Source: Bacillota bacterium (GTDB lineage Bacteria > Bacillota_I > Bacilli_A > Izemoplasmatales > Hujiaoplasmataceae). Taken from it: a stretch of DNA of 64,000 nt. The stretch lies in assembly GCA_018818595.1 (NCBI GenBank), contig JAHIRM010000013.1, positions 1-64,000 of the forward strand, read 5' to 3'. Shown in pieces: positions 1 to 64,000 of the stretch (position 1 is the first letter of the stretch; each line of letters opens with the position of its first letter). The translations under genes and the position numbers were made by a program. Below the pieces are notes generated by a model. That model searched no databases. It worked only from the letters and a program-made list of their open reading frames with translations, and was not told the origin of the DNA.

Positions 1-1
1 A

Positions 2-364
2 AAAAACACTGCAGAGAATGTATCTGATTTGGTAAGCAAAGCTAAGGATATCGTCTTCGATGAAAGTGTCCAGAAAACCATCAAAGAATTCATCATGATT
101 GTCGAAGAAAAGAACAGGCTCGCAAAAGAAAAGGGTGAAGCTTTTCTTGTCGGTGATGACAAAAAACTCGCTGTCGTATCTAGATTAAGCGAGTGGGTAA
201 GCAATCTCACGGGTTCAACAGAGAAAGCCGTAACGTTCGTAGAAACTAATCAATCAAAGATTGAAGCAATCATTGATGACTACATTTCCTTCAGTAACAA
301 GATGCAAGGTAGAGCAACTTTATCAGCAGCTGAGAAAATAATTCAAGAACAATTAAAGAAATGA
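2..364 (+). CDS. C-terminal part of an unidentified protein (cut by left edge)
   Basis: The reading frame is open to the left edge (the first codons read K-N-T-A-E-N-V), so this is the tail of a longer gene and the TTG at 29 is not a credible start. The visible 120 residues are strongly charged and predicted helical, with many Lys/Glu and no cysteine or membrane segment, ending in Lys-Lys. I do not recognise the family. A hairpin terminator follows directly, so it closes its transcription unit. Confidence 0.55.
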   Translation, partial: KNTAENVSDLVSKAKDIVFDESVQKTIKEFIMIVEEKNRLAKEKGEAFLVGDDKKLAVVSRLSEWVSNLTGSTEKAVTFVETNQSKIEAIIDDYISFSNKMQGRATLSAAEKIIQEQLKK

Positions 365-370
365 ATAATT

Positions 371-405
371 GCCATGTTCCATATTTACTGGACATGGCTT
401 TTTTT
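371..405 (+). terminator. Rho-independent terminator
   Basis: Stem GCCATGT (371-377) pairs with ACATGGC (392-398), followed by a run of seven T. It lies seven bases after the stop of the partial gene. Confidence 0.8.
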
Positions 406-455
406 ATTTTAATTTTAGATGTATAATATAAAAAAAGCAATGGGAGGAATTAATA

Positions 456-692
456 ATGACAAAGGGTGAGTTATTTACTTTCAAAGGGCAAAAAGTAACT
501 TTTAAAGTTGTTGATAGTTTTCCTGATTTAAAAGTTCAATTTGTAGATCATTTTGGAGACATGAAAGTAAAAATTTCTGATTCAAAAAGTTTCTCTAAAA
601 AAACGATTAAAATAAAAGTTGTCACAAGTTTTCCGGATGTTAAGCTTGAAAAAGTTAAGAGTTTTGGAGATATTGAAGCTTATATTGAATAA
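456..692 (+). CDS. Small SFPD/SFGD-repeat protein (78 aa), possible knotted beta protein
   Basis: This 78-residue protein is built almost entirely of an 11-residue unit of the form V-x-S/H-F-P/G-D-x-K-V. Copies begin near residues 20, 31, 57 and 68 and alternate SFPD and (S/H)FGD types. No signal peptide, Cys or Trp is present. The strong RBS (gggagg, 441-446) and a TATAAT at 422-427 support a real gene. Short proteins made of such SF-x-D strand repeats occur in many bacteria. From memory they resemble a small Ureaplasma protein predicted to form a 7_1 (septafoil) knot, but I cannot check the match. Function unknown. It stands alone between two terminators at the edge of an accessory region. 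Confidence 0.75.
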   Translation: MTKGELFTFKGQKVTFKVVDSFPDLKVQFVDHFGDMKVKISDSKSFSKKTIKIKVVTSFPDVKLEKVKSFGDIEAYIE

Positions 693-737
693 TCATTGTG
701 GTGCTAGATATTACATTGTGTATGGGTTCTAGTTAAA

Positions 738-769
738 TGCGGCTTACATGCTGACAGCCACATTTTTTT
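738..769 (+). terminator. Possible terminator
   Basis: TGCGGCT (738-744) pairs with AGCCACA (756-762) with one mismatch, followed by seven T. It is a weak stem, but rightly placed after the repeat protein. Confidence 0.4.
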
Positions 770-792
770 AATTTCACTAAATGGGGATAATT

Positions 793-1686
793 ATGGAGAG
801 AAAAGAATATTTGTTTAAAACTTTATCAAGGACGAAACGTAAAGATGATGAAAACTATGTTCTAAACGCAATTTGGAATAAAGCGAATAATTTGGAATTG
901 ATGCCAGTAACTCAGCAATACGTAAGGTGTGGTTCAAGATGGTATCTTATTGACATGTTTTTTCCACAAATCAATTTGGGAATTGAAGTATATGAAGCTG
1001 GGCATAACAATTCTGTACAAGCTGATTTGATTAGGTCAGACGAGATTGTTTCAGCTATGATTTATGACAACAGAACAGATTATGATGAAATTGTAATTTA
1101 TACATCAGAAAATGATATAAACAATATTCATGATCAAATAAATGCCTCAGTCAATAAAATAAATGAAAAGATTAAAACACTTGTACAGCCATTGCATTGG
1201 AACACGCATGAAGAGTTTATTTCAATAGTTCGAAATAAAGGGATACTTAGTGTTTTTGACAACATAACTTTTTCAACAATAACACAAGTGTTGAATGAGC
1301 TTTTTGACTATGGTCGTAAAGGTGGAAAAGGACCAACAAAAGTATTAATTCCACATAAATTCAATAAAGACTATTCTGTATGGTTTGCACGACGTAACAT
1401 ATTCATCAACGATATTGAATGCGCTGTTAGTGGTTGGATTAATAGATTATCGCTAGATGGTCGTGAAATTATCGAATTTGAAGTTGACAAAAAAGAATCA
1501 GCAGGGGATTGGTTCCCAGAAAAAAGAATAACATTCTTGAAGTACAAAAATAATTTAGGAGAAAATGGATATAAGTTTGTCGGAATTTTTGTTAGAGATG
1601 GATGGACTTCAACAACATATAGAGGAGATATTGTAAACGCAAGAAAGTATACATTAATGCATGACTGTGTGGATTTGCCTAAATAA
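793..1686 (+). CDS. PvuRts1I/AbaSI-like modified-cytosine-dependent restriction endonuclease (type IV)
   Basis: Predicted to cut DNA containing hydroxymethylated or glucosylated cytosine, as in T-even-like phage genomes. The N-terminal half has the Vsr-like nuclease core of the PvuRts1I family: a VTQQYV segment near residue 40, then D54 (YLIDMFFP) and the GIEVYEAGH stretch carrying E65, E68 and H71. The C-terminal half (about 170-295) looks like the SRA-type base-reading domain, including ITFLKYKNNLG and YKFVGIF, which match the family pattern well. Length (about 297 aa) is typical. An in-frame ATG lies at 781, but 793 has a better-placed GGGGAT RBS. No methyltransferase partner is present, as expected for a type IV enzyme. 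Family assignment comes from remembered motifs, not a search. Confidence 0.8.
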   Translation: MERKEYLFKTLSRTKRKDDENYVLNAIWNKANNLELMPVTQQYVRCGSRWYLIDMFFPQINLGIEVYEAGHNNSVQADLIRSDEIVSAMIYDNRTDYDEIVIYTSENDINNIHDQINASVNKINEKIKTLVQPLHWNTHEEFISIVRNKGILSVFDNITFSTITQVLNELFDYGRKGGKGPTKVLIPHKFNKDYSVWFARRNIFINDIECAVSGWINRLSLDGREIIEFEVDKKESAGDWFPEKRITFLKYKNNLGENGYKFVGIFVRDGWTSTTYRGDIVNARKYTLMHDCVDLPK

Positions 1687-1763
1687 ATAGGTAGGTCAGC
1701 AAAATAATACTAATTACTGATTATCTAGTATCTACAATTGATAATAACTTTCAAGAGGTTAAG

Positions 1764-2228
1764 ATGAATAATTATGAAGTAGCGCTTAATGGTGTAAGGA
1801 TTGTAGCTAAAATTTTAAATATACCATTACCATATACAAGTTTTTTTGATCCTTCAGATGTATCAAATAAAGAAATAACAGGGATGTATTTATTTGAATC
1901 AGATGAGATAGTCTTTAATGAAGAATGGGTTGTAAAATCACCATGGATCGAAGTGATTGTGACAGCTTTTCACGAAACAAGGCATGCCTATCAAGGATAT
2001 TGCATAAAGAATAAGATATATGAATCACCTGAGACATTGGATATTTGGCATCAAGAATTTACTAATTACTTAAAACCTAGCGGCAAAAACAATGAAAGTG
2101 ATGATGCAGAGTATTTAAATCAAGCAATAGAGATTGATGCAATTAGATTTACACATCATAAGATTAATGAATTCTTTGGAGTAAGAACGATTATTCCTAA
2201 AATCATTGAAGCAATGATAATGGAATAA
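1764..2228 (+). CDS. HExxH metallopeptidase-like protein (ImmA/IrrE-like layout)
   Basis: A 154-residue soluble protein with a zinc-binding HETRH motif (H70, E71, H74) inside a predicted helix, and a later E-I-D-A-I-R-F segment (E123) that could give the third ligand, as in the small gluzincin-like ImmA/IrrE proteins. RBS aagaggttaag precedes the ATG. It lies 20 bases before the membrane protein gene and after the restriction enzyme, so it is probably part of the accessory cluster. ImmA-type proteins cleave phage or mobile-element repressors. Whether that is its role here is not shown. No HTH partner is visible next to it. Confidence 0.6.
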   Translation: MNNYEVALNGVRIVAKILNIPLPYTSFFDPSDVSNKEITGMYLFESDEIVFNEEWVVKSPWIEVIVTAFHETRHAYQGYCIKNKIYESPETLDIWHQEFTNYLKPSGKNNESDDAEYLNQAIEIDAIRFTHHKINEFFGVRTIIPKIIEAMIME

Positions 2229-2248
2229 CCACTTTAGGGGGTAAGATT

Positions 2249-2881
2249 ATGTACTATAGAATTGAGAATGAGTTCAAGAAAAACTCATGGTACAAGAGAG
2301 ATTTGAACTTTATTTTAATTTTATCAGTGAGTTATACTGTACTATCTATATTTTTATCAACAATTTTAGGTAGTATCTGGTATAGCTATGGACTAGCTCT
2401 TTTAATCGTACCTTCGCAGTACACTTACATTTTTTTCATTGTGAGAAAATTCAATAACCATGAAGCAAAATATTTTGAAGTAAAAAGCAACGTACAATCG
2501 TATATTGATGAAAGAAAATCTCGGGATGCAAAAATGCTCGCAGAAATATGTAAGAAAAATAGCATTAATACACGTCCTAAGGTATTAGAAGCGATTAAAC
2601 ACTATCAAACACTGCTTCCACGAAACATAATCGGTTCTGGTGTTTTTCTAAGTTTGGTTGCTATTATTATTTCAATTGCTGCTTTTTCTTTTAATGAAAA
2701 CAATACTATATCATCTGAAAGATTTCAATTTATGATGACGTTGTTTTTATTGGTTGGAATTCTCTATGCATTTTTTAAATTTACAGTAAATCAATTTGCA
2801 TCTTCATTTGGAACTAAAGCATTATATAGAAGAATGGAAGAAATCTTGTCAACGATATATTTTCAATCAATTATTAAGTAG
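2249..2881 (+). CDS. Four-helix membrane protein, unknown function
   Basis: 210 residues with two pairs of hydrophobic segments (about 22-43 and 49-68, then 128-150 and 163-183), separated by a cytosolic charged helical stretch of about 60 residues. This N-in, two-hairpin layout is common in membrane effectors of defence systems, but no family motif is recognised. RBS taggggg lies nine bases upstream of the ATG. The DUF3800 gene starts only 10 bases after its stop, so the two are likely co-translated. Confidence 0.6.
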   Translation: MYYRIENEFKKNSWYKRDLNFILILSVSYTVLSIFLSTILGSIWYSYGLALLIVPSQYTYIFFIVRKFNNHEAKYFEVKSNVQSYIDERKSRDAKMLAEICKKNSINTRPKVLEAIKHYQTLLPRNIIGSGVFLSLVAIIISIAAFSFNENNTISSERFQFMMTLFLLVGILYAFFKFTVNQFASSFGTKALYRRMEEILSTIYFQSIIK

Positions 2882-2891
2882 GGTAAAGAAT

Positions 2892-4064
2892 ATGGACATC
2901 TATTTCGATGAATCGCGTAATACAGGTGAGATTAGCTTTAATGGAAGTACACTTAACTATGGAGACCAACGCTATTTCGTGCTGGTTGGGTATATCGAAA
3001 GCCCAAAGACAACAGAGTTATATCAAGAATTTAAAAAAACTTGGCATTCTAGTTTGCAGACGAAAAACCCAAATTCTTTTGAAATGAAGGGCAATGATTT
3101 ATTAAGAAAAGACAATACAGAAATTCGAGACGAATTTATTAAAAATTTTTGTCACGGAGATAATCTTTATGTAACTGTATATGACAAAAAGTTTTTTTTG
3201 GTAACTCAGATGATTAACTGGTTAATATATCGAGTTTGTGATTACGGTGGCGATCTATATGATTTATACGTTCATTTTTGCGAATTACTAATAAAACTCA
3301 ATGATAACTTTTTGGGTAAATATGTTTCAGTAACAAAGAGTAATGATGTTGTATCTATTGATGAATTCGTTAAGTATGTTATCAATTATAATTACACTGA
3401 ATGTATCAATTCTCCATTTGAATCATATCTAGTATTACAGTGGAAAAGTGCAATACTAGGTGTTCGAGATTCTGTTGAAAACTACATAATTGAACTTAAA
3501 GAAGATAATGTATCGAACGACTGGATCAAAGGTAAAGACAGAAACAACATTGTCAATCTAACTTCCCTAGGTGAAACGATACTAGTTCTTAAGAACAATA
3601 ATCCCCGACTTACAAACAATCAGATAAGGATACATCATGATAAGATTGAAACTGTCCAAGAATATATCAATGCGAACTGGGATTACAAGAATATTGAATT
3701 CATATCGAGTGACAATTCGTTGCAGATACAACTAAGTGATAATATAGCAAGTATTGTTGGCAACTTAGTCAATCGTGTTCTTCCTATTCATAGTGATCGT
3801 GATTTAATTAAATTGATGCAGGAAGATTATCAGTGGGTGAAGATTTCATTGAGAAAAATCTTTATTCATATAAACCAAAGAAATACAAAATTTGTAATTC
3901 CGATGAGGGAAATGGCAGTAATCAAATCCATTTTATCCGGAATAGAATTTACAAGTTTTGATGAGTTTAAAATAGATGTTCTATCAAGGCTACAATCGCG
4001 ATTCGAAACAGAAAAAGCTAGACATGTCGATTTATCAGATGCTACAAAAATACTTAAAAGATAA
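2892..4064 (+). CDS. DUF3800 domain protein
   Basis: 390 residues. The N-terminus MDIYFDESRNTG, followed by YFVLVGY about 20 residues later, is the hallmark of DUF3800, whose usual form is DESG(N)TG; the Gly is Arg here. The family has an RNase H-like fold with acidic residues in the first strand and is common in mobile and defence regions; its activity is not firmly established. An upstream in-frame ATG at 2796 lies inside the previous gene and is rejected, because the conserved family start is at 2892 with a GGGTAAAG RBS. The rest of the protein is hydrophilic, with no second recognisable domain. Confidence 0.7.
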   Translation: MDIYFDESRNTGEISFNGSTLNYGDQRYFVLVGYIESPKTTELYQEFKKTWHSSLQTKNPNSFEMKGNDLLRKDNTEIRDEFIKNFCHGDNLYVTVYDKKFFLVTQMINWLIYRVCDYGGDLYDLYVHFCELLIKLNDNFLGKYVSVTKSNDVVSIDEFVKYVINYNYTECINSPFESYLVLQWKSAILGVRDSVENYIIELKEDNVSNDWIKGKDRNNIVNLTSLGETILVLKNNNPRLTNNQIRIHHDKIETVQEYINANWDYKNIEFISSDNSLQIQLSDNIASIVGNLVNRVLPIHSDRDLIKLMQEDYQWVKISLRKIFIHINQRNTKFVIPMREMAVIKSILSGIEFTSFDEFKIDVLSRLQSRFETEKARHVDLSDATKILKR

Positions 4065-4081
4065 AAATCTAAATTGTGCTA

Positions 4082-4110
4082 TTGACAAATATTATCGTCG
4101 GTGATATTCT
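4082..4110 (+). promoter_or_regulatory. Sigma-A-type promoter of the nucleotidyltransferase gene
   Basis: TTGACA (4082-4087), a 17-base spacer and TATTCT (4105-4110). It shows that the following gene has its own transcription start. Confidence 0.65.
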
Positions 4111-4162
4111 ATTACGATTTAGCATTAGCTAGATGAACAGAGAGGTAAGAGGTATTAAATTT

Positions 4163-4834
4163 ATGTATGAATTTGTTGAAAAGGATGAGTATCAACCGGT
4201 TAGGAATATACTAGAGGAAATCATTCATAGAGTTCAAGATTTAGTTAGAGATGAGTTTACATTCCAATATCAACTTATCGGAAGTGGTGGTAGACACTTA
4301 ATCACTAGAATTAAAGGGGGTAATCAAGGATACGATTTCGATTACAACCTAATTTTGAATGGTCCAGGCGAAGGAAAAATTTGGAAGCCGGAATTTGCAA
4401 GAGTCACTATACTGAATGCTTTGAAGGAAGCAATAAAAGAATCACCATATAACGATCCTAATAATAAAACATCAGCACTTTCCATCAAAGTCGTCGACCA
4501 AAAAAACAGTAGAATCGTGCATGGTTGTGATTTTGCTGTAGTCTATTATCCCGAGGATCAAGATAGTCATTATTATAAGTATGTTCGGTTCAATAAAGCT
4601 GATTCATCATACACTTGGGAAGAGCGTAAGTTGAGTCGAAACGTTGATGAAAAGAGAGACTGGATCGATGTTAATAATCATTGGCAGAAACTAAAAGAAG
4701 AATACTTGAAACTGAAGAACAGAAACAGTGACCCCAATAAAGTATCCTTCTCGTTGTATCACGAGGCAGTTCATAATGTGTTTAATTGGTTCAATCAAGA
4801 AGACGATGAAGATGATGATGATTGGGATGACTAG
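4163..4834 (+). CDS. Polymerase-beta-type nucleotidyltransferase
   Basis: A 223-residue protein with the nucleotidyltransferase signature: GSGG at 40-43, then YDFDYNL giving the metal-binding D58 and D60, and a third Asp in CDFAVV (D123). This triad layout fits CD-NTase/OAS-like or minimal nucleotidyltransferases, but the standard C-terminal helical domain of a CD-NTase cannot be confirmed. The last 12 residues are almost all Asp/Glu. An ATG at 4133 lies too near the predicted transcription start and has no RBS; 4163 is preceded by taagaggt. Together with the neighbouring restriction and DUF3800 genes, a role in phage defence or a toxin system is plausible but not proven. Confidence 0.65.
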   Translation: MYEFVEKDEYQPVRNILEEIIHRVQDLVRDEFTFQYQLIGSGGRHLITRIKGGNQGYDFDYNLILNGPGEGKIWKPEFARVTILNALKEAIKESPYNDPNNKTSALSIKVVDQKNSRIVHGCDFAVVYYPEDQDSHYYKYVRFNKADSSYTWEERKLSRNVDEKRDWIDVNNHWQKLKEEYLKLKNRNSDPNKVSFSLYHEAVHNVFNWFNQEDDEDDDDWDD

Positions 4835-4865
4835 TTTGTAAATATTTCCTTTAATTGGGAAAAAT

Positions 4866-4904
4866 ATGTTCCCACACTGGAAAAAGTCTGGAATGAGGGA
4901 ACAT
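4866..4904. repeat. Inverted repeat just upstream of a small ORF
   Basis: ATGTTCCC (4866-4873) and GGGAACAT (4897-4904) are perfect inverted copies 23 bases apart. The right copy lies immediately before the ATG at 4908, where it could act as an operator or mRNA hairpin, or be one end of a decayed element. Confidence 0.4.
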
Positions 4905-4907
4905 AAA

Positions 4908-5036
4908 ATGGCTAAAAATATGTTTCCGACGTACACGAACCGACATATTTTCGAGCAATTAGATATACTCCACGCACGTGGAAAGTGTATCACTTCTTTC
5001 TCTAAAATGACCTTGCTTTCCTGTTCTTGTTTTTAG
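4908..5036 (+). CDS. Possible 42-aa small protein
   Basis: ATG at 4908 follows a GAGGGAA sequence at a suitable distance and opens a 42-codon frame ending in TAG at 5034-5036. The first half (M-F-P-T-Y-T-N-R-H-I-F-E-Q-L) could be a helical DNA-binding or transposase remnant; the end is Ser/Cys/Leu-rich. No homolog is recognised. It may be a decayed gene start rather than a functional peptide. Confidence 0.25.
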   Translation: MAKNMFPTYTNRHIFEQLDILHARGKCITSFSKMTLLSCSCF

Positions 5037-5057
5037 GAATACATAATATATTTAAGA

Positions 5058-5109
5058 AAACATGCCATCGGATCAAATTTGAGAGAATCCGATGGCATGT
5101 TTAATTTTT
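5058..5109 (+). terminator. Strong hairpin terminator
   Basis: A perfect 16-bp stem: 5058-5073 (AAACATGCCATCGGAT) against 5087-5102, with a 13-base loop, followed by a T-rich tail. It probably ends transcription from the nucleotidyltransferase or small-ORF unit. Confidence 0.75.
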
Positions 5110-5332
5110 ATTAGAGATTTTTATCTAATTATACTAAAACATTACGATAAATAGATTAAATGGTGTTTTAAGAAATATCTAATGATTCTTTGTTGATAAT
5201 AAAGAATGAAAAATCATTTATTCTTAAATGTATTTACTAATTTTAGTTATCGTGTTATTTTAGTATTAACGTAACACGCATAGACATTTTTCATGAGTTA
5301 TTGGGTTTAATAGTAATTAGAGAGGGATTGTT

Positions 5333-5993
5333 TTGGGCATTCATAATGCATGGGATTGGACGAAAGATCGTTCAAATCGTTGGCTTGTTCCTAGTGAGGA
5401 TTCGTATTATTTGCTTCATCGATGGAAAGAATTAGGATTCCTTCGTTTATTAGATTTGGGATGCGGTAGAGGTAGGCACGCTGTTCTTTTCGCAAAAAAC
5501 GGGTTTGATGTATCCGCGATTGATTTATCTTCTGAAAGCGTGAAAGAGTTGTCTGAATATTCCAAACATAAAAATTTGAACATTCAATGTGATGTTGCTG
5601 ACATGACTTCTTTGCCTTATCCAGATGATTCGTTTGATTGCCTGATGGAGTATCACTCTATTTACCATTCCAACAGAGCAGGAGTTACTAAGGCCCTCTC
5701 AGAAATTCGCCGTGTGGTTCGGAAAGGTGGTGAAGTCTTTCGTAACGTTCGGTTCAAGCAAAACTTTGGAATATTATCCAAATAGATGGGATGTTCTTGA
5801 ACGCAATGTTATTGTCAAGCATGAGGACGGACCAGAAGATGGAATTCCTCATTTCTATCCAGATGCGGAAGACCTAAAAATGTTGCTGCAAGATTTTGAT
5901 ATTCTCCAAACAAGGCACTCACAAAATGTTGATCTTTTCTCTGACACTTGGAAAGGATTTCATTTCTTCATAAATTTAAAAGTTGTGAAGTAA
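5333..5993 (+). pseudogene. SAM-dependent methyltransferase, frameshifted
   Basis: The N-terminal frame (TTG start at 5333, RBS agaggg) has a class I methyltransferase core: LDLGCGRGRH (SAM-binding motif I), a D in VSAIDLS (motif II), CDVADMTSLPYPDDSFD (acidic motif and motif IV). It continues to RRVVRKGGEVF. The expected continuation VTFGS, then YYPNRWDVLERN and the C-terminal strands, lies in another frame and runs to 5993. One extra base near 5741 (after the GTC TTT codons) explains the break. There is no recognisable programmed-frameshift heptamer or stop context, so a mutation or sequencing error is more likely. If the base were removed, the protein would be a normal 219-residue methyltransferase with an unknown small-molecule substrate. 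Confidence 0.7.
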
Positions 5994-6141
5994 CACGCAA
6001 AAATCTTTCATAAAATGCATACAATGAAAGTCGCTAAGAAAACATATAAAGTGTTATGTGCATGTATGATATTGATATTAAAATTGGATAAATGATGAAT
6101 CGTTCATATGAATACTAATTAATTTAAATAGGAGAGTTGTA

Positions 6142-7269
6142 ATGAAAAGAAAATATGTAAGAAAACTTTTTAGAATGAAAAAACCCTATGATTTAGCCAA
6201 ATCGGAACAGTTATTTGTTCAAGCGATGAGAGAAAATGCAATGTATCATTATACGCATTGTATGGATTATAAACGTATTTTAGATGAAGCTCATTTTGAT
6301 CCGATAACGATATCTTCCATGGAAGATGTTATAAAAATACCGTTTCTTCCTACACTCTATTTTAAACATCATGAACTCTATTCTAAACCTTTAGGCAGAA
6401 TGCCGATTAAAGCAACTTCTTCTGGGACATCTTCTGGAGTGTCAAGTAAAATTGCATTAAGTTTTAGTGACTTGTGGCGTGGATTTTTGATGATTAAAAA
6501 AATATTTTCATATCATAAGTTATGGTCTTTAAGACCAGTGACCTATTTAATTTTTGGTTTTGAACCTACAAAACACAGTGATGCAGGAATAATGAAAACT
6601 GCATTTGGATTTACTTTTGTTGCACCTGCAAAAAAACGAATTTACGCGATAAGATGGAAAAAAGATGGATATAAAGTAGATTTAGATTATATGAAACAAC
6701 AATTAATTCTTGCTTCTAAGAAAAAAACGCCAATACGCACGATAGGGTTTCCTGCATATACGTACTTTTTACTAAAGGAAATGAATGATGAAGGTATCAA
6801 ACTACAAATGCCAAAAGGATCCATTGTAACTATCGGCGGTGGTTGGAAACAATTCTATGCTGAAAAAGTAGATAAAATGGAATTTTACAAAATGGTATAT
6901 GATGCTCTTGGAATAGATGATGCACATATCTTTGAATTCTTTGGAGCTGTAGAACATCCTATTTTGTATACAGATTGTAGAAGTCATCATTTTCATGTGC
7001 CTGCATATGCAAGAGTGATTATCAGACACCCAGATACATTTGAACCATTACCAAATGGCAAATTAGGATTAATCAATTTGTTGACACCAATGACAGAAGG
7101 AACCCCTTTGTTATCTATCATGACAGATGACTTAGGAATTTTACATGACGAAGGATGCGAATGTGGTGAACATTCTCCCTTTTTAGAAATCATTGGGCGA
7201 GTAGGTATAAAAGATGTTGTAACTTGTGCTCAAGGAGCAGAAGAATTACTTTTGAGCAAGGAGGAATAA
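6142..7269 (+). CDS. luxE: LuxE-type acyl-protein synthetase (fatty acid activation)
   Basis: 375 residues of the acyl-protein synthetase family. Family members activate a fatty acid with ATP and hand it to a reductase. The adenylate-forming signature TSSGTSSG (residues 92-99) is followed by the usual LuxE blocks, including TIGGGWK, a FFGAVEHP segment near 265 and a C-terminal CECG pair. RBS aggag lies upstream. The stop is one base before the next ATG and the last codons contain the reductase RBS, so the two genes are tightly coupled. No luciferase genes (luxAB) or thioesterase (luxD) are nearby; a lipid or wax aldehyde role is inferred. Confidence 0.85.
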   Translation: MKRKYVRKLFRMKKPYDLAKSEQLFVQAMRENAMYHYTHCMDYKRILDEAHFDPITISSMEDVIKIPFLPTLYFKHHELYSKPLGRMPIKATSSGTSSGVSSKIALSFSDLWRGFLMIKKIFSYHKLWSLRPVTYLIFGFEPTKHSDAGIMKTAFGFTFVAPAKKRIYAIRWKKDGYKVDLDYMKQQLILASKKKTPIRTIGFPAYTYFLLKEMNDEGIKLQMPKGSIVTIGGGWKQFYAEKVDKMEFYKMVYDALGIDDAHIFEFFGAVEHPILYTDCRSHHFHVPAYARVIIRHPDTFEPLPNGKLGLINLLTPMTEGTPLLSIMTDDLGILHDEGCECGEHSPFLEIIGRVGIKDVVTCAQGAEELLLSKEE

Positions 7270-7270
7270 G

Positions 7271-8545
7271 ATGATTCTCTATAAAGGAAAAATATTAGAA
7301 AATATAGAACAAAAGAAAATCATTGAATCTTTAAGAGAAGATTGTTATCAGACGCTATCATCGGTTGAACCACTCCAAAATATAGATGTGATTAAAGCGT
7401 GTAATGTATTGGCACAAAAAGTAAAGAATAAAGATTTTGATGACTTAATCATTCCTTTGCTACAAGAATTTGATATTCCATATGACTATTTTTTACAACA
7501 TATTCCGATGTTTGAAGAACAAGCTCTACTTGAAAAAATCAAATTAGAATTAGGTACAATAAATTTTAAATTAGAATCACTAAATGAAAAAAATATACGT
7601 TCGATTGAGCCTCTTGGAATTTTGTTTCATATTGCTGCTGGAAATGTAGATGCATTACCTGCATATTCTGTAATAGAAGGATTACTAGCTGGTAACATTA
7701 ATATTTTAAAACTCCCTTCAGGTGATAGAGGTGTATCCGTAGCATTATTATCGGAATTGATTCAAATTGAGCCGAAAATAAAAGACTATATTTATGTTTT
7801 TGATGTTCCTTCTACAGAAACAGAAACATTGCAAGACTTAGCAAACATTGCTGATGCAATCATTGTATGGGGAGGAGATGCAGCTGTAAAGGCAGTTAGA
7901 AGCATGGCGCCAATCAATGCAAAAATCATCGAATGGGGACACAAATTATCCTTTGCTTATGCATCAATTGATGCATCGGATGAAGACTTGATAGGTTTAG
8001 CACATCATATTGCTATGACAGATCAAATGCTTTGTTCTTCAGCACAAGGCATATTTGTTGATACAACATCAAGAGTTGAACTTGATCAGTTTGCTTCGAG
8101 ATTTTTTAAATTATTTGTCGAAGCAAATAAAACACATAAGCCAGTTCCTTATGGAATTAGAAGTAGAAATGCTATTGTATTATATAATGAGAAATTAGAA
8201 CAATCACATACAAACAAAAAAATATGGAAAACAGATGGTATCAGCGTGATTACTTCAGATGACAGTGAATTAACACTATCGATGTTATACCGTAATGTAT
8301 GGATTAAGATGTGTCCTAAAGAACATTTTATTCAAACGATTAAACCTCATAAGAATCATATTCAGACAGCAAGTATTTTAACAACTGTAAGTCAGTTTGA
8401 TGGTTATGCTAATCTAATCAAAAAAACAGGAATTGTGCGTATCACAAAACCATCTGAGATGTCACGCATGGTGGCAGGTGAAGCACATGATGGGCAATAT
8501 CCTCTCCGCTTGTATACTAGAATTGTTGAACAATATAAACCATAA
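7271..8545 (+). CDS. luxC: LuxC-type acyl-CoA/acyl-protein reductase
   Basis: 424 residues, normal LuxC length. It is predicted to reduce an enzyme-bound fatty acyl group with NADPH to a fatty aldehyde. Seen: GILFHIAAGNVDALP (116-130), NILKLPSGDRG for cofactor binding, and the catalytic cysteine C255 in DQMLCSSAQG, matching the aldehyde-dehydrogenase-like active site. RBS aaggaggaa sits inside the end of luxE. A terminator follows. In luminous bacteria LuxC works in a complex with LuxE. Here the pair stands alone, and its product could feed ether-lipid, wax or fatty-alcohol metabolism. Confidence 0.87.
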   Translation: MILYKGKILENIEQKKIIESLREDCYQTLSSVEPLQNIDVIKACNVLAQKVKNKDFDDLIIPLLQEFDIPYDYFLQHIPMFEEQALLEKIKLELGTINFKLESLNEKNIRSIEPLGILFHIAAGNVDALPAYSVIEGLLAGNINILKLPSGDRGVSVALLSELIQIEPKIKDYIYVFDVPSTETETLQDLANIADAIIVWGGDAAVKAVRSMAPINAKIIEWGHKLSFAYASIDASDEDLIGLAHHIAMTDQMLCSSAQGIFVDTTSRVELDQFASRFFKLFVEANKTHKPVPYGIRSRNAIVLYNEKLEQSHTNKKIWKTDGISVITSDDSELTLSMLYRNVWIKMCPKEHFIQTIKPHKNHIQTASILTTVSQFDGYANLIKKTGIVRITKPSEMSRMVAGEAHDGQYPLRLYTRIVEQYKP

Positions 8546-8565
8546 CAGGATAAGCAATAAATTTT

Positions 8566-8602
8566 AAACCATAAAAATGACATTTTTATGGTTTTTTTAT
8601 TT
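8566..8602 (+). terminator. Terminator of the luxE-luxC unit
   Basis: AAACCATAAAAATG (8566-8579) pairs with CATTTTTATGGTTT (8581-8594), and the T-run continues to 8598. Confidence 0.8.
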
Positions 8603-8704
8603 GGTTTAATCAAAGAATAGAATAAACTTAATTTCTTTCTACAAGGTTAATTCATATTGGGATTTTTCTTGCAATCATATTTATCTTTACTTGCTATTTA
8701 TAGA

Positions 8705-8733
8705 TTGACAAACGCAATTTCCTTTGGTAAAAT
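8705..8733 (+). promoter_or_regulatory. Promoter of the BlaI-peptidase operon
   Basis: A near-consensus sigma-A promoter: TTGACA (8705-8710), 17-base spacer, TAAAAT (8728-8733). The predicted start of transcription falls around 8740, just before the palindromic operator. Confidence 0.8.
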
Positions 8734-8743
8734 AGGAATATCA

Positions 8744-8757
8744 TTTACAATTGTAAA
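8744..8757. promoter_or_regulatory. Cop-box-like palindromic operator
   Basis: Perfect 14-bp palindrome TTTACAATTGTAAA containing TACA-AT-TGTA, the TACAnnTGTA form bound by CopY and related to BlaI/MecI operators. It lies between the -10 element and the RBS (ggagg, 8763-8767) of a gene whose N-terminus is a BlaI/CopY domain, so direct autorepression is the simplest reading. Confidence 0.8.
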
Positions 8758-8774
8758 CAATATGGAGGACATTT

Positions 8775-9713
8775 ATGGAAAAACATTATGAAATCACAAA
8801 TTCTGAATGGGCAGTAATGCGAATTCTATTAAGTAAATCACCTAGAGGTTCTAAAGAAATCATTTCAATTCTTAAAGAACAAAACAATTGGAGTAGTGCC
8901 ACAGTAAAGACGTTTCTTTCGCGTTTGGTTTCAAAAAAAGTAATCGGCTATGAAACTGTAAAAAATTCGTTTTTATATTATCCTCTTGTGACAGAAATGA
9001 CTTATGTAAGAGATGAAATGAAATCTTTTTTTTCAAGAATATATGGAAACACCATACATTATGAAACACAACATTTTCAATTTTCTGGGTACAACAATCA
9101 AAATTACATTCGTCCACTCGCTTTATCTTTGGAAGAATACTATGAAAAAGTTTCTACAGATTTATCAATTCAATTAAAACGCAAACAAATTATATATATC
9201 TATTCAACTCAAAAAGAATTACATTCTGCTTTGGGGTATGAGAATGGTCCAAGTTGGTTAACGGCTGGTCAATTTTGGGAGATTGTTCATTTAACTCCAA
9301 AAGATAATTTTACTGGTTCAAACCTTGAATTTGGAGCTTTTCACGCGCTTACACAATTGTTAATCTATTATATTAATCCTAGAGCTCCTTTTTGGCTACT
9401 ACAAGGAATATCAGCGTTTGAAAGTAATTGGTTGTCTTTTGATGCAATTAAAAAATCAATAATTGAGTTAGGAGATGATTTAAATCGTTACTCCGTAATG
9501 CAAATTTCATCAGATGATGATTTATTTAGAATTCAACACGGGTATGAACTGACGTATTCAATGATAGAGTATATAGTGAGTCGTTTTGGAAAAAAAGCTC
9601 TTTTGTCTTTATTAAAAACCCCAGAACGTTTGAGATTTATCTTTGAATGTTCAGAAGATGATTTTTGGGACTCGTGGGTAGACTTTGTGAAGTTGAGGTA
9701 TCAACATTCATGA
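8775..9713 (+). CDS. BlaI/CopY-family regulator fused to an inactive peptidase-MA-like domain
   Basis: Residues 1-90 are a BlaI/CopY winged helix: ITNSEWAVMRILL, then WSSATVKTFLSRLVSKKVIGYE (recognition helix region) and FLYYPLVT. Residues 120-300 resemble the gluzincin peptidase-MA domain: GAFHALTQLLIYYI, then FWLLQGISAFES and a C-terminal GYELTYSMIEYIVSRFG helix. The zinc motif is broken: HExxH has become H190-A-L-T-Q194, while the later Glu (E216) is kept. This suggests a regulator that senses a ligand or peptide with a dead protease fold. No membrane segment is seen. The next gene, a live version of the same peptidase type on a lipoprotein, overlaps by four bases. Residual catalysis is unlikely. 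The domain call for the C-terminal half is by pattern only. Confidence 0.72.
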   Translation: MEKHYEITNSEWAVMRILLSKSPRGSKEIISILKEQNNWSSATVKTFLSRLVSKKVIGYETVKNSFLYYPLVTEMTYVRDEMKSFFSRIYGNTIHYETQHFQFSGYNNQNYIRPLALSLEEYYEKVSTDLSIQLKRKQIIYIYSTQKELHSALGYENGPSWLTAGQFWEIVHLTPKDNFTGSNLEFGAFHALTQLLIYYINPRAPFWLLQGISAFESNWLSFDAIKKSIIELGDDLNRYSVMQISSDDDLFRIQHGYELTYSMIEYIVSRFGKKALLSLLKTPERLRFIFECSEDDFWDSWVDFVKLRYQHS

Positions 9714-11305
9714 GAAAAAATTATTTCATACCAAAGAAAATAAGCATAATAATACTAATTATATTATTTGTATTTTTATATGGATGCAATTCGGATTATC
9801 CAATATCGATTTCTCAAGACACTTATACATATTTGCCTACGCATGTTTCAATAAGTGAACCACAAGCGAACGAACGTCTTTCACAAGTAATGAGCTATTT
9901 ATATGAAGAAGATACGGTAAAATATTATTTCTCTGAGACTATCGACTTAACTTTAAGAGACAAATTTATCAATTCTCAAAAATATATTTTAAATTATCTT
10001 CAAGCAAAAGGGTACATTGAAAATATACCATCTGCGATGTTCTATGTTCTAAAGGAGTATAATTCAAGAACAGAAAGCGAGAATTCTAAAGCGTTTTTTG
10101 ATATTGATGATACCTTAACTTACAAACAAATCTTGATTACTTTACAAGCATATTTTGGCGATTTTACAAATTATGGTATGTTATATGGAATAAGCAATAT
10201 TATCTCAAAAGAACTGAAATGGGAAACGGATAACCCTGTAGTCTCTACTAAAAATATAATTGATTTTACAGAAGCGACTTCAAATCTTGATTATTTTGAT
10301 TTAACTTACCCTTGTTTTTTAGAAGCATATGTCGGAGAAGTACTTCCGATGATTAAAGCAATATCGATAAGATTAATGACTTATCTAATGAAAAATGAAG
10401 AAGTTAACTACGTAGTAGATGTTCTTAATCTTCAAAACGAATCACCTGACTTATATAGACTTAAAGCAAGTGAAATGATAAATAATTGGTTAGAATCAAT
10501 AGGTAGTACAACAAATGTATCTGCAAGAGATACTTCAATTTCATTTACATATGGAGGGAATAAAACACCATTAATTATTTCTTCAGATCATGCAAAATAC
10601 TATTTGCTAAACAATTTTACTGAAGTAAGAATGGATGTTACTCAAATAGATTATTTTCATTCAGATTATTTTAAATTAATTGAAGTGATTGTAAATTTAG
10701 AACTTGATATGAAGGCATCGGATGAAATTTTTAGTGACTATATGAGGCCAAACGATTTTTTTAGTGTCGTTCTTTGTAGTGAAGCAAAAGTCATAAGTGA
10801 ATCTAATTCCATTGCTTACTATTCGGAAATAAATCAAACAGCGTATAGTTCTTCAGCGATACCGATATCACATGAATATCTTCATTACTTAACTACGCCT
10901 ATTAATGAATATAATTGGCAATATGAATCCATTGCAATCTATTATAATCTTGATTCATCTTTTGAGAGAATTACTTCTCAAAATACAATGGATGCAAGGC
11001 GTTATTATGAAAGTGCCGAGACAACTGCTTTGCTTGAGTATTTAGGAAGAGATTTTCAAAATGAAGATTTTCCAACATTTTGTGATGTGTTTTATGTGCT
11101 TAACGAGTTGAACTCGGTAAGCGCTTCAAATCCATATGCAATGATTTCAATTGCTAATTATGTTAAGAATACTTATGGAGATGAGACGTTAAGAAAAGTA
11201 TTTTTACAACAAAATACGATTGAAGAAGAAATTTCACTTTCGTGGCAAGAATTAATTGATGAATGGAATCAATGGTTAATAGATCAATATTCATATCTTC
11301 GATAA
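9710..11305 (+). CDS. Lipoprotein with peptidase-MA-like HExxH metallopeptidase domain
   Basis: 531 residues. The start is the ATG at 9710 (RBS tgaggt), overlapping the regulator stop as ATGA. It has a lipoprotein signal with lipobox L-Y-G-C and lipidated C26. The C-terminal third holds an intact zinc site, ISHEYLHYL (H388, E389, H392), and Glu in WQYES (E406), as in gluzincins; family members usually cleave peptides outside the cell. The large middle part is helical and unrecognised. Translational coupling to a regulator with a dead copy of the same domain suggests shared ligand recognition. Alternatively, the protein may only bind. Confidence 0.7.
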   Translation: MRKNYFIPKKISIIILIILFVFLYGCNSDYPISISQDTYTYLPTHVSISEPQANERLSQVMSYLYEEDTVKYYFSETIDLTLRDKFINSQKYILNYLQAKGYIENIPSAMFYVLKEYNSRTESENSKAFFDIDDTLTYKQILITLQAYFGDFTNYGMLYGISNIISKELKWETDNPVVSTKNIIDFTEATSNLDYFDLTYPCFLEAYVGEVLPMIKAISIRLMTYLMKNEEVNYVVDVLNLQNESPDLYRLKASEMINNWLESIGSTTNVSARDTSISFTYGGNKTPLIISSDHAKYYLLNNFTEVRMDVTQIDYFHSDYFKLIEVIVNLELDMKASDEIFSDYMRPNDFFSVVLCSEAKVISESNSIAYYSEINQTAYSSSAIPISHEYLHYLTTPINEYNWQYESIAIYYNLDSSFERITSQNTMDARRYYESAETTALLEYLGRDFQNEDFPTFCDVFYVLNELNSVSASNPYAMISIANYVKNTYGDETLRKVFLQQNTIEEEISLSWQELIDEWNQWLIDQYSYLR

Positions 11306-11353
11306 ATTTAATACATGATTAGTAGTTCATTACGATAAGAGAGGAATAGATTT

Positions 11354-12319
11354 ATGAAAAAAGAGACTTTAGTAGTTTTATGTTTTATGTTAATTAGTTT
11401 ATTATTAATTGGATGTAACAACAATACTAGTTCAATAGACATTACTTCGTCTACTACAACCATATCAACAAGTGAAGTAAATTTTGATTATTTAGATCAA
11501 ATTCTTCCAACCAATGAAGCCATTCGATTTGATTTAGAAAATGGAAACCGTACGTGGTTTTGGAGTGGTTCACCAGTATTCTCTCCAAATGGAAACGAAA
11601 TGTATTGGACTAAAATTTTTTCTTCTCTTGATGAAGTTGAAATTTGGTATGCAAAAAAAATAGATGGAATTTGGGAACCTGGATCTAAATTAGAAATTGA
11701 AGGAATTGATGGATACACAAACTCTCCTGTGTTTAATAACAACGCAGATGAAATGTACTTCATGAACTTGTCTTTAGCAGGTACATATAGAATTTTTAAA
11801 GTAATTAAAGTAAATGGAATTTGGTCGAATCCAGAAGCACTAAATATTCCAATTCCGGATAACAAAGTATTAGAATGGAGATTTTCAGTCTCGAATAATA
11901 AAAATGTCTTTCTAACGCTTGGATCCTTTGCAGGAGATGAGCCAATTAAAATATATGTATCAACCTATCAAGACGGCACTTACAGCGCACCCGAATCCAT
12001 AGATATTCTTAATGGAGATGATTTTGGAAGCGGCTCTCCTTATATCGCTTTTGATGAAAGTTATATCTTGTTTGATTCTGGGCGATATGATGGGTTTGGA
12101 CACCAAGACATCTATGTTAGTTTTAAAGATGATTTTGGAAATTTTATGGAGCCAATCAATCTTGGAAATAAAGTAAATACAAGCGAAGAAGAATCTTATG
12201 CACGTATTTCTGAAGATGGAGTATATTTATTTTTTACCGCTAAAAGGTTAGAGGATGTATATTATTATCCTTATTGGATAAGACTTGATGAACTTGAAGC
12301 CTTTCAATCTAATTCATAA
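11354..12319 (+). CDS. Lipoprotein with WD40-like/TolB-type beta-propeller repeats
   Basis: 321 residues with lipobox L-I-G-C, then a Ser/Thr-rich linker, then repeated PD40-like strands: SPVFSPNGNEMYW, SPVFNNNADEMYF, SPYIAFDESYILFDS and ARISEDGVYLFFTA, each an xFSxDGxxxYF type unit. This forms a TolB-like propeller facing outside. RBS gagg at 11341-11344. It lies 48 bases after the peptidase gene, so it is probably in the same operon under the BlaI-like regulator. No catalytic residues are seen. The following broken gene is its close paralog. Confidence 0.75.
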   Translation: MKKETLVVLCFMLISLLLIGCNNNTSSIDITSSTTTISTSEVNFDYLDQILPTNEAIRFDLENGNRTWFWSGSPVFSPNGNEMYWTKIFSSLDEVEIWYAKKIDGIWEPGSKLEIEGIDGYTNSPVFNNNADEMYFMNLSLAGTYRIFKVIKVNGIWSNPEALNIPIPDNKVLEWRFSVSNNKNVFLTLGSFAGDEPIKIYVSTYQDGTYSAPESIDILNGDDFGSGSPYIAFDESYILFDSGRYDGFGHQDIYVSFKDDFGNFMEPINLGNKVNTSEEESYARISEDGVYLFFTAKRLEDVYYYPYWIRLDELEAFQSNS

Positions 12320-12387
12320 TTTAATTTATAAGAAATTTGGCAAATAATTTCATTTCATAATAACAAAATAAGAAAGGACCACATCAA

Positions 12388-13319
12388 ATGATAAAAAAAG
12401 GAATGATTATTTTATATTTTTTATTAAGTCTTTTATTTCTTAGTGGTTGTAATCTTCAAACAACTACTCTTTTAACTGAAGTAATACAAATCGACTATCT
12501 AAATCAAACCCCTCCAACAAATGAAAGCATTCGATTTGAGCCAGAAGGATATTTAGCAAGCGATATCTGGTTTTGGCATGGAACACCAGTGTTTTCACCC
12601 GAAGGCAATGAAATGTTTTGGACTAAGTATATTAGAGAATCAAGCGAAATTCAAATGTGGTCATCTAAAAAAGTAAATGGCATTTGGTTAGAACCTACAA
12701 AATTTGAAATAGATGGCATTGAAGGAGCGTACAATTGTCCTGTATTTGTAGACGACAAACTATATTTTTTGAATGTGAATGGATTAGATTTTACAATTTA
12801 TCAAGTAACCTTTGTGAATTCAGAATGGGGAAATCCTATTGCACTTGATTTAAATCTTCCAGAAGGCAAAGCACTTGGTTGGAATTTTTCAATGGCAGAT
12901 AATAAAAACATCTATTTTTCATTGTGGAATGTTGATGGCACTGAAAGCTCAAAAATATATCGTTGCGTATATTCAAATGGAGCATATCAAGAAATAGAAG
13001 AACTTTCAGTATTAAATACAGAACAATCTGGAAGTGGTGGCCTTTCATTTCTCCAGATGAAAGTTATCTCATTTTTGATTCTGTTCGAAGTTCAGGATTT
13101 GGACAACATGATTTGTATATTAGTTTTAAAGAGGAATCAGGCGATTTTTCTACTCCTGAAAATTTAGGCGATCAAATTAATACTAGTTCAGAAGATTCAA
13201 GTGCGAGTATCTCAGAAGATGGAATTTATCTCTTTTTTACATCTTCAAAAAATGAGGATCTAGGATACAACCCTTATTGGATTAGGATTGACGAAATAGA
13301 AGTGTTTAAGCAAAGATAA
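12388..13319 (+). pseudogene. Second propeller lipoprotein, frameshifted paralog
   Basis: A close paralog of the preceding lipoprotein: lipobox L-S-G-C, then LNQTPPTNESIRFEPEG, SPEGNEMFWTK, and matching propeller strands. The frame is intact to about base 13036 (in NTEQSGSGG). From there PFISPDESYLIFDSVRSSGFGQ and ISEDGIYLFFTSS continue in the -1 frame to 13319, where the protein ends with a tail like that of the paralog (PYWIRIDEIEVF). The alignment implies one missing base in AGTGGTGGCC. There is no slippery heptamer, so this is a mutation or assembly error. RBS aagaaagga lies before the ATG. The two genes are a tandem duplication. Confidence 0.75.
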
Positions 13320-13340
13320 AAGAAATTTTTTGATTCTACA

Positions 13341-13368
13341 TTGGATATTTAATGAGATTTGGTATAAT
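13341..13368 (+). promoter_or_regulatory. Putative promoter
   Basis: TTGGAT (13341-13346), 16-base spacer, TATAAT (13363-13368), in front of the small membrane protein and SGNH hydrolase genes. Confidence 0.5.
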
Positions 13369-13430
13369 AAGATTTAAGTAGTCTGGCATTTGATTAGATT
13401 ATTTTAATTTTAATGCTTAAGGAGAATCTA

Positions 13431-13730
13431 ATGAAAAAAACAGTTATTTGGTTATGCGGTATGTCTTTTGTATTTTTACTTGTCACAATTGCGAATACAC
13501 TAAATGAATTTGAGATTATTTCTTTTACTTCAGTCTTGTTAAAAGATCTGGAACTTTTCACGTTTGTTATCAATCATATTTTTGCACTTATTTGTTTTAT
13601 TCTGTCAATTAAATTGATCAAAAAAGAAAAAAATAGCTGGTATTTTTTGACTATGATTATTCCAATTGCTATAATCATATTTAGCTGGTACTTATTTGTT
13701 GGAAGATTGCTTAATGAAATTTTTTCTTAA
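13431..13730 (+). CDS. Small three-helix membrane protein
   Basis: 99 residues with hydrophobic segments at about 4-24, 43-62 and 72-92 and short charged loops. The ATG at 13431 is chosen over an upstream ATG at 13413 because it is preceded by taaggaga. No family is recognised. The SGNH hydrolase follows after 58 bases. Confidence 0.55.
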   Translation: MKKTVIWLCGMSFVFLLVTIANTLNEFEIISFTSVLLKDLELFTFVINHIFALICFILSIKLIKKEKNSWYFLTMIIPIAIIIFSWYLFVGRLLNEIFS

Positions 13731-13788
13731 TAATTTTTTAAATGATTTAAAAGACAAACGCTACAATGCATAAGGAGATATCTATTAC

Positions 13789-14397
13789 ATGAAGAACTTA
13801 GTTATTCTATTTCAAGGAGATAGTGTCACAGATTGTAATCGAAGAATTCATGATGATTATGGTGAAGGATACGTTCATGAAATTTCAAAAAATTATCCAA
13901 ACCATACCATTATAAATCGAGGAATAAGCGGAAATAAAACAAGTGATCTTTTTGCAAGATGGCAAAAAGACACAATGGATTTCACTCCAGATATTTTGTG
14001 CATTCTTATAGGAATTAATGACGTATGGCATCGGTATGCTTTTGGTACAGGAGAGACGATTACCGATTACGAAAATTATTATCGAAAAATGTTAGAGCAA
14101 GTTAAAGAAAAACTTCCAAAAACATTCATTATCATGATGGAACCATTTATGTTTACCGTGGATGACTTTCAAAGAAGTTTTCGAAAAGATTTAGATGAAG
14201 AGATTCAAGTAACAAGAATGCTTGCAAGAGAATTTGCAGATGAGTATATTCCTTTAGATGGTTTTTTAGCAGAACAAGCATTAAAGTATAATGAATTTGA
14301 TTTGTTACATGATGGAATCCATCCAACAGTAAAGGGACATAGTTTGATTGCAAAAGAAGTAATCAATCGAATCGATAAATTAATCATTAAATTATAA
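13789..14397 (+). CDS. SGNH/GDSL-family hydrolase
   Basis: 202 residues, a single cytosolic SGNH domain. Block I GDSVTD has nucleophile S12; block II is RGISGNK; block III GINDVW has N77; block V DGIHPT has D175 and H178. All four catalytic blocks are present. Family members are lipases, acyl esterases or carbohydrate deacetylases, and with no signal peptide this one probably acts on an intracellular acyl or acetyl ester. RBS aaggaga. It ends at a bidirectional terminator shared with the converging GDPD gene. Confidence 0.88.
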   Translation: MKNLVILFQGDSVTDCNRRIHDDYGEGYVHEISKNYPNHTIINRGISGNKTSDLFARWQKDTMDFTPDILCILIGINDVWHRYAFGTGETITDYENYYRKMLEQVKEKLPKTFIIMMEPFMFTVDDFQRSFRKDLDEEIQVTRMLAREFADEYIPLDGFLAEQALKYNEFDLLHDGIHPTVKGHSLIAKEVINRIDKLIIKL

Positions 14398-14410
14398 TTT
14401 TTTCATAAAA

Positions 14411-14456
14411 AAATGGTTGTTCATATTCTTTTAAAAGAATGTTTGAACAACCATTT
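14411..14456. terminator. Bidirectional terminator
   Basis: AAATGGTTGTTCA (14411-14423) pairs with TGAACAACCATTT (14444-14456), and the loop itself can pair (ATTCTT with AAGAAT). It lies between converging genes, with T-rich flanks on both strands. Confidence 0.75.
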
Positions 14457-14481
14457 GTATTCATTTTAATGCATATCTTTT

Positions 14482-15516
14482 TTAAGGAGTGCTAAAAGTA
14501 TATTCGTCATACACCGATTGGAGCAAAGATGGAATATTTGTCATAATGCCATCTGCCCCATTTTCAATTAACATTCGCATTACTTCGGGGTCATCAATCG
14601 TCCAATAATGTACAGCAATATTATGTTTGTGAGCTGTAGCAATAAATGCTTTCGTTGATAAATTTAAACCGTACTCATCTGTTGGAACTTGTAAAACAGC
14701 AATTTTATCAAAGAAGAAAACATCTAGTCTTAATGTATGTAAAACAAAATATTTAGTTACTCCACTAGTTGCTGGAGAAAACAATAAATTGTCGTGATCA
14801 TTTTTTTGAATGTTTTCTAACTCTTCATAAACTTCTTTATGAAAAGAAGCAAGTACGATTCTAGAAAAAGTGTGGTACTCTTCATCGAGGTCTTCCATTA
14901 ATTCAATTACCTTTTGAAGCGCTAATAGTCCTGTTTCTCCAGATTGCTTGATTTCAACATTGATAAAATTATCTGGAAAAGAAGTAATTAATTCTTCAAG
15001 TGTAGTAGCAAGGAATACCGATTCGTGTCTTGGTAAAATTCCATCAGGATAATTAATATCCAAAGGAGTTACTTCGGATTCTAGGTAATTTGTATATTTT
15101 GTGAATTCTTCTGATACATTTATACCGCCTGTAACGGAGTTGCTATAACCAAAATCAACTTCATCGGCTATTAAGTCTGAATAATTTGTTTCAATAATTA
15201 AGGCGTTGACTAAATTGGTTTTTCGGTCAAGGCTAACATCATGTGATAATAAAATAACACCATCTTTTGTAAGAGAAACGTCAGTTTCCATCATAACTGA
15301 TGAATCTATGCTATAAGCATTATAAAAGGCTTCAAGCGTGTTATCAGGAAACTCTTTATTTCCTCCTCCATGAGCAATTAAGAGCGGTTTTGATTCTTCA
15401 GAAATAACTAATGGGTTTACAGCTGAAATGCTTTGAGGACGCGGGAAAATCGCAAGTAGCCCATAGATTGAAAGAATCACAATAAAAAAAACTAATATTT
15501 TTTTTCGTCTGGTCAA
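14482..15516 (-). CDS. Membrane-anchored glycerophosphodiester phosphodiesterase
   Basis: 344 residues. An N-terminal membrane helix (about 6-25) should place the domain outside. The GDPD active site is visible: AHGGG (H49), FPDNTLEAF, E77-T-D79 and SHD (H92), with a late HYWTIDDPEVMRMLIENGADGIMTN stretch typical of the family C-terminus. It hydrolyses glycerophosphodiesters from phospholipid breakdown or teichoic-acid-like polymers to glycerol-3-phosphate. An insertion of about 60 residues (about 105-165) sits after the HD motif, which is longer than in short GDPDs. It is a monocistronic gene converging on the SGNH hydrolase. Confidence 0.88.
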   Translation of the reverse strand: MTRRKKILVFFIVILSIYGLLAIFPRPQSISAVNPLVISEESKPLLIAHGGGNKEFPDNTLEAFYNAYSIDSSVMMETDVSLTKDGVILLSHDVSLDRKTNLVNALIIETNYSDLIADEVDFGYSNSVTGGINVSEEFTKYTNYLESEVTPLDINYPDGILPRHESVFLATTLEELITSFPDNFINVEIKQSGETGLLALQKVIELMEDLDEEYHTFSRIVLASFHKEVYEELENIQKNDHDNLLFSPATSGVTKYFVLHTLRLDVFFFDKIAVLQVPTDEYGLNLSTKAFIATAHKHNIAVHYWTIDDPEVMRMLIENGADGIMTNIPSLLQSVYDEYTFSTP

Positions 15517-15612
15517 AAGAGATACCTCACATAAATTTATTTTTAAGTATATTATATCATATCAGGTAAAAATAATGTATTATAGTAAATTCATTCTTTT
15601 TAATCTGATTTA

Positions 15613-15641
15613 TTGGGTTGATTAAATATTTAGAGTATAAT
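15613..15641 (+). promoter_or_regulatory. Putative promoter
   Basis: TTGGGT (15613-15618), 17-base spacer, perfect TATAAT (15636-15641), about 40 bases before the small membrane protein gene. Confidence 0.5.
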
Positions 15642-15682
15642 AGAATTGAAATTCAAAAAAAATTAAGAAATGAGTTGAAACA

Positions 15683-16081
15683 ATGTTTGAAGAATTAGGA
15701 GAATTTACTGGTGGTTTGATTATCTTTTTTTATTTACTTACTGTTCTAAACTATGTTTTAAAATTTATTACGAAAAAATTTGGAAAGACTTTGAGGAAAG
15801 CTCCTAAATTTTACAAAATATATATTGAAATGATGAAATTCATTTTCAAGAATCATCGATTATTTGGCTTAATTACCATTTTATTGGTTTTGACTCATTT
15901 TGTGATTCAATTTATAGATAAAGGGATAAGCGTTACAGGGCTGATTGCGGCATCGTGTATGTTTTTAGAGGCAATTCTTGGATCATTTGGTGCATTTACG
16001 AAACCTAAAAAGAAAATTTGGTTATATATTCATAGAGGATTGGCGATAATAATTTTTATTGCAATAGTAATCCATCTTTAA
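15683..16081 (+). CDS. Four-helix membrane protein with paired histidines (possible b-heme protein)
   Basis: 132 residues with four membrane segments. His residues fall in two pairs inside or next to helices: NHRLFG with THFV about 15 residues later, and YIHRG with IHL at the C-terminus 11 residues later. This spacing recalls ferric-reductase-like or cytochrome b561-type transmembrane heme sites, but I cannot assign a family. No flavin domain is attached. The SDR gene follows 26 bases downstream. Confidence 0.5.
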   Translation: MFEELGEFTGGLIIFFYLLTVLNYVLKFITKKFGKTLRKAPKFYKIYIEMMKFIFKNHRLFGLITILLVLTHFVIQFIDKGISVTGLIAASCMFLEAILGSFGAFTKPKKKIWLYIHRGLAIIIFIAIVIHL

Positions 16082-16107
16082 GAATGACTATTTTAAAGGA
16101 GATATAA

Positions 16108-17124
16108 ATGGAACACAATGTTAAAAAAGTATTTGTTGCAGGAGGAACTGGGTTTTTAGGATATTACTCTTGCCTTCAATTTTTAGAAAGAAATATATTG
16201 GTTGATACGATTGCACTTCCTAATGAAATTGATTTAGAAGGCTGGTTTCCAAAATCAATAGGACTAAATTTTGGAAATATGTTTGAAATGAGTAGGGAAG
16301 ACTTAGTAAAATTATTTTCAAAAAAAGACTATGATACATTTGTTTATGCATTAGGACCAGATGACAGATTTGTTCCAATGAAACCAGCATACACTTTTTT
16401 TCATGAAAAACTAGTGATTCAAGCCAAAAAAATTTGCCAAGCTGCAAAAGATGCTAAAATAAAAAGATGTATTATCATGAATTCCTATTTTTCACACTTT
16501 GATAGAGTATATCATGGAAAATTATCTAAAAATCATCCATACATTATGGCAAGAAGACAACAAGAACAAGAACTCATTGCTTTGGGTGAACCAAATGTAT
16601 TTGATGTTATGATTTTAGAACTACCATACATTTTTGGAACAATGCCTTCACGAAAACCACTTTGGCGTGAATTTTTCCTTTCTTATTTTGAAAAATACAA
16701 AACCATTTATTTCCCTTGGGGGGGAGGAACTACCGTTATAGATGTAAAAGATGTAGCAAAAGCAGTTGTTGCAGCTGCTTTTAATGGACATCATGGAGGA
16801 ATTTATTTAATTGGAGATAAAAATCTAACCTTTAAAGAATTAATCTCATTAATGATTGAGGCTTCAAGTTCCAAAAAACGATATAGAAGTGTACCGCCCA
16901 TTATTGCCGCATTTGGTGCAAAAAAGATTGATAAATTGTCATACTTACAAGGAAAAGAAAGTGGATTAAACCACTTTAAGTTGATGCTTCAAATACAAAA
17001 TAAAAAATTCTATTGTAATCCTATGCAATACAAAAAGGAATTAGGTTATGATGAATTACATTTCAAAGAAGAAAACGATGTAATAAATTCTATTATGGAA
17101 ACAATTAAAGCTTGTTACGAATGA
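16108..17124 (+). CDS. NAD(P)-binding extended SDR / epimerase-like protein
   Basis: 338 residues. The N-terminal Rossmann motif GGTGFLG (residues 12-18) and a VYALGPDD segment after strand 4 mark an extended short-chain dehydrogenase. MNSYFSHFDR may stand in for the usual catalytic region; a clear YxxxK is not certain. VIDVKDVAKAVVAA near residue 215 and a C-terminal KELGYDELHF fit NAD-dependent epimerase/dehydratase relatives. The substrate is not predictable. RBS aaaggaga. It converges on the M6 protease gene across a bidirectional terminator. Confidence 0.75.
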   Translation: MEHNVKKVFVAGGTGFLGYYSCLQFLERNILVDTIALPNEIDLEGWFPKSIGLNFGNMFEMSREDLVKLFSKKDYDTFVYALGPDDRFVPMKPAYTFFHEKLVIQAKKICQAAKDAKIKRCIIMNSYFSHFDRVYHGKLSKNHPYIMARRQQEQELIALGEPNVFDVMILELPYIFGTMPSRKPLWREFFLSYFEKYKTIYFPWGGGTTVIDVKDVAKAVVAAAFNGHHGGIYLIGDKNLTFKELISLMIEASSSKKRYRSVPPIIAAFGAKKIDKLSYLQGKESGLNHFKLMLQIQNKKFYCNPMQYKKELGYDELHFKEENDVINSIMETIKACYE

Positions 17125-17151
17125 GAAAATAGGAAATTAGATATAAAACAT

Positions 17152-17190
17152 AAAAAAAGATAATGAAGTTAAAGTTCATTATCTTTTTTT
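17152..17190. terminator. Bidirectional terminator
   Basis: A-run plus GATAATGAA (17159-17167) pairs with TTCATTATC (17175-17183), followed by a T-run. The flanks serve both converging genes. Confidence 0.8.
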
Positions 17191-17212
17191 TACTTAAGAT
17201 AAGATAAAAAGA

Positions 17213-18694
17213 TTAATTACCTGAATCAAAATCAATAGAAATGCTTGCTATGGTATTTCCTATTGAATTGATATGAATCGTAAAATTAAATAACTCTAAT
17301 GTGGAGTACCAATCAAAGCTTGGATAAGATGAGGATACAAAACTAGAAGAGGCTTGATACAAATCACTATTTTCTGCATAACCATCAGTGAAAATGTCGT
17401 TATCCATGTCCGCTTCAATGATTTCAATTAATTTGTGATTAGTATCGGTATTATTATAATTAAAGATTGAATAATAGGAAGAGGAGTCATCATAGCCTTG
17501 ATCAATCTCAGCGCTGATATGATAAATAATAATTCCGGAAGTAGAAAAAATGTCATATTTGTCTAATTCATTCAATCCAGTGGGGGTGTAATAACTTATA
17601 AGTAAATATTCATCAAAAATAGTATTATTCCATTCATCTATTAACAAGATGACTTCGCCATCTTCTAAAAATGGAGCGATATCGACTGTCATAGATTCGG
17701 TGACCACAAGAGGTGTAATCCAACCTAAAAGTATTTTTGAGAAAGGATTGTGATCTCCTACGGTATTATCCATCATGTCAGCTCCGCCTAATCCACCACT
17801 ATTATAATAATCAGAAGAATCATAATCGTAGTAATCATCAAGGCCTAACATATGGCCTGTTTCATGTATAATGGTTCTAGCATTAAGGTTTTCATTTCCT
17901 TCTAAAAAGAAATCTGTACCTGCCCATGCAAAATAATAAGGTTCTTTGTTTTGAAAAGTATCTCCTTCGTAAATATAGATATCTTGATAAGCCCACCATA
18001 AGTCAGAACCCGATTCATAGCTTACAGGAGTAGAATAGATTACATAAATTCCATCAATATAAGAATCATTATTTTGGTCATATTGTGAATAATCAATATC
18101 ACCTGCATAATTAGATAGCAATTCATAAATTAAATCAGAATCTGGATAAGTTACTTCATCTTCTCCATACAGCCAATCATCATGTACATAGTCCCATGCA
18201 TATAATTTTTCATATTCATCTGCATAGTAACTTGCAGGATAGTCTGCCATATAATAACCAAACACATCAGCAGTAATATTTAATTGATTAAAAGAGCTTT
18301 TTAAGTAATAACTATTTAGAGATTCATAATCAAGATTGGAACTAGATCCATTAAAGGCAAGTTCAATGTCTTCTACCGAAACGCCAGTGTCTTCTTTTGG
18401 ATAATCACTAAATTCTACAACAAAAACTAATACTTTTACATTTCCAGTTGCTGGAATTCCAACAACATCAATCTCATCTTGTAATGTGGAGTAATTGCTA
18501 GGAATAATTGGTGATTCTGTAGAAGCAGACGTTGTTTGAGATGTAGTTGTACTAACTTGAGATGTAGTTGTACTAGCGGGGGTTGAACTAGTTAAAAAAG
18601 TAGTGGTCGTAGAAGCAGTAGTAAGCATATCACAAGCGTATGCACTAAACCCAAATAAAAATAATATCATTGTTAAAAATAATCTTTTCTTCAT
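17213..18694 (-). CDS. Secreted/lipid-anchored M6-family metalloprotease
   Basis: 493 residues. The signal peptide ends A-Y-A-C (C21, possible lipobox), followed by a Thr/Ser linker of about 40 residues like those of the other surface proteins here. The zinc motif IIHETGHMLGLDDYYDY (H277, E278, H281, D286) is the HExxHxxGxxD form of immune-inhibitor-A-like M6 peptidases. The domain from about 85 to 330 includes VLVFVVEFSDYP. The rest is a beta-rich C-terminal part. RBS ggagg lies seven bases before the ATG. It probably degrades proteins outside the cell, supplying peptides to the Opp importer. Confidence 0.85.
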   Translation of the reverse strand: MKKRLFLTMILFLFGFSAYACDMLTTASTTTTFLTSSTPASTTTSQVSTTTSQTTSASTESPIIPSNYSTLQDEIDVVGIPATGNVKVLVFVVEFSDYPKEDTGVSVEDIELAFNGSSSNLDYESLNSYYLKSSFNQLNITADVFGYYMADYPASYYADEYEKLYAWDYVHDDWLYGEDEVTYPDSDLIYELLSNYAGDIDYSQYDQNNDSYIDGIYVIYSTPVSYESGSDLWWAYQDIYIYEGDTFQNKEPYYFAWAGTDFFLEGNENLNARTIIHETGHMLGLDDYYDYDSSDYYNSGGLGGADMMDNTVGDHNPFSKILLGWITPLVVTESMTVDIAPFLEDGEVILLIDEWNNTIFDEYLLISYYTPTGLNELDKYDIFSTSGIIIYHISAEIDQGYDDSSSYYSIFNYNNTDTNHKLIEIIEADMDNDIFTDGYAENSDLYQASSSFVSSSYPSFDWYSTLELFNFTIHINSIGNTIASISIDFDSGN

Positions 18695-18783
18695 AAAAAA
18701 ACCTCCAAAGTTGTAAAATATTATATCATATTTTGAATAAAATAATAATATAATCTTTTCTTTTTTGAAACTTTTTTACAAAT

Positions 18784-18820
18784 AAAAACCTTGTAGTTTA
18801 TATAAAATTCACTACAAGGC
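18784..18820 (-). terminator. Terminator of the Mbx operon
   Basis: On the minus strand GCCTTGTAGT pairs with ACTACAAGG (arms 18811-18819 and 18789-18797), followed by TTTTTATTT. It lies 14 bases after the last gene of the operon. Confidence 0.75.
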
Positions 18821-18833
18821 TTTTCAGTGTAAA

Positions 18834-20828
18834 TTAATTTTTAGGTCTTTGTTTTAAAGTCAATTTAGGAGTGTTTTCTTTGATTGCAACTCTTAAAGCA
18901 GATAAATATTCACTTGTTTCCTTTTTCTTAGCTTTTTTGTACAAATATTCATCGATTCCTTGAGCACCTCGGTGACCGTCCGCAACTCCACTAATAATAT
19001 CTGGACCTCGCATGATGTCTCCTCCAGCAAATAGCCAATCTAGACCTTCAACTTGTCCAAATTCATTTGTTTTAATTTTCCCTCTAACCATTGTGATTTT
19101 TTGTTTGATTGTTTCAGGAATATATTCATAATCTGGAGCTTGTCCAATTGATACATATACTTGTAATGCATCAATTACTTGTTCTGTGTTTTGATCAAAT
19201 TGAGGATTAAAACGACCTTCATTATCAAATACACTTACACATTTCCAAACTCTTAACCCTTTTACTTTGTTATTTTCAAGAACGACTTCTTGAGGTCCAT
19301 TTCCTAGGAGTAATTTAAGCCCTTCTGCTTGACCTTCTTCAAATTCATCTAAACTTGCAGGAAGAATTTCTCTTGATTCAAGTGAAGTTAAAGTAACGTT
19401 TGCTTTTCCAAATTTTAAAATTTGTAGTCGAATTAAATTTCTAGCAACGTCAAATGCTACATCACCACCGCCTATGACTACTGCACTTTCTAAAATATTC
19501 ATATCTTCAATTTTTATGGATCCTCTTGAAAAATCTCTAGCTCTTGGTAAGAAATCCATTGCACCAATCACATCAGGATGATTTGCCCCTGGAATGGTTA
19601 AGTTTCTAGCTTTAAAGAATCCTGTGCCTAAGAAAACGGCATCATATTTTTTTTCTAAATCTTCTAAAGCAATGTCTGTTCCAACTCTAGTATTTGTTAA
19701 TATATTCACACCAATTCTTTTCAAAAAATTAATGTCTTTATCAACGGAAGCATCTGGTAAACGATAGGCAGGGGCGCCATATCTCATAACGCCACCCGCA
19801 AGTGGTTTTTCTTCAAAAACATCTACGGTATACCCTAAAGCTTTTAAATAATAAGCAGCACCAAGCCCAGCAGGACCAGATCCAACAACAGCAATTTTGG
19901 CATCTATAATTTCAGAAACAGGTTCTGATATTATGGATTCATACATGTCTTCTGGGGCAGAATCAATGATGTATCTTTTTAACCATCTAATAGCAATTGC
20001 TTCACCTCTTACAGCGATAGCGCAAGCTGTTTCACAGTTATGAGTACAAACTCTACCACATACACCTGGTAGTGGATTGGTTTCGTATATTTGTCTTAAT
20101 CCGCCTTCAATATCATCTTCCCAAATGGATTTTATGTATTGAGGTATATGCATTTGCACAGGACAACTACTTGTACAAACGCCACATTCAACACAACGAG
20201 ATGCCTCTTGTTTTGCGGCTTCTTTTGAAAAACCTTTTACGACTTCCATGTAACTGTTAATTCTGGTAGTCGCTTCTAAGTGTTCCATAGGAATTCTTTT
20301 TAAGTCTAATAATTCGCTTACCTCATCTTTTACCCAACCTTGTTCAACTGATTCACCTTGCCATGTTTTTTCAGGCATCAAAATAAATTTATCAGGATCG
20401 GTCGAAGCATAAATATATTCTTTGCTCATCTTTAATGATTCAGTAGTACAAGTATCAACACATAAAGCGCAAAAACAACATCTTCCATAATCTATAACTG
20501 GCCTTTGTTGATGCTTTCCTAATTCTTCTTTTACATCTAATCTTTCGACCATGGTAATTGCTTCAGTAGGACAAATTTCAGCACAAGTTCCGCATCCAAT
20601 ACATTTTTCCCAATCATTGGTATGAAATCCTCTTAAATTATCAGGAGCAGTTCTTGGATTGGATTCGAGTCTTAATTTGGATTTTATGATGGCATTATCA
20701 TTTAAATAACTTGCATTTTTCTTTGTGAAGATATCATTAAAGGAATGACTTACTGGTTTTCTTAAGAGATATTTGAAATGTCTCATTGAATTAAAAATAC
20801 TTACTGTCCGATATTTTTTCTTTTCCAT
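18834..20828 (-). CDS. mbxN: Mbx ferredoxin subunit (NuoI/MbxN-like) fused to NfnB/GltD-like NAD(P)H flavoprotein
   Basis: A 664-residue fusion. Residues 70-130 have two CxxCxxCxxxC [4Fe-4S] motifs (C76, C79, C82, C86; C117, C120, C123, C127) as in the NuoI/MbhN subunit of complex-I-like enzymes. Residues 205-275 carry the two iron-sulfur motifs of NfnB/GltD (C212, C215, C218, C222; C257, C261, C265, C269). An FAD GSGPAG motif follows (316-321), then the GGGDVAFDVAR site for NAD(P)H and a C-terminal FAGGD segment. The protein would carry four clusters and a flavin, linking NAD(P)H to the membrane complex. It is the last gene of the operon, nine bases after mbxL. Similar Mbx-linked GltD-like proteins exist in Thermotogales as I recall; a fused form is less usual. 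Confidence 0.87.
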   Translation of the reverse strand: MEKKKYRTVSIFNSMRHFKYLLRKPVSHSFNDIFTKKNASYLNDNAIIKSKLRLESNPRTAPDNLRGFHTNDWEKCIGCGTCAEICPTEAITMVERLDVKEELGKHQQRPVIDYGRCCFCALCVDTCTTESLKMSKEYIYASTDPDKFILMPEKTWQGESVEQGWVKDEVSELLDLKRIPMEHLEATTRINSYMEVVKGFSKEAAKQEASRCVECGVCTSSCPVQMHIPQYIKSIWEDDIEGGLRQIYETNPLPGVCGRVCTHNCETACAIAVRGEAIAIRWLKRYIIDSAPEDMYESIISEPVSEIIDAKIAVVGSGPAGLGAAYYLKALGYTVDVFEEKPLAGGVMRYGAPAYRLPDASVDKDINFLKRIGVNILTNTRVGTDIALEDLEKKYDAVFLGTGFFKARNLTIPGANHPDVIGAMDFLPRARDFSRGSIKIEDMNILESAVVIGGGDVAFDVARNLIRLQILKFGKANVTLTSLESREILPASLDEFEEGQAEGLKLLLGNGPQEVVLENNKVKGLRVWKCVSVFDNEGRFNPQFDQNTEQVIDALQVYVSIGQAPDYEYIPETIKQKITMVRGKIKTNEFGQVEGLDWLFAGGDIMRGPDIISGVADGHRGAQGIDEYLYKKAKKKETSEYLSALRVAIKENTPKLTLKQRPKN

Positions 20829-20837
20829 AATATTCTC

Positions 20838-21944
20838 CTATCGATCAATCTCAGGGGAGCAAACTCCCATGGTGTCTACCCATAAAGCCGCATCATCAAT
20901 CCTGGTGCCTGGCATGTATTTTTCGATTCCTAGCAACCCTTGAGGGTAGCTAGCTCCTCTTACACCCACGCGGTATGGATTCGTTCCTCCATTGGAAACC
21001 ATAAAGTATCCAAATTCTCCACGACTTGATTCAACGACACTATAGACATATCCTTTAGGAACGGTCCAACGCATCGATTGTCCTCTTGATAGTGGAACTC
21101 TTACAGGGCCTTCTGGCATTTTTTTAAGACATTGTCTTAGAATGGAAATAGATTGTAATATTTCTTTTAATTTGATATCAATTCGAGCTCTAGCATCGCT
21201 GTAAGAAGAAGTGGGAACTTCAAATTCAACTTGATCATATCGAGCATAAGGCATCACTTTTCGGATATCATAAGGTTTATCAACTGCTGAACGCATACCA
21301 ATTCCTGTAACGCCTAATTCCCAAACAACATTTTCAGGCAACATAATTGTATCTTTTATACGAGGAACAATTGAAGCATTTTCAATCCCTAAATCACGAT
21401 ATTCTTCATATCTAGATTCAAGGCTATCAATAAAAGCATGAATATCTTTTTCAATGCCTTTAGGCAAATCTTTTCTCACTCCACCAGGTACAATATATTG
21501 ATGATAAACGCGATGACCTGATATTTGTTCGAAAATATCTAAGATTGAATTTCGGTCGGCGTGAGCATGATACATCAAGGTATAATTTCCTGAAGGACCT
21601 CCAAGTCCACCATAACTCATTAAATGAATACTAAGTCTTGCTAGCTCTAACATAATCATTCGAATCCAATGAGCTCTTTCAGGGACTTCAATACCAAGTA
21701 ATTTTTCGGTTCCCATGGCAAAAGCCATCTCGTTAATGTCTGGTTCTACGACGCAGACTCGAGGGATTAAACTGATATTGTTTACCCAAGTATGTCTTTC
21801 CATTCCTTTTTCAAATCCTCGATGAAGCATTCCAGGAAGCAAATAGGATCTTTTGATAATATCTCCATCAACGTACAAATGAACAGAAGCATTTCCATGC
21901 ATTCCAGGATGTTGAGGTCCCAAAAATAATTTCATACTTTCCAT
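20838..21944 (-). CDS. mbxL: Mbx large subunit (NuoD/hydrogenase-like), NiFe ligands half replaced
   Basis: 368 residues, homologous to NuoD and the large subunit of group 4 NiFe hydrogenases. The two NiFe motifs are altered in the same way: N-terminal RVCVVEP has C64 and E67 where hydrogenases have CxxC, and C-terminal VCSPEIDR has C362 and E365. Only two of four metal-binding cysteines remain, and the extra C-terminal peptide cleaved during hydrogenase maturation is absent. This is the state known for Mbx/Mbs (sulfane sulfur reductase) rather than proton-reducing Mbh. It abuts mbxK by one base. Function as a sulfur reductase or ion-pumping ferredoxin/NAD(P)H dehydrogenase is inferred. Confidence 0.88.
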   Translation of the reverse strand: MESMKLFLGPQHPGMHGNASVHLYVDGDIIKRSYLLPGMLHRGFEKGMERHTWVNNISLIPRVCVVEPDINEMAFAMGTEKLLGIEVPERAHWIRMIMLELARLSIHLMSYGGLGGPSGNYTLMYHAHADRNSILDIFEQISGHRVYHQYIVPGGVRKDLPKGIEKDIHAFIDSLESRYEEYRDLGIENASIVPRIKDTIMLPENVVWELGVTGIGMRSAVDKPYDIRKVMPYARYDQVEFEVPTSSYSDARARIDIKLKEILQSISILRQCLKKMPEGPVRVPLSRGQSMRWTVPKGYVYSVVESSRGEFGYFMVSNGGTNPYRVGVRGASYPQGLLGIEKYMPGTRIDDAALWVDTMGVCSPEIDR

Positions 21945-22531
21945 TATTTTTTACCTCCTTTTAAAGATTCTGCCCGAACTTCACGGCTAAGTCTTTTTGC
22001 TTGTTTGCTTAAAGCTCCATTTGTTACTACAAAATTTTCTGTGTACTCTCTTTTTGGAAATTTTCTGTCACTATAGGCTTTTGGGTCAAAATCTTTTCGA
22101 AGAGGGGGAATATCGTCCCACATTTCTAAAATGAGTTGTTTATGGTAATCTGGATTGCCAGGAAATTTAATTCCAAAGAATTCATGGCATTCACGCTCAT
22201 AATATTTGGCTCCGGGGAAAATGGGAATGATGGAATCCATTGTTGGATTTTCTCTATCAATATTAGTTCGAATTTGCACATGAACGGCTTTATCCCAATT
22301 CATTAAAATGTATACTAATTCAAATTTATTTTCTTCAGGCCAATCAACAGCACTTAAATAGGACATTTGAATCCATCCAGCGCTTTTAAGAGCTGATAAT
22401 AATAGATGTACTTCATTTCTTTCAACTACAAAACTTACTTGATAAGGACTAATTACTTCTTGAGTTATAATATGAAAGTTTTTTGAAACAAGGTCTTGTA
22501 GATATTCAACATTACTCATGGAATTCGTCAT
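21944..22531 (-). CDS. mbxK: Mbx subunit K (NuoC-like, 30-kDa type)
   Basis: 195 residues, soluble. It carries the NuoC/30-kDa signature YYERECHEFFGIKFPGNPDY near residues 110-130, followed by LRKDF. It sits between the NuoB-like and NuoD-like subunits and completes the peripheral arm core. The start overlaps the mbxJ end by 20 bases; an ATG four codons in is also possible. No cofactor site is expected. Confidence 0.87.
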   Translation of the reverse strand: MTNSMSNVEYLQDLVSKNFHIITQEVISPYQVSFVVERNEVHLLLSALKSAGWIQMSYLSAVDWPEENKFELVYILMNWDKAVHVQIRTNIDRENPTMDSIIPIFPGAKYYERECHEFFGIKFPGNPDYHKQLILEMWDDIPPLRKDFDPKAYSDRKFPKREYTENFVVTNGALSKQAKRLSREVRAESLKGGKK

Positions 22532-23090
22532 GAACTTCTACCTCCCCCAATGAATCAAGTTGATTCTTTTTGTACCAAGCATAATTATCTCTGTAACGAA
22601 TCCAACCAGTTGCTGTTTTGTTTTTGATTTGTTCCATCAAATCAACAAAACCATTCATGACGGATTCTGTATTAGGCATACATCCTGCAACATAAGTATC
22701 AACAGGAATGTATTGATCTAATTGATTGATAACGGCGTGTGAATCGTGATAAATTCCTCCATTGATTGGACAACTTCCTAAACCAACTACATATTTTGGT
22801 TCACTCATTTGTTCGTAAGTATAAATAAGTCTTCTTAATGTTTTTAAAGATAAGTATCCGGAAACAAGCAAAATATCAGCTTGTCTTGGAGTTGCCATTG
22901 GGCCCATTCCAAGACGTTCCATATCGTATGCGCTTGTCATAGCGGGAGGAAGTTCAATTGCGCAACAACCAGTACAATACATTAACATCCATAATGAATT
23001 TCTTCTGAAATAATCCCCAATTTCCCACCATTTTCGGTCGATTTCTTCTTTAGATAATCTTCTTGCTGGTGTAAATTTAGTACTTTTCAT
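22512..23090 (-). CDS. mbxJ: Mbx small subunit J (NuoB-like, proximal [4Fe-4S])
   Basis: 192 residues. The cysteines of the N2-type/proximal cluster are all seen: CTGCC (C39, C42, C43), GSCPINGG (C107) and AGCMPN (C137). In Mbs-type enzymes this cluster is the one next to the substrate cavity formed with the large subunit. It follows mbxM with no gap. Confidence 0.9.
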   Translation of the reverse strand: MKSTKFTPARRLSKEEIDRKWWEIGDYFRRNSLWMLMYCTGCCAIELPPAMTSAYDMERLGMGPMATPRQADILLVSGYLSLKTLRRLIYTYEQMSEPKYVVGLGSCPINGGIYHDSHAVINQLDQYIPVDTYVAGCMPNTESVMNGFVDLMEQIKNKTATGWIRYRDNYAWYKKNQLDSLGEVEVHDEFHE

Positions 23091-24002
23091 TTAAATCACC
23101 CACCCAACATAAATAGCTAAAATTGCTTGTGTAATAGCCATTAACAATGGCCATTTATAGAAAAATTTAACGACTTGATCAATTTTAAAACGTCCATTCA
23201 CATTAGAAATCAAGTTAACTGTTGTATATACAAGGAAATATTTAATTAAGAATACAAAGATATTAGAAGCTCCTCCTAAGAATAAATGTACAAATAAACT
23301 GACTTCAATGAAAACAGTTATTTCATGCATTATGAATAGCATTCCTAGTTGTTTTCCACCATACTCTACCATTGGACCAGAAGCAATTTCTGCCGGGGCT
23401 ATGTAAGTCTCAAATGGTTTTTTTCCTAGCATACCCATTAGGCTTAAGATTGCTACGATTCCACCAAGTGGCAGTGCAATGATAAACCAATTGTTTTCAG
23501 CTAATTGTTGAAATAAACCAATTTGAGTTAGAGAACTTGTTCCCGTTAATTTTATGATGGTTAATACAATAATCATGAAAGGAACTTCATAAGCTAACAT
23601 GGTCGTTAAAGCTCTCATAACACCAATACTTGCAAATGGATTTCCACTTCCGCTTGCGCTCATAGCCATACCTAACATACCAACAGCTAAAAGGTAAACG
23701 AAGATGAAGAAATTATCATATCCATAGGCACCAAAAGCAGATATAGAATTGGTAAGTGGCATGAACATTGCCGTTCCTATGATTCCACCTAACGCCATAA
23801 TGACACCAAAATCAAATATCCAGCCATGGCTAACACTTCTTTTGCTTAACAATTTAAAGATATCTAAAAATTCTTGATACCATCTTGGACCATATCGTTT
23901 TTGAAGTCGACCGACTATTTTTCGGTTAACACCAGCAACACTCGTTTGTAGAACGAATCCAAAAAAGGCAATGCCAAATCCGACTAATATACGTACAATC
24001 AT
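23091..24002 (-). CDS. mbxM: Mbx subunit M (NuoH-like membrane anchor)
   Basis: 303 residues with about eight membrane helices. It has the NuoH-typical GRLQKRYGPRWYQ and DIFKLLSK stretch after the first helix and the KKPFETYIAPAEIASGPMVEY loop, which carries the conserved acidic residues. This subunit joins the peripheral arm to the ion-pumping module. It overlaps the H' gene by four bases. Confidence 0.9.
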   Translation of the reverse strand: MIVRILVGFGIAFFGFVLQTSVAGVNRKIVGRLQKRYGPRWYQEFLDIFKLLSKRSVSHGWIFDFGVIMALGGIIGTAMFMPLTNSISAFGAYGYDNFFIFVYLLAVGMLGMAMSASGSGNPFASIGVMRALTTMLAYEVPFMIIVLTIIKLTGTSSLTQIGLFQQLAENNWFIIALPLGGIVAILSLMGMLGKKPFETYIAPAEIASGPMVEYGGKQLGMLFIMHEITVFIEVSLFVHLFLGGASNIFVFLIKYFLVYTTVNLISNVNGRFKIDQVVKFFYKWPLLMAITQAILAIYVGWVI

Positions 24003-25825
24003 AATAGTTCACCCCAAAGTAAGAAGACGATAATTGCGACAATCCAAAGAATGGTTGTTTCCACAAACTTCGACATAAAAATATATTTGCCGAGTCTTCC
24101 TATTTCCTTTACTTTATTAGCAAGCGAATCATAAAAGTCTTGCATTTTCGTTGTATATTTTTCATACAATCTTTCTAAAGGAGCATAAAAATCAGTACTG
24201 TAATGTAGTAAGTCTTCCGTATGGATAAAATTACCAGCGGTATAGGTATCCATTAATCCAACTTTTTTTGATTTTTTTAATACAATAAAAATAATAAAGG
24301 CAACTCCTACTCCAAAAGCAAATACTCCTGCGATAAGAGCCGGCTGTAAAACACCGTTGTATCCAGCGATTTCAAATCCGGAAAGAACAATAGGTGCATA
24401 ACCTAATTCAGATATGATGTTATTGATAAAACTTAATATACCATTTGGGAAAACACCGGTATAAATATTTAAGAGTGTAACAATCACCATTGGAATTAGC
24501 ATTAAAATGGGAGCTTCTTTTACTTTGCCTTTGTATCTTGGTAACTCTTGTCCTAAGAACAAAGCAGCAAGCGGCCTAAATACATAAAGGAAAGAACCAA
24601 TACTTCCGAAGAATACCGCAATGGCAACGAAAATTAATCCTTTATCAATCACTGCTTGGAAAATTAACCATTTACTGATAAATCCACCCATTGGAGGAAT
24701 ACCAGCCATGGAAATAATTGCGACTAAGTAAACGATGTATGTGATTGGCATTTTGTGAATAATTCCACCCATTTCACTCATCTTAGTTGTACCTGTATTT
24801 CTTGCTACAGCTGCAATAGCCATAAAGCCTCCAGCACTAGCTAACGCATGAGCTAAAATATGATAAAAGCCTCCAGCAAAAGCAACAGAATCTAATAAAC
24901 TAAAAGCAACTAATATGTAACCACCATGGCTCATAGATGAATAAGCTAACAATTTTTTTGCATCATCTTCTTTAATGGCCATTAAAGTTCCAAAAACAAT
25001 TGAAACACTACCAAGTAATGCAATAATATAATGAGCAACCGGTAACTGAATTGCAGAAATAATAGAAGAAGCAGGTGAAATTCTCACAAGTGCAAGAACT
25101 CCTACAAAAGCTCCTAATTTAACTAATGCACCTGACAATACCGGAGAAAAAGGATGTGGAGCGTTTCCGTGTGCAATTGGTAACCATATGTGTAAAGGAA
25201 AAGCACCTAGTTTTGCAAAAGCTCCGACCAAGAATGAAACAAAAACAATTACTGCATTTGTTCCGCTCAAACTCGCAAGACCTGCATCAATATTAAAGGA
25301 GCCGACTTGTGTATACATAATGAAAATTCCAAATAACATAGCAAAACTTCCAGCTGCACTAAATCCATAATAAGTCACAGCTGCAGATTTGCTTTTTCCC
25401 ATAGGAATTAAAAACATCGTTGTCCATACAATTAGCTCAAAGAAGAAGAACAGTTCTAAAAAGTTATCTGCAAAAAACACTCCTAATACGCCAGCTAAGC
25501 TAAATAAGAATAAAAAATTATAAGCACCTTTGTATTTGAATTTATCGATAAAATAAGGATGAAAGAAAGACACCATCAAATACACAAAGGCAATAATAAT
25601 CGCAAAATAAATTCCTAAATAAGTTAATTGAAAGGAAAGTCCAGGGATCAAGGCTACATTGGTACTAAGTGATAAATCAAATCCATAAGTTACTAAAGAA
25701 ATAAAAACAAACATCGTAGCGAAAATCGTTAGAACTGAGCCAACAAACGTATTAATTTTTGTTAAAAAATACGACACCAAACTAGATATAACTAAAAATA
25801 ATATTAAGAATTCAATACTAGCCAT
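23999..25825 (-). CDS. Mbx antiporter-like subunit H' (NuoL/N/MrpD type) with C-terminal lateral helix
   Basis: 608 residues, about 15 helices with the proton_antipo_M core. Lys/His-rich motifs such as LPIAHGNAPHPFSPVLSGALVKLG are clear. After the last core helix there is a long charged stretch (about residues 520-585) and a final membrane helix, resembling the MbhI-like lateral element seen when H' and I functions are joined. It pumps or channels Na+/H+. An eight-base overlap with the preceding gene supports one transcript. Confidence 0.82.
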   Translation of the reverse strand: MASIEFLILFLVISSLVSYFLTKINTFVGSVLTIFATMFVFISLVTYGFDLSLSTNVALIPGLSFQLTYLGIYFAIIIAFVYLMVSFFHPYFIDKFKYKGAYNFLFLFSLAGVLGVFFADNFLELFFFFELIVWTTMFLIPMGKSKSAAVTYYGFSAAGSFAMLFGIFIMYTQVGSFNIDAGLASLSGTNAVIVFVSFLVGAFAKLGAFPLHIWLPIAHGNAPHPFSPVLSGALVKLGAFVGVLALVRISPASSIISAIQLPVAHYIIALLGSVSIVFGTLMAIKEDDAKKLLAYSSMSHGGYILVAFSLLDSVAFAGGFYHILAHALASAGGFMAIAAVARNTGTTKMSEMGGIIHKMPITYIVYLVAIISMAGIPPMGGFISKWLIFQAVIDKGLIFVAIAVFFGSIGSFLYVFRPLAALFLGQELPRYKGKVKEAPILMLIPMVIVTLLNIYTGVFPNGILSFINNIISELGYAPIVLSGFEIAGYNGVLQPALIAGVFAFGVGVAFIIFIVLKKSKKVGLMDTYTAGNFIHTEDLLHYSTDFYAPLERLYEKYTTKMQDFYDSLANKVKEIGRLGKYIFMSKFVETTILWIVAIIVFLLWGELL

Positions 25826-27206
25826 TATAAATCACCTCTATTTCGCTTTGAACCGTATCAATACCATTATCTAGAGAATGAAGAGGAGAAGTATAAGTTC
25901 CAAAAACAATCATTAAACTTGCAATAATGATAAATACAAGTTTATATGAAAGAGAATAATTTACGTTAATTTCATTGTCACCTTTAAACCACAATTTGAC
26001 AAGTAGTTTAACAAAGTAGACACCTTCAATGATGCTTGATACTAAGATGATCGCAACAATAATTAATTTATCAGCTACTACTAGTTCAGTTAAAAAATTC
26101 AATTTAATGATAAAGCCTACAAATAAAGGTAAGCCTAAAACACTAAGAGAAGCGATTGTAAAGACAATTCCTACAAGGATATTTTTAGAAAATAATCCTT
26201 GTAAAGCATTTACATCATCATCATTTGTCTCTTTTGTGGCTTTATTAATTACAAGAAATAAAACAGCCTTGCTTAAAGCATTTGCAATAATCAAATAAAC
26301 CGCCCAAAGAACGATTCCATTTACAAACAGCAAAATTGCAATACTTGCTTGCGAGATACTACTGAACAATAAAATCTCTCTTGCTTTCGAAGAAGAATAA
26401 GCCATTGCTTCTCCTATAAAGATACCAGCGACTAAAATTACAACAACTACAGTGAGTAATTTACCTTCTAACATAAATAGATTATTGATAAGTCTGCCAA
26501 ATACAAGAGTCATAGTTGCTGCATAAACGCTAGCAATCATTGGACCACTTAAAGTATTAGAGTGTTTTAATATTCCTTTAACCCATGCGTTAAAAGGCAA
26601 TATTTTCGCTTCAACACCAAGGCCTACAATCATTAAGAAGAAAGGTAAAATTAGATTGGAATAAGCAACGTCTGTTGTTTGGATTTGATTTATCATATCC
26701 ATTAAGTTTAACGTTCCAAACATACTATATAAAATGATTAATCCAAACAAATATAAACTGCTTCCAACTGCACCAATTACTAAATAATTAAAAGTAGCTA
26801 GTGGTTTTTTATTTGAAGTTGTAATTAAGTAAGCGGAGATTCCTGCTATTTCAAGAAAAACAAATAAGTTAAATAAATCTCCAGTTAATAACAATCCGTT
26901 AAGTCCAGCTAGAGAAACAAGCAAGACGGTGCTGAATTTTTTAAATTCAGAAATGTTTAATACTACTACAATCAAAAATAAAGTATTAACAAGAATTAAA
27001 GCTAGTTTTGAGTAGGTATCAAATAATAAATTTATACCATAAGGAAAGCTAAATCCTCCAATGATAACGATTCCTTCAGGTACAAGGAATAAAAGAATAA
27101 CATTTACTACTGAAACAACGATTAAAATGAAGGGAGCAAGTTTTTTAGATAAAATCGAAAGGAAAGCCGCTAATAAAGGAATAGCGATTAAAAGAATTGC
27201 ACTCAT
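25818..27206 (-). CDS. mbxH: Mbx antiporter-like subunit H (MnhD/NuoN type)
   Basis: 462 residues, about 14 helices, the MnhD/MrpD-type antiporter subunit. GDLFNLFVFLEIAGISAYLI near residues 105-125 carries the conserved Glu of the family, and LPFNAWVKGILKHSNTLSGP the later Lys. With H' it gives two antiporter-like units per complex, as in Mbx, versus one in Mbh. The end overlaps the following gene. Confidence 0.85.
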   Translation of the reverse strand: MSAILLIAIPLLAAFLSILSKKLAPFILIVVSVVNVILLFLVPEGIVIIGGFSFPYGINLLFDTYSKLALILVNTLFLIVVVLNISEFKKFSTVLLVSLAGLNGLLLTGDLFNLFVFLEIAGISAYLITTSNKKPLATFNYLVIGAVGSSLYLFGLIILYSMFGTLNLMDMINQIQTTDVAYSNLILPFFLMIVGLGVEAKILPFNAWVKGILKHSNTLSGPMIASVYAATMTLVFGRLINNLFMLEGKLLTVVVVILVAGIFIGEAMAYSSSKAREILLFSSISQASIAILLFVNGIVLWAVYLIIANALSKAVLFLVINKATKETNDDDVNALQGLFSKNILVGIVFTIASLSVLGLPLFVGFIIKLNFLTELVVADKLIIVAIILVSSIIEGVYFVKLLVKLWFKGDNEINVNYSLSYKLVFIIIASLMIVFGTYTSPLHSLDNGIDTVQSEIEVIYNG

Positions 27207-27541
27207 TAGGATTCCTCCACTTCATCTATATTAAATGTATGATATTTTGAATGAATATTTTTGGCAATTGCAAGACCTAAAGCGGTTGTTCCAACGCCAA
27301 TCACGATAGCAGTTAACACTAAAGCTTGAGGAAGTGGATCTACATAGATTAATGCACTAGAGCCATGTGTACTTGTAATAATTGGAGCAACTCCATCGTA
27401 AACAAAACCAATACTGATAATAAAAATATTTAATCCAATTTCTAAAACATTAAGAGAAATGATTATTTTAATAACGTTACGATTTGTTAATAATCCATAA
27501 AGACCTAAAACGATTAATAAAATAGCAGCGTATTGTATCAT
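27206..27541 (-). CDS. mbxG: Mbx subunit G (MnhC/NuoK-like)
   Basis: 111 residues, three helices, with LNVLEIGLNIFII carrying the conserved Glu of the NuoK/MnhC fold and DPLPQALVLTAIVIGVGTTALGLA at the C-terminal helix. It overlaps its neighbours by 1 and 4 bases. Confidence 0.87.
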   Translation of the reverse strand: MIQYAAILLIVLGLYGLLTNRNVIKIIISLNVLEIGLNIFIISIGFVYDGVAPIITSTHGSSALIYVDPLPQALVLTAIVIGVGTTALGLAIAKNIHSKYHTFNIDEVEES

Positions 27542-28281
27542 AATACTTCCTCCTCTGTAAGAAAATTATCGATAACTCCAGAAATTTCGCTTCCAACTTT
27601 TAATCCAATTAAAACATAAACAATTGGAATGATTCCGGAACTAAGTAGTTCACCAACCGTACCATTTGGTAAGAAGTTTTCTAAGAAATAAGTTGCTAGT
27701 AATAGGCCTAATAATCCTAAAACGACATATAAACTTCCCGCAACACTTTCAAGAATTTTAAATCCTCTGATTTTTGCTCTAAATTGGTCATCCGCTAAAT
27801 ACAATAAAAGCATGGAACTTGCAATCATTGCTCCTCCAGGGAATCCTCCACCAGGAGTTAAATGACCATGAAGAGTAATATATACTCCAGTCATTAATAT
27901 AATTGCAAATAAAGCTCTTGAACCCACTCGCAACATAAAGTTGGGTTTGAAATGGAGTTCAAGTCGTTTTTGTTTGGAGCCACTTCCAAGTAATAAGGCT
28001 ACGCCTAAAGCGCTTATAAACAAGACGGTTACTTCGCCTAGCGTATCAAAACTACGATAATCAGCTACGATGGAAGTAACGATATTTGCAGGACCACTTT
28101 CAGGGTCTACAGTTTCGCCAAAGATAATATCTTCTGAAGAACCTTTTACGATGTATTCGCTTGAAACTCGATCATTTAAATCTACTTCACCGAACTTAGG
28201 AAAGTAATCATTATTGCTTAAAGATAAAATGATTAATACTCCAAGACCAATTGTAAGTAGGAGAGCTAAGAAATTTTTCAT
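27538..28281 (-). CDS. mbxF: Mbx subunit E/F (MbhE-like segment plus MnhB domain)
   Basis: 247 residues. After a first helix and an external loop, IVTSIVADYRSFDTLGEVTVLFISALGVALLLG matches the C-terminal segment of MnhA (MbhE). The MnhB domain then follows, with HGHLTPGGGFPGGAMIASS, a conserved loop of that family. Thus E and F are one polypeptide, consistent with Mbx rather than Mbh organisation. Confidence 0.83.
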   Translation of the reverse strand: MKNFLALLLTIGLGVLIILSLSNNDYFPKFGEVDLNDRVSSEYIVKGSSEDIIFGETVDPESGPANIVTSIVADYRSFDTLGEVTVLFISALGVALLLGSGSKQKRLELHFKPNFMLRVGSRALFAIILMTGVYITLHGHLTPGGGFPGGAMIASSMLLLYLADDQFRAKIRGFKILESVAGSLYVVLGLLGLLLATYFLENFLPNGTVGELLSSGIIPIVYVLIGLKVGSEISGVIDNFLTEEEVL

Positions 28282-28529
28282 TTCGTTTCCTCCTTCTTAG
28301 TTGAAAGTAAAGTAAATATAAATAAACTTGTAACTAATCCAGATCCGATAACAGCTTCTGTCAAACCGACATCAGGAGCTTTTAGAATAACAAAAGCTAC
28401 AACACTTAACATGCTTAATGCTGAAAGAAAAATAACGCTTTTGATCAGTTTTTTAGTGTTGATTGCTAAGAAGGCAATCAACACTAACAAAATGGATAAA
28501 GCGAGCATCACATAATCAATTAGTATCAT
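28278..28529 (-). CDS. mbxD: Mbx subunit D (DUF4040, MbhD-like)
   Basis: 83 residues, three helices, matching the DUF4040 part of MnhA: VIFLSALSMLSVVAFVILKAPDVGLTEAVIGSG, with the conserved Lys and Glu in the membrane. It overlaps its neighbours by 4 and 14 bases. Confidence 0.83.
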   Translation of the reverse strand: MILIDYVMLALSILLVLIAFLAINTKKLIKSVIFLSALSMLSVVAFVILKAPDVGLTEAVIGSGLVTSLFIFTLLSTKKEETK

Positions 28530-28845
28530 TTACATCACCCCTATTTGCTAAATCATCTTGAACTAAATTAGTTGGAATATTTTTGGCTTTATAGGTTGCC
28601 TTTACAATTGCACTAGATCCAATTGGATTTGAAATGGCAATAAACACGATAATAATAATTATTTTAAATGTCCAAGATGGGTTTGCAAATGCAACTCCGA
28701 TTAAAATGGAAAACGAACCTAATGTCGTTGCTTTTGTACCAGCTTGAATTCGATTGAACGTATCAGGCATTCTTAAAATTCCTAGTCCTCCAAGAAAGAA
28801 GAAGATTCCACCAATTACTAAGAAAATATAACTAATTATTTCCAT
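28516..28845 (-). CDS. mbxC: Mbx subunit C (MnhG-like)
   Basis: 109 residues, three helices. GGLGILRMPDTFNRIQAGTKATTLG is the MnhG/PhaG signature. It supports ion translocation in the antiporter module. It overlaps the D and B genes by 14 bases each. Confidence 0.87.
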   Translation of the reverse strand: MEIISYIFLVIGGIFFFLGGLGILRMPDTFNRIQAGTKATTLGSFSILIGVAFANPSWTFKIIIIIVFIAISNPIGSSAIVKATYKAKNIPTNLVQDDLANRGDVNDTN

Positions 28846-29095
28846 TATTTTTACCCTCCACGTATCTTGCGAACACGACTGTTTCTAAGAATGACAAAAT
28901 AGAATAAATAATTACGACATCTAAATACAGATTATCTTTAAAGACAAGAGCTAACATAGCAATTACCCCAATAATAATCATGTTAAATGTATCCAAAGAA
29001 ACGACTTTATCGCTTAGTGTTGGACCCTTTATGAACCGGATTACAGTAAATAACAAACCTATTCCTAATAAAGAAAAAACGATGATGTCTATCAT
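28832..29095 (-). CDS. mbxB: Mbx subunit B (MnhF-like)
   Basis: 87 residues, three helices. RFIKGPTLSDKVVSLDTFN is the MnhF signature. It is a small antiporter-module subunit, coupled to the A gene by a four-base overlap. Confidence 0.87.
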   Translation of the reverse strand: MIDIIVFSLLGIGLLFTVIRFIKGPTLSDKVVSLDTFNMIIIGVIAMLALVFKDNLYLDVVIIYSILSFLETVVFARYVEGKNNGNN

Positions 29096-29574
29096 TTGAA
29101 GATCCCTCCTAATATTTTTTCGAAAGGTTGACTTATTTGATTTCTGTTTTCTTCTTCGCTTTTTCCTTTTACATCTACAGTGTGGACATATAAGTAGTCT
29201 TCATCAATATCAATTGATAAGGTTCCGGGCGTTAAAGTGATTGAATTTGCTAGAGTGAGCTTGCCGAAATCGCCTTTTAAATCCGTTTTAATTCGAACAA
29301 TTCCAGGATTTAAAGGTATTTTGGGACTTAGTACTCTTCTTGCAATGTCAAAATTAGCCAGTATAAGTTTCCAAACAAAAACAGGGAGATAGATAAATAT
29401 AAACTTTAATAATTTGATTGGAAAATAAATATCAATTTTGTAATTAACAAATTTGACCAAAATCAAAGTTAAAGTTGCACTCACAATACTCCCCAGTATG
29501 ACTTCACTAATTGTAAAGCCTGCCAAGAATAAATAAATGACAAATAACACGATAAATGTAGCTACATACTTCAT
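29092..29574 (-). CDS. mbxA: Mbx subunit A (MnhE-like)
   Basis: 160 residues: N-terminal membrane helices and a cytosolic C-terminal domain with LANSITLTPGTLSIDIDEDYLYVHTVD, the MnhE signature. It is the first gene of the 13-gene operon, with RBS aggagg at a good distance. The upstream 284 bases hold the operon promoter and divergent promoter for the dehydrogenase; a minus-strand TATAAT near 29672 is the only good element seen. Confidence 0.87.
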   Translation of the reverse strand: MKYVATFIVLFVIYLFLAGFTISEVILGSIVSATLTLILVKFVNYKIDIYFPIKLLKFIFIYLPVFVWKLILANFDIARRVLSPKIPLNPGIVRIKTDLKGDFGKLTLANSITLTPGTLSIDIDEDYLYVHTVDVKGKSEEENRNQISQPFEKILGGIFK

Positions 29575-29858
29575 AAATTCCTCCTAATTTTTCATTTTTA
29601 TTTATATATTTATTAATAAATAACCAAATTAAAGAAACCCAAATCATCAAACCATAGATAATGCTTTATTATAACATAATGACCTTAGATAATGAAAGCG
29701 AAATGCATCAAAAATCAATCTAAAAAAACAAGTGCAAATATCACTAAAAAATATTAAGTAATGACTATAAAAATAGGGTATAATTAATTATTTTCTATTC
29801 TATTTATGCTAAGAAATGATATAATGAAAAAGTAATATTTCAGAAAGGAAAGAGTGCG

Positions 29859-30782
29859 ATGAAGATATACATAGATCCTAGAATCATTGGAAAAGATAAT
29901 TATGAATTTATCGTAAATAGATTTCCTCAAATTCAAATTTCAAGCGAAACCGAAAATAGCTTTGAATCTGAAGTGTTAATTGTCATGCCAGATTTCTTTA
30001 TAAAAGAAGATATTAATAGATACAAAAATTTAAAATGGATTCAATTGTTAATGGCCGGATACGATAATTTTGATTTTTCAATATTACAAAATAAAGAAGT
30101 AATTGTGACAAACGCAAGCGATATTTTTTCAAAATCAATTGCTGAAGATGTCATCACAAAAATTTTAGTTCTTAATCGCAAAGTTCCATTTTTTTTAGAA
30201 GAAATGAAAACGGGATCATGGAATCCAATCAAAAATATACCGGAATTAACTAACTCAGTTGTTGGAATTTTAGGAACTGGTTCAATTGGTAAAGAAATAG
30301 CAAAAAGATTAAAATCCTTTGAAACAAAGGTAATTGGTTATCGAAGAAAAGATGCACTTGTTCAATACTTTGATGAAATATATTCAGGAGAAACAGGGCT
30401 TGAATATGTTTTAAAAAATAGTGATTACGTTGTCATTGCGTTACCTCTTACCAAAAATACAATCAATTTAATTAATAGTAAAACATTATCCTTGATGAAG
30501 GAAAATGCTTTGTTAATAAATGTTGCAAGAGGAAAAATAGTGGATCAAGATGCCTTAACAGAAGTACTTATTAACAAAAAAATTAGAGGAGCAGGATTAG
30601 ATGTAACAATACCAGAACCTTTACCAAAAAGCCATCCTTTGTGGACACTTGATAACACATTTATTACTCCTCATAACGCATCTTCAAGTCCATATATGCG
30701 CACTCGAATTACTAATCTTATTCTACAAAATATTGAATTATATTTATTAAAAAAGCCTGTATTATTTCAAGTAAAAGAATAA
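29859..30782 (+). CDS. D-isomer-specific 2-hydroxyacid dehydrogenase family protein
   Basis: 307 residues. The NAD-binding motif GILGTGSIGKEIAKRL (from about 138) and the signature NVARGKIVDQDAL are followed by GLDVTIPEPLP and ITPHNASSS, giving the catalytic Arg, Glu and His. It reduces a 2-keto acid, or oxidises a 2-hydroxy acid, with NAD(P)H. The exact substrate is unclear, but in a fermentative cell it could re-oxidise NADH. RBS agaaagga. It converges on PEPCK through a shared terminator. Confidence 0.85.
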   Translation: MKIYIDPRIIGKDNYEFIVNRFPQIQISSETENSFESEVLIVMPDFFIKEDINRYKNLKWIQLLMAGYDNFDFSILQNKEVIVTNASDIFSKSIAEDVITKILVLNRKVPFFLEEMKTGSWNPIKNIPELTNSVVGILGTGSIGKEIAKRLKSFETKVIGYRRKDALVQYFDEIYSGETGLEYVLKNSDYVVIALPLTKNTINLINSKTLSLMKENALLINVARGKIVDQDALTEVLINKKIRGAGLDVTIPEPLPKSHPLWTLDNTFITPHNASSSPYMRTRITNLILQNIELYLLKKPVLFQVKE

Positions 30783-30786
30783 AAAA

Positions 30787-30814
30787 ACCGCATAATTTAT
30801 GCGGTATTTTTTTT
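30787..30814. terminator. Bidirectional terminator overlapping the PEPCK stop codon
   Basis: ACCGCATAA (30787-30795) pairs with TTATGCGGT (30797-30805), with an A-run before and a T-run after. The stop codon of the minus-strand PEPCK gene is inside the stem. Confidence 0.8.
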
Positions 30815-32608
30815 AGAAATTGACATTCTTTCTTCCAGTGCATCTAGTTGCAATCTTAGTTCTTTTGGAAGATCATTTCCATATAATTTATAAAAATCTT
30901 CTATGGATTTAATTTCATCAATCCATTCACTTTCTTTAATTGAAAACAGTTCATCAAGTTTATCTTGTGAGATATCTAATCCCTCTAAATCTAAATCATT
31001 AAGTTTCGGTAAATAGCCAATTCTAGAGATTATCACATTATCCTTATTGTTTGTTCTTTCGAAAACCCATTTTAAAACTCTAATATTATCACCAAAGCCT
31101 GGCCACAAATATTCACCTTGTTTATTTTTTCTAAACCAGTTGATATAGAATATTTTAGGTAATTTTTCTTTCGTTGATTTTTTACCCATATCTAACCAAT
31201 GATTGACGTAATCGGAAATATTATAACCGATAAATGGAAGCATTGCGAAAGGATCTCTTCTTACTTTTCCAATGTTATCAGAAATGGTTGCGGCAGTGAT
31301 TTCTGAACCCATGATAGAACCTAAAAATACTCCGTGGTTAAAATCAAAACTTTCATGAATTAAAGGAATAGTAGAAGGACGTCTTCCACCAAATAATATA
31401 GCACTAATTGGAACACCTAATGGGTCTTCCCAGTTTGAAGCGACGACAGGGCAGTTTTTGATGGGTGCTGTAAATCTTGAATTGGCATGTGCGGCTTTCT
31501 TGCCTGAACCTCTGTACCAGTCATTTCCCTCCCAATCAATTAAATGCGATGGGATCTCTTTTGTCATTCCTTCCCACCAAATGTCTCCATCATCTGTCAA
31601 AGCAACATTGGTAAATATAGTATCGGTTAGAATGGTTTTCATGGCATTGGGATTTGTTTTGTAAGAAGTGCCGTGTGCGACCCCGAAAAATCCCGCTTCT
31701 GGATTAATGGCATGTAAATAACCATCTTCTTGGAAGCGTAACCAAGCAATGTCGTCGCCTAGTGTCTCTGCTTTCCATCCAGGAATCGAAGGCAAAATCA
31801 TCGCTAAATTTGTTTTTCCACAAGCGCTTGGAAAAGCACCTGTAATATATTTGATTTCGTTTTGTGGAGACGTTAATTTTAAAATCAACATATGTTCAGC
31901 AAGCCAGCCTTCGTTTCTTGCTTGATGACTAGCAATTCTTAATGCAAAACATTTTTTTCCTAATAATGCATTTCCACCATAGCCTGAACCGTATGCCCAA
32001 ATCATGTTGTCTTCTGGGAAATGAGAAATATATTTGTTTTCAATAGGAGCAGATGGCCATGGTAAATCAACTTGACCTTTGTTTAAAGGATATCCAACTG
32101 AATGAAGACACTTAACAAATTCTCCGTCTTCTCCCAAAACTTCAAGTACGTTTATTCCTGTTCTTGTCATAATGTGCATGTTGACGGTGACATAGGGACT
32201 ATCGGATATTTCAACACCGATTTTAGAAAATTTAGAACCGATTGGACCCATTGAAAAAGGAATAACGTACATGGTTCTACCCTTCATAGAACCATCAAAA
32301 AGTTTCAACATTTTTGGCTTTAAAACCAAAGGAGAAACCCAATTATTTGTGGGGCCAGCATCTCTTTCAAGCATTGTTGAAATAAAGGTTCTATTTTCAA
32401 CTCTAGCTACATCTGAAGGATCGCTTCGAAACAAATAACACCCAGGTCGCTTTTGTTGATTTAAACGTATGGCTTTTCCAAGAAATGCCATTTCTTCAAG
32501 CAAAGAATCGTACTCTGCTTTGGTTCCATTCCACCAAACAACTTTGACGGGTGTACACAGATCCTTAATTTCATTTACCCATTCTTGTAATTTTTTGTGA
32601 TAAATCAT
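30797..32608 (-). CDS. pckG: Phosphoenolpyruvate carboxykinase (GTP)
   Basis: 603 residues, the length of GTP-type PEPCK. The hyper-reactive cysteine lies in the kinase loop [14 protein letters not shown] (S261-ACGKT-266), with FSMGPIGS (118-125), MTRTG and GDDIAWL further along. It converts oxaloacetate to PEP plus CO2 with GTP, or the reverse for CO2 fixation and energy gain. A single gene with a good RBS (aaggagct) and a divergent neighbour. Confidence 0.95.
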
Positions 32609-32730
32609 TTTTAGCTCCTTTTTGAAAATTTTATTGTCATACAGCGAATTTAAGAAAAATATATTATTTTGAATTACAACTTCTCATTTATTAGTGTGAA
32701 TGTTATAATAAGGTCAAAAGAGGTGTTTCT

Positions 32731-33513
32731 ATGGATATTGAAAACAAAAGTATTGCATTACTGATTGATGCTGAAAATATTTCTCCTGCTTATATAGAAA
32801 TTATAGTAGATGAAGCAAATAAATACGGAAAAATTAATTACAGGAGAGTTTATGGAGATTGGACTACTCCGCAATTAAATCCATGGAAAGTAAGAATAAG
32901 TGAATTTGGATTAACTCCTGTGCAACAATATGCATATACTGCTGGGAAAAACGCATCTGATTTTACGTTAATAATTGATGCGATGGATATATTGTATACA
33001 GGAAAAGTAAATTGTTTTTGCATCGTTTCAAGTGATAGTGATTTTACAAAATTAGTTACTAGACTTCGAGAAGACAACATGTTTGTATTTGGAATGGGTG
33101 AAAGTAAAACACCAATTTCACTTGTCAACTCCTGCGAAACGTTTGCATATCTTGATAAAATGTTAGCTTCTAACAAGCCAGCAGTTATCGAAGAAAAGAA
33201 AGAAGAAGGAATCAAACCAGTCAAAAAACCAGTTTCAAAACCAATCTTAAATAAATTAGAAAGTTCCATTACACCACTTAATCGTATAAAGCAAGAATTA
33301 AAGAATATCATTATTGATAATATGGAAGATGATGGATGGGCATATTGGAGCTTAATTGCTCAATTGCTCCAAAAAAAGTTCCCTGGATTTCATCCTAGAA
33401 ATTATGGAGATAATCTAAAACCACTGGCTTTCTTTGAAAAAATGGAAGAGTTTGAAGTAAAGAAAATTAATACCGTTATTCATATTCGAAATCAAATAAA
33501 AGCAAAAGTGTAG
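32731..33513 (+). CDS. NYN-domain RNase-like protein with C-terminal OST-HTH/LOTUS domain
   Basis: 260 residues. The N-terminal NYN (PIN-like) domain shows its acidic metal sites: LLIDAENIS (D13, E15), SDFTLIIDAMD and VSSDSDF (residues about 77-110). Residues about 185-255 form an OST-HTH/LOTUS domain (SLIAQLLQKKFPGFHPRNYGDNLKPLAFF). This fusion is common in bacteria and is predicted to bind and cut RNA. RBS aagaggtg. A perfect -10 TATAAT lies at 32704-32709. Confidence 0.88.
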   Translation: MDIENKSIALLIDAENISPAYIEIIVDEANKYGKINYRRVYGDWTTPQLNPWKVRISEFGLTPVQQYAYTAGKNASDFTLIIDAMDILYTGKVNCFCIVSSDSDFTKLVTRLREDNMFVFGMGESKTPISLVNSCETFAYLDKMLASNKPAVIEEKKEEGIKPVKKPVSKPILNKLESSITPLNRIKQELKNIIIDNMEDDGWAYWSLIAQLLQKKFPGFHPRNYGDNLKPLAFFEKMEEFEVKKINTVIHIRNQIKAKV

Positions 33514-33540
33514 AACTGTCACAAAAGTGACAGTTTTTTT
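33514..33540 (+). terminator. Terminator after the NYN gene
   Basis: AACTGTCAC (33514-33522), AAAA loop, GTGACAGTT (33527-33535), then T-run. On the minus strand there is no T-run, so read-through from orr may end differently. Confidence 0.85.
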
Positions 33541-34597
33541 ATTTTATAATGACTTTTTTTACGTAAGATGAGTTCATTAAATGGACAAGACTTGGATAAT
33601 TAATATCAAATAGAATAATATCTCCAACTTTATAAGATGTTCCTGTTACATCCAAAATTAAGTGATCACTGCTACCTCCAACAATTTGGATTCCTTTATC
33701 TTGTGGAAACAAATTTGAAAGGATAACATCTTGTTTTCCAATGGCTAGTAAAGCACGTTTCATCAATCCCTTATCTTCAATTTGAGGAACTTCACCAAAT
33801 GAATTTAATCCAATTTCACCGATAGGAAAACTAGGTTTAACTTTGCATTCAATTATTTTGGCTTCTAGTTGAAATACATCGTAGTAAAAATTTGGAATTC
33901 TATTTCCATAAGCAGTTTCCCTGCCCATTAGAAAAGCTTCTCCAATTCTTACGTTATTGATTTCTTTAGGAATCTGATTTTGATTAAATAGGTATACAAT
34001 GGAAGAATTTCCACCTGAAATCAAGTCTAAATGAATATGAAAAGTGGATTCAATGTTTTCTTTTATGATAACGAGTTCTTTTAGGTTTTCTTGTTTAGGA
34101 AGAATGCCGCCATAGCAAGTCAAGTTTGTCCCAATTCCCAATAATTTTATATTTTCTAGTGTAAGAATTTTTTCGACAATTGGTAAATAGGAATCCAAAT
34201 AGAAAATTCCTTCTCTTAAATCTCCAAGATCAAACATTAAAATAATTTGATGTATTTTCTTTTGTTTTGCGGCTTCGGTATTTAATTTTTGGATAATTTT
34301 AAGTTCTGAATTTAAAGAAATATCGGCGTATTTTATCACTTTACTGATATTGTCGTTCATTGGAAGTCTTAATAATACTTTTTGAATTGGCAAATGTTGA
34401 AATTTTTGTAAGTTTTGAATTCTAGAGTCAGCAAGATAGGAAAAACCTTGACTGAGTAGGGATGATACAATTTCAAGATTACCAGCAAAAGCTTTTACAA
34501 CTGCCATGCAAGAAATATTGTTTTCTTGACAAAGTTTATTTATTTCACTAGCGTTATGGCTTAGTTTTGATAAATTGATTATAATTCTTGGATACAT
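33539..34597 (-). CDS. orr: Ornithine racemase (PLP, alanine-racemase fold)
   Basis: 352 residues. The alanine-racemase-like N-terminal barrel carries the PLP lysine in MAVVKAFAG (about residue 34). It converts L-ornithine to D-ornithine, substrate of the aminomutase. The last gene of the ornithine operon in the order known from Clostridium sticklandii (ord-ortA-ortB-oraS-oraE-or4-orr). Spacing to the preceding gene is 11 bases. Confidence 0.85.
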   Translation of the reverse strand: MYPRIIINLSKLSHNASEINKLCQENNISCMAVVKAFAGNLEIVSSLLSQGFSYLADSRIQNLQKFQHLPIQKVLLRLPMNDNISKVIKYADISLNSELKIIQKLNTEAAKQKKIHQIILMFDLGDLREGIFYLDSYLPIVEKILTLENIKLLGIGTNLTCYGGILPKQENLKELVIIKENIESTFHIHLDLISGGNSSIVYLFNQNQIPKEINNVRIGEAFLMGRETAYGNRIPNFYYDVFQLEAKIIECKVKPSFPIGEIGLNSFGEVPQIEDKGLMKRALLAIGKQDVILSNLFPQDKGIQIVGGSSDHLILDVTGTSYKVGDIILFDINYPSLVHLMNSSYVKKVIIK

Positions 34598-34608
34598 CTA
34601 ATCACCTC

Positions 34609-35973
34609 TTATTTAAGACTATTTAATAAAAGAATCCGTGCAGCTTCGGGATATTTTTTTGCTAACACTCCGCAAGCGCCCATTATGTAAAGCGTGTCCA
34701 GTAAAATAGTAGTTTCTTTGTTTGGTTTTAATAATAGATCAGATTTTTTATTTAAAGAATCAAAAATAATCGTTTTACCACCAGTTATTTTAGTTAAAGC
34801 TCCGCCAGTTCCAATAATGGTTTTTACGGCACTTAAGTCTTTGCCTTCTGTTAGCGTTGTTTTCCCACTTGCACCATATAAATGGATGTAGTGCCCTGCA
34901 TGTCTTTCGATAGCTCTATTTAAAGCTTCTAATGTCAAACGACGTACTAAGGGAATTTGTTGAAAAGAGGGAATGGGAAGATAGTTTGAAAGAAGTTTGT
35001 TAAGCGAAATAGTATCTAAATTTAATTCTTTTGCTAATTCATTTCTTCCAATCATTTCAATAATATTGTCTTTATTTACGTAGACACCTAAATCTCCTTC
35101 AACCGTTCTTTTGGCAAAAGGTTCAGGAGAAATCAATTTTTTTTGATTTTCTTCAAGCCCTGAAGTCACAGAATGAATATCAGAAGTCGCTCCTCCAATA
35201 TCGATGGTAACTAAATCTCCTATTTCTTTTTGTAAAAGAATGGAGGCTTCCATTACAGCGCCAGGAGTAGGAATAATATTTTGGTTAATCGTATCTCTTA
35301 CTTTTTCCATACCAGGAGCGTTTATAATATGTTTTTCAAAAACGGATTGAATAATTTTTCTTGCTTCCTCAACTTGAAGTACATCTATTTTTGGGTAGAC
35401 ATTTTGAGATATGGTTAAATAATCTAATTGATTTTCTTTTTTGAAAACAGCTTTAATTGCATCGTGATTTTGGATATTTCCTGCGTAAATGACTGGAATA
35501 TTCAGATGAAGACTAGCTATTTTTTTTGCGTTTTCTAAGGCAGTATCGCTTTCACCATAATCTACTCCGCCTGCAATCATAATAATATTTAATTTCAAGT
35601 CTCTAATAAGAGCTAATTGATATACATCTATTAAGCCGGCAGTAATCAATTTCAGATTAGCCCCAGCTCCTAAACAGGCTTCTTTTGCGGCTTTTACAGT
35701 CATATCATATACTAATCCATGAACGCTCATTTTCAAACCGCCAGCAGCACTTGAACACGCAAACGATTCGATTGCTTCTAAATCGTCAACGTTCATAGAG
35801 TGTTTTAAATCATCTATTGCTTGATGTAACCCGATGGTGACGTCACCTTGTTTTACTGTTGTAGGAGCAAAGCCTTGTCCAAGAAATATAGGATTATTAG
35901 AAGAAATATGATCAAATGCACTTACAATTGTCGTCGTTGATCCAATTTCTGCGACAAGGACATCAATTTTCAT
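34609..35973 (-). CDS. GlmL/MutL-family protein of the ornithine aminomutase operon
   Basis: 454 residues, an ASKHA-type ATPase-like fold. It opens with DVLAVEIGSTT-like glycines (VAEIGSTTT), and DIGGATSDIHS (about 270) is the second phosphate loop. It is homologous to GlmL of glutamate mutase operons, thought to protect or reactivate the B12 enzyme. It lies between oraE and orr as in clostridial operons (or-4). Named from context and family; its chaperone role is an inference. Confidence 0.8.
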   Translation of the reverse strand: MKIDVLVAEIGSTTTIVSAFDHISSNNPIFLGQGFAPTTVKQGDVTIGLHQAIDDLKHSMNVDDLEAIESFACSSAAGGLKMSVHGLVYDMTVKAAKEACLGAGANLKLITAGLIDVYQLALIRDLKLNIIMIAGGVDYGESDTALENAKKIASLHLNIPVIYAGNIQNHDAIKAVFKKENQLDYLTISQNVYPKIDVLQVEEARKIIQSVFEKHIINAPGMEKVRDTINQNIIPTPGAVMEASILLQKEIGDLVTIDIGGATSDIHSVTSGLEENQKKLISPEPFAKRTVEGDLGVYVNKDNIIEMIGRNELAKELNLDTISLNKLLSNYLPIPSFQQIPLVRRLTLEALNRAIERHAGHYIHLYGASGKTTLTEGKDLSAVKTIIGTGGALTKITGGKTIIFDSLNKKSDLLLKPNKETTILLDTLYIMGACGVLAKKYPEAARILLLNSLK

Positions 35974-38173
35974 TTTTATGTAATTCCTTGTGTTTTTTTA
36001 CGAGAAAAGAAGCAACATCTTTGCCTTTTGTTCCTCGACCAAAGCCTTCGTCTACTCCTTGAATCCTTGCAAGTTCTGGAGTAACTTGAGTTCCTCCAGC
36101 TAGAAGAATAAGTTTATTTCTTATGCCTTTTTCTATGGCGTATTCATGCGTTTTTTTCATGTTTTTATAGTGAATTTCATCATGAGAAATGATAGTAGAC
36201 ATAAGTATGGCATCTGCATTTAATTCGATTGCAGCATCAACTAATTTTGAAATAGGGACAGAAGTTCCTAAGTACTCACATGTAAATCCATATTTTTCAA
36301 TTCCACCGTGTTTGATGTCAATAATCTCTCTTAATCCAACTGAGTGTTCATCTTCTCCAACGGTTCCAGCAACGATGGTCATTGGATGAGATTCAAGATA
36401 TTCTCTTATTTCAGTATCACTTAAAAGATCTGGAATTTTTGCTAGTTCAAGTGTGGACAAATCGATATCAAAATCAATTTTTCCTTTTATTTGAATTCTT
36501 GTTCCTTCAATGGGATGAAGAACTTCTTTATGGATTACTTCTATGTTTTTTAAATTCATTTTTTTGCCTATTTCAATGGCTGCAGCTTCCGCATAAATAA
36601 CAGATGTAGGTAAAGTTAAATCAACCACAATTACGCCATCGGCTAACCATTGTACTTCAGGTTTTATAAGAGAAGAATTACGGTATTTCTCGTTTTCTTT
36701 CATACGAAGATATACATTATCTTCAGAGTCAAGTTCGTCGATATATTGAATTTTAGAACGATCTTCAAAAGTAGATCCACCAATTAAGATAGAAGGGTTA
36801 TCGGATTCTTTTAATCCATATTGCTTCACATTGTTGTATCCAAAATGAGCTGGAACAGGTGCAAAATAATCTAAATCTCGTTCAAAAACTGAATTGGAAC
36901 TGATACCACCATTAATTTTTCTTGAGATGCCATCTCCGTTTCGTTCAGGATAATTTCCCGAGTCAATAAAAAAGCCTTTTTCAACAGAAGCAAAATATCC
37001 GCCAACTTCAAGGAGTTCTTCAAAGAAAAGGATAGCTCGTTCTTTAATTTCTCTTACTTTTTCTTTCATGAAACCATCTTTTTTAACTTCTACTAATTCC
37101 AGCAAACCATCCATTCCAATTAATGCTTGTTTTGCAGTATCACAAGCTTCAACATTGTACATATGCCAAGGAACATTTCTTCCTTCATCAGGAGTAATAG
37201 TGGATTGAATGTCAGCTGAAGTCAACTTAGAAATCATCATATTTAATACATGAGTTACTGTAGCGTCCCGAGTAGATGATTCCATATATTTTGTGTTCAT
37301 TTGAGCTCGAAATTTATATCGGCTAAAAAAATCTCTAAGGGCAACTGCGTAAGGTAAATTAATTTTCAAATCTGGTTCAGGAGAAGCAGATGGAGGTACG
37401 GTTGATAATGCAATGTAGTTATTATTCATACCTGATTTTTCAGAAAACAAACTATTGATTGCGTGTTGAACAAGAAGCTCAGGCATTATTTTCCATGCTT
37501 CCATAGCGGTTGCATTTGCGTTATGAGCTCCATCAATTTGTAAGATATTTTCATAAGCCATAATTTTTTTAGATTCTGCAGCATCCACAAAAGATCGAAT
37601 CATGTTAATGTTTCGATATAATACATTGTATTGTGGATCTTGATGAGCTCCATTCACGCCTTCTTCAGCGAACATTACTGCGATATCTGGTCCGGCAACT
37701 CCCGATACATAGGAATGAAAATTAATAGGTCTTCCGACTTCGTCTTCAATTAAATCAAGTGCTTTTCGTTGAGCCCTTATTTGTTTTCTGGAAATAGGAA
37801 CTCCACCAACTCCTTGAGGGGTACCCTCAATGAGCCCATCAAAATGGGATTGACCAGCAGTACGTATGACCATAATGTGGTCTGCCCCATGCCATGCGGC
37901 CATTCTCATTCTTCTAATGTCATCTTCAAATCTTCCAGATGCAATTTCAGTTGTGATTACTTGAATGGGTTGTGGATCGATTTGATTAAAATATTTAGCA
38001 GCGGGAAGAGGAACATATTGGGTTAAAGGAGTAGAAACATCACTGTAATGATGGTGATTCATTTCAAGATTGTTTTCTAAAGTTCTCCAAGTCCAGCCTT
38101 TTCTTTTAGGAACATATTGATCTAAATCTTTTAGGATTTCTTCAATATTTAAATGTTCATTAGGGTTTATCAT
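35963..38173 (-). CDS. oraE: D-ornithine 4,5-aminomutase, large subunit (B12, PLP)
   Basis: 736 residues. The C-terminal cobalamin domain has DEHSVG (D608, H610) as the base-off DxHxxG motif, and the lysine K621 in DIKHGG lies 11 residues after the His, matching the spacing of the cobalt His and PLP Lys known in C. sticklandii OraE. It moves the 5-amino group of D-ornithine to C4, giving 2,4-diaminopentanoate. It overlaps oraS and the MutL-like gene. Confidence 0.93.
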   Translation of the reverse strand: MINPNEHLNIEEILKDLDQYVPKRKGWTWRTLENNLEMNHHHYSDVSTPLTQYVPLPAAKYFNQIDPQPIQVITTEIASGRFEDDIRRMRMAAWHGADHIMVIRTAGQSHFDGLIEGTPQGVGGVPISRKQIRAQRKALDLIEDEVGRPINFHSYVSGVAGPDIAVMFAEEGVNGAHQDPQYNVLYRNINMIRSFVDAAESKKIMAYENILQIDGAHNANATAMEAWKIMPELLVQHAINSLFSEKSGMNNNYIALSTVPPSASPEPDLKINLPYAVALRDFFSRYKFRAQMNTKYMESSTRDATVTHVLNMMISKLTSADIQSTITPDEGRNVPWHMYNVEACDTAKQALIGMDGLLELVEVKKDGFMKEKVREIKERAILFFEELLEVGGYFASVEKGFFIDSGNYPERNGDGISRKINGGISSNSVFERDLDYFAPVPAHFGYNNVKQYGLKESDNPSILIGGSTFEDRSKIQYIDELDSEDNVYLRMKENEKYRNSSLIKPEVQWLADGVIVVDLTLPTSVIYAEAAAIEIGKKMNLKNIEVIHKEVLHPIEGTRIQIKGKIDFDIDLSTLELAKIPDLLSDTEIREYLESHPMTIVAGTVGEDEHSVGLREIIDIKHGGIEKYGFTCEYLGTSVPISKLVDAAIELNADAILMSTIISHDEIHYKNMKKTHEYAIEKGIRNKLILLAGGTQVTPELARIQGVDEGFGRGTKGKDVASFLVKKHKELHKNEN

Positions 38174-38544
38174 TCTTTCACCCCAAAACTGTTTATAATA
38201 GATTCAAAACCTTGATCTTTCATTAGAGAAAGACCAGCTTCTCGAATCGAAACTTTGTAAAATGTGGAATAACGATATACAACATGGCCTGCACCTTTGC
38301 CTATTAAATGATGATCCATTACTTTTTCAACGATTACTTTAGCTTCAATGCTTGAAAATCCCATTCTAAGTAAAATAGATCGTTCAATGGCAGGAGAAGT
38401 ATGTGATTTTGCTAAATCAATTAAAGGAGACACCGCTTTGTTAGCTAAACTCCAAAAAAGTTGTTTTAATTCTTCATCATTTAATGTTTGTAAATGAGAT
38501 CTTCTTGTTTCAAAATCATCCATTCTAGGATTTCCCTTATTCAA
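38170..38544 (-). CDS. oraS: D-ornithine 4,5-aminomutase, small subunit
   Basis: 124 residues, helical, the usual OraS size. It assists OraE folding and substrate binding. It sits just before oraE with a four-base overlap (ATGA type). Recognised mostly from position and segments such as SPAIERSILLRMGFSS. Confidence 0.88.
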   Translation of the reverse strand: MNKGNPRMDDFETRRSHLQTLNDEELKQLFWSLANKAVSPLIDLAKSHTSPAIERSILLRMGFSSIEAKVIVEKVMDHHLIGKGAGHVVYRYSTFYKVSIREAGLSLMKDQGFESIINSFGVKE

Positions 38545-39965
38545 ATTGATCCCTCCAAAGTAACTCCGTGTTTTTTGAGTTGTGTTTTTACAAAATCGAT
38601 TGATTCATTTGTTTCTAAAACAAGAAATTCTAAATCATTGTAAGTAAGACTCGAAATGTCCTTTATAGCATTTTTAATATAAGATTCTTTAATTTTCGTT
38701 AAATCAATTTCTTGTGTTTGAATTAAATCAACCGCTTTTGGTAAAACGATTGTTTTTCCTGGAATTTCATCTTTTGGGTTTCCGAAAAGAATTTGAATTC
38801 CATTTTGTCTTGCGAAAGCCAGTTGAGCTTGATGATGCTTTCCTGCACCTGTATATTCAGTTTCTTGTACAATGATAATTTGATCTTCTTTTAATTCTTT
38901 TGCTAGTGAAAAAGCAGCAGCTAAAGAGGTGTTACCAGCAGGACCGCGTTCAATTCCTTCTAGAATTGTTAACATTTCAGTCATAAAGAAAACTTCTCCT
39001 TGAGAAATCGAAACGTAACGATCAATATAACGAAGAGGTCTAGCCGCTGATCGCGGAACGTCACTTCTGTCTGGATTCATCATAAAAGGAATTCCAAAAC
39101 CTGTGTGACCTGTCGTAAAGGATTTTTTATTAAAATCCGTGTCACTTGCCATATGAAGCCCTTTCAGATTCACGCTGGCTCCAACTATTTGAATTGGAGA
39201 AGAAGTTGCTTTTAATATTCCTCTTGCAGTGCCAGTTAAATTTCCTCCTCCAGCGTTAGTAACGACCACCATATCGGGAAGTTTTCCTGTTAAAGAAAGA
39301 CAATCTGATATAAGTTCTAATCCTAAGGTTTCAATTCCAGAAACGCCATAAGGCGTATACAAAGAAGCGTTAAAATAGTTTGTTTCTTCCAATAATTTAA
39401 GAAATACATAAAAAAGTTCAGGGCCTACAGTCAGTTGAATCACTTCAGCACCATATGCTTCACAAGCTCTTGCTTTTTCGATGATTTCAGGTTGACCAAT
39501 ACCTAATGAATCAAAACATTCTTGCACAATGATACATTTTAATCCGTATTTTGCTGCTTGAGAGGCCACTGCGGCACCGTAATTTCCTGAAGTAGCCGCA
39601 ATAACGCCTTTATAACCGTTTTTCTTAGCGTGATAACATGCGATAGAAGCTCTTCTAGCTTTAAAACTTCCAGAATCATTTAAAGCTTCATCTTTTATGA
39701 AAATTCTAGCACCATTTCCAGCAATAGAGACTTTTCTGACTAAAGAAGTAATGTTTTTGCATTCTTTTAAAGGCGTTTTTCCCACGCCATTTGCATATTG
39801 AATTTTTTGAATTTCTTCTATGGAATAACCAGTTTCTTTCATTAATCTTTCATAATCAAAACCAATTGAACCTGTTTCATATTTATCATAATTAATTCCA
39901 ACAGAAGTCTTCATAATAGCATTTTTTCTAGATAGAACTAAAGCATAATCCAAAGAATTATTCAT
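38541..39965 (-). CDS. ortB: 2-amino-4-oxopentanoate thiolase, beta subunit (PLP)
   Basis: 474 residues from the ATG at 39965 (an ATG at 39989 lies deep in ortA). A fold-type II PLP enzyme: SGSFKARRAS carries the PLP Lys, ATSGNYGAAVA the phosphate-side Asn and VVTNAGGGNLTG the PLP phosphate loop. With OrtA and CoA it cleaves 2-amino-4-oxopentanoate to acetyl-CoA and D-alanine. Confidence 0.9.
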   Translation of the reverse strand: MNNSLDYALVLSRKNAIMKTSVGINYDKYETGSIGFDYERLMKETGYSIEEIQKIQYANGVGKTPLKECKNITSLVRKVSIAGNGARIFIKDEALNDSGSFKARRASIACYHAKKNGYKGVIAATSGNYGAAVASQAAKYGLKCIIVQECFDSLGIGQPEIIEKARACEAYGAEVIQLTVGPELFYVFLKLLEETNYFNASLYTPYGVSGIETLGLELISDCLSLTGKLPDMVVVTNAGGGNLTGTARGILKATSSPIQIVGASVNLKGLHMASDTDFNKKSFTTGHTGFGIPFMMNPDRSDVPRSAARPLRYIDRYVSISQGEVFFMTEMLTILEGIERGPAGNTSLAAAFSLAKELKEDQIIIVQETEYTGAGKHHQAQLAFARQNGIQILFGNPKDEIPGKTIVLPKAVDLIQTQEIDLTKIKESYIKNAIKDISSLTYNDLEFLVLETNESIDFVKTQLKKHGVTLEGSI

Positions 39966-40281
39966 GAGCTTCACCACCAAAAAGCGCATTTTTTATAATG
40001 CGATCTATTTGAAGAATTTCGGGAACAAATTCACCGTAATTATGCATATAACTCGGATTTGCTTTAAGAAGAGTTCCTGTTTCTATTCGATTTGTAATCG
40101 TTCTAATTTTAACGACATCAAATAATTCTGCGTCTTGAAGCAGAAAACCTTTCACCCATAATTCAAGAGGAACAGTGCATGTTTCGCTTGGAAGAGTTTT
40201 AAGCCTTTGACTTGAGGGTAGAATTATTTTATGAATTTGGACCCAGGTATTAGAAGGTATCATACATTCACTCCTCATCAA
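39958..40281 (-). CDS. ortA: 2-amino-4-oxopentanoate thiolase, alpha subunit
   Basis: 107 residues, small beta-rich protein. It has WVQIHKIILPSSQR and PLELWVKGFL, matching the OrtA pattern, and overlaps both ord (14 bases) and ortB. It is the non-PLP partner of the thiolase. Confidence 0.88.
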   Translation of the reverse strand: MMRSECMIPSNTWVQIHKIILPSSQRLKTLPSETCTVPLELWVKGFLLQDAELFDVVKIRTITNRIETGTLLKANPSYMHNYGEFVPEILQIDRIIKNALFGGEAHE

Positions 40282-41323
40282 TTAATAGCCGTACATCACC
40301 CATGATAGCTCGTGGAACAGGTAAATCAATCATCGTTTTTAATCCTGGTTTTGAATTCAAAACATGAGGAATCATATTAACACAAATTGCAATTGTACCA
40401 ATTCCTCCATCAACTTCTGGGGTTATAGACATATTGATTTCAGGAGTTCCATGTATAGTGATATAATCACCAGTTTTTACTCCAGCAAGATGTGGCTCAA
40501 TTTGTTGAGGATGATGCATGTGAATGGTTGTATGATTGCTTAATTGAATAATGCTTTGCATATCAACTCCACAAACATCTCCTTTTTTGGCGAATCCATA
40601 TGAAGATTTACGATCAACTTGAGTAATGATAGGATTCATCGTTTGTGAAAATTTATTAACAGATAGCCCTAAAGCGTGGGCAATCATATTACTTGATTCT
40701 TTAAACCCTACATGCCCTGCAATCTCATTGTGCAAGCTTTTATCTTGAAAATCTTTCAATGTAAAACCGACACCTTGTTCTTCCATCACTGTTTTTCCAA
40801 AGGGAGATAGACTATTGACTCTTGAAATGTTCATATCTTTTACTTCTGTCATCACTCCAGTTAGAGTGATGGCAAGAAGATCCATCATCATTCCTGGGTT
40901 TACTCCTGTCCCTAAAACGGTAACTCTATGTTTTTTTGCTAATTCATTCATTAATTTAGAAATGTCTGGTTCACTTGCGTATGGATAAGCCATTTCTTCA
41001 GCGGTAGAAATAATATTACATCCATTTTCAATCAGTAACTTGATTTTTGGATAGGCTTTTTTGGAAAAAGAATCTGTAGCAAGTAACACGATATCTGGAT
41101 TTTGCTCTTTTATAATCGCTTCAATATCGTCTCTTACATAAACATCGTGGGATTGAGGATTGTTAATCTTTAAGATGTCATAAATGCTTTTTCCAAGATA
41201 CAATTCATAACTGTCACAAACACCAACGATGTCAAATCCGGTTTTTATACTAATCATTTTAGCCATTCCAGAACCCATGGCTCCAAAACCCCAAATAACA
41301 ACTTTTACTAGTTCGTTTCTCAT
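40268..41323 (-). CDS. ord: 2,4-diaminopentanoate dehydrogenase
   Basis: 351 residues. Rossmann motif IWGFGAMGSGMAK at the N-terminus, then LGTGVNPGMMMD, typical of the DapB-like diaminopentanoate dehydrogenases. It oxidatively deaminates 2,4-diaminopentanoate to 2-amino-4-oxopentanoate, making NAD(P)H and ammonia, the reducing power likely used by the Mbx complex. Confidence 0.92.
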   Translation of the reverse strand: MRNELVKVVIWGFGAMGSGMAKMISIKTGFDIVGVCDSYELYLGKSIYDILKINNPQSHDVYVRDDIEAIIKEQNPDIVLLATDSFSKKAYPKIKLLIENGCNIISTAEEMAYPYASEPDISKLMNELAKKHRVTVLGTGVNPGMMMDLLAITLTGVMTEVKDMNISRVNSLSPFGKTVMEEQGVGFTLKDFQDKSLHNEIAGHVGFKESSNMIAHALGLSVNKFSQTMNPIITQVDRKSSYGFAKKGDVCGVDMQSIIQLSNHTTIHMHHPQQIEPHLAGVKTGDYITIHGTPEINMSITPEVDGGIGTIAICVNMIPHVLNSKPGLKTMIDLPVPRAIMGDVRLLIDEE

Positions 41324-41334
41324 CGATATTCCTC

Positions 41335-42267
41335 CTATGCTCTTATTGTTGTGCCAGCTTGTCCTTCGACAGCCAATGCAGCTTCTTCTAAAGAAGCGAT
41401 GATGGCAATTCGATTTTCATTTCCTTTCACAAAGGCTAATGCAGCTTCCACTTTTGGTAGCATGCTTCCTTTTAAAAAGTGGCCTTCTAATATATGTTTT
41501 TCTAATTCTAAAACACTTATTTGATCCAAATCGATTTGATTGGATTTATTAAAATTTAATTTCACTTTATTGACAGCAGTTAAAATAATCAACATATCAG
41601 CGTTTAGCATATCAGCTAATTTTGCACTTGCAAAGTCTTTATCAATTACGGCAGGAACGCCAATGTAATGGTTATTTTTCAATATTACAGGTATACCGCC
41701 ACCACCTACAGTGATAACGGTATGATTTGCTTCAACTAATGTCTTTATTATATCAATTTCTAATATATTTACTGGCTTTGGTGAAGGGACAACTCTTCGA
41801 TATCCTCTATTTGCGTCCTCTTTCATAATGTAACCTCTAGTTGTCTCTAAAAAATCTGCTTTTTCTTTAGAATAAAAAGAACCGATTGGTTTTGAGGGAT
41901 GTTGAAAGGCTTCATCATTTGGATCAACTTCAACTTGAGTGATGATGGTTGCAACTTTTTGAGTCATTCCTTGTTCTAAAAACTCGATTTGTAAAGCATT
42001 TTGTAAATGATACCCGATATAGCCTTGGCTCATTGCTCCACATTCTGGAAAAGGCATTAAAGGATTTTTGTTATCAAGCATAGCTCCAGTTTCAAATGCT
42101 AAATTAATCATTCCTACTTGAGGTCCGTTTCCATGAGCGATAATAACTTCATGACCTTTTTTAATTAGATCAACAATGGGTTTAACAGCATGTTTTACTT
42201 TTTCAATTTGCTCTTCTGGACTATTTCCTAAAGCATTTCCTCCCAAAGCAACAACTATTTTTTTCAT
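41335..42267 (-). CDS. arcC: Carbamate kinase
   Basis: 310 residues. [10 protein letters not shown] and the HGNGPQVG substrate loop are clear, with VGGGGIPV and the [10 protein letters not shown] region further on. It makes ATP from carbamoyl phosphate and ADP in the catabolic arginine route. It overlaps arcB by four bases. Confidence 0.95.
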
Positions 42268-43265
42268 ATGTTTTCTCCTAAGCTAGCGTACATGACAGCT
42301 TTTATGGTATGAAGTCTGTTTTCTGCTTCATCAAACACTACTGATTGTTTGGACTCGAATATGGCTTCATTTACTTCAAGGCTTGATATACCAAATTTTT
42401 GGTAAATATCTTTTCCAACTAAAGTATCTAAATTATGAAAAGCAGGCAAACAATGCATAAAAATGGCATTTGGATTTGCATTTTTCATAATGGTTTCGTT
42501 CACTTGATAAGGCATTAATTCTTTAATTCTTTGTGCCCAAACATCTTCAGGTTCTCCCATTGATACCCAAACATCCGTATAGATGACATCGCAATCATTG
42601 CTTCCTTGTATAGGATCTTCCGTTAAAGTGATAGATCCCCCAGAAATCAAAGCAAGTTCCTTGCAGGTATGAACTAATGTTTCATTAGGCCATAAATCTT
42701 TTGGGGCCACAGCTCTAAAATCTAGTCCCATGATAGCAGACCCAATCATTAATGAATTTCCCATATTGTTTCTAGCGTCGCCAAAATAAGCGAATTTTAT
42801 ATTTTCTAAATGACCAAAATGTTCTTGTATGGTAAGAAAATCAGCTAGAATTTGGGTAGGATGATATTTATCGGTAAGGCCATTCCAAACAGGGACTCCA
42901 GAATATGCGGCTAAAATTTCTACTGTTTCTTGTTTATAGCCTCGATACTCAATGCCATCGTACATTCTTCCTAATACTCTTGCGGTATCTTTAATACTTT
43001 CCTTTTTCCCCATTTGAGAGCCAGTAGGTCCTAAATAAGTTACATTCATTCCTAAATCATAAGCGCCAACTTCAAAAGCGCATCTGGTTCTTGTTGAATC
43101 TTTCTCGAAAAGTAAAACGACATTTTTTCCTAAAAGTGGTTTTGATTCTTTCCCAGATTTTTTTTCGTTTTTTAATTTTAAGGAAAGATTAAGTAAATCT
43201 GTGATTTCTTGGTTTGAAAAATCAAGTAATGTTAAAAAACTTCTTCCTTTAAACGGATTGCTCAT
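42264..43265 (-). CDS. arcB: Ornithine carbamoyltransferase (catabolic)
   Basis: 333 residues. It shows the carbamoyl phosphate site STRTR, HPTQ, the SMGEPEDVW loop and HCLPAFH. It is next to carbamate kinase, so it most likely runs from citrulline to ornithine and carbamoyl phosphate. No arginine deiminase is visible in the window; it could be encoded elsewhere. First gene of the nine-gene operon. Confidence 0.93.
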
Positions 43266-43347
43266 ATGAATTCTCCTCTACATTGTATGCAATTTTATTC
43301 TTTTATTCTTTTTTGTCCAAAAAAAATAAAGATATCATCTACTTTAA

Positions 43348-43376
43348 ATTATAACACTAAAGCGCTTACAAATAAA
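43348..43376 (-). promoter_or_regulatory. Putative promoter of the ornithine operon
   Basis: On the minus strand a perfect TATAAT (43348-43353), with only a weak -35 (TTTATT, 43371-43376) 17 bases upstream. A cre-like site occupies the spacer. Confidence 0.5.
43357..43370. promoter_or_regulatory. cre-like (CcpA-type) operator in the promoter
   Basis: CTAAAGCGCTTACA matches the TGWAARCGYTWWCA consensus in 12 of 14 positions, including the AAGCGCTT core. Located between -35 and -10 of arcB, it fits repression of amino acid fermentation by good sugars. Confidence 0.5.
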
Positions 43377-43510
43377 CCCCTATTTGCCAGAATCAAGGTT
43401 AAATAGATAGGGCATTATCTTTTTAAGATAAGAGAGAATTGTTAATATATTTTCATCTTGCTGGAAAAACATGGCATTTATTTGTATAATGATAAGATGA
43501 GGTGATTATT

Positions 43511-43903
43511 TTGGCAGTTGATAACATTTATATTGAATGGAAAGATGGGTTTATAGGAACGATGTCTTCTCCAACTGGAAAAGTAATATTAGGAGATCAA
43601 GATGGTGGAATGCAACCCTATCATTTATTGTTTGGGGCATTAGGCTCATGTTTTTATGCGACGTTTTTATCCATCGCGGATAAAAAGAGATGTTCGTTTG
43701 ATTCTGCAAACGTAGAAATTAGCGGAGTCAAGAGAACTGGAGAAGTAGCTACTCTTGAAACAGTTTTTGTGAAGTTGGTCGTAAAAAATCCTAGCAATGA
43801 AATTCAGTTAATTAAAAGTGCAGAATTAGGAGCTAAATTTTGCTCGATTTATCAAACATTAAGTAAAGTAGCGGAAATGACTTTAAAAGTTTATTTTGAG
43901 TAA
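43511..43903 (+). CDS. OsmC/Ohr-family peroxiredoxin-like protein
   Basis: 130 residues with the two conserved cysteines of the OsmC fold: C47 in GALGSCFYATFL and C111 in GAKFCSIYQTL. It reduces organic peroxides or related hydrophobic oxidants. The TTG at 43511 is preferred (GAGGTGA SD seven bases before) over GTG at 43502, which lies inside the SD. It is monocistronic, divergent from the ornithine operon. Confidence 0.85.
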   Translation: MAVDNIYIEWKDGFIGTMSSPTGKVILGDQDGGMQPYHLLFGALGSCFYATFLSIADKKRCSFDSANVEISGVKRTGEVATLETVFVKLVVKNPSNEIQLIKSAELGAKFCSIYQTLSKVAEMTLKVYFE

Positions 43904-43972
43904 CGAAATTATGTGTTTTCATCTATAAAGTATTTGCATAGAATTGTTCGCGAAATAAATGAAAAAACAATT

Positions 43973-44027
43973 AAAAAGACCTAAAAGAAATCGATTAATT
44001 CCTGCCGATTTCTTTTAGGTCTTTTTT
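43973..44027. terminator. Bidirectional terminator
   Basis: A 21-bp stem: 43973-43993 pairs with 44006-44027, ending in T-runs on both strands, between the converging OsmC and antiporter genes. Confidence 0.85.
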
Positions 44028-44055
44028 CTATATTATATATAAAGAAAAATTATCG

Positions 44056-45240
44056 TTATTGAGGCTCTGTAAATAAAAGCTGCTTTGAAGTTCGATCCAT
44101 CAAGATAGCACCTAGTGGAGCTGTAAATAAAATAGAAAGTACTGCGACGGTCAAAATGAGATTTCCAGAAGACAATCCAAGTGACAAAGGAATCGCACCT
44201 ATCGCAGCTTGAACAGTCGCTTTAGGGATATAGGAAAAAGAAACATATATTTTTTCTTTCAACGTTAGATTCGTTTTAATACAAGCAATTTGAACGGCAA
44301 TCATTCTCATACATAAGGATAAGAGGATTAAAAGAAGCGCTAAAACTCCAATGTTCGAAAGCACTCTAATATCAACAATGGCACCAACTAGTACAAAAAG
44401 CATAATCTCGGCTCCAATCCAAATCTTAGAAAATTTAACAGTTAGTCTTTTCGCTAACACTGGATATTGCTTTAGAATGGTTCCACCTAAAGCCATAATT
44501 CCCAATAAACCAGAAAATGGGACATATTCTTTAATGGAATCTTCTAAAAACATTAACAGAAAAGCAAAACTAAAGATGATAAACACTTTCACAGTATCTC
44601 TGATATGAAATTTTTTGAAGATAAAAATTAATAGTAATCCAGATGAAACACCCACAATTAAACCTAGAAGAAGAGATATGGGTAAGGATAATAATGTAGA
44701 GAACCCTATCGTTCCTCCTTGTGAAATTTGTAAAAATGAAGTAAATAGAACGATAACATAAATATCATCAATTGACGCGCCTGCAAGAACCATTTGAGGA
44801 ATTGATTTATTAGTCCCTTGCCTTGACTCAATTAAGTGAATCATTTTTGGAACAACAATTGCTGGAGAAACTGCGGCTACAATGCTTCCCATTAAAAGCG
44901 CATCAATCAAATTGATATTAAAAAATATAGGCGCAAGAAAACCAATCGCAAGTATTTCAATCGTTGCAGGAAGAAAACTAAGCAATATAGCGGGACGACC
45001 AACTTTTTTTAAATCTTTTAAATCAAGAGATAACCCAGCTCTAAGCAAAATAACAATTAAGGCAATTTCTCTTAAGTCTGCTGAAATAGAAAGCAAGTTG
45101 GGGGAGATTAGATTTAATACATAAGGCCCAAGAATAATTCCAGTAAAAATCATGGCAATTAAACTTGGAATATGTAATTTTATAAATAAACTACTTAATA
45201 GTAAGCTAACAAGTAGTATTAACGCAAGACTTAGTAGCAT
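44056..45240 (-). CDS. Cation:proton antiporter (CPA family)
   Basis: 394 residues, about 12 helices, with VLLRAGLSLDLKDLKK after the second helix pair and ASIDDIYVIVLFTSF containing the paired Asp residues of the ion site. Na+/H+ or K+/H+ exchange, fitting a cell that uses sodium or proton gradients. There is no cytosolic TrkA/NAD domain. RBS aaggag lies before the ATG. Confidence 0.85.
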   Translation of the reverse strand: MLLSLALILLVSLLLSSLFIKLHIPSLIAMIFTGIILGPYVLNLISPNLLSISADLREIALIVILLRAGLSLDLKDLKKVGRPAILLSFLPATIEILAIGFLAPIFFNINLIDALLMGSIVAAVSPAIVVPKMIHLIESRQGTNKSIPQMVLAGASIDDIYVIVLFTSFLQISQGGTIGFSTLLSLPISLLLGLIVGVSSGLLLIFIFKKFHIRDTVKVFIIFSFAFLLMFLEDSIKEYVPFSGLLGIMALGGTILKQYPVLAKRLTVKFSKIWIGAEIMLFVLVGAIVDIRVLSNIGVLALLLILLSLCMRMIAVQIACIKTNLTLKEKIYVSFSYIPKATVQAAIGAIPLSLGLSSGNLILTVAVLSILFTAPLGAILMDRTSKQLLFTEPQ

Positions 45241-45758
45241 AAAAATCTCCTTTTTATTTCGACTCTAGAAAAAAACTTCTTCCTTATAAAGATTATATGT
45301 TTATCCATTTGTTTCGTCAAGGTATAGTTATTTTTTGTAAAATTAAAAAATGTTGGAAAAACCTTGTGTATGTGATTGTTTTGATAATACATGAGAAGAA
45401 GGCGATAAAACAAAAGTTAATATTGTTTTTGAGATTAATTTAATTTAAAAATCGATAAATTTGTATTTTTCACTTAAAAATTGACTAAAAAAGAGAGATA
45501 ATTCGCATTTTGCTCTTTACTTTCTAACCTTATAATATATAATAGAATTGAAAGAACACTCAATTGAGTTTGTTTTTCATTATCTTATAATTGCATAACA
45601 ATAAGAAGCAAGACCATACAAAAAAGGTTTAAACCAATTTAACTAAATAATTTCTTCAAGATTATTTTGACGAAAAACATAGTGATGACGTTGTAAACTG
45701 AACTTTTTTTCTTAGTTTTGAAAAGGGTTACACTTCTAAAAATTTTTTTGATATGCAA
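45241..45758. other. Gene-free AT-rich stretch upstream of oppA
   Basis: About 520 bases between the divergent antiporter and opp promoters. I see no credible protein gene, RNA or riboswitch. A 60-codon minus-strand frame at 45231-45413 lacks an RBS and is not believed. The GGTTTAAACC palindrome near 45628 and TATAAT-like runs at 45531 are the only notable marks. The length may allow a long leader or regulatory region for the importer. Confidence 0.5.
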
Positions 45759-45787
45759 TTGACAAAGCAATTTAATTAATATATAAT
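45759..45787 (+). promoter_or_regulatory. Consensus promoter of the opp operon
   Basis: TTGACA (45759-45764), 17-base spacer, TATAAT (45782-45787): a perfect sigma-A promoter, about 55 bases before oppA. It fits high expression. Confidence 0.85.
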
Positions 45788-45841
45788 GGGACAAACACAA
45801 AAGTGTTAAAAAAAAATGGAAATTCTATAGGAGGAAATTAA

Positions 45842-47743
45842 ATGAACCAAATCTTTAAAAAAGTAATGTCATATGCTATTTTATTGCTTGCAGTATTTAG
45901 CGTAGTGGCGTGTACTGAAGCTACAACAACAACTACAACATCTTCTGGAACTACTACCACGACTACTACCACGGCTCCAGAACCTCAAACTTTAGTTGTC
46001 GGTGTTCCTGAAATGAACGGCGAATTTATGTTTGGTTTTGGGAATAGTTCTTATGACAACTACGTAAGAAGCTTAATTTATGGATACGGAACATATGCAA
46101 GTACACCAACTGGTGAAATTGTATTAAATGATACCGTAGTTACAGATTTAGCTACTGCTACAGACGTAGATGGAAACAAGACTTATACATTCACATTAGC
46201 TGAAGACTTATTATGGTCTGATGGCGAAGCTATCATGGCTGATGACTTTGTATTTGCAATTCTATTTAATTCATCAATCGATTGGATTAATGCAGGAGCT
46301 ACTTCAGCATCTGGAGAAGGCTTATTAGGATACGATGCTTATCGCGATCCAGTTGATGGCGATGAAGAACCTCTAGATTCATCTATTGGCGTACCTTTTG
46401 CTGGTGTTAAATTATTAGGAGATTATGAATTCTCATTAACTATCGATGCAGCAGAATTACCATACTTCTATGAAACATTATATGTAAGTTATGGACCTAT
46501 GCCTATGCATGTTTTAGCAGCTGATGGAGCAACAATCACTTCAACTGCAGCTGGTGCAACTCTTTCTGTAGGCGCACTTGATACTATGGATGACATTATT
46601 GCAATTGGTGGATATCGTTACCATCCAACAGTAACAGCTGGACCTTACACTTTCGTTAATTTCGTAAACCAAGTAGTTACTCTTGAAAAAGATCCAAACT
46701 TTAAAGGAAATTATGCTGGCGATAACGTTACAATCGACACAGTAATTATTAAACGCGTTAACCAAACATTAGACGTTGAATTAGTAATTAGTGGAGAAAT
46801 TGACCTTGTTACTGGAGTTATTGAAGGAAACAAAATTCAAGCTGCTCAAGCTTCTACTACAGCTTCAGCAAACTATTACAACCGTAATGGTTTTGGATAC
46901 CTTGGAATGGTTTGTGACTGGGGCCCAACTGCAGACGTTAAAGTACGTCAAGCAATCGCTCATTTAACTGACCGTCAATATGTTGTTGACCAAGTTCTTG
47001 AAGGATACGGTTCAATCGTGTATAGCGAATATGGTCTAGCTCAATGGATGTATGTTGATAGCGAAACTTGGGTTGAAGATAATATCGATCCATACGTATT
47101 CAGCGTTGCACAAGCTAATGCATTATTAGACGATACTGTTTGGGCATTTGAATCAGACGGAACTACAGCTTTCAATCCTGCACTTGCAACTGCTGGAAGC
47201 GGATATTTCAGATATAACGCAGCTGGAGAACCTCTTGAAATCAAACATTTCGGTACAGAAAACAACCAAGTTACAACTTCTTTACAAGCTAAATTCGAAT
47301 TAAATCTTCAATTAGCAGGTATTGATTATTCAATTACTATCGGTACTTTCGATACATTACTTGATCATTACTATTATTCATATGAATTAGCTGACGAAGA
47401 TAGAGTTTATTCATTATTTAACTTAGCTACTAACTTTGGAACAACTTATGATCCATATTACAGTTGGAGTCAAGATTGGTTAGGTACTTGGTATAACGCA
47501 AATCAATTAGATAATGAAGCACTTTCTGATTTAACTTCTGAACTTCGTGCTGTAGCACCTGGAGACAACGCAGCATTCTTAGCAATCTGGAGAGAGTTCC
47601 AATTATTATGGAATGAATTAATTCCAAACGTACCATTATATTCAAATCAATATTATGATATTTTTGATGCTAACCTTCAAGGCGTAAATACAACTCCATT
47701 CTATGATTGGACAGCTGCAATATTCGATATGTATTTCGAATAA
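45842..47743 (+). CDS. oppA: Oligopeptide-binding lipoprotein OppA
   Basis: 633 residues of the family 5 solute-binding proteins. Lipobox V-V-A-C, then a Thr-rich linker, then the binding domain with LVVGVPEMNGEF, the DNYVRSLIYGYG start, FTLAEDLLWSDGEAIMADDFVFA and a C-terminal ELIPNVPLYSNQYYD. It binds peptides outside and delivers them to OppBC. RBS aggagg. The codons look tuned for high expression (many AAC, TTC, GAC, unlike most neighbours). A stem-loop separates it from oppB. Confidence 0.93.
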   Translation: MNQIFKKVMSYAILLLAVFSVVACTEATTTTTTSSGTTTTTTTTAPEPQTLVVGVPEMNGEFMFGFGNSSYDNYVRSLIYGYGTYASTPTGEIVLNDTVVTDLATATDVDGNKTYTFTLAEDLLWSDGEAIMADDFVFAILFNSSIDWINAGATSASGEGLLGYDAYRDPVDGDEEPLDSSIGVPFAGVKLLGDYEFSLTIDAAELPYFYETLYVSYGPMPMHVLAADGATITSTAAGATLSVGALDTMDDIIAIGGYRYHPTVTAGPYTFVNFVNQVVTLEKDPNFKGNYAGDNVTIDTVIIKRVNQTLDVELVISGEIDLVTGVIEGNKIQAAQASTTASANYYNRNGFGYLGMVCDWGPTADVKVRQAIAHLTDRQYVVDQVLEGYGSIVYSEYGLAQWMYVDSETWVEDNIDPYVFSVAQANALLDDTVWAFESDGTTAFNPALATAGSGYFRYNAAGEPLEIKHFGTENNQVTTSLQAKFELNLQLAGIDYSITIGTFDTLLDHYYYSYELADEDRVYSLFNLATNFGTTYDPYYSWSQDWLGTWYNANQLDNEALSDLTSELRAVAPGDNAAFLAIWREFQLLWNELIPNVPLYSNQYYDIFDANLQGVNTTPFYDWTAAIFDMYFE

Positions 47744-47805
47744 GAAGAAAGCTCAATTAAAAGAAAAATTTAATTATTTACATAGTTTGTAAAATCTAGA
47801 AAAGA

Positions 47806-47830
47806 GGAGAGTAATTAATACCTACTCTCC
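47806..47830 (+). promoter_or_regulatory. Intercistronic stem-loop between oppA and oppB
   Basis: GGAGAGTA (47806-47813) pairs with TACTCTCC (47823-47830), loop of nine, with only a weak T-tract after it. It may protect the oppA message or partly terminate, giving more binding protein than permease. Confidence 0.5.
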
Positions 47831-47855
47831 TTGCTTTTCGGAATAGGAGAAAAAA

Positions 47856-48830
47856 ATGATAAAGTTTTTAGGCAAACGCATCATATCATTGATTCCGGTT
47901 ATCATTATTATCTCAATCCTGTTGTTTGCTATCATGAAAATGATGCCAGGAGATCCCGTTCGGTACATGTTGCCTCCCGGTTCTACTAGAGACCCAGAAG
48001 TATATGAACAACTTTATGCTGAAGCAGTGATAAAATTAGGATTAGATAAACCCCTTGTTACCCAATATTTCTTTTGGGTAAAAAATATGGCTATCGGAGA
48101 TTTCGGTTACTCTTCTGACTTTCAACAAGAAGTTAAGTTAGTCATTAAAGAACCTCTTGTAAATAGTATTATTATCAATGTTTTTTCAATTGGAATCGCG
48201 TTTATTATTTCAATTCCTGTGGGTATTAAATCTGCAGTAAAAAAAGATTCATTAACTGATCGAGGATGGCAAGTATTCTCGCTTTTTGGTATGTCAATGC
48301 CAACCTTTTTTATTGGTTTGACTTTAATCTTTATTTTCGCAATAACTCTCGGTTGGTTTCCTTCTGGAGGAATGCCGTATGAGAATCCTGGAACGTTTGA
48401 GTATTACTTATCTTACTCAAAATATATTTTCTTGCCTGTAGTTACCCTTACAATTGGCGCTCTAGCAGGAACAATTCGTTATGTAAGAGGATCAATGTTA
48501 GATGCTTTAAGCAAAGATTATATTAGAACCGCAAGATCTAAAGGATTACGAGAAAAAGTTGTTATTTATTCTCATGCTTTTAGAAATGCATTAATTCCTG
48601 TTGTTACTATTATGTCTTTTTCAATTATTGGTTTATTTGGTGGTTCCGCCATTACAGAAGCAATATTTGTATGGAATGGTATTGGAACGGTATTAATTAG
48701 ATCGTTGACTGTAAAAGATTATAATGTAGTCTTAGTATTAAATATGTTTTACGCGGTATTGGCACTAGTAGCAAATATTGTTATGGATATTAGTTATGCG
48801 CTAGTAGACCCTCGCGTAAAATTAGAGTAG
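47856..48830 (+). CDS. oppB: Peptide ABC transporter permease OppB
   Basis: 324 residues, six helices, family DppB/OppB. It has KMMPGDPVRYMLPPG after the first helix, GMSMPTFFIGL and the EAA-type cytosolic loop DALSKDYIRTARSKGLREKVVIYSHAFRNALIPVV. Together with OppC it forms the membrane channel. RBS aggag. Confidence 0.93.
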   Translation: MIKFLGKRIISLIPVIIIISILLFAIMKMMPGDPVRYMLPPGSTRDPEVYEQLYAEAVIKLGLDKPLVTQYFFWVKNMAIGDFGYSSDFQQEVKLVIKEPLVNSIIINVFSIGIAFIISIPVGIKSAVKKDSLTDRGWQVFSLFGMSMPTFFIGLTLIFIFAITLGWFPSGGMPYENPGTFEYYLSYSKYIFLPVVTLTIGALAGTIRYVRGSMLDALSKDYIRTARSKGLREKVVIYSHAFRNALIPVVTIMSFSIIGLFGGSAITEAIFVWNGIGTVLIRSLTVKDYNVVLVLNMFYAVLALVANIVMDISYALVDPRVKLE

Positions 48831-48836
48831 GGATGA

Positions 48837-50711
48837 ATGCATATGAAAACAATTAATAAAATTCTACAATCATTTGTAGACCTTATAAAAAGATTATTTA
48901 TTCCTGGCAATCACAATCGAAGCATTTTAGAAGAAGAAGCTTTAATGAGCCCAGGAAAAGTTATTGCAAAGAACTTTTTTCGGAATAAACTGGCAATTGT
49001 AGGAATTATAGGGTTTGTTTCAATCTTTATTTTTTCTTTTGGATTATCTCTATTTGTTCCTTTAGATTTATATTATTCAAGTGCTTTTCATGCGAACTTA
49101 CCCCCTAATTATGCTTATTTGAACGCTCCAAGTGCTCTTGAAGATGAAGGAGTTGCTTTAATTGATTCAGGAGTTGCATTTTCAATTGGATTGTCTGATG
49201 AAGGCAATGTTTTTGTCTGGGGAAGCAACATTTATGGAGTAAAAGATATTCCAGAAGAAGTAGCAAATGCAAATATTGTTTTTGTTTCAGCTGGAACGAA
49301 GCATTTAATGGCAATTGATGATCAAAACAATGCTTATCTTTGGGGCTATAACCATTTTTCTCAATCTTCCATTGATGAGAGATACGTCGATGATTTTTTA
49401 ACAGATCCAATTGTGTATTTAGAAGGTGGATTTGATAGAACAATTGCAATTACCGAATCTGGTGCAGTATATGTTTGGGGAGTTGGAGCAACTGATATTT
49501 TAGGAAATCCAATGAGAAGATCTCCTTATATTTATCTAGATGGAGATAGTCAACCAATCAAAGCAGTAAAAGCCATTGCAAATAGTACTAATTTAATGGT
49601 TCTGTTAGAAGATGGAACGATAAGAATTGAAGGAACTTTGGATGATGTAAGAGTATTTGCTCCTGCAGAATTAAAAGATGGTTCAATTGAAATTGTTCAA
49701 ATTGCTCTTACATTACGAAATGCTTTTGCTGTGGATTCTAATGGTATTTTATATGCATGGGGTAGTGCAAGCGACAGCATGCTTGATACTTATATACCAA
49801 CAGAAGCTTTAACAAATATCAAAGACCTTCAATCAGGATATCAACACGTTGTAGTACTTACAAACGATGGGAATGTATATTCTTGGGGAGATAATTCTTT
49901 AGGTCAAATAGATATTCCAGAAAAGTTATCAAATGTTGATGAAATCTTTGTTAATTCATTCCAAAATTATGCTATTTCAGATGGTGAAATTACCGCTTGG
50001 GGTAATCATGGATTCATTCTTGGAACTGATGAACAAGGTAGAAACTTTGTAACACAATTAATTCATGGTGGAAAAGTTACTTTAACCGTAGGTGCCGTAG
50101 CAGTTATTATTTCTGTTGTAATTGGAGTAACGGTAGGACTAACCGCTGGATACTTTGGTGGAAAAGTCGACAATTTATTAATGCGTTTTGCTGAAATTGT
50201 ATCTTCTTTCCCATTCTTACCATTTGCAATTACATTATCTGCACTTCTAATAGAAACTGCAACAACAGAAATTCAGAGAATGATGATGATTATGGTTATT
50301 TTAGGTGTCTTATCTTGGCCAGGATTATCTCGTTTGATTCGTGGACAAATTTTATCTGAGCGTGAAAGAGATTATGTTATGGCTGCAAAAGCGCTTGGAA
50401 TCAAACAAAAACATATTATTTGGAGACATATTTTCCCAGCAGTTACAAGTATTGTAATTGTTAACTTAACACTTGGGTATGCAGGCTCTCTTTTAACAGA
50501 AGCAGGACTTTCTTTCTTAGGCTTTGGCGTTCAAAAACCAAATCCATCTTGGGGGAATATTTTAACAGCTGCTCAAAATACAGATGTTATTCGTACATAT
50601 TGGTGGCGTTGGGTGCTACCTGGTCTTTGCATTATTATTGCCGCATTAAGTATAAATTTAATTGGTGATGCACTACGTGATGCAATGGATCCAAGAAATA
50701 ATGAGCGATAG
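48837..50711 (+). CDS. oppC: OppC permease with RCC1-like beta-propeller inserted in its first external loop
   Basis: 624 residues against about 300 for an ordinary OppC. The N-terminus and first helix (51-76) are normal. After SAFHANLPPNYAY comes an insert of about 290 residues (105-392) built of RCC1-type repeats: WGSN 128, WGYN 169, WGVG 214, WGSA 308, WGDN 350 and WGNH 388, plus one degenerate copy near 265, with SxGxxHxxA-like strands between. The permease then resumes at HGGKVTLTVGA (410), with the EAA loop near 515-540 and LGFGVQKPNPSWG. By topology the propeller faces outside, beside OppA. An alternative ATG at 48843 has a better RBS distance. Confidence 0.92.
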   Translation: MHMKTINKILQSFVDLIKRLFIPGNHNRSILEEEALMSPGKVIAKNFFRNKLAIVGIIGFVSIFIFSFGLSLFVPLDLYYSSAFHANLPPNYAYLNAPSALEDEGVALIDSGVAFSIGLSDEGNVFVWGSNIYGVKDIPEEVANANIVFVSAGTKHLMAIDDQNNAYLWGYNHFSQSSIDERYVDDFLTDPIVYLEGGFDRTIAITESGAVYVWGVGATDILGNPMRRSPYIYLDGDSQPIKAVKAIANSTNLMVLLEDGTIRIEGTLDDVRVFAPAELKDGSIEIVQIALTLRNAFAVDSNGILYAWGSASDSMLDTYIPTEALTNIKDLQSGYQHVVVLTNDGNVYSWGDNSLGQIDIPEKLSNVDEIFVNSFQNYAISDGEITAWGNHGFILGTDEQGRNFVTQLIHGGKVTLTVGAVAVIISVVIGVTVGLTAGYFGGKVDNLLMRFAEIVSSFPFLPFAITLSALLIETATTEIQRMMMIMVILGVLSWPGLSRLIRGQILSERERDYVMAAKALGIKQKHIIWRHIFPAVTSIVIVNLTLGYAGSLLTEAGLSFLGFGVQKPNPSWGNILTAAQNTDVIRTYWWRWVLPGLCIIIAALSINLIGDALRDAMDPRNNER

Positions 50712-50723
50712 GAGGTATGGATA

Positions 50724-51731
50724 ATGAGTTTATTAGAAATTAAAAATTTACATACTTATTTCAATACCCGAAAAGGATTAATTAAAGCCGCTAATGGTGT
50801 ATCTTTGAAAGTTGAAGAAGGTAAAACGTTAGGAATTGTTGGGGAATCTGGAAGCGGAAAAAGTGTAACAGCTATGAGTATTCTACGTTTATTTGAACCC
50901 AATCAAAAAATTCATGAGGGTGAAGTTTGGTTTGAAGGAGAATTGATTTCCGAAATTTCCGAAACGGAGATTCGCAAAATCCGTGGGAATCGAATTTCTG
51001 TTATTTTCCAAGAACCAATGACTAGTTTGAACCCTGTTTTAACTGTTACAAGACAAATTAGTGAAGTATTAATGCTTCATAGAAACATGTCAAAAGAAGA
51101 AGCTCATCTAAAAACGATTGATCTTTTAGCGTCGGTTGGGATTTCAAATCCAGATAAGATTGCTAAAGTATATTCTTTCCAATTATCCGGAGGAATGAGT
51201 CAACGCGTTATGATAGCAATGGCACTTGCTTGTAGGCCTAAATTACTGATTGCAGACGAACCTACAACAGCACTAGATGTAACAATTCAAGCACAAATCC
51301 TTAAACTAATGAATGATCTAAAAAGAGAATTAGGAACTTCTATTATCTTCGTGACTCATGATTTAGGTGTTATCAACGAAATGGCTGATGATGTTGCAGT
51401 AATGTATTGTGGACAAGTTGTCGAGAATGCTTCAGCAAAAATTATTTTTGGACCTAATCCAAAATATTCACATCCATATACTGAAGGATTAATGCTTTCC
51501 ATTCCTAGATTAAGCGACAAAAAAGGAAGGAAATTAGAAGTAATTCCTGGAACCGTTCCACATCCACTTGATTTACCTGAGGGATGTAAGTTCGCTCCAA
51601 GATGCAAATATGCTACTTCAAAATGTCAAAAAGAAGAACCTGAGTACATTGAAGTTGGACCTGAACACTTTGTACGTTGTTTCTATCCGGAAAGTGAGGT
51701 GCGTATAAATGGAAAAAAAGAAGCTAAGTAA
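50724..51731 (+). CDS. oppD: Peptide ABC transporter ATPase OppD
   Basis: 335 residues. Walker A GESGSGKS, Q-loop IIFQEPMTSLNP (ordinary spacing), LSGGMSQR signature, Walker B LLIADEPTTALD, H-loop FVTHD, and the C-terminal oligopeptide region with CKFAPRCKYA cysteines. It is of normal length, unlike OppF. It overlaps oppF by 23 bases. Confidence 0.95.
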   Translation: MSLLEIKNLHTYFNTRKGLIKAANGVSLKVEEGKTLGIVGESGSGKSVTAMSILRLFEPNQKIHEGEVWFEGELISEISETEIRKIRGNRISVIFQEPMTSLNPVLTVTRQISEVLMLHRNMSKEEAHLKTIDLLASVGISNPDKIAKVYSFQLSGGMSQRVMIAMALACRPKLLIADEPTTALDVTIQAQILKLMNDLKRELGTSIIFVTHDLGVINEMADDVAVMYCGQVVENASAKIIFGPNPKYSHPYTEGLMLSIPRLSDKKGRKLEVIPGTVPHPLDLPEGCKFAPRCKYATSKCQKEEPEYIEVGPEHFVRCFYPESEVRINGKKEAK

Positions 51732-53256
51732 AGAACCGTTAATTGAAGTTCGAAAACTTAAAAAATACTTTCCTTTAAAACGCAATTCATTCCTTGAACG
51801 AGGACAAATTTATGTTCGCGCTAACGAAGATGTATCCTTAACAATCTATAAGGGAGAAACTTTAGGATTAGTTGGAGAATCAGGATGTGGAAAAACAACC
51901 CTTGGGCGTGTCATTTTACAGTTATACCCACCAACTAGTGGATCTGTCGTTTACTATGGACCTTTATTTCAAGAAACCAAATTACAATACATAGTAGATG
52001 AAATTAAAAAATTTCCTACTTATCAAAGTAAAGCTGAAAATTTATACAATAAAAGCCTTTTAATAGATCAAGATGTAGTAACTCTAACCGCTACATTAAA
52101 AGAGTATGACATTACGCAACCTCAAGAAAAAGACGTTGTTGACAAAAAAAGAGTGAGTTTAGATAAAAAAATCAAGAAAAAAATTATGGCATCAAAGTAT
52201 CTTAAAATGCGTGCTTCAAGACTTTTAAGAGAAGCTTCACGCGTTGGAGGATGTCTTATCCTTGAAGAAAACATTGATGAAATAACAGAATTATTGCTTC
52301 AAGCAGCTGATTTAGTTAAGAATAATGGTGATTTTTTAGTAGGGCTTGATGGAAGAGAACTTCCTCATTTTTCGCCTAAGTTAAAAGCTATCTTTAATAA
52401 AGTGATTGGTTTTAAAGGAAAGAATGTTAAAGCCATTACAGAACGTACTTTAGACCCAGAATACCAAGCGAAACTTGAAAATAATCGTGAGACTGGGGTT
52501 ATGTTACAACTTCTAGATAAAGAAGAAGTGCGTCAATTAAGAAGAAAATTGCAAATTATTTTCCAAGACCCTTATTCATCTCTTGATTCAAGAATGACAA
52601 TTGGTCAAATAATTGGAGAAGCTGTTACAGAACACGGGTTATACAAAAGAGGATCACAAGAATTAGAAGATTATGTTTTGGATACGATGTCAAAATGTGG
52701 TTTAGACCATTACATGCTTCACCGTTATCCTCATCAATTTTCTGGTGGGCAAAGACAAAGAGTTGGAATTGCAAGAGCCTTAGCTTTAAAACCTGATTTT
52801 GTAGTTTGTGATGAAGCTGTAAGTGCACTTGATGTTTCGATTCAATCTCAAATAATTAATTTACTTATGGAATTAAAAAAAGACGAAGACCTTACTTATT
52901 TGTTTATATCTCATGATTTGAGTGTTATTAAGCACATAAGTGATCGTATTGGAGTTATGTATTTAGGAAATCTTGTTGAACTTGGAGATTCAGAAGAAAT
53001 TTATGAAAATCCTCTTCATCCATATACTAAAGCATTACTTTCCGCCATTCCTACAACTGATGAAGTAAAAGGAACTAGAATTATTATTGAAGGAGATATT
53101 CCATCAAACATATTTCCACCTTCTGGATGTAAATTTAGAACACGTTGCCCTTTAGCTAGAGAACGTTGTGCAAATGAACAACCACTTTACAGAGAAATTT
53201 CTAAAGGCCATCATGTGGCTTGCCATTATTATGAAGAAACGAAGGATATGAAATAA
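51709..53256 (+). CDS. oppF: Peptide ABC transporter ATPase OppF with large internal insertion
   Basis: 515 residues instead of about 310-330. Walker A GESGCGKT (56-63) and then GSVVYYG at 78-84 are followed by an extra segment of about 185 residues (about 88-272), Lys/Glu-rich and helical, before the Q-loop sequence LQIIFQDPYSSLDSR (281). The rest (FSGGQRQR, VVCDEAVSALD, FISHD, CKFRTRCPLA) is normal. Such insertions are known in OppF of mollicutes. Position suggests it protrudes from the nucleotide-binding domain in the cytosol. Confidence 0.93.
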   Translation: MEKKKLSKEPLIEVRKLKKYFPLKRNSFLERGQIYVRANEDVSLTIYKGETLGLVGESGCGKTTLGRVILQLYPPTSGSVVYYGPLFQETKLQYIVDEIKKFPTYQSKAENLYNKSLLIDQDVVTLTATLKEYDITQPQEKDVVDKKRVSLDKKIKKKIMASKYLKMRASRLLREASRVGGCLILEENIDEITELLLQAADLVKNNGDFLVGLDGRELPHFSPKLKAIFNKVIGFKGKNVKAITERTLDPEYQAKLENNRETGVMLQLLDKEEVRQLRRKLQIIFQDPYSSLDSRMTIGQIIGEAVTEHGLYKRGSQELEDYVLDTMSKCGLDHYMLHRYPHQFSGGQRQRVGIARALALKPDFVVCDEAVSALDVSIQSQIINLLMELKKDEDLTYLFISHDLSVIKHISDRIGVMYLGNLVELGDSEEIYENPLHPYTKALLSAIPTTDEVKGTRIIIEGDIPSNIFPPSGCKFRTRCPLARERCANEQPLYREISKGHHVACHYYEETKDMK

Positions 53257-53259
53257 TAA

Positions 53260-53448
53260 ATGAGAGATAGAGAAACACGTGAAGAAAAGGAAAGAAAATT
53301 TGCCTTAGCAAAAAAAAACCTAGAGGAAACTCCACCCGAAAAAAATGATGTTTTAGCATTGATTATCGCTGGATTTCTTGTTTTTCTTCCTGTTCTCATC
53401 ATAATTTTATCTGTATTTATTATCGTTATTGCTTTAATATTTTTATAA
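53260..53448 (+). CDS. Small single-helix membrane protein at the end of the opp operon
   Basis: 62 residues: a charged N-terminal half (RDRETREEKERK) and one long hydrophobic segment (about 31-60). It starts four bases after the OppF stop. The RBS is weak (gaagga is far). Function unknown; it may be an accessory peptide of the importer. Confidence 0.5.
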   Translation: MRDRETREEKERKFALAKKNLEETPPEKNDVLALIIAGFLVFLPVLIIILSVFIIVIALIFL

Positions 53449-53457
53449 TTCTTACCG

Positions 53458-53488
53458 GGTGAAGATTAACAGTCTTCACCTTTTTTTT
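53458..53488 (+). terminator. Terminator of the opp operon
   Basis: GGTGAAGA (53458-53465) pairs with TCTTCACC (53473-53480), followed by eight T. Confidence 0.9.
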
Positions 53489-53504
53489 CTCAAATTGTAA
53501 TATA

Positions 53505-53534
53505 AAAAAGAGCTAATAAATTTTAGCTCTTTTT
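53505..53534 (-). terminator. Terminator of the DsbA-like gene
   Basis: AAAAAGAGCTAA (53505-53516) and TTAGCTCTTTTT (53523-53534) form a stem whose minus-strand T-run follows the DsbA-like gene. Confidence 0.7.
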
Positions 53535-53561
53535 GTATCGTATGTTAAAAGTGTTATAAAA

Positions 53562-54467
53562 TTAAACTTTTTGAATAAAGGAATACCCAACAATTTCATC
53601 AGTTTTATAAGAATCTTTAGCAAGATTTTTTGTAATAAATGATTGAATTTCATCAACTTTCAGGTCGTACATTTTTTCAATTTCATAATAAAAGATCGTA
53701 GGAGTTACATCAAGTAATTCCTTTAAAGTTGGAAGATGATTTGGCTCTAAAACAGTTCCTTCTTTCATAATCTTTAACAATGCCTTTTTATAGGTTTCGA
53801 TCGTTCTTGCGCCAACAACTTTAATGCCTTCATTTTGTTTGTTTACAAAAACAACCGTTGGGAATCCGCTTACTCCTAAATCAATCATAGGTTGAAAGTT
53901 ATCAAGTAATATCTTTTTACCCTCTTTAGAAAAAGCCAAATCGATAATAGGTTGATAAGGAACTTGAAGAGATTGAAGCATTTTGATTAATTCTTCTTTA
54001 TTTGCAACATTCGTTTCAAATACAAAAGCTTTTTCTCTAACCATGCGAAGAAATGTTGCTGCTTTTATTTCATCTTGTTTTTTTAAGATTAAGTAAATGA
54101 TGCTTGAAGGAAAAGATGAAGTGATGGGATTTTTATGCCAAACATTTGAATTCATAGGAATGTGGTAAAATAAACCAACGTCTTCCCAGTGAGATGCTTG
54201 AGATTTTGCCTCTTCGCCTTGTAAGTCTTGATAGTGATTTCCATCTTCAATCATTCCTCCCATAACAGTAATGATATTCAGATAGTCTTTATATTCAAGT
54301 TTGAATCGAGAAAGAGTTGAATCAAGTGCCCAGCAATGGGAACATAATGGATCAGTAAAGTAGTATAAATCAATTACATCTTTTTCCGATTTTAATGATT
54401 TAAAATCATCCTTTAATGATTCATCAGATGTGTTGAATTTTGATTCTTGGTTTAAAGTTTTATTCAT
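53562..54467 (-). CDS. DsbA-family thioredoxin-like protein (SpxH/FrnE type)
   Basis: 301 residues. The N-terminal TDPLCSHCW has a CxxC pair (C42, C45), followed by a helical lid and a GVSGFPTVVFVN cis-Pro strand. The layout fits the DsbA/FrnE/SpxH group, whose SpxH members are ClpXP adaptors for the Spx regulator in Firmicutes. No signal peptide, so it is cytosolic. The role as oxidoreductase or adaptor cannot be separated from sequence alone. Confidence 0.8.
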   Translation of the reverse strand: MNKTLNQESKFNTSDESLKDDFKSLKSEKDVIDLYYFTDPLCSHCWALDSTLSRFKLEYKDYLNIITVMGGMIEDGNHYQDLQGEEAKSQASHWEDVGLFYHIPMNSNVWHKNPITSSFPSSIIYLILKKQDEIKAATFLRMVREKAFVFETNVANKEELIKMLQSLQVPYQPIIDLAFSKEGKKILLDNFQPMIDLGVSGFPTVVFVNKQNEGIKVVGARTIETYKKALLKIMKEGTVLEPNHLPTLKELLDVTPTIFYYEIEKMYDLKVDEIQSFITKNLAKDSYKTDEIVGYSFIQKV

Positions 54468-54592
54468 TTTGGCTCCTAATATATATAATAATTAAATTCA
54501 TAAAATGATTTTTATGTATTATCATTATAAATTATTTCTAAAGCATAGTCAAAAGAAATGCTTTTTAATGCTTAGGCCAAGAGATGTAGTTT

Positions 54593-54904
54593 CTAAGTGG
54601 TATAAATCGACAATAAACGATCTATTTTGGTAAAATCAATAAATCTAGATTCTCTTAAAATTTCTTTAGATTCACTAAAAATAACAATTGTTGGTACTGT
54701 AAAAATCAAGAATTGACCTTGAAACTCTAAAATATCTTCTAAATATAGTTGAAATAAAGGCACATTTTGATATGAACTCATTAATTCTTCTAGACGATTT
54801 GAAATTGGAACACATACATTGCATGTTTTCGTTTTTGCAATAATCACAACAATTTGATTTTTTATAATCTTTTGTAAATCTTGATAAGTTAGTATTGTTT
54901 GCAT
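54593..54904 (-). CDS. Thioredoxin-like protein
   Basis: 103 residues from the ATG at 54904 (RBS GGGTGAT); an upstream ATG at 54952 has none. The active site is TCNVC (C28, C31) and the cis-Pro strand FTVPTIVIFS. It differs from classical thioredoxin (no WCGPC), so it may reduce small thiols or be a bacillithiol/YtpP-like protein. Confidence 0.78.
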   Translation of the reverse strand: MQTILTYQDLQKIIKNQIVVIIAKTKTCNVCVPISNRLEELMSSYQNVPLFQLYLEDILEFQGQFLIFTVPTIVIFSESKEILRESRFIDFTKIDRLLSIYTT

Positions 54905-55076
54905 GATATCACCCGCTACAATATACCATAATTTATATTTTTTAGAAAGCAAATAGCTTTTCTTTAAAAAAAGTGTATTAAAATACCAATGCTTATACCT
55001 TTTATTAAAAAAAGTTGATATAATAAAAACAATGTTTCATAGATTTAATACATTTATACTGAAAAAGGAGATTTTT

Positions 55077-56732
55077 ATGGAAATGGATGTTTTGGCAGTT
55101 GAAAGAAAGCTTTTAAAAAGAAATAAATGGACATATAGTGTTGGTGGAATTGGCCGAGACATGATTTATCAACTAGTCGCAACCTTTTTTATAACTTATG
55201 TACAATTTGCGGGATTAGGATTAAGTGCTGCTCAATTTTCTACTATCGGAATTTTATTGGTTATCGGTAGAGTGTGGGACGCTGTAAATGATCCAATCAT
55301 GGGATCTATTGTTGAAAACACTCATTCAAAATGGGGAAAATTTAAACCTTGGATATTATTAGGTGCTATATTAACAAGTATTGTTATATTATTTATGTTT
55401 AATTTTAGGCCAAGTGGATGGGGATTTGTAGTTTTCTTTGGTGTCATTTATTTATTATGGGAAATGTCTTTTACTTTAAATGATATCCCATATTGGTCTT
55501 TACTTCCAAATCTTGCAAGAGAGAAAAAGAACAGAGATCAACTTACAACAATGGTTGTTGTTTTTGCAGGAGTTGGAGCCTTTTTAGCCAATGCTATTAT
55601 CAGTTTTACAACGGTTGGTAATGCAGTACAAGGGTATAAAATGATTTCAATAACATTTGCAATCTTTTTCATGGCATGTACATTATTAACTGTATTAGGA
55701 GTTAAAGAGCCAAAAGAAGATATTAAAGAAAAACCCGAAAATATTTCTATAAAGAAAATGTTTTCTGTTATTAAAAATAACAAACAATTATTATGGTCAG
55801 CACTTAGTTTAATGTTTTATAGTGTGGGATCAGGATTATTAGTTGCATTAGGGTATAACTTTTTCTATTTAGAATTAGGATATAATGGAACACTTGTCTT
55901 AATCTTTGTCGCAACATTTGGTGTAAGTAATATTTTAATTCAAAGCTTTTATGCTTCCTTTGCAAAAAAATATACTAGGAAACAATTAACATTTTATAGC
56001 TTTATTTTGCTTGGAGTCGGATATCTATTACTTTTAGTAATGGGATATATTCCTTTCTTACCAGTTCATATAGTGACAGTTTGTTTTTTTGGAGCTTTAG
56101 TATTTAGTGGACAAGCTATATTTTACATGGTTATTATTGTAAATATGACAAATACCATTGAGTACAATGAGTATAAAACAGGAAATAGAAATGAATCTGT
56201 CATCTTTTCATTAAGACCTTTTGTAGCTAAATTTTCAAGTGCTTTACAACAAGGAGTTGTTACTCTTGTACTTGTTGTTTCTGGCATTTATGCACTTAGT
56301 CAAAACATAAGCCAATTAGAAGCTCAAAAAGACGTGTTCGACCAATTGGAGTATTCAGATCAAATCATTTATCAACAAAACATAATGGATAGAGATATCA
56401 TTTTAGATGAAGTAGACATGGATGAAACTGAAAAAGTGGCTGTATATGACGCTTTAGCCCTTGTCGAATACGTAGATGAAGATGTTGATGGTAGATTTGA
56501 GATGATAATAAATGATGCAGCAGATTCTGCTTTTAAAGCTCAAGCAACTCCTTCGATGAGAATTCTATTAAGAATTTCAATTACAATTATACCAATAGGA
56601 TTGATTTTTTGTTCTTATTACATTTTAAAGAAAAAATTTATTATTTCGGAAGAATATTATGAACAAATTACGCTAGAAATTTTAGAAAAACAAAAGCAAT
56701 TAGCTGAAAAATTAGAAATAACTGATAAATAA
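55077..56732 (+). CDS. GPH-family sugar:cation symporter with long external loop
   Basis: 552 residues. The family core is clear: GGIGRDMIYQLVATFFITYV, DPIMGSIVENTHSKWGKFKPWI and NDIPYWSLLP as in MelB-type symporters, which import glycosides with Na+ or H+. Between the last two helices (about residues 405-489) it has an acidic stretch of about 80 residues that is longer than in most relatives. The substrate is unknown. The ATG at 55077 has an aaggag RBS. Confidence 0.85.
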   Translation: MEMDVLAVERKLLKRNKWTYSVGGIGRDMIYQLVATFFITYVQFAGLGLSAAQFSTIGILLVIGRVWDAVNDPIMGSIVENTHSKWGKFKPWILLGAILTSIVILFMFNFRPSGWGFVVFFGVIYLLWEMSFTLNDIPYWSLLPNLAREKKNRDQLTTMVVVFAGVGAFLANAIISFTTVGNAVQGYKMISITFAIFFMACTLLTVLGVKEPKEDIKEKPENISIKKMFSVIKNNKQLLWSALSLMFYSVGSGLLVALGYNFFYLELGYNGTLVLIFVATFGVSNILIQSFYASFAKKYTRKQLTFYSFILLGVGYLLLLVMGYIPFLPVHIVTVCFFGALVFSGQAIFYMVIIVNMTNTIEYNEYKTGNRNESVIFSLRPFVAKFSSALQQGVVTLVLVVSGIYALSQNISQLEAQKDVFDQLEYSDQIIYQQNIMDRDIILDEVDMDETEKVAVYDALALVEYVDEDVDGRFEMIINDAADSAFKAQATPSMRILLRISITIIPIGLIFCSYYILKKKFIISEEYYEQITLEILEKQKQLAEKLEITDK

Positions 56733-56777
56733 TATTTTGAATAGAAATAGTGATTTATAAAAAAAGGAAGAGATAAT

Positions 56778-57335
56778 TTGATATATATTATATCTGGTGT
56801 TGCAAAATCAGGTAAAACGTATTTGACAAAGAAAATCCTGAAAAAACGACATATTTCATCATTTTCAACAGACTACTTAATGATGTCTTTATCTCTTGCA
56901 AATCCCAATTTAGGTGTTAATCATCTAGAAGATGATAAAATTGTTGCAAAGAATCTTGAACCTTACCTCTATTCAATGATTTCAACAATGATTCAAAATG
57001 GAATCGATTATTTAATAGAAGGAGTTCATTTTTACCCAGAATTTTCATATAGACTACTGACTGATTTTTCAGGTAAAATTAAATTAATTATGTTAGGATA
57101 TGCCAAAGTAAACCCAATTGAAAAAGTAAGTGAATTGCAAAGATATCAAAACGATATAGAGAATTGTTGGTACAAAGATTACTCTTATGAAGAACTGAAA
57201 AATCTTGTTTTGTACTTAATTTCAGTTAGCAAAGAATTAAATAATCTTTGTTTAAAATTTGGCATTCAATACCATGAAATTACAAATATAAAGAAACAGT
57301 CAAATAAAATCATAAGAGAGTTATTTAAGAATTGA
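56778..57335 (+). CDS. P-loop kinase-like protein
   Basis: 185 residues. Walker A GVAKSGKT (7-14) at the very N-terminus, followed by FSTDYLM and LIEGVHFYPEF, the layout of small-molecule kinases such as 2-phosphoglycerate or zeta-type kinases. The TTG start has a good RBS (aaggaaga). No toxin-antitoxin partner is adjacent. Confidence 0.65.
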   Translation: MIYIISGVAKSGKTYLTKKILKKRHISSFSTDYLMMSLSLANPNLGVNHLEDDKIVAKNLEPYLYSMISTMIQNGIDYLIEGVHFYPEFSYRLLTDFSGKIKLIMLGYAKVNPIEKVSELQRYQNDIENCWYKDYSYEELKNLVLYLISVSKELNNLCLKFGIQYHEITNIKKQSNKIIRELFKN

Positions 57336-57397
57336 TTATTGACATATTACTATAACAAAGGTAGAACATGCTTATAATTTCTTTGGGAGGGATTCTT

Positions 57398-57745
57398 ATG
57401 CCAAGGCCACAAAAACCACGATTAATTTGTCAACTACCAGATCATAAAAATTATGGTCCATACAATCATAGTGGTCTAGAAATAAAAACAATAGTGCTTT
57501 TGCTAGATGAACTTGAAACCATTCGCTTAATTGATTTTGAAGGATGTAATCAAGAAGAAGCAGCAAATCAAATGAATGTCGCAAGAACGACGATTCAAAG
57601 AATTTATGGTGAAGCTAGAAAGAAAATCGCAGATTCATTAATTAATGGAAAACAAATTATTATTGAAGGCGGAGAATACATTCTTTGCAATAAAAATTGT
57701 GAAAAATGTTCAAAATCGAAAAGGTTTAGAAAAATTAACGATTAA
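57398..57745 (+). CDS. DUF134 family DNA-binding protein
   Basis: 115 residues from the ATG at 57398 (RBS ggaggg). MPRPQKPRLICQLP, LDELETIRLIDFEGCNQEEAANQMNVARTTIQRIYGEARKKIADSLI is the DUF134 HTH core, and the end has CNKNCEKCS, a possible metal-binding tail. Family members are often near metal or electron-transfer genes. Confidence 0.88.
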   Translation: MPRPQKPRLICQLPDHKNYGPYNHSGLEIKTIVLLLDELETIRLIDFEGCNQEEAANQMNVARTTIQRIYGEARKKIADSLINGKQIIIEGGEYILCNKNCEKCSKSKRFRKIND

Positions 57746-57776
57746 CTTTTAATTTTTTGTAAAAAAAACATATTAA

Positions 57777-57802
57777 AAAAGAGCTGAATTATCAGCTCTT
57801 TT
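57777..57802. terminator. Bidirectional terminator
   Basis: AAAAGAGCTGA (57777-57787) pairs with TCAGCTCTTTT (57792-57802), between converging genes. Confidence 0.8.
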
Positions 57803-57804
57803 CT

Positions 57805-58941
57805 TTATGGAATTAATTTAATTTCAATTTGAACGGGATTGTGATCGCTGTATTTAAAATTTTCATTTAACGTTTCTACGGACTCAATTTCAATATTGCT
57901 TGAAACAATAAAACCATCAATTAAGTAGTACTGATTACTTTCTTGGTTTTGTGTGTCGTAGGCTTTATTTAATAAACGACAACTAGGAGTTGATAAGTCA
58001 ATTCCAAATTGGAAATCATTCTCTAAAAACCAATCTTCTTCCATAGGGTATGCTTGCCAGAAATCTTGATCTTTTAATTCGTAATAATAATTATACGAAA
58101 AAGAATCAATTCCATTATCAATAGAAGGAAGAATTTCAACGGCATCAGGGAAAGTTTGGTTAAAATCCCCACCTACAATTACATAATTTCCTGCATCCGT
58201 TTCATCTTTCATGATTTCTTTTAAAGCTTCCATTTCTTGTAAGCGCATTGTACCATCATCATAAGCAGATAAGTGAACGTTTATGACGATTAAAAATTGA
58301 TCACTGTCTGCGATAGCAAGTCTTGAAACAACAATACATCTTTTTAAATTAGCTAAACTAATAGGCCAAGAAAAACTTCCTGGAAGTTGGTATCTTGTTG
58401 CTTCATCTACATTATAATTGATGAAACTAACAATTCCAGAATTAACAGAACCCATCATTTGTCCAAAGGTGAAAGGGAAAGGAACAAAAATGCATCTGTA
58501 ATTATAGCCTAAAGTTACTGACATGCTTAATAATTCAGAATAAATAGAATATTGCAACGTATTATATGAACGATTTGAATCAACATCTACTTCCTGAAGC
58601 AAATAGATGTCTGCGTTAGAATTTGTTAAAATAGAGGAAATTCCATCAATATTTAAAGAAACCTCTGCTTCACTATCCATTCTTCCTTTGGTTCCGCCAT
58701 CCATTGCGAAATCTTCTGTTTCGCTTAAAGAAGCATAACCGGTGTTAAATGTAAGAATACGTATGCTTTCATCCAAAACAACATAATTACTGGAAAGATC
58801 ATCTAAGTTATTTTCAATTTCTAGTACAGTTTCATCCGCAGGACGATATTCGAAAATCTGAAGAGTTAATACAAAAATTACTGCAAATGAAAGTATTATT
58901 ACAAGCAAGACAAATAGTGATTTTAATATTTTTTTAATCAT
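57805..58941 (-). CDS. Membrane-anchored endonuclease/exonuclease/phosphatase-family protein
   Basis: 378 residues with an N-terminal membrane helix. The EEP fold is seen in ILTFNTG, LLQEVD, VGGDFNQTF and SDHNPVQI, so the catalytic Asn, Glu, Asp and His are present. By topology it acts outside; substrates could be phosphodiesters of lipids or nucleic acids. The gene has an RBS GAGGAAG. Confidence 0.83.
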   Translation of the reverse strand: MIKKILKSLFVLLVIILSFAVIFVLTLQIFEYRPADETVLEIENNLDDLSSNYVVLDESIRILTFNTGYASLSETEDFAMDGGTKGRMDSEAEVSLNIDGISSILTNSNADIYLLQEVDVDSNRSYNTLQYSIYSELLSMSVTLGYNYRCIFVPFPFTFGQMMGSVNSGIVSFINYNVDEATRYQLPGSFSWPISLANLKRCIVVSRLAIADSDQFLIVINVHLSAYDDGTMRLQEMEALKEIMKDETDAGNYVIVGGDFNQTFPDAVEILPSIDNGIDSFSYNYYYELKDQDFWQAYPMEEDWFLENDFQFGIDLSTPSCRLLNKAYDTQNQESNQYYLIDGFIVSSNIEIESVETLNENFKYSDHNPVQIEIKLIP

Positions 58942-59086
58942 AAACTTCCTCTTTAAGTTAAGTCATAGTATTATTATACACAAAAATTAATAGATTATAG
59001 ATTAATTTTTGATAAATGTCTCTAAATAAATAAAACATTGTTATAATTAATATAGAAACTATTATTTAAAGAGGATAGTGAGACTT

Positions 59087-59824
59087 ATGTCAAATCCGTT
59101 TTTGTATGTAGCTTTGGGTATTATTTCCATATTCATTTTTTTTGAGGTTAAAGGTAAAACATTAATTGCTTTTTTCTTAAAAGCATTAGCAAGTTTTAGT
59201 TTTATTGTCGTCTTTGTCTCTAATATATACAGTATCGTTAATGGACATTTTTTGTTTTTTGAAGGAAGTTCAAATAATGTCAGTATTCTTGGTAACGATT
59301 TTAGTTTTATTTTATTTTTGTTTTTAGGATTAATATGTGGCTTAATTGGAGATTTAGTTTTAGAATTAAGACCTTTTTGGAAAAAAGAAGAAGAACACCA
59401 TATTATATTAGCTGGGGTTATTGCTTTTTCAATTGGACATCTCTTTTATTTAGCAGCGATTATTCGACTGAATCAATTTCATTATCAAGCAATCATTTTC
59501 TCGCTTTTTGTGAGTGTTTTAGTCTTTATTAGTGGGAAGTTGCTTAAACTGAACTGGAAAAAGTCAATCATTCCTTCCCTATTATATTCTTTTTTGATTT
59601 TCTTTATGATTGGAGAAACTATTTTCACAGCAATCGATTTTTCTTTTGATACTTTTTCAATATTCTTGATGATTGGAGCAATTTTGTTTGGAATCTCAGA
59701 TTTGATATTATCTCAGATTTACTTTAAAAATCAAAACAAAGGAATATATATTATTACAAACCTTAGTTGTTATTATTTAGCACAATTATTGATTGCATCT
59801 TCAATCGTTTACTTATTTCAATAA
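59087..59824 (+). CDS. YhhN-family (lysoplasmalogenase-like) membrane protein
   Basis: 245 residues, about eight helices. The YhhN motifs GLIGDLVLEL and AFSIGHLFYL, with ILFGISDLILS at the third, match the TMEM86/YhhN family, whose known members hydrolyse lysoplasmalogens to a fatty aldehyde and glycerophospholipid. Together with the luxC/luxE-type pair 50 kb away it hints at ether lipid or aldehyde metabolism. The ATG at 59087 is chosen over GTG 59078, which is too close to the RBS. Confidence 0.8.
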   Translation: MSNPFLYVALGIISIFIFFEVKGKTLIAFFLKALASFSFIVVFVSNIYSIVNGHFLFFEGSSNNVSILGNDFSFILFLFLGLICGLIGDLVLELRPFWKKEEEHHIILAGVIAFSIGHLFYLAAIIRLNQFHYQAIIFSLFVSVLVFISGKLLKLNWKKSIIPSLLYSFLIFFMIGETIFTAIDFSFDTFSIFLMIGAILFGISDLILSQIYFKNQNKGIYIITNLSCYYLAQLLIASSIVYLFQ

Positions 59825-59854
59825 AAACTAATTTATCAAGGAGGAAAACATTAT

Positions 59855-60664
59855 ATGGCAGATAGAATTACAATCCATGAAATGAACATGAAATCTCTTA
59901 ATAATCGCAAGAAAATCATCCGAGTTTGTTTACCATCTGATTACGATACATCAAATGAATCTTATCCGGTTTTGTACATGCATGATGGACAAAATTTAAA
60001 TGATCCTTCTAGTTATAGTGATTACTCTTGGGACATTCAACGAACGTTAGATCATTTACAAAATCAAAAAATAATATCTGGAATCATCGTTGTAGGAATT
60101 GATGCAGATTCAAAATATCGAATTCTTGAATATTCTCAGGAATTATCTCAAAAAGCAAAAAAATATTTACAAAAGAGTATGGCTCAAGAGGAAATTAAAT
60201 CAGAAGGAAAAGAATATGCAAAGTTTATTGTACAAGATTTAAAACCTTTTATTGATAAAAATTATCGTACATTGCCTCAAAGAGAATTTACTGGAATGGC
60301 AGGAAGTTCTTGTGGAGGAAATATTTCGCTCTATATGGGAACCCAATACGATACTATTTTTAGTGTGATAGGCGCGTTCTCTCCTGCGTATTGGATTGTG
60401 AAACAAGATTTATTTTCTTTGATTAAACAAAAAAATTATTTTCAACCAATGATGATTTATTTTGATATGGGGACTAAAGAAGGGGCCTTTGGGTGTTTTA
60501 CCTATTTAAAAGACACGAAACAAATGAAACAATTATTTCAAGATAAAAAATTAAATAGCATTAACTTTAAAATGGTTATTGAGAAAAAAGCGACACATAC
60601 TGAATTATTCTGGCAATCAAGATTTCCTGAGTTTGTAAAATGGGGTTTTAAAAAAGTAAAATAA
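59855..60664 (+). CDS. Alpha/beta hydrolase, esterase-D-like
   Basis: 269 residues, no signal peptide. GSSCGG holds the nucleophile (S152) in the MAGSSCGG strand-helix turn; YPVLYMHDGQNLND is the oxyanion region and KKATHTELFWQ carries the final His. The enzyme likely acts on a carboxyl or siderophore-type ester. RBS aaggagg. Confidence 0.83.
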   Translation: MADRITIHEMNMKSLNNRKKIIRVCLPSDYDTSNESYPVLYMHDGQNLNDPSSYSDYSWDIQRTLDHLQNQKIISGIIVVGIDADSKYRILEYSQELSQKAKKYLQKSMAQEEIKSEGKEYAKFIVQDLKPFIDKNYRTLPQREFTGMAGSSCGGNISLYMGTQYDTIFSVIGAFSPAYWIVKQDLFSLIKQKNYFQPMMIYFDMGTKEGAFGCFTYLKDTKQMKQLFQDKKLNSINFKMVIEKKATHTELFWQSRFPEFVKWGFKKVK

Positions 60665-60678
60665 TCGCATTATTTTAC

Positions 60679-60707
60679 TTGAAGTATATGAGATATAGGA
60701 GTATAAT
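60679..60707 (+). promoter_or_regulatory. Promoter of the PII-like/antiporter pair
   Basis: TTGAAG (60679-60684), 17-base spacer, TATAAT (60702-60707), 30 bases before the gene start. Confidence 0.65.
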
Positions 60708-60736
60708 TTAAAACAGTGTATAAGGAGATGAAAATT

Positions 60737-61072
60737 ATGAAATTGGTAGTATATGTAATGAACGATACTTCTTTACTAGATAAATTTTTACATGAGTTAA
60801 ATCAAAAAAACATTAAAGGTGCAACAATCTTAAATAGCACTGGAATGGCAAGAAAATTAATTGAAAATGATGATATGGCATTTATTGGGTCGCTTAAAGT
60901 ATTATTTGACAATCCTAGAAAAGAATCCTACGTTATTCTCATGGCTTTACCAGATGAACAAGTTCCAATCGCTCTTCAAGTGATTGAAAAGATAGCCGGA
61001 GATTTATCTAGACCAAATTCAGGAATTGTCTTTACTTTACCGATTGACTATATCAAAGGATTAAAACAATAG
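60737..61072 (+). CDS. PII-like small regulator protein
   Basis: 111 residues. A ferredoxin-like beta-alpha-beta fold as in PII and PII-like proteins: LVVYVMNDTSLLDKFLHELNQKNIKGATILNS, later VILMALPDEQVPIALQVIEKI, LSRPNSGIVFTLPID. No uridylylation Tyr in a typical T-loop is seen. The ATG at 60737 has an aaggag RBS. Only six bases from the antiporter gene, it likely controls or senses for that transporter, as in other PII-like/transporter pairs. Confidence 0.72.
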   Translation: MKLVVYVMNDTSLLDKFLHELNQKNIKGATILNSTGMARKLIENDDMAFIGSLKVLFDNPRKESYVILMALPDEQVPIALQVIEKIAGDLSRPNSGIVFTLPIDYIKGLKQ

Positions 61073-61078
61073 AGGCGA

Positions 61079-62293
61079 ATGACATTGAATATAACTGTTT
61101 TATTTTACTCAGGAATTATTATTGCAACAGGATTATTGTTTGGAAAAATTGCTAAATATGTGAAATTACCAAACGTTACAGGATACTTGGTAGGTGGATT
61201 ATTAATAGGACCTAGTATCTTTAATATTATAAAAGAAGAAGCATTACCAGGATTAGAAATTGTATCCACAGTTGCGCTAGGTTTTATTGCTTTTTCAATC
61301 GGAAATGAACTGAAACTATCCTACTTCAAAAAAGTAGGACCAAGACCAATTATCATTGCTGTTTTTGAAGCATTATTTGGCGTGTTATTTGTTTTAGGGT
61401 CCGTTTTAATTTATTTTCTAATCATCGGACAATTAACGACAGAAAACTTTCGATTTGCACTTGTACTTGCAGCAATTGCAGCAGCTACAGCACCTGCAGC
61501 AACCCTTATGGTTGTAAGACAATATAAAGCCAAAGGGACATTAACGGATACTTTGTTAAGTGTAGTTGCGATTGATGATTCTGTAGCTATCATGTTGTTT
61601 GGAATTTGTGTTGCTATTGCCAATGCGATTGGACAATCAGCGAGCGAAGCTTCTGTTTTTGTTCAAATCACCGCTCCGTTTTTGGAGATACTTGTATCTT
61701 TAGGAATTGGTGGATTATTTGGAATCATATTGATATATGCGTGCAAATGGTTTACAGGTAGAGGCAATCGAATTAGCCTTGTGATTGCAACGATTTTCTT
61801 AACGATTTATATTGCAGATCTTTTAGGTGGATCATCTTTATTGGCTTGTATGATGGTTGGAGGATTATTTGCAAATGTTAGTAAGAAATACGAAGAAGTA
61901 AATGGTCTTGTGTATTTTGTTACACCACCTATTTTTATCATGTTTTTTGTGCTAAGTGGTGCAGAATTGAAATTATCGGTTTTATCCGTTGTGGGTATAA
62001 TTGGAATTGTATACGTATTATTTAGGGTGTTCGGAAAAATATTTGGAGCTTGGTTTGGATCGAAAATTACTCATGCAGAGCCAAAAATTGCCAAGTATTT
62101 AGGATACGCCTTAGTGCCTCAGGCGGGAGTCGCTATTGGATTAAGTTTAATTGCAACACAAGTTTTAAATCCAGTGATGGGGGCTCAAATCCGAGCAATA
62201 GTTTTATCAGCTACTCTTATTTATGAGTTAACTGGACCAATTATTACGAAAATTATTCTAAAAAAAGCTGGAGAAATTGTAGTAACTGCATAA
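61079..62293 (+). CDS. Cation:proton antiporter, CPA2-like (KefB/NapA type)
   Basis: 404 residues, about 12-13 helices. LPNVTGYLVGGLLIGP, FIAFSIGNELKLSYFK and VAIDDSVAIMLFG (double Asp) are the ion-binding motifs of CPA2. There is no cytosolic RCK domain, so the co-encoded PII-like protein may take over the regulatory function. It is the second antiporter in the window; the other (44056-45240) is a separate gene. Confidence 0.87.
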   Translation: MTLNITVLFYSGIIIATGLLFGKIAKYVKLPNVTGYLVGGLLIGPSIFNIIKEEALPGLEIVSTVALGFIAFSIGNELKLSYFKKVGPRPIIIAVFEALFGVLFVLGSVLIYFLIIGQLTTENFRFALVLAAIAAATAPAATLMVVRQYKAKGTLTDTLLSVVAIDDSVAIMLFGICVAIANAIGQSASEASVFVQITAPFLEILVSLGIGGLFGIILIYACKWFTGRGNRISLVIATIFLTIYIADLLGGSSLLACMMVGGLFANVSKKYEEVNGLVYFVTPPIFIMFFVLSGAELKLSVLSVVGIIGIVYVLFRVFGKIFGAWFGSKITHAEPKIAKYLGYALVPQAGVAIGLSLIATQVLNPVMGAQIRAIVLSATLIYELTGPIITKIILKKAGEIVVTA

Positions 62294-62299
62294 ATTATG

Positions 62300-62330
62300 G
62301 AAGTTGGATTTTTCCAACTTCTTTTTTTTC
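62300..62330 (+). terminator. Terminator
   Basis: GAAGTTGGA (62300-62308) pairs with TCCAACTTC (62313-62321), followed by T-run. Confidence 0.85.
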
Positions 62331-62333
62331 AGA

Positions 62334-62362
62334 TTGTATAAATTATGATTTTATGATACAAT
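62334..62362 (+). promoter_or_regulatory. Promoter of the GH17-like/rimM/trmD unit
   Basis: TTGTAT (62334-62339), 17-base spacer, TACAAT (62357-62362). It starts just after the terminator of the previous unit. Confidence 0.5.
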
Positions 62363-62387
62363 TTTGTTGATTAGGAGGACTTGAAAA

Positions 62388-63305
62388 ATGATAGATTATG
62401 GAAAAGCAGTATGCTACTCAGGATATAGAGAAAATCAAAGTCCAATGATGAATAAATATCCGACATATAAACAAGTACTAGAGGATTTACAAATTTTAGA
62501 AAAATATTTCAATTACATTAGAATGTACGATATTTCAGAACACGTAAAGACCGTTTTACAAGTAATAAGAGAAAATAATATTTCATTAAAAGTAATGTTA
62601 GGAGTAGAACCAAGAGGAGAAATATCTAATCCAAATTGTCCTTGGGGAGGACTACATTCCATAGCTGAAATCGAACACAATAAAGTATTTAATTTTACTC
62701 AGTTAGACGGTGCAGCGCTTATCGCTAACGAATACAAAGACATCGTGTTTGCTGTTTCTGTAGGAAATGAATCTACTTCAGATTGGCACTCAAATTTAAT
62801 GGAGCCATCTACAATTGCCAGTCATGCAAGGTATTTGAAATCTAAAATTAGTCAACCCATAACTTTTTGCGAAGGTGGATATTACTGGAAAACAAAAGGA
62901 AATGAAATTGCAAAAGAAGTTGACTTTATAAGCATACATTCTTACCCTTTGTGGTTAAGAGTTCCTCTTGAAAAAGCAGTAGAAACGACCCTTCGTGATT
63001 ATCAAGAAAACAAAGATCTTTATCCTGACAAACAAATTATATTTACAGAATTTGGTTGGGCTTCCAAAGCAAATGAAAAAATGGATTCAACTCAAGCCAA
63101 TGAAGAATTCCAAAGTATCTATTTTGAACAAATGGAAAAATGGAGCGAAACTTCTCAAGTAATCATGTTTGTTTTTGAAGCATTCGATGAACCTTGGAAG
63201 GGATCAAAGGATCTTTTAGAACCAGAGAAACATTGGGGTATTTTTAATGTGGATCGGACTCCAAAATTATATTATCAAAAACATAGCATGTTAAGAAAAG
63301 AGTGA
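62388..63305 (+). CDS. GH17-like beta-glucanase (cytosolic)
   Basis: 305 residues, a TIM-barrel glycoside hydrolase. The acid/base lies in AVSVGNES (about 127) and the nucleophile in IIFTEFGWAS (about 225), with KVMLGVEPRG in the earlier strand. No signal peptide. It resembles GH17-type beta-1,3-glucan-active enzymes, and could act on internalised oligosaccharides. RBS ttaggagg. The stop overlaps rimM, an unusual link with a core gene. Confidence 0.8.
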   Translation: MIDYGKAVCYSGYRENQSPMMNKYPTYKQVLEDLQILEKYFNYIRMYDISEHVKTVLQVIRENNISLKVMLGVEPRGEISNPNCPWGGLHSIAEIEHNKVFNFTQLDGAALIANEYKDIVFAVSVGNESTSDWHSNLMEPSTIASHARYLKSKISQPITFCEGGYYWKTKGNEIAKEVDFISIHSYPLWLRVPLEKAVETTLRDYQENKDLYPDKQIIFTEFGWASKANEKMDSTQANEEFQSIYFEQMEKWSETSQVIMFVFEAFDEPWKGSKDLLEPEKHWGIFNVDRTPKLYYQKHSMLRKE

Positions 63306-63814
63306 TGAAATTGAAAACAATTTTAATTGGTAAAATTGTTAATACACATGGATTAAAAGGAGAAGTCAAAGTTGTCGCGACGACAGATTTTAAAGATGAA
63401 AGATACAACCCTTTACATCCGTTGTATCTAAAACAAGGTGACATATCCGTAAAGGTACATGTAAAAAAATACAGAGTTCTTAAAGGATTTGATTTATTAA
63501 CTTTTGAAGGGTTAGAAGATATAAATGCTGTAGAAAAATTTAAAGGATTTGATTTATATTCTGAAGATTTTGAAATAAAAGCATTACATCCAAATGAATT
63601 CCATGTTGATGATTTACTTCATTTACAAGTTTTTCAACAAGGAATTCTAAAAGGAACTGTCGTTCAAATCAAAGGGTTTCCTCAAGGAGATTACCTTGAT
63701 GTATTAAAATTAGATAAGACGCATGCTCTTATTCCTTTTCGAGATGAATTTGTGCTTGTTGTAGATCTGAAAACGAAACGAATTGAAATTGTCGAAATGG
63801 AAGGATTATTATGA
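63305..63814 (+). CDS. rimM: Ribosome maturation factor RimM
   Basis: 169 residues. [16 protein letters not shown] is the N-terminal signature, followed by the PRC-barrel half with DLLHLQVFQ and [10 protein letters not shown]. It helps 16S rRNA/30S assembly by binding S19. The start ATG overlaps the upstream stop (TGATG). It joins trmD by an ATGA overlap. Confidence 0.95.
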
Positions 63815-64000
63815 AAATTACCATTTTGAGCTTATTTCCAGAGATGTTTACAGGAATTTTTTCAGAATCGATTTTAAAAAGAGCACAAGAAGATAGTAAA
63901 GTATCTATTGAAATCATTAATTTTCGAGATTTTTCATTAGATAAACACAAAAAAGTAGATGATTATGCTTTTGGTGGAGGACCTGGAATGCTTTTATCGG
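63811..64000 (+). CDS. trmD: tRNA (guanine-N1)-methyltransferase TrmD, N-terminal part
   Basis: Only the first 63 codons are in the window (cut by the right edge). [38 protein letters not shown] are the well-known TrmD start. It methylates G37 of tRNAs with a SPOUT knot fold. It overlaps rimM by four bases. Confidence 0.93.

Follow-up and report, generated by a model that had tools for sequence, protein, structure and literature searches.

The oppABCDF operon and its genomic context

The stretch of DNA analysed here, 64,000 nucleotides in length and referred to below as the window, contains an intact oppABCDF operon at positions 45842-53256, with all genes on the + strand. The first gene (45842-47743) encodes OppA, a peptide-binding lipoprotein of 633 aa that matches Pfam SBP_bac_5 (3.2e-38) and carries a VVAC lipobox read from the sequence. 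It is followed by the gene for the permease OppB (47856-48830; 324 aa; Pfam BPD_transp_1 and BPD_transp_1_N). OppB is of ordinary length and retains its own TM1-TM2 region of the ordinary kind; its top NCBIfam model was Opp4B, at 292.7 bits and thus below the cutoff of 450. The operon closes with two ATPases, OppD (50724-51731; 335 aa) and OppF (51709-53256; 515 aa), both of which contain ABC_tran and oligo_HPY domains. This gene content identifies the system as an OppABCDF peptide importer of the type I ABC class, with peptide import as its predicted activity.

The third of the five genes, oppC (48837-50711), encodes a protein of 624 aa from an ATG start in an uninterrupted reading frame, and it is here that the operon departs from the E. 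coli systems. Both ends of a permease were identified by Pfam: OppC_N at residues 38-90 (27.6 bits; curated cut-off 23.9) and BPD_transp_1 at residues 430-620 (2.3e-32; 112.7 bits; curated cut-off 26.4). The permease core, which comprises TM2-TM6 (residues 393-624; 50013-50708), was matched by phmmer to solved OppC (8z21_B, 4e-46) and DppC (8z1v_B, 3e-44). Among all NCBIfam models Opp4C scored highest, at 316.3 bits against a curated cut-off of 350, so the protein is nearest to Opp4C and is not assigned to that equivalog.

Upstream of the operon, a probable ornithine fermentation cluster (33539-43265) was observed, including a D-ornithine 4,5-aminomutase-like protein (35963-38173), a PLP enzyme (38541-39989), a 2,4-diaminopentanoate dehydrogenase (40268-41323) and an amino acid kinase (41335-42267). 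In the window genome (1.87 Mb, 95% complete) a single OppC was found, the second match being its own OppB. The related organism Peloplasma requires yeast extract and is missing several amino-acid pathways (PMC11122141). Taken together, the sole OppC found, the ornithine breakdown upstream and the needs of Peloplasma provide circumstantial indications that peptide uptake is probably important. Elsewhere in the window, Mrp/complex-I-like antiporter subunits (23999-25825 and 25818-27206) and a Fer4/pyridine nucleotide oxidoreductase (18834-20828) lie within a cluster at 18834-27206 that possibly encodes an energy-conserving redox complex, and a LuxE-type acyl-protein synthetase is present at 6142-7269.

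An RCC1-type propeller between TM1 and TM2 of OppC

Six hydropathy peaks were observed in OppC, with an N-in, positive-inside pattern. TM1 (residues 52-70; 48990-49046; hydropathy peak 2.56) is separated from TM2 by a segment of 346 residues containing 16 K/R and 46 D/E, and the cytosolic residues 1-51 and 498-534 are basic. Downstream of the insert, the sequence can be aligned to the solved OppC and DppC of E. coli, starting at about residues 74-80 of those proteins, and the DppBCDF structures have the TM1-TM2 region on the periplasmic side (PMC12136057). The topology and charge pattern, together with the homology to E. coli DppC, place this loop outside the cell. The propeller occupies approximately residues 104-389 (49146-50003) of the loop, preceded by an N-side linker (residues 84-103; 49086-49145) and followed by a C-side linker (residues 390-402; 50004-50042) that leads into the LGTDxxGR motif. 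The OppC elements that border the insert (L-x-P on one side, LGTDxxGR on the other) persist. The stretch before LGTD measures about 393 residues in the window OppC; in the nearest non-RCC1 relative it measures about 104, and a sister OppC in genome G045 possesses the same flanking elements with about 290 residues fewer. The retention of these elements indicates that the propeller was inserted into the loop and not substituted for it.

The identity of the insert was established by several comparisons. RCC1_2 repeats were detected by Pfam in five significant stretches (1.3e-28; 98.5 bits against a cut-off of 22), and the RCC1 repeat model also exceeded its curated cut-off (24.9 versus 21.7 bits), while WD40_RLD, an RCC1-like domain, reached an E-value of 1.4e-34 at 120.4 bits, below its curated cut-off of 150. 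A profile built from the RCC1-OppCs of another bacterial family alone gave the window insert 242 bits; with the same profile, the top score among 500 shuffled copies was 5.7 bits. Seven units were delimited, at residues 104-144, 145-189, 190-240, 241-283, 284-325, 326-366 and 367-389, and seven strand groups were present in the insert of an AlphaFold2 model of OppC. Residues 90-412 of this model matched the UVR8, BLIP-II, HERC2 and RCC1 structures with Z scores of about 20-22. Because confidence was moderate in the propeller (pLDDT mostly 60-89) but poor across the membrane segments, the model was used for the fold of the insert alone. The list of fold matches was filled by propeller structures, and the absence of OppC and DppC from it has no bearing on the permease fold. 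A second AlphaFold run with the insert on its own was weaker (mean pLDDT 64) and was left out of the fold searches.

In a 37-row alignment, the glycine was kept in all seven units and the tryptophan of the WG motif in six, unit 4 having no W. Mean conservation peaked in the C-side linker (3.00); blade 7 followed with 2.37, then the N-side linker with 2.30 and blade 1 with 2.20, and blade 3 was lowest at 1.67. N87, P90 and much of the G389-D398 run were nearly invariant. Blades 1 and 7 are where the ends of the propeller meet, a geometry that suits insertion into a loop, and the conservation of short linkers and end blades suggests a fixed mount and not a loose tether. To our knowledge bacteria have no Ran, and the Ran exchange function of RCC1 proper is therefore not expected here.

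An earlier note on this DNA, made from the sequence, had described a near-complete RCC1-type propeller that replaces the first external loop of OppC. The type of fold is borne out by the Pfam repeats, the 242-bit profile match and the Z scores of about 22 to RCC1 folds, and the extracellular site by the six TM peaks, the positive-inside rule and the DppC homology. Its further proposal, a docking or gating role below OppA, is plausible and is taken up later. Two details require correction: all seven units of the propeller are present, only the fourth being without its WG-motif tryptophan, and the propeller is inserted into the loop, whose flanking elements persist.

Distribution and authenticity of the fusion

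The same architecture, at the same site, was identified in 48 genomes from five families of the class, some of them wall-less, and several of these genomes consist of a single contig. The search with the insert profile, run over families of the class, returned full-length matches in 39 of the 216 genomes of family f21 (ORFs of 551-641 aa), in five genomes of f18, one of f7, two of f12, and in the window genome, which belongs to f1; the translated matches were OppC fusions. Confinement of the fusion to one genus or family was thereby ruled out. With the window sequence alone as query, the fusion was found within its order only in the window genome, and the profile reached wider. A contig scan with window-derived patterns, which covered all species of the genome collection and reaches close relatives only, identified four complete relatives of 623-627 aa at 67-68% identity, one of them from the cultured Peloplasma aerotolerans M4Ah, together with two truncated ones, in opp clusters. 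In every operon opened, oppA and oppB adjoin the RCC1-OppC gene. In G011, a genome of the window's family, the permease part is 85% identical and the same thioredoxin gene lies downstream. The contigs L018 (G011:C80) and G014:C196 start inside the OppC gene, so that the insert region falls off the contig.

These results bear on an artefactual origin, by which an assembly chimera or a frame error would have produced the fusion. Nothing was found in its favour, and the 48 genomes, including single-contig assemblies and a cultured type strain, refute it; we regard the chance of such an error as negligible. The reading frame, which the earlier note had proposed to confirm, is genuine: the ORF is open throughout and the architecture is kept in relatives. 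Likewise, of the outcomes that the note had listed as damaging to its claim, the search of relatives showed the insert to be present and not chimeric, and the topology places it outside and not inside the cell.

Some variants of the architecture were also observed. In the genomes G331 and G584, OppCs of 538 and 548 aa (L173 3749-5362 and L174 3944-5587, respectively) contain shortened, degenerate propellers. In genome G144, an OppC of 1144 aa (L186 5857-9288) has a propeller broken by long segments, one of which is probably a coiled coil. Genome G633 encodes two RCC1-OppCs (contigs C53 and C280; L122), one of which is 84% like the window OppC in its permease part and differs from the OppC of its own family; contamination of the assembly is a more likely source than transfer. 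Outside oppC, the window genome contains three tandem, closely similar ORFs of 952-955 aa (G000:C26, L210 3144-12204), each of which has a lipobox-like N-terminus and combines RCC1 repeats with other segments.

Origin and selection of the insert

A maximum-likelihood tree was computed from an alignment of 91 rows and 232 columns that was restricted to the permease part. All 41 RCC1-OppC rows fell on one side of a branch with support of 100/93, and each of the 200 bootstrap trees required a single change in the RCC1 state; G045, G072 and G103 supplied the closest insert-free OppCs. The single RCC1-OppC clade points to one old insertion that was then kept. A single gain fits the permease tree, and a later loss in G045, G072 and G103 is possible under the rooting of the tree.

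For close pairs, dN/dS was 0.04-0.13 in the insert versus 0.025-0.10 in the permease; for the distant pair of the window and L001 it was 0.31, with synonymous sites near saturation. The low values in the insert indicate strong purifying selection and a functional domain, yet one that evolves faster than the permease. Such a difference is what a surface facing the environment could display, and it is among the arguments for a propeller that binds extracellular peptides, proteins or surface polymers instead of OppA and acts as a module for capture, adhesion or sensing. BLIP-II, a close solved relative by sequence, binds another protein tightly, and the three tandem lipobox proteins in the same genome show external RCC1 domains in use. 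Against this, conservation peaks in the linkers and end blades and not on an obvious ligand face, and the domain is under purifying selection and has been tied to one importer over the whole age of the clade. Nothing was found in support of binding to extracellular polymers, which the earlier note had suggested, and we consider a ligand other than OppA unlikely.

Other inserts at the same loop

OppCs of 440-750 aa are numerous across the class. The other OppC paralogs that were read (L047, L048, L049, L053-L055 and L085-L101) contain unrelated inserts of about 190-450 aa in the same loop, with no score against the RCC1 profile, and in the two that were scanned with Pfam no family was found in the insert. 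On these grounds the large Acholeplasmataceae OppCs, considered as possible RCC1 propellers, were ruled out as such. In some of these systems OppA measures about 1000-1100 aa and OppD has long charged extensions. The stretch from L-x-P to LGTD is thus a favoured insertion site, of which RCC1 represents one case in a wider pattern. This lessens the surprise at finding an insert, not at finding an RCC1 fold.

The recurrence of unrelated inserts at one site raises the possibility that size itself is selected, and that the propeller is passive bulk, a shield or spacer guarding the entrance, for example in wall-poor or wall-less cells, its fold being of minor importance. The shortened or interrupted propellers of G331, G584 and G144 would agree with such a role. 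Seven units, conserved linkers and dN/dS values of 0.04-0.13 across families, however, exceed what a spacer would need, and we give this explanation a rather small chance.

A companion insert in OppF

A second insert was identified inside the cell. In the window OppF, 227 residues separate Walker A from the Q-loop, whereas the corresponding spacing in OppD is an ordinary 54; the extra segment, whose extent is approximate and was placed by residue spacing, corresponds to 51964-52518. A long OppF insert was present in all 16 RCC1 operons with an OppF examined, the window included (spacing 164-427), although these operons are related, so that the counts are not independent and serve as description, and two of them (L177 and L189) come from near-identical species. 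None of the three nearest non-RCC1 relatives, in which the OppC insert is also absent, has it (spacing 48). The OppF inserts have short motifs in common with one another at each end, with significant similarity among some of them. Among 19 further systems with a short OppC, four showed a longer OppF spacing (L201, L202, L204 and L207), and inserts before the Q-loop also occur in systems whose OppC bears the other type of insert.

The E. coli homologue DppC has DppF as its partner (PMC12136057), and by this homology the outside and inside inserts would sit on partner subunits. It is conceivable that the propeller and the OppF insert form one regulatory pair in which ATP hydrolysis is gated by the loading of OppA. 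The joint presence of both inserts in the 16 RCC1 operons and their joint absence from the three nearest relatives speak for such a pair, as do the DppC-DppF pairing and a title cited in PMC3328499, according to which MalF-P2 communicates substrate availability to MalK. Since pre-Q-loop inserts also exist without RCC1, the link may instead be one of lineage history, and the 16 operons share descent; overall, we hold the regulatory pair to be quite improbable. The more specific proposal, that the two inserts were gained together as a transmembrane sensing pair in which docking or loading of OppA would be read outside and ATP hydrolysis licensed inside, is equally speculative. If true, it would represent a type of regulated peptide importer not yet described.

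Proposed role of the propeller

The role that we consider most likely for the propeller, at a little short of an even chance, is that of an accessory docking platform for OppA, comparable in role to MalF-P2. The seven-bladed propeller would be rigidly mounted on the outer face of OppC, adjoining OppA, where it could keep OppA in register above the OppB/OppC entrance and help seal the cavity as OppA opens. The docked state might perhaps be relayed to the OppF side, which bears its own insert. From an architecture that is itself well supported, we infer the contact with OppA, the sealing of the cavity and the signalling by analogy with better-known importers. E. coli DppABCDF has its binding protein seated as a cap over DppB and DppC on the outer side; the DppB scoop, likewise situated between TM1 and TM2, contacts this protein and enters its cleft (PMC12136057). 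In the maltose importer, the MalF-P2 region touches MalE directly (PMC3150292). A docking role is further favoured by the conserved linkers and end blades, by the oppA and oppB genes next to each RCC1-OppC gene in the operons opened, by the low dN/dS and single origin of the insert, by the OppF insert of the RCC1 operons, by the cited title on MalF-P2 and MalK, and by the probable importance of peptide import.

Several observations temper a docking platform. The TM1-TM2 region of OppB is ordinary, and the faster evolution of the insert relative to the permease also counts against it. In partial correlations of evolutionary distances, the insert was associated with OppA (0.29, p 0.009) and with OppD (0.31, p 0.007), so that OppA is not singled out. 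The size of OppA showed no clear pattern with respect to the propeller (RCC1 systems have OppAs of 581-819 aa, and those of two sisters measure 883 and 578 aa), and an enlarged OppA as the partner of the propeller was dropped as a candidate for this reason. Finally, close relatives have an ordinary short OppC loop, which shows that the mechanism of transport does not require a propeller.

Whatever its role, the propeller demonstrates that an importer subunit usually deemed compact can bear a whole RCC1-type propeller on its outside. A single acquisition, retained in five families, appears to lie behind it, and the first external loop of OppC is a site that hosts varied domains. The fusion therefore offers a natural system for studying how a permease recruits a lipoprotein binding protein and whether domains outside the membrane speak to the ATPase.

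Comparison with known systems

In the literature searched, which covered few subscription journals, no report tying RCC1 to OppC, to permeases or to Erysipelothrix was found. An OppC-borne RCC1 propeller thus appears not to have been described previously, although an earlier mention is possible.

The closest known systems are E. coli DppABCDF and OppABCDF (DppC 8z1v, OppC 8z21), which are alike in operon, subunit set and six-TM OppC core, and in a TM1-TM2 loop that lies outside, close to the docking place of the binding protein. DppC and OppC of E. coli, however, have no propeller, and the small scoop of DppB is the accessory element described in that region. In the type I importer MalFGK2, a single permease subunit likewise bears a large extracytoplasmic domain, MalF-P2, but it differs in fold, loop and subunit; no common ancestry is implied, and the corresponding contact with OppA is here a prediction. 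BLIP-II is a bacterial extracellular RCC1 propeller and the best sequence match of the insert among solved structures, although it is a free, secreted beta-lactamase binder outside any transporter. The OppC inserts of Acholeplasmataceae and related families (e.g. L047 and L085) occupy the same loop of Opp operons and are similar in size, whereas they contain no RCC1 repeats and, as far as tested, are not homologous to the propeller.
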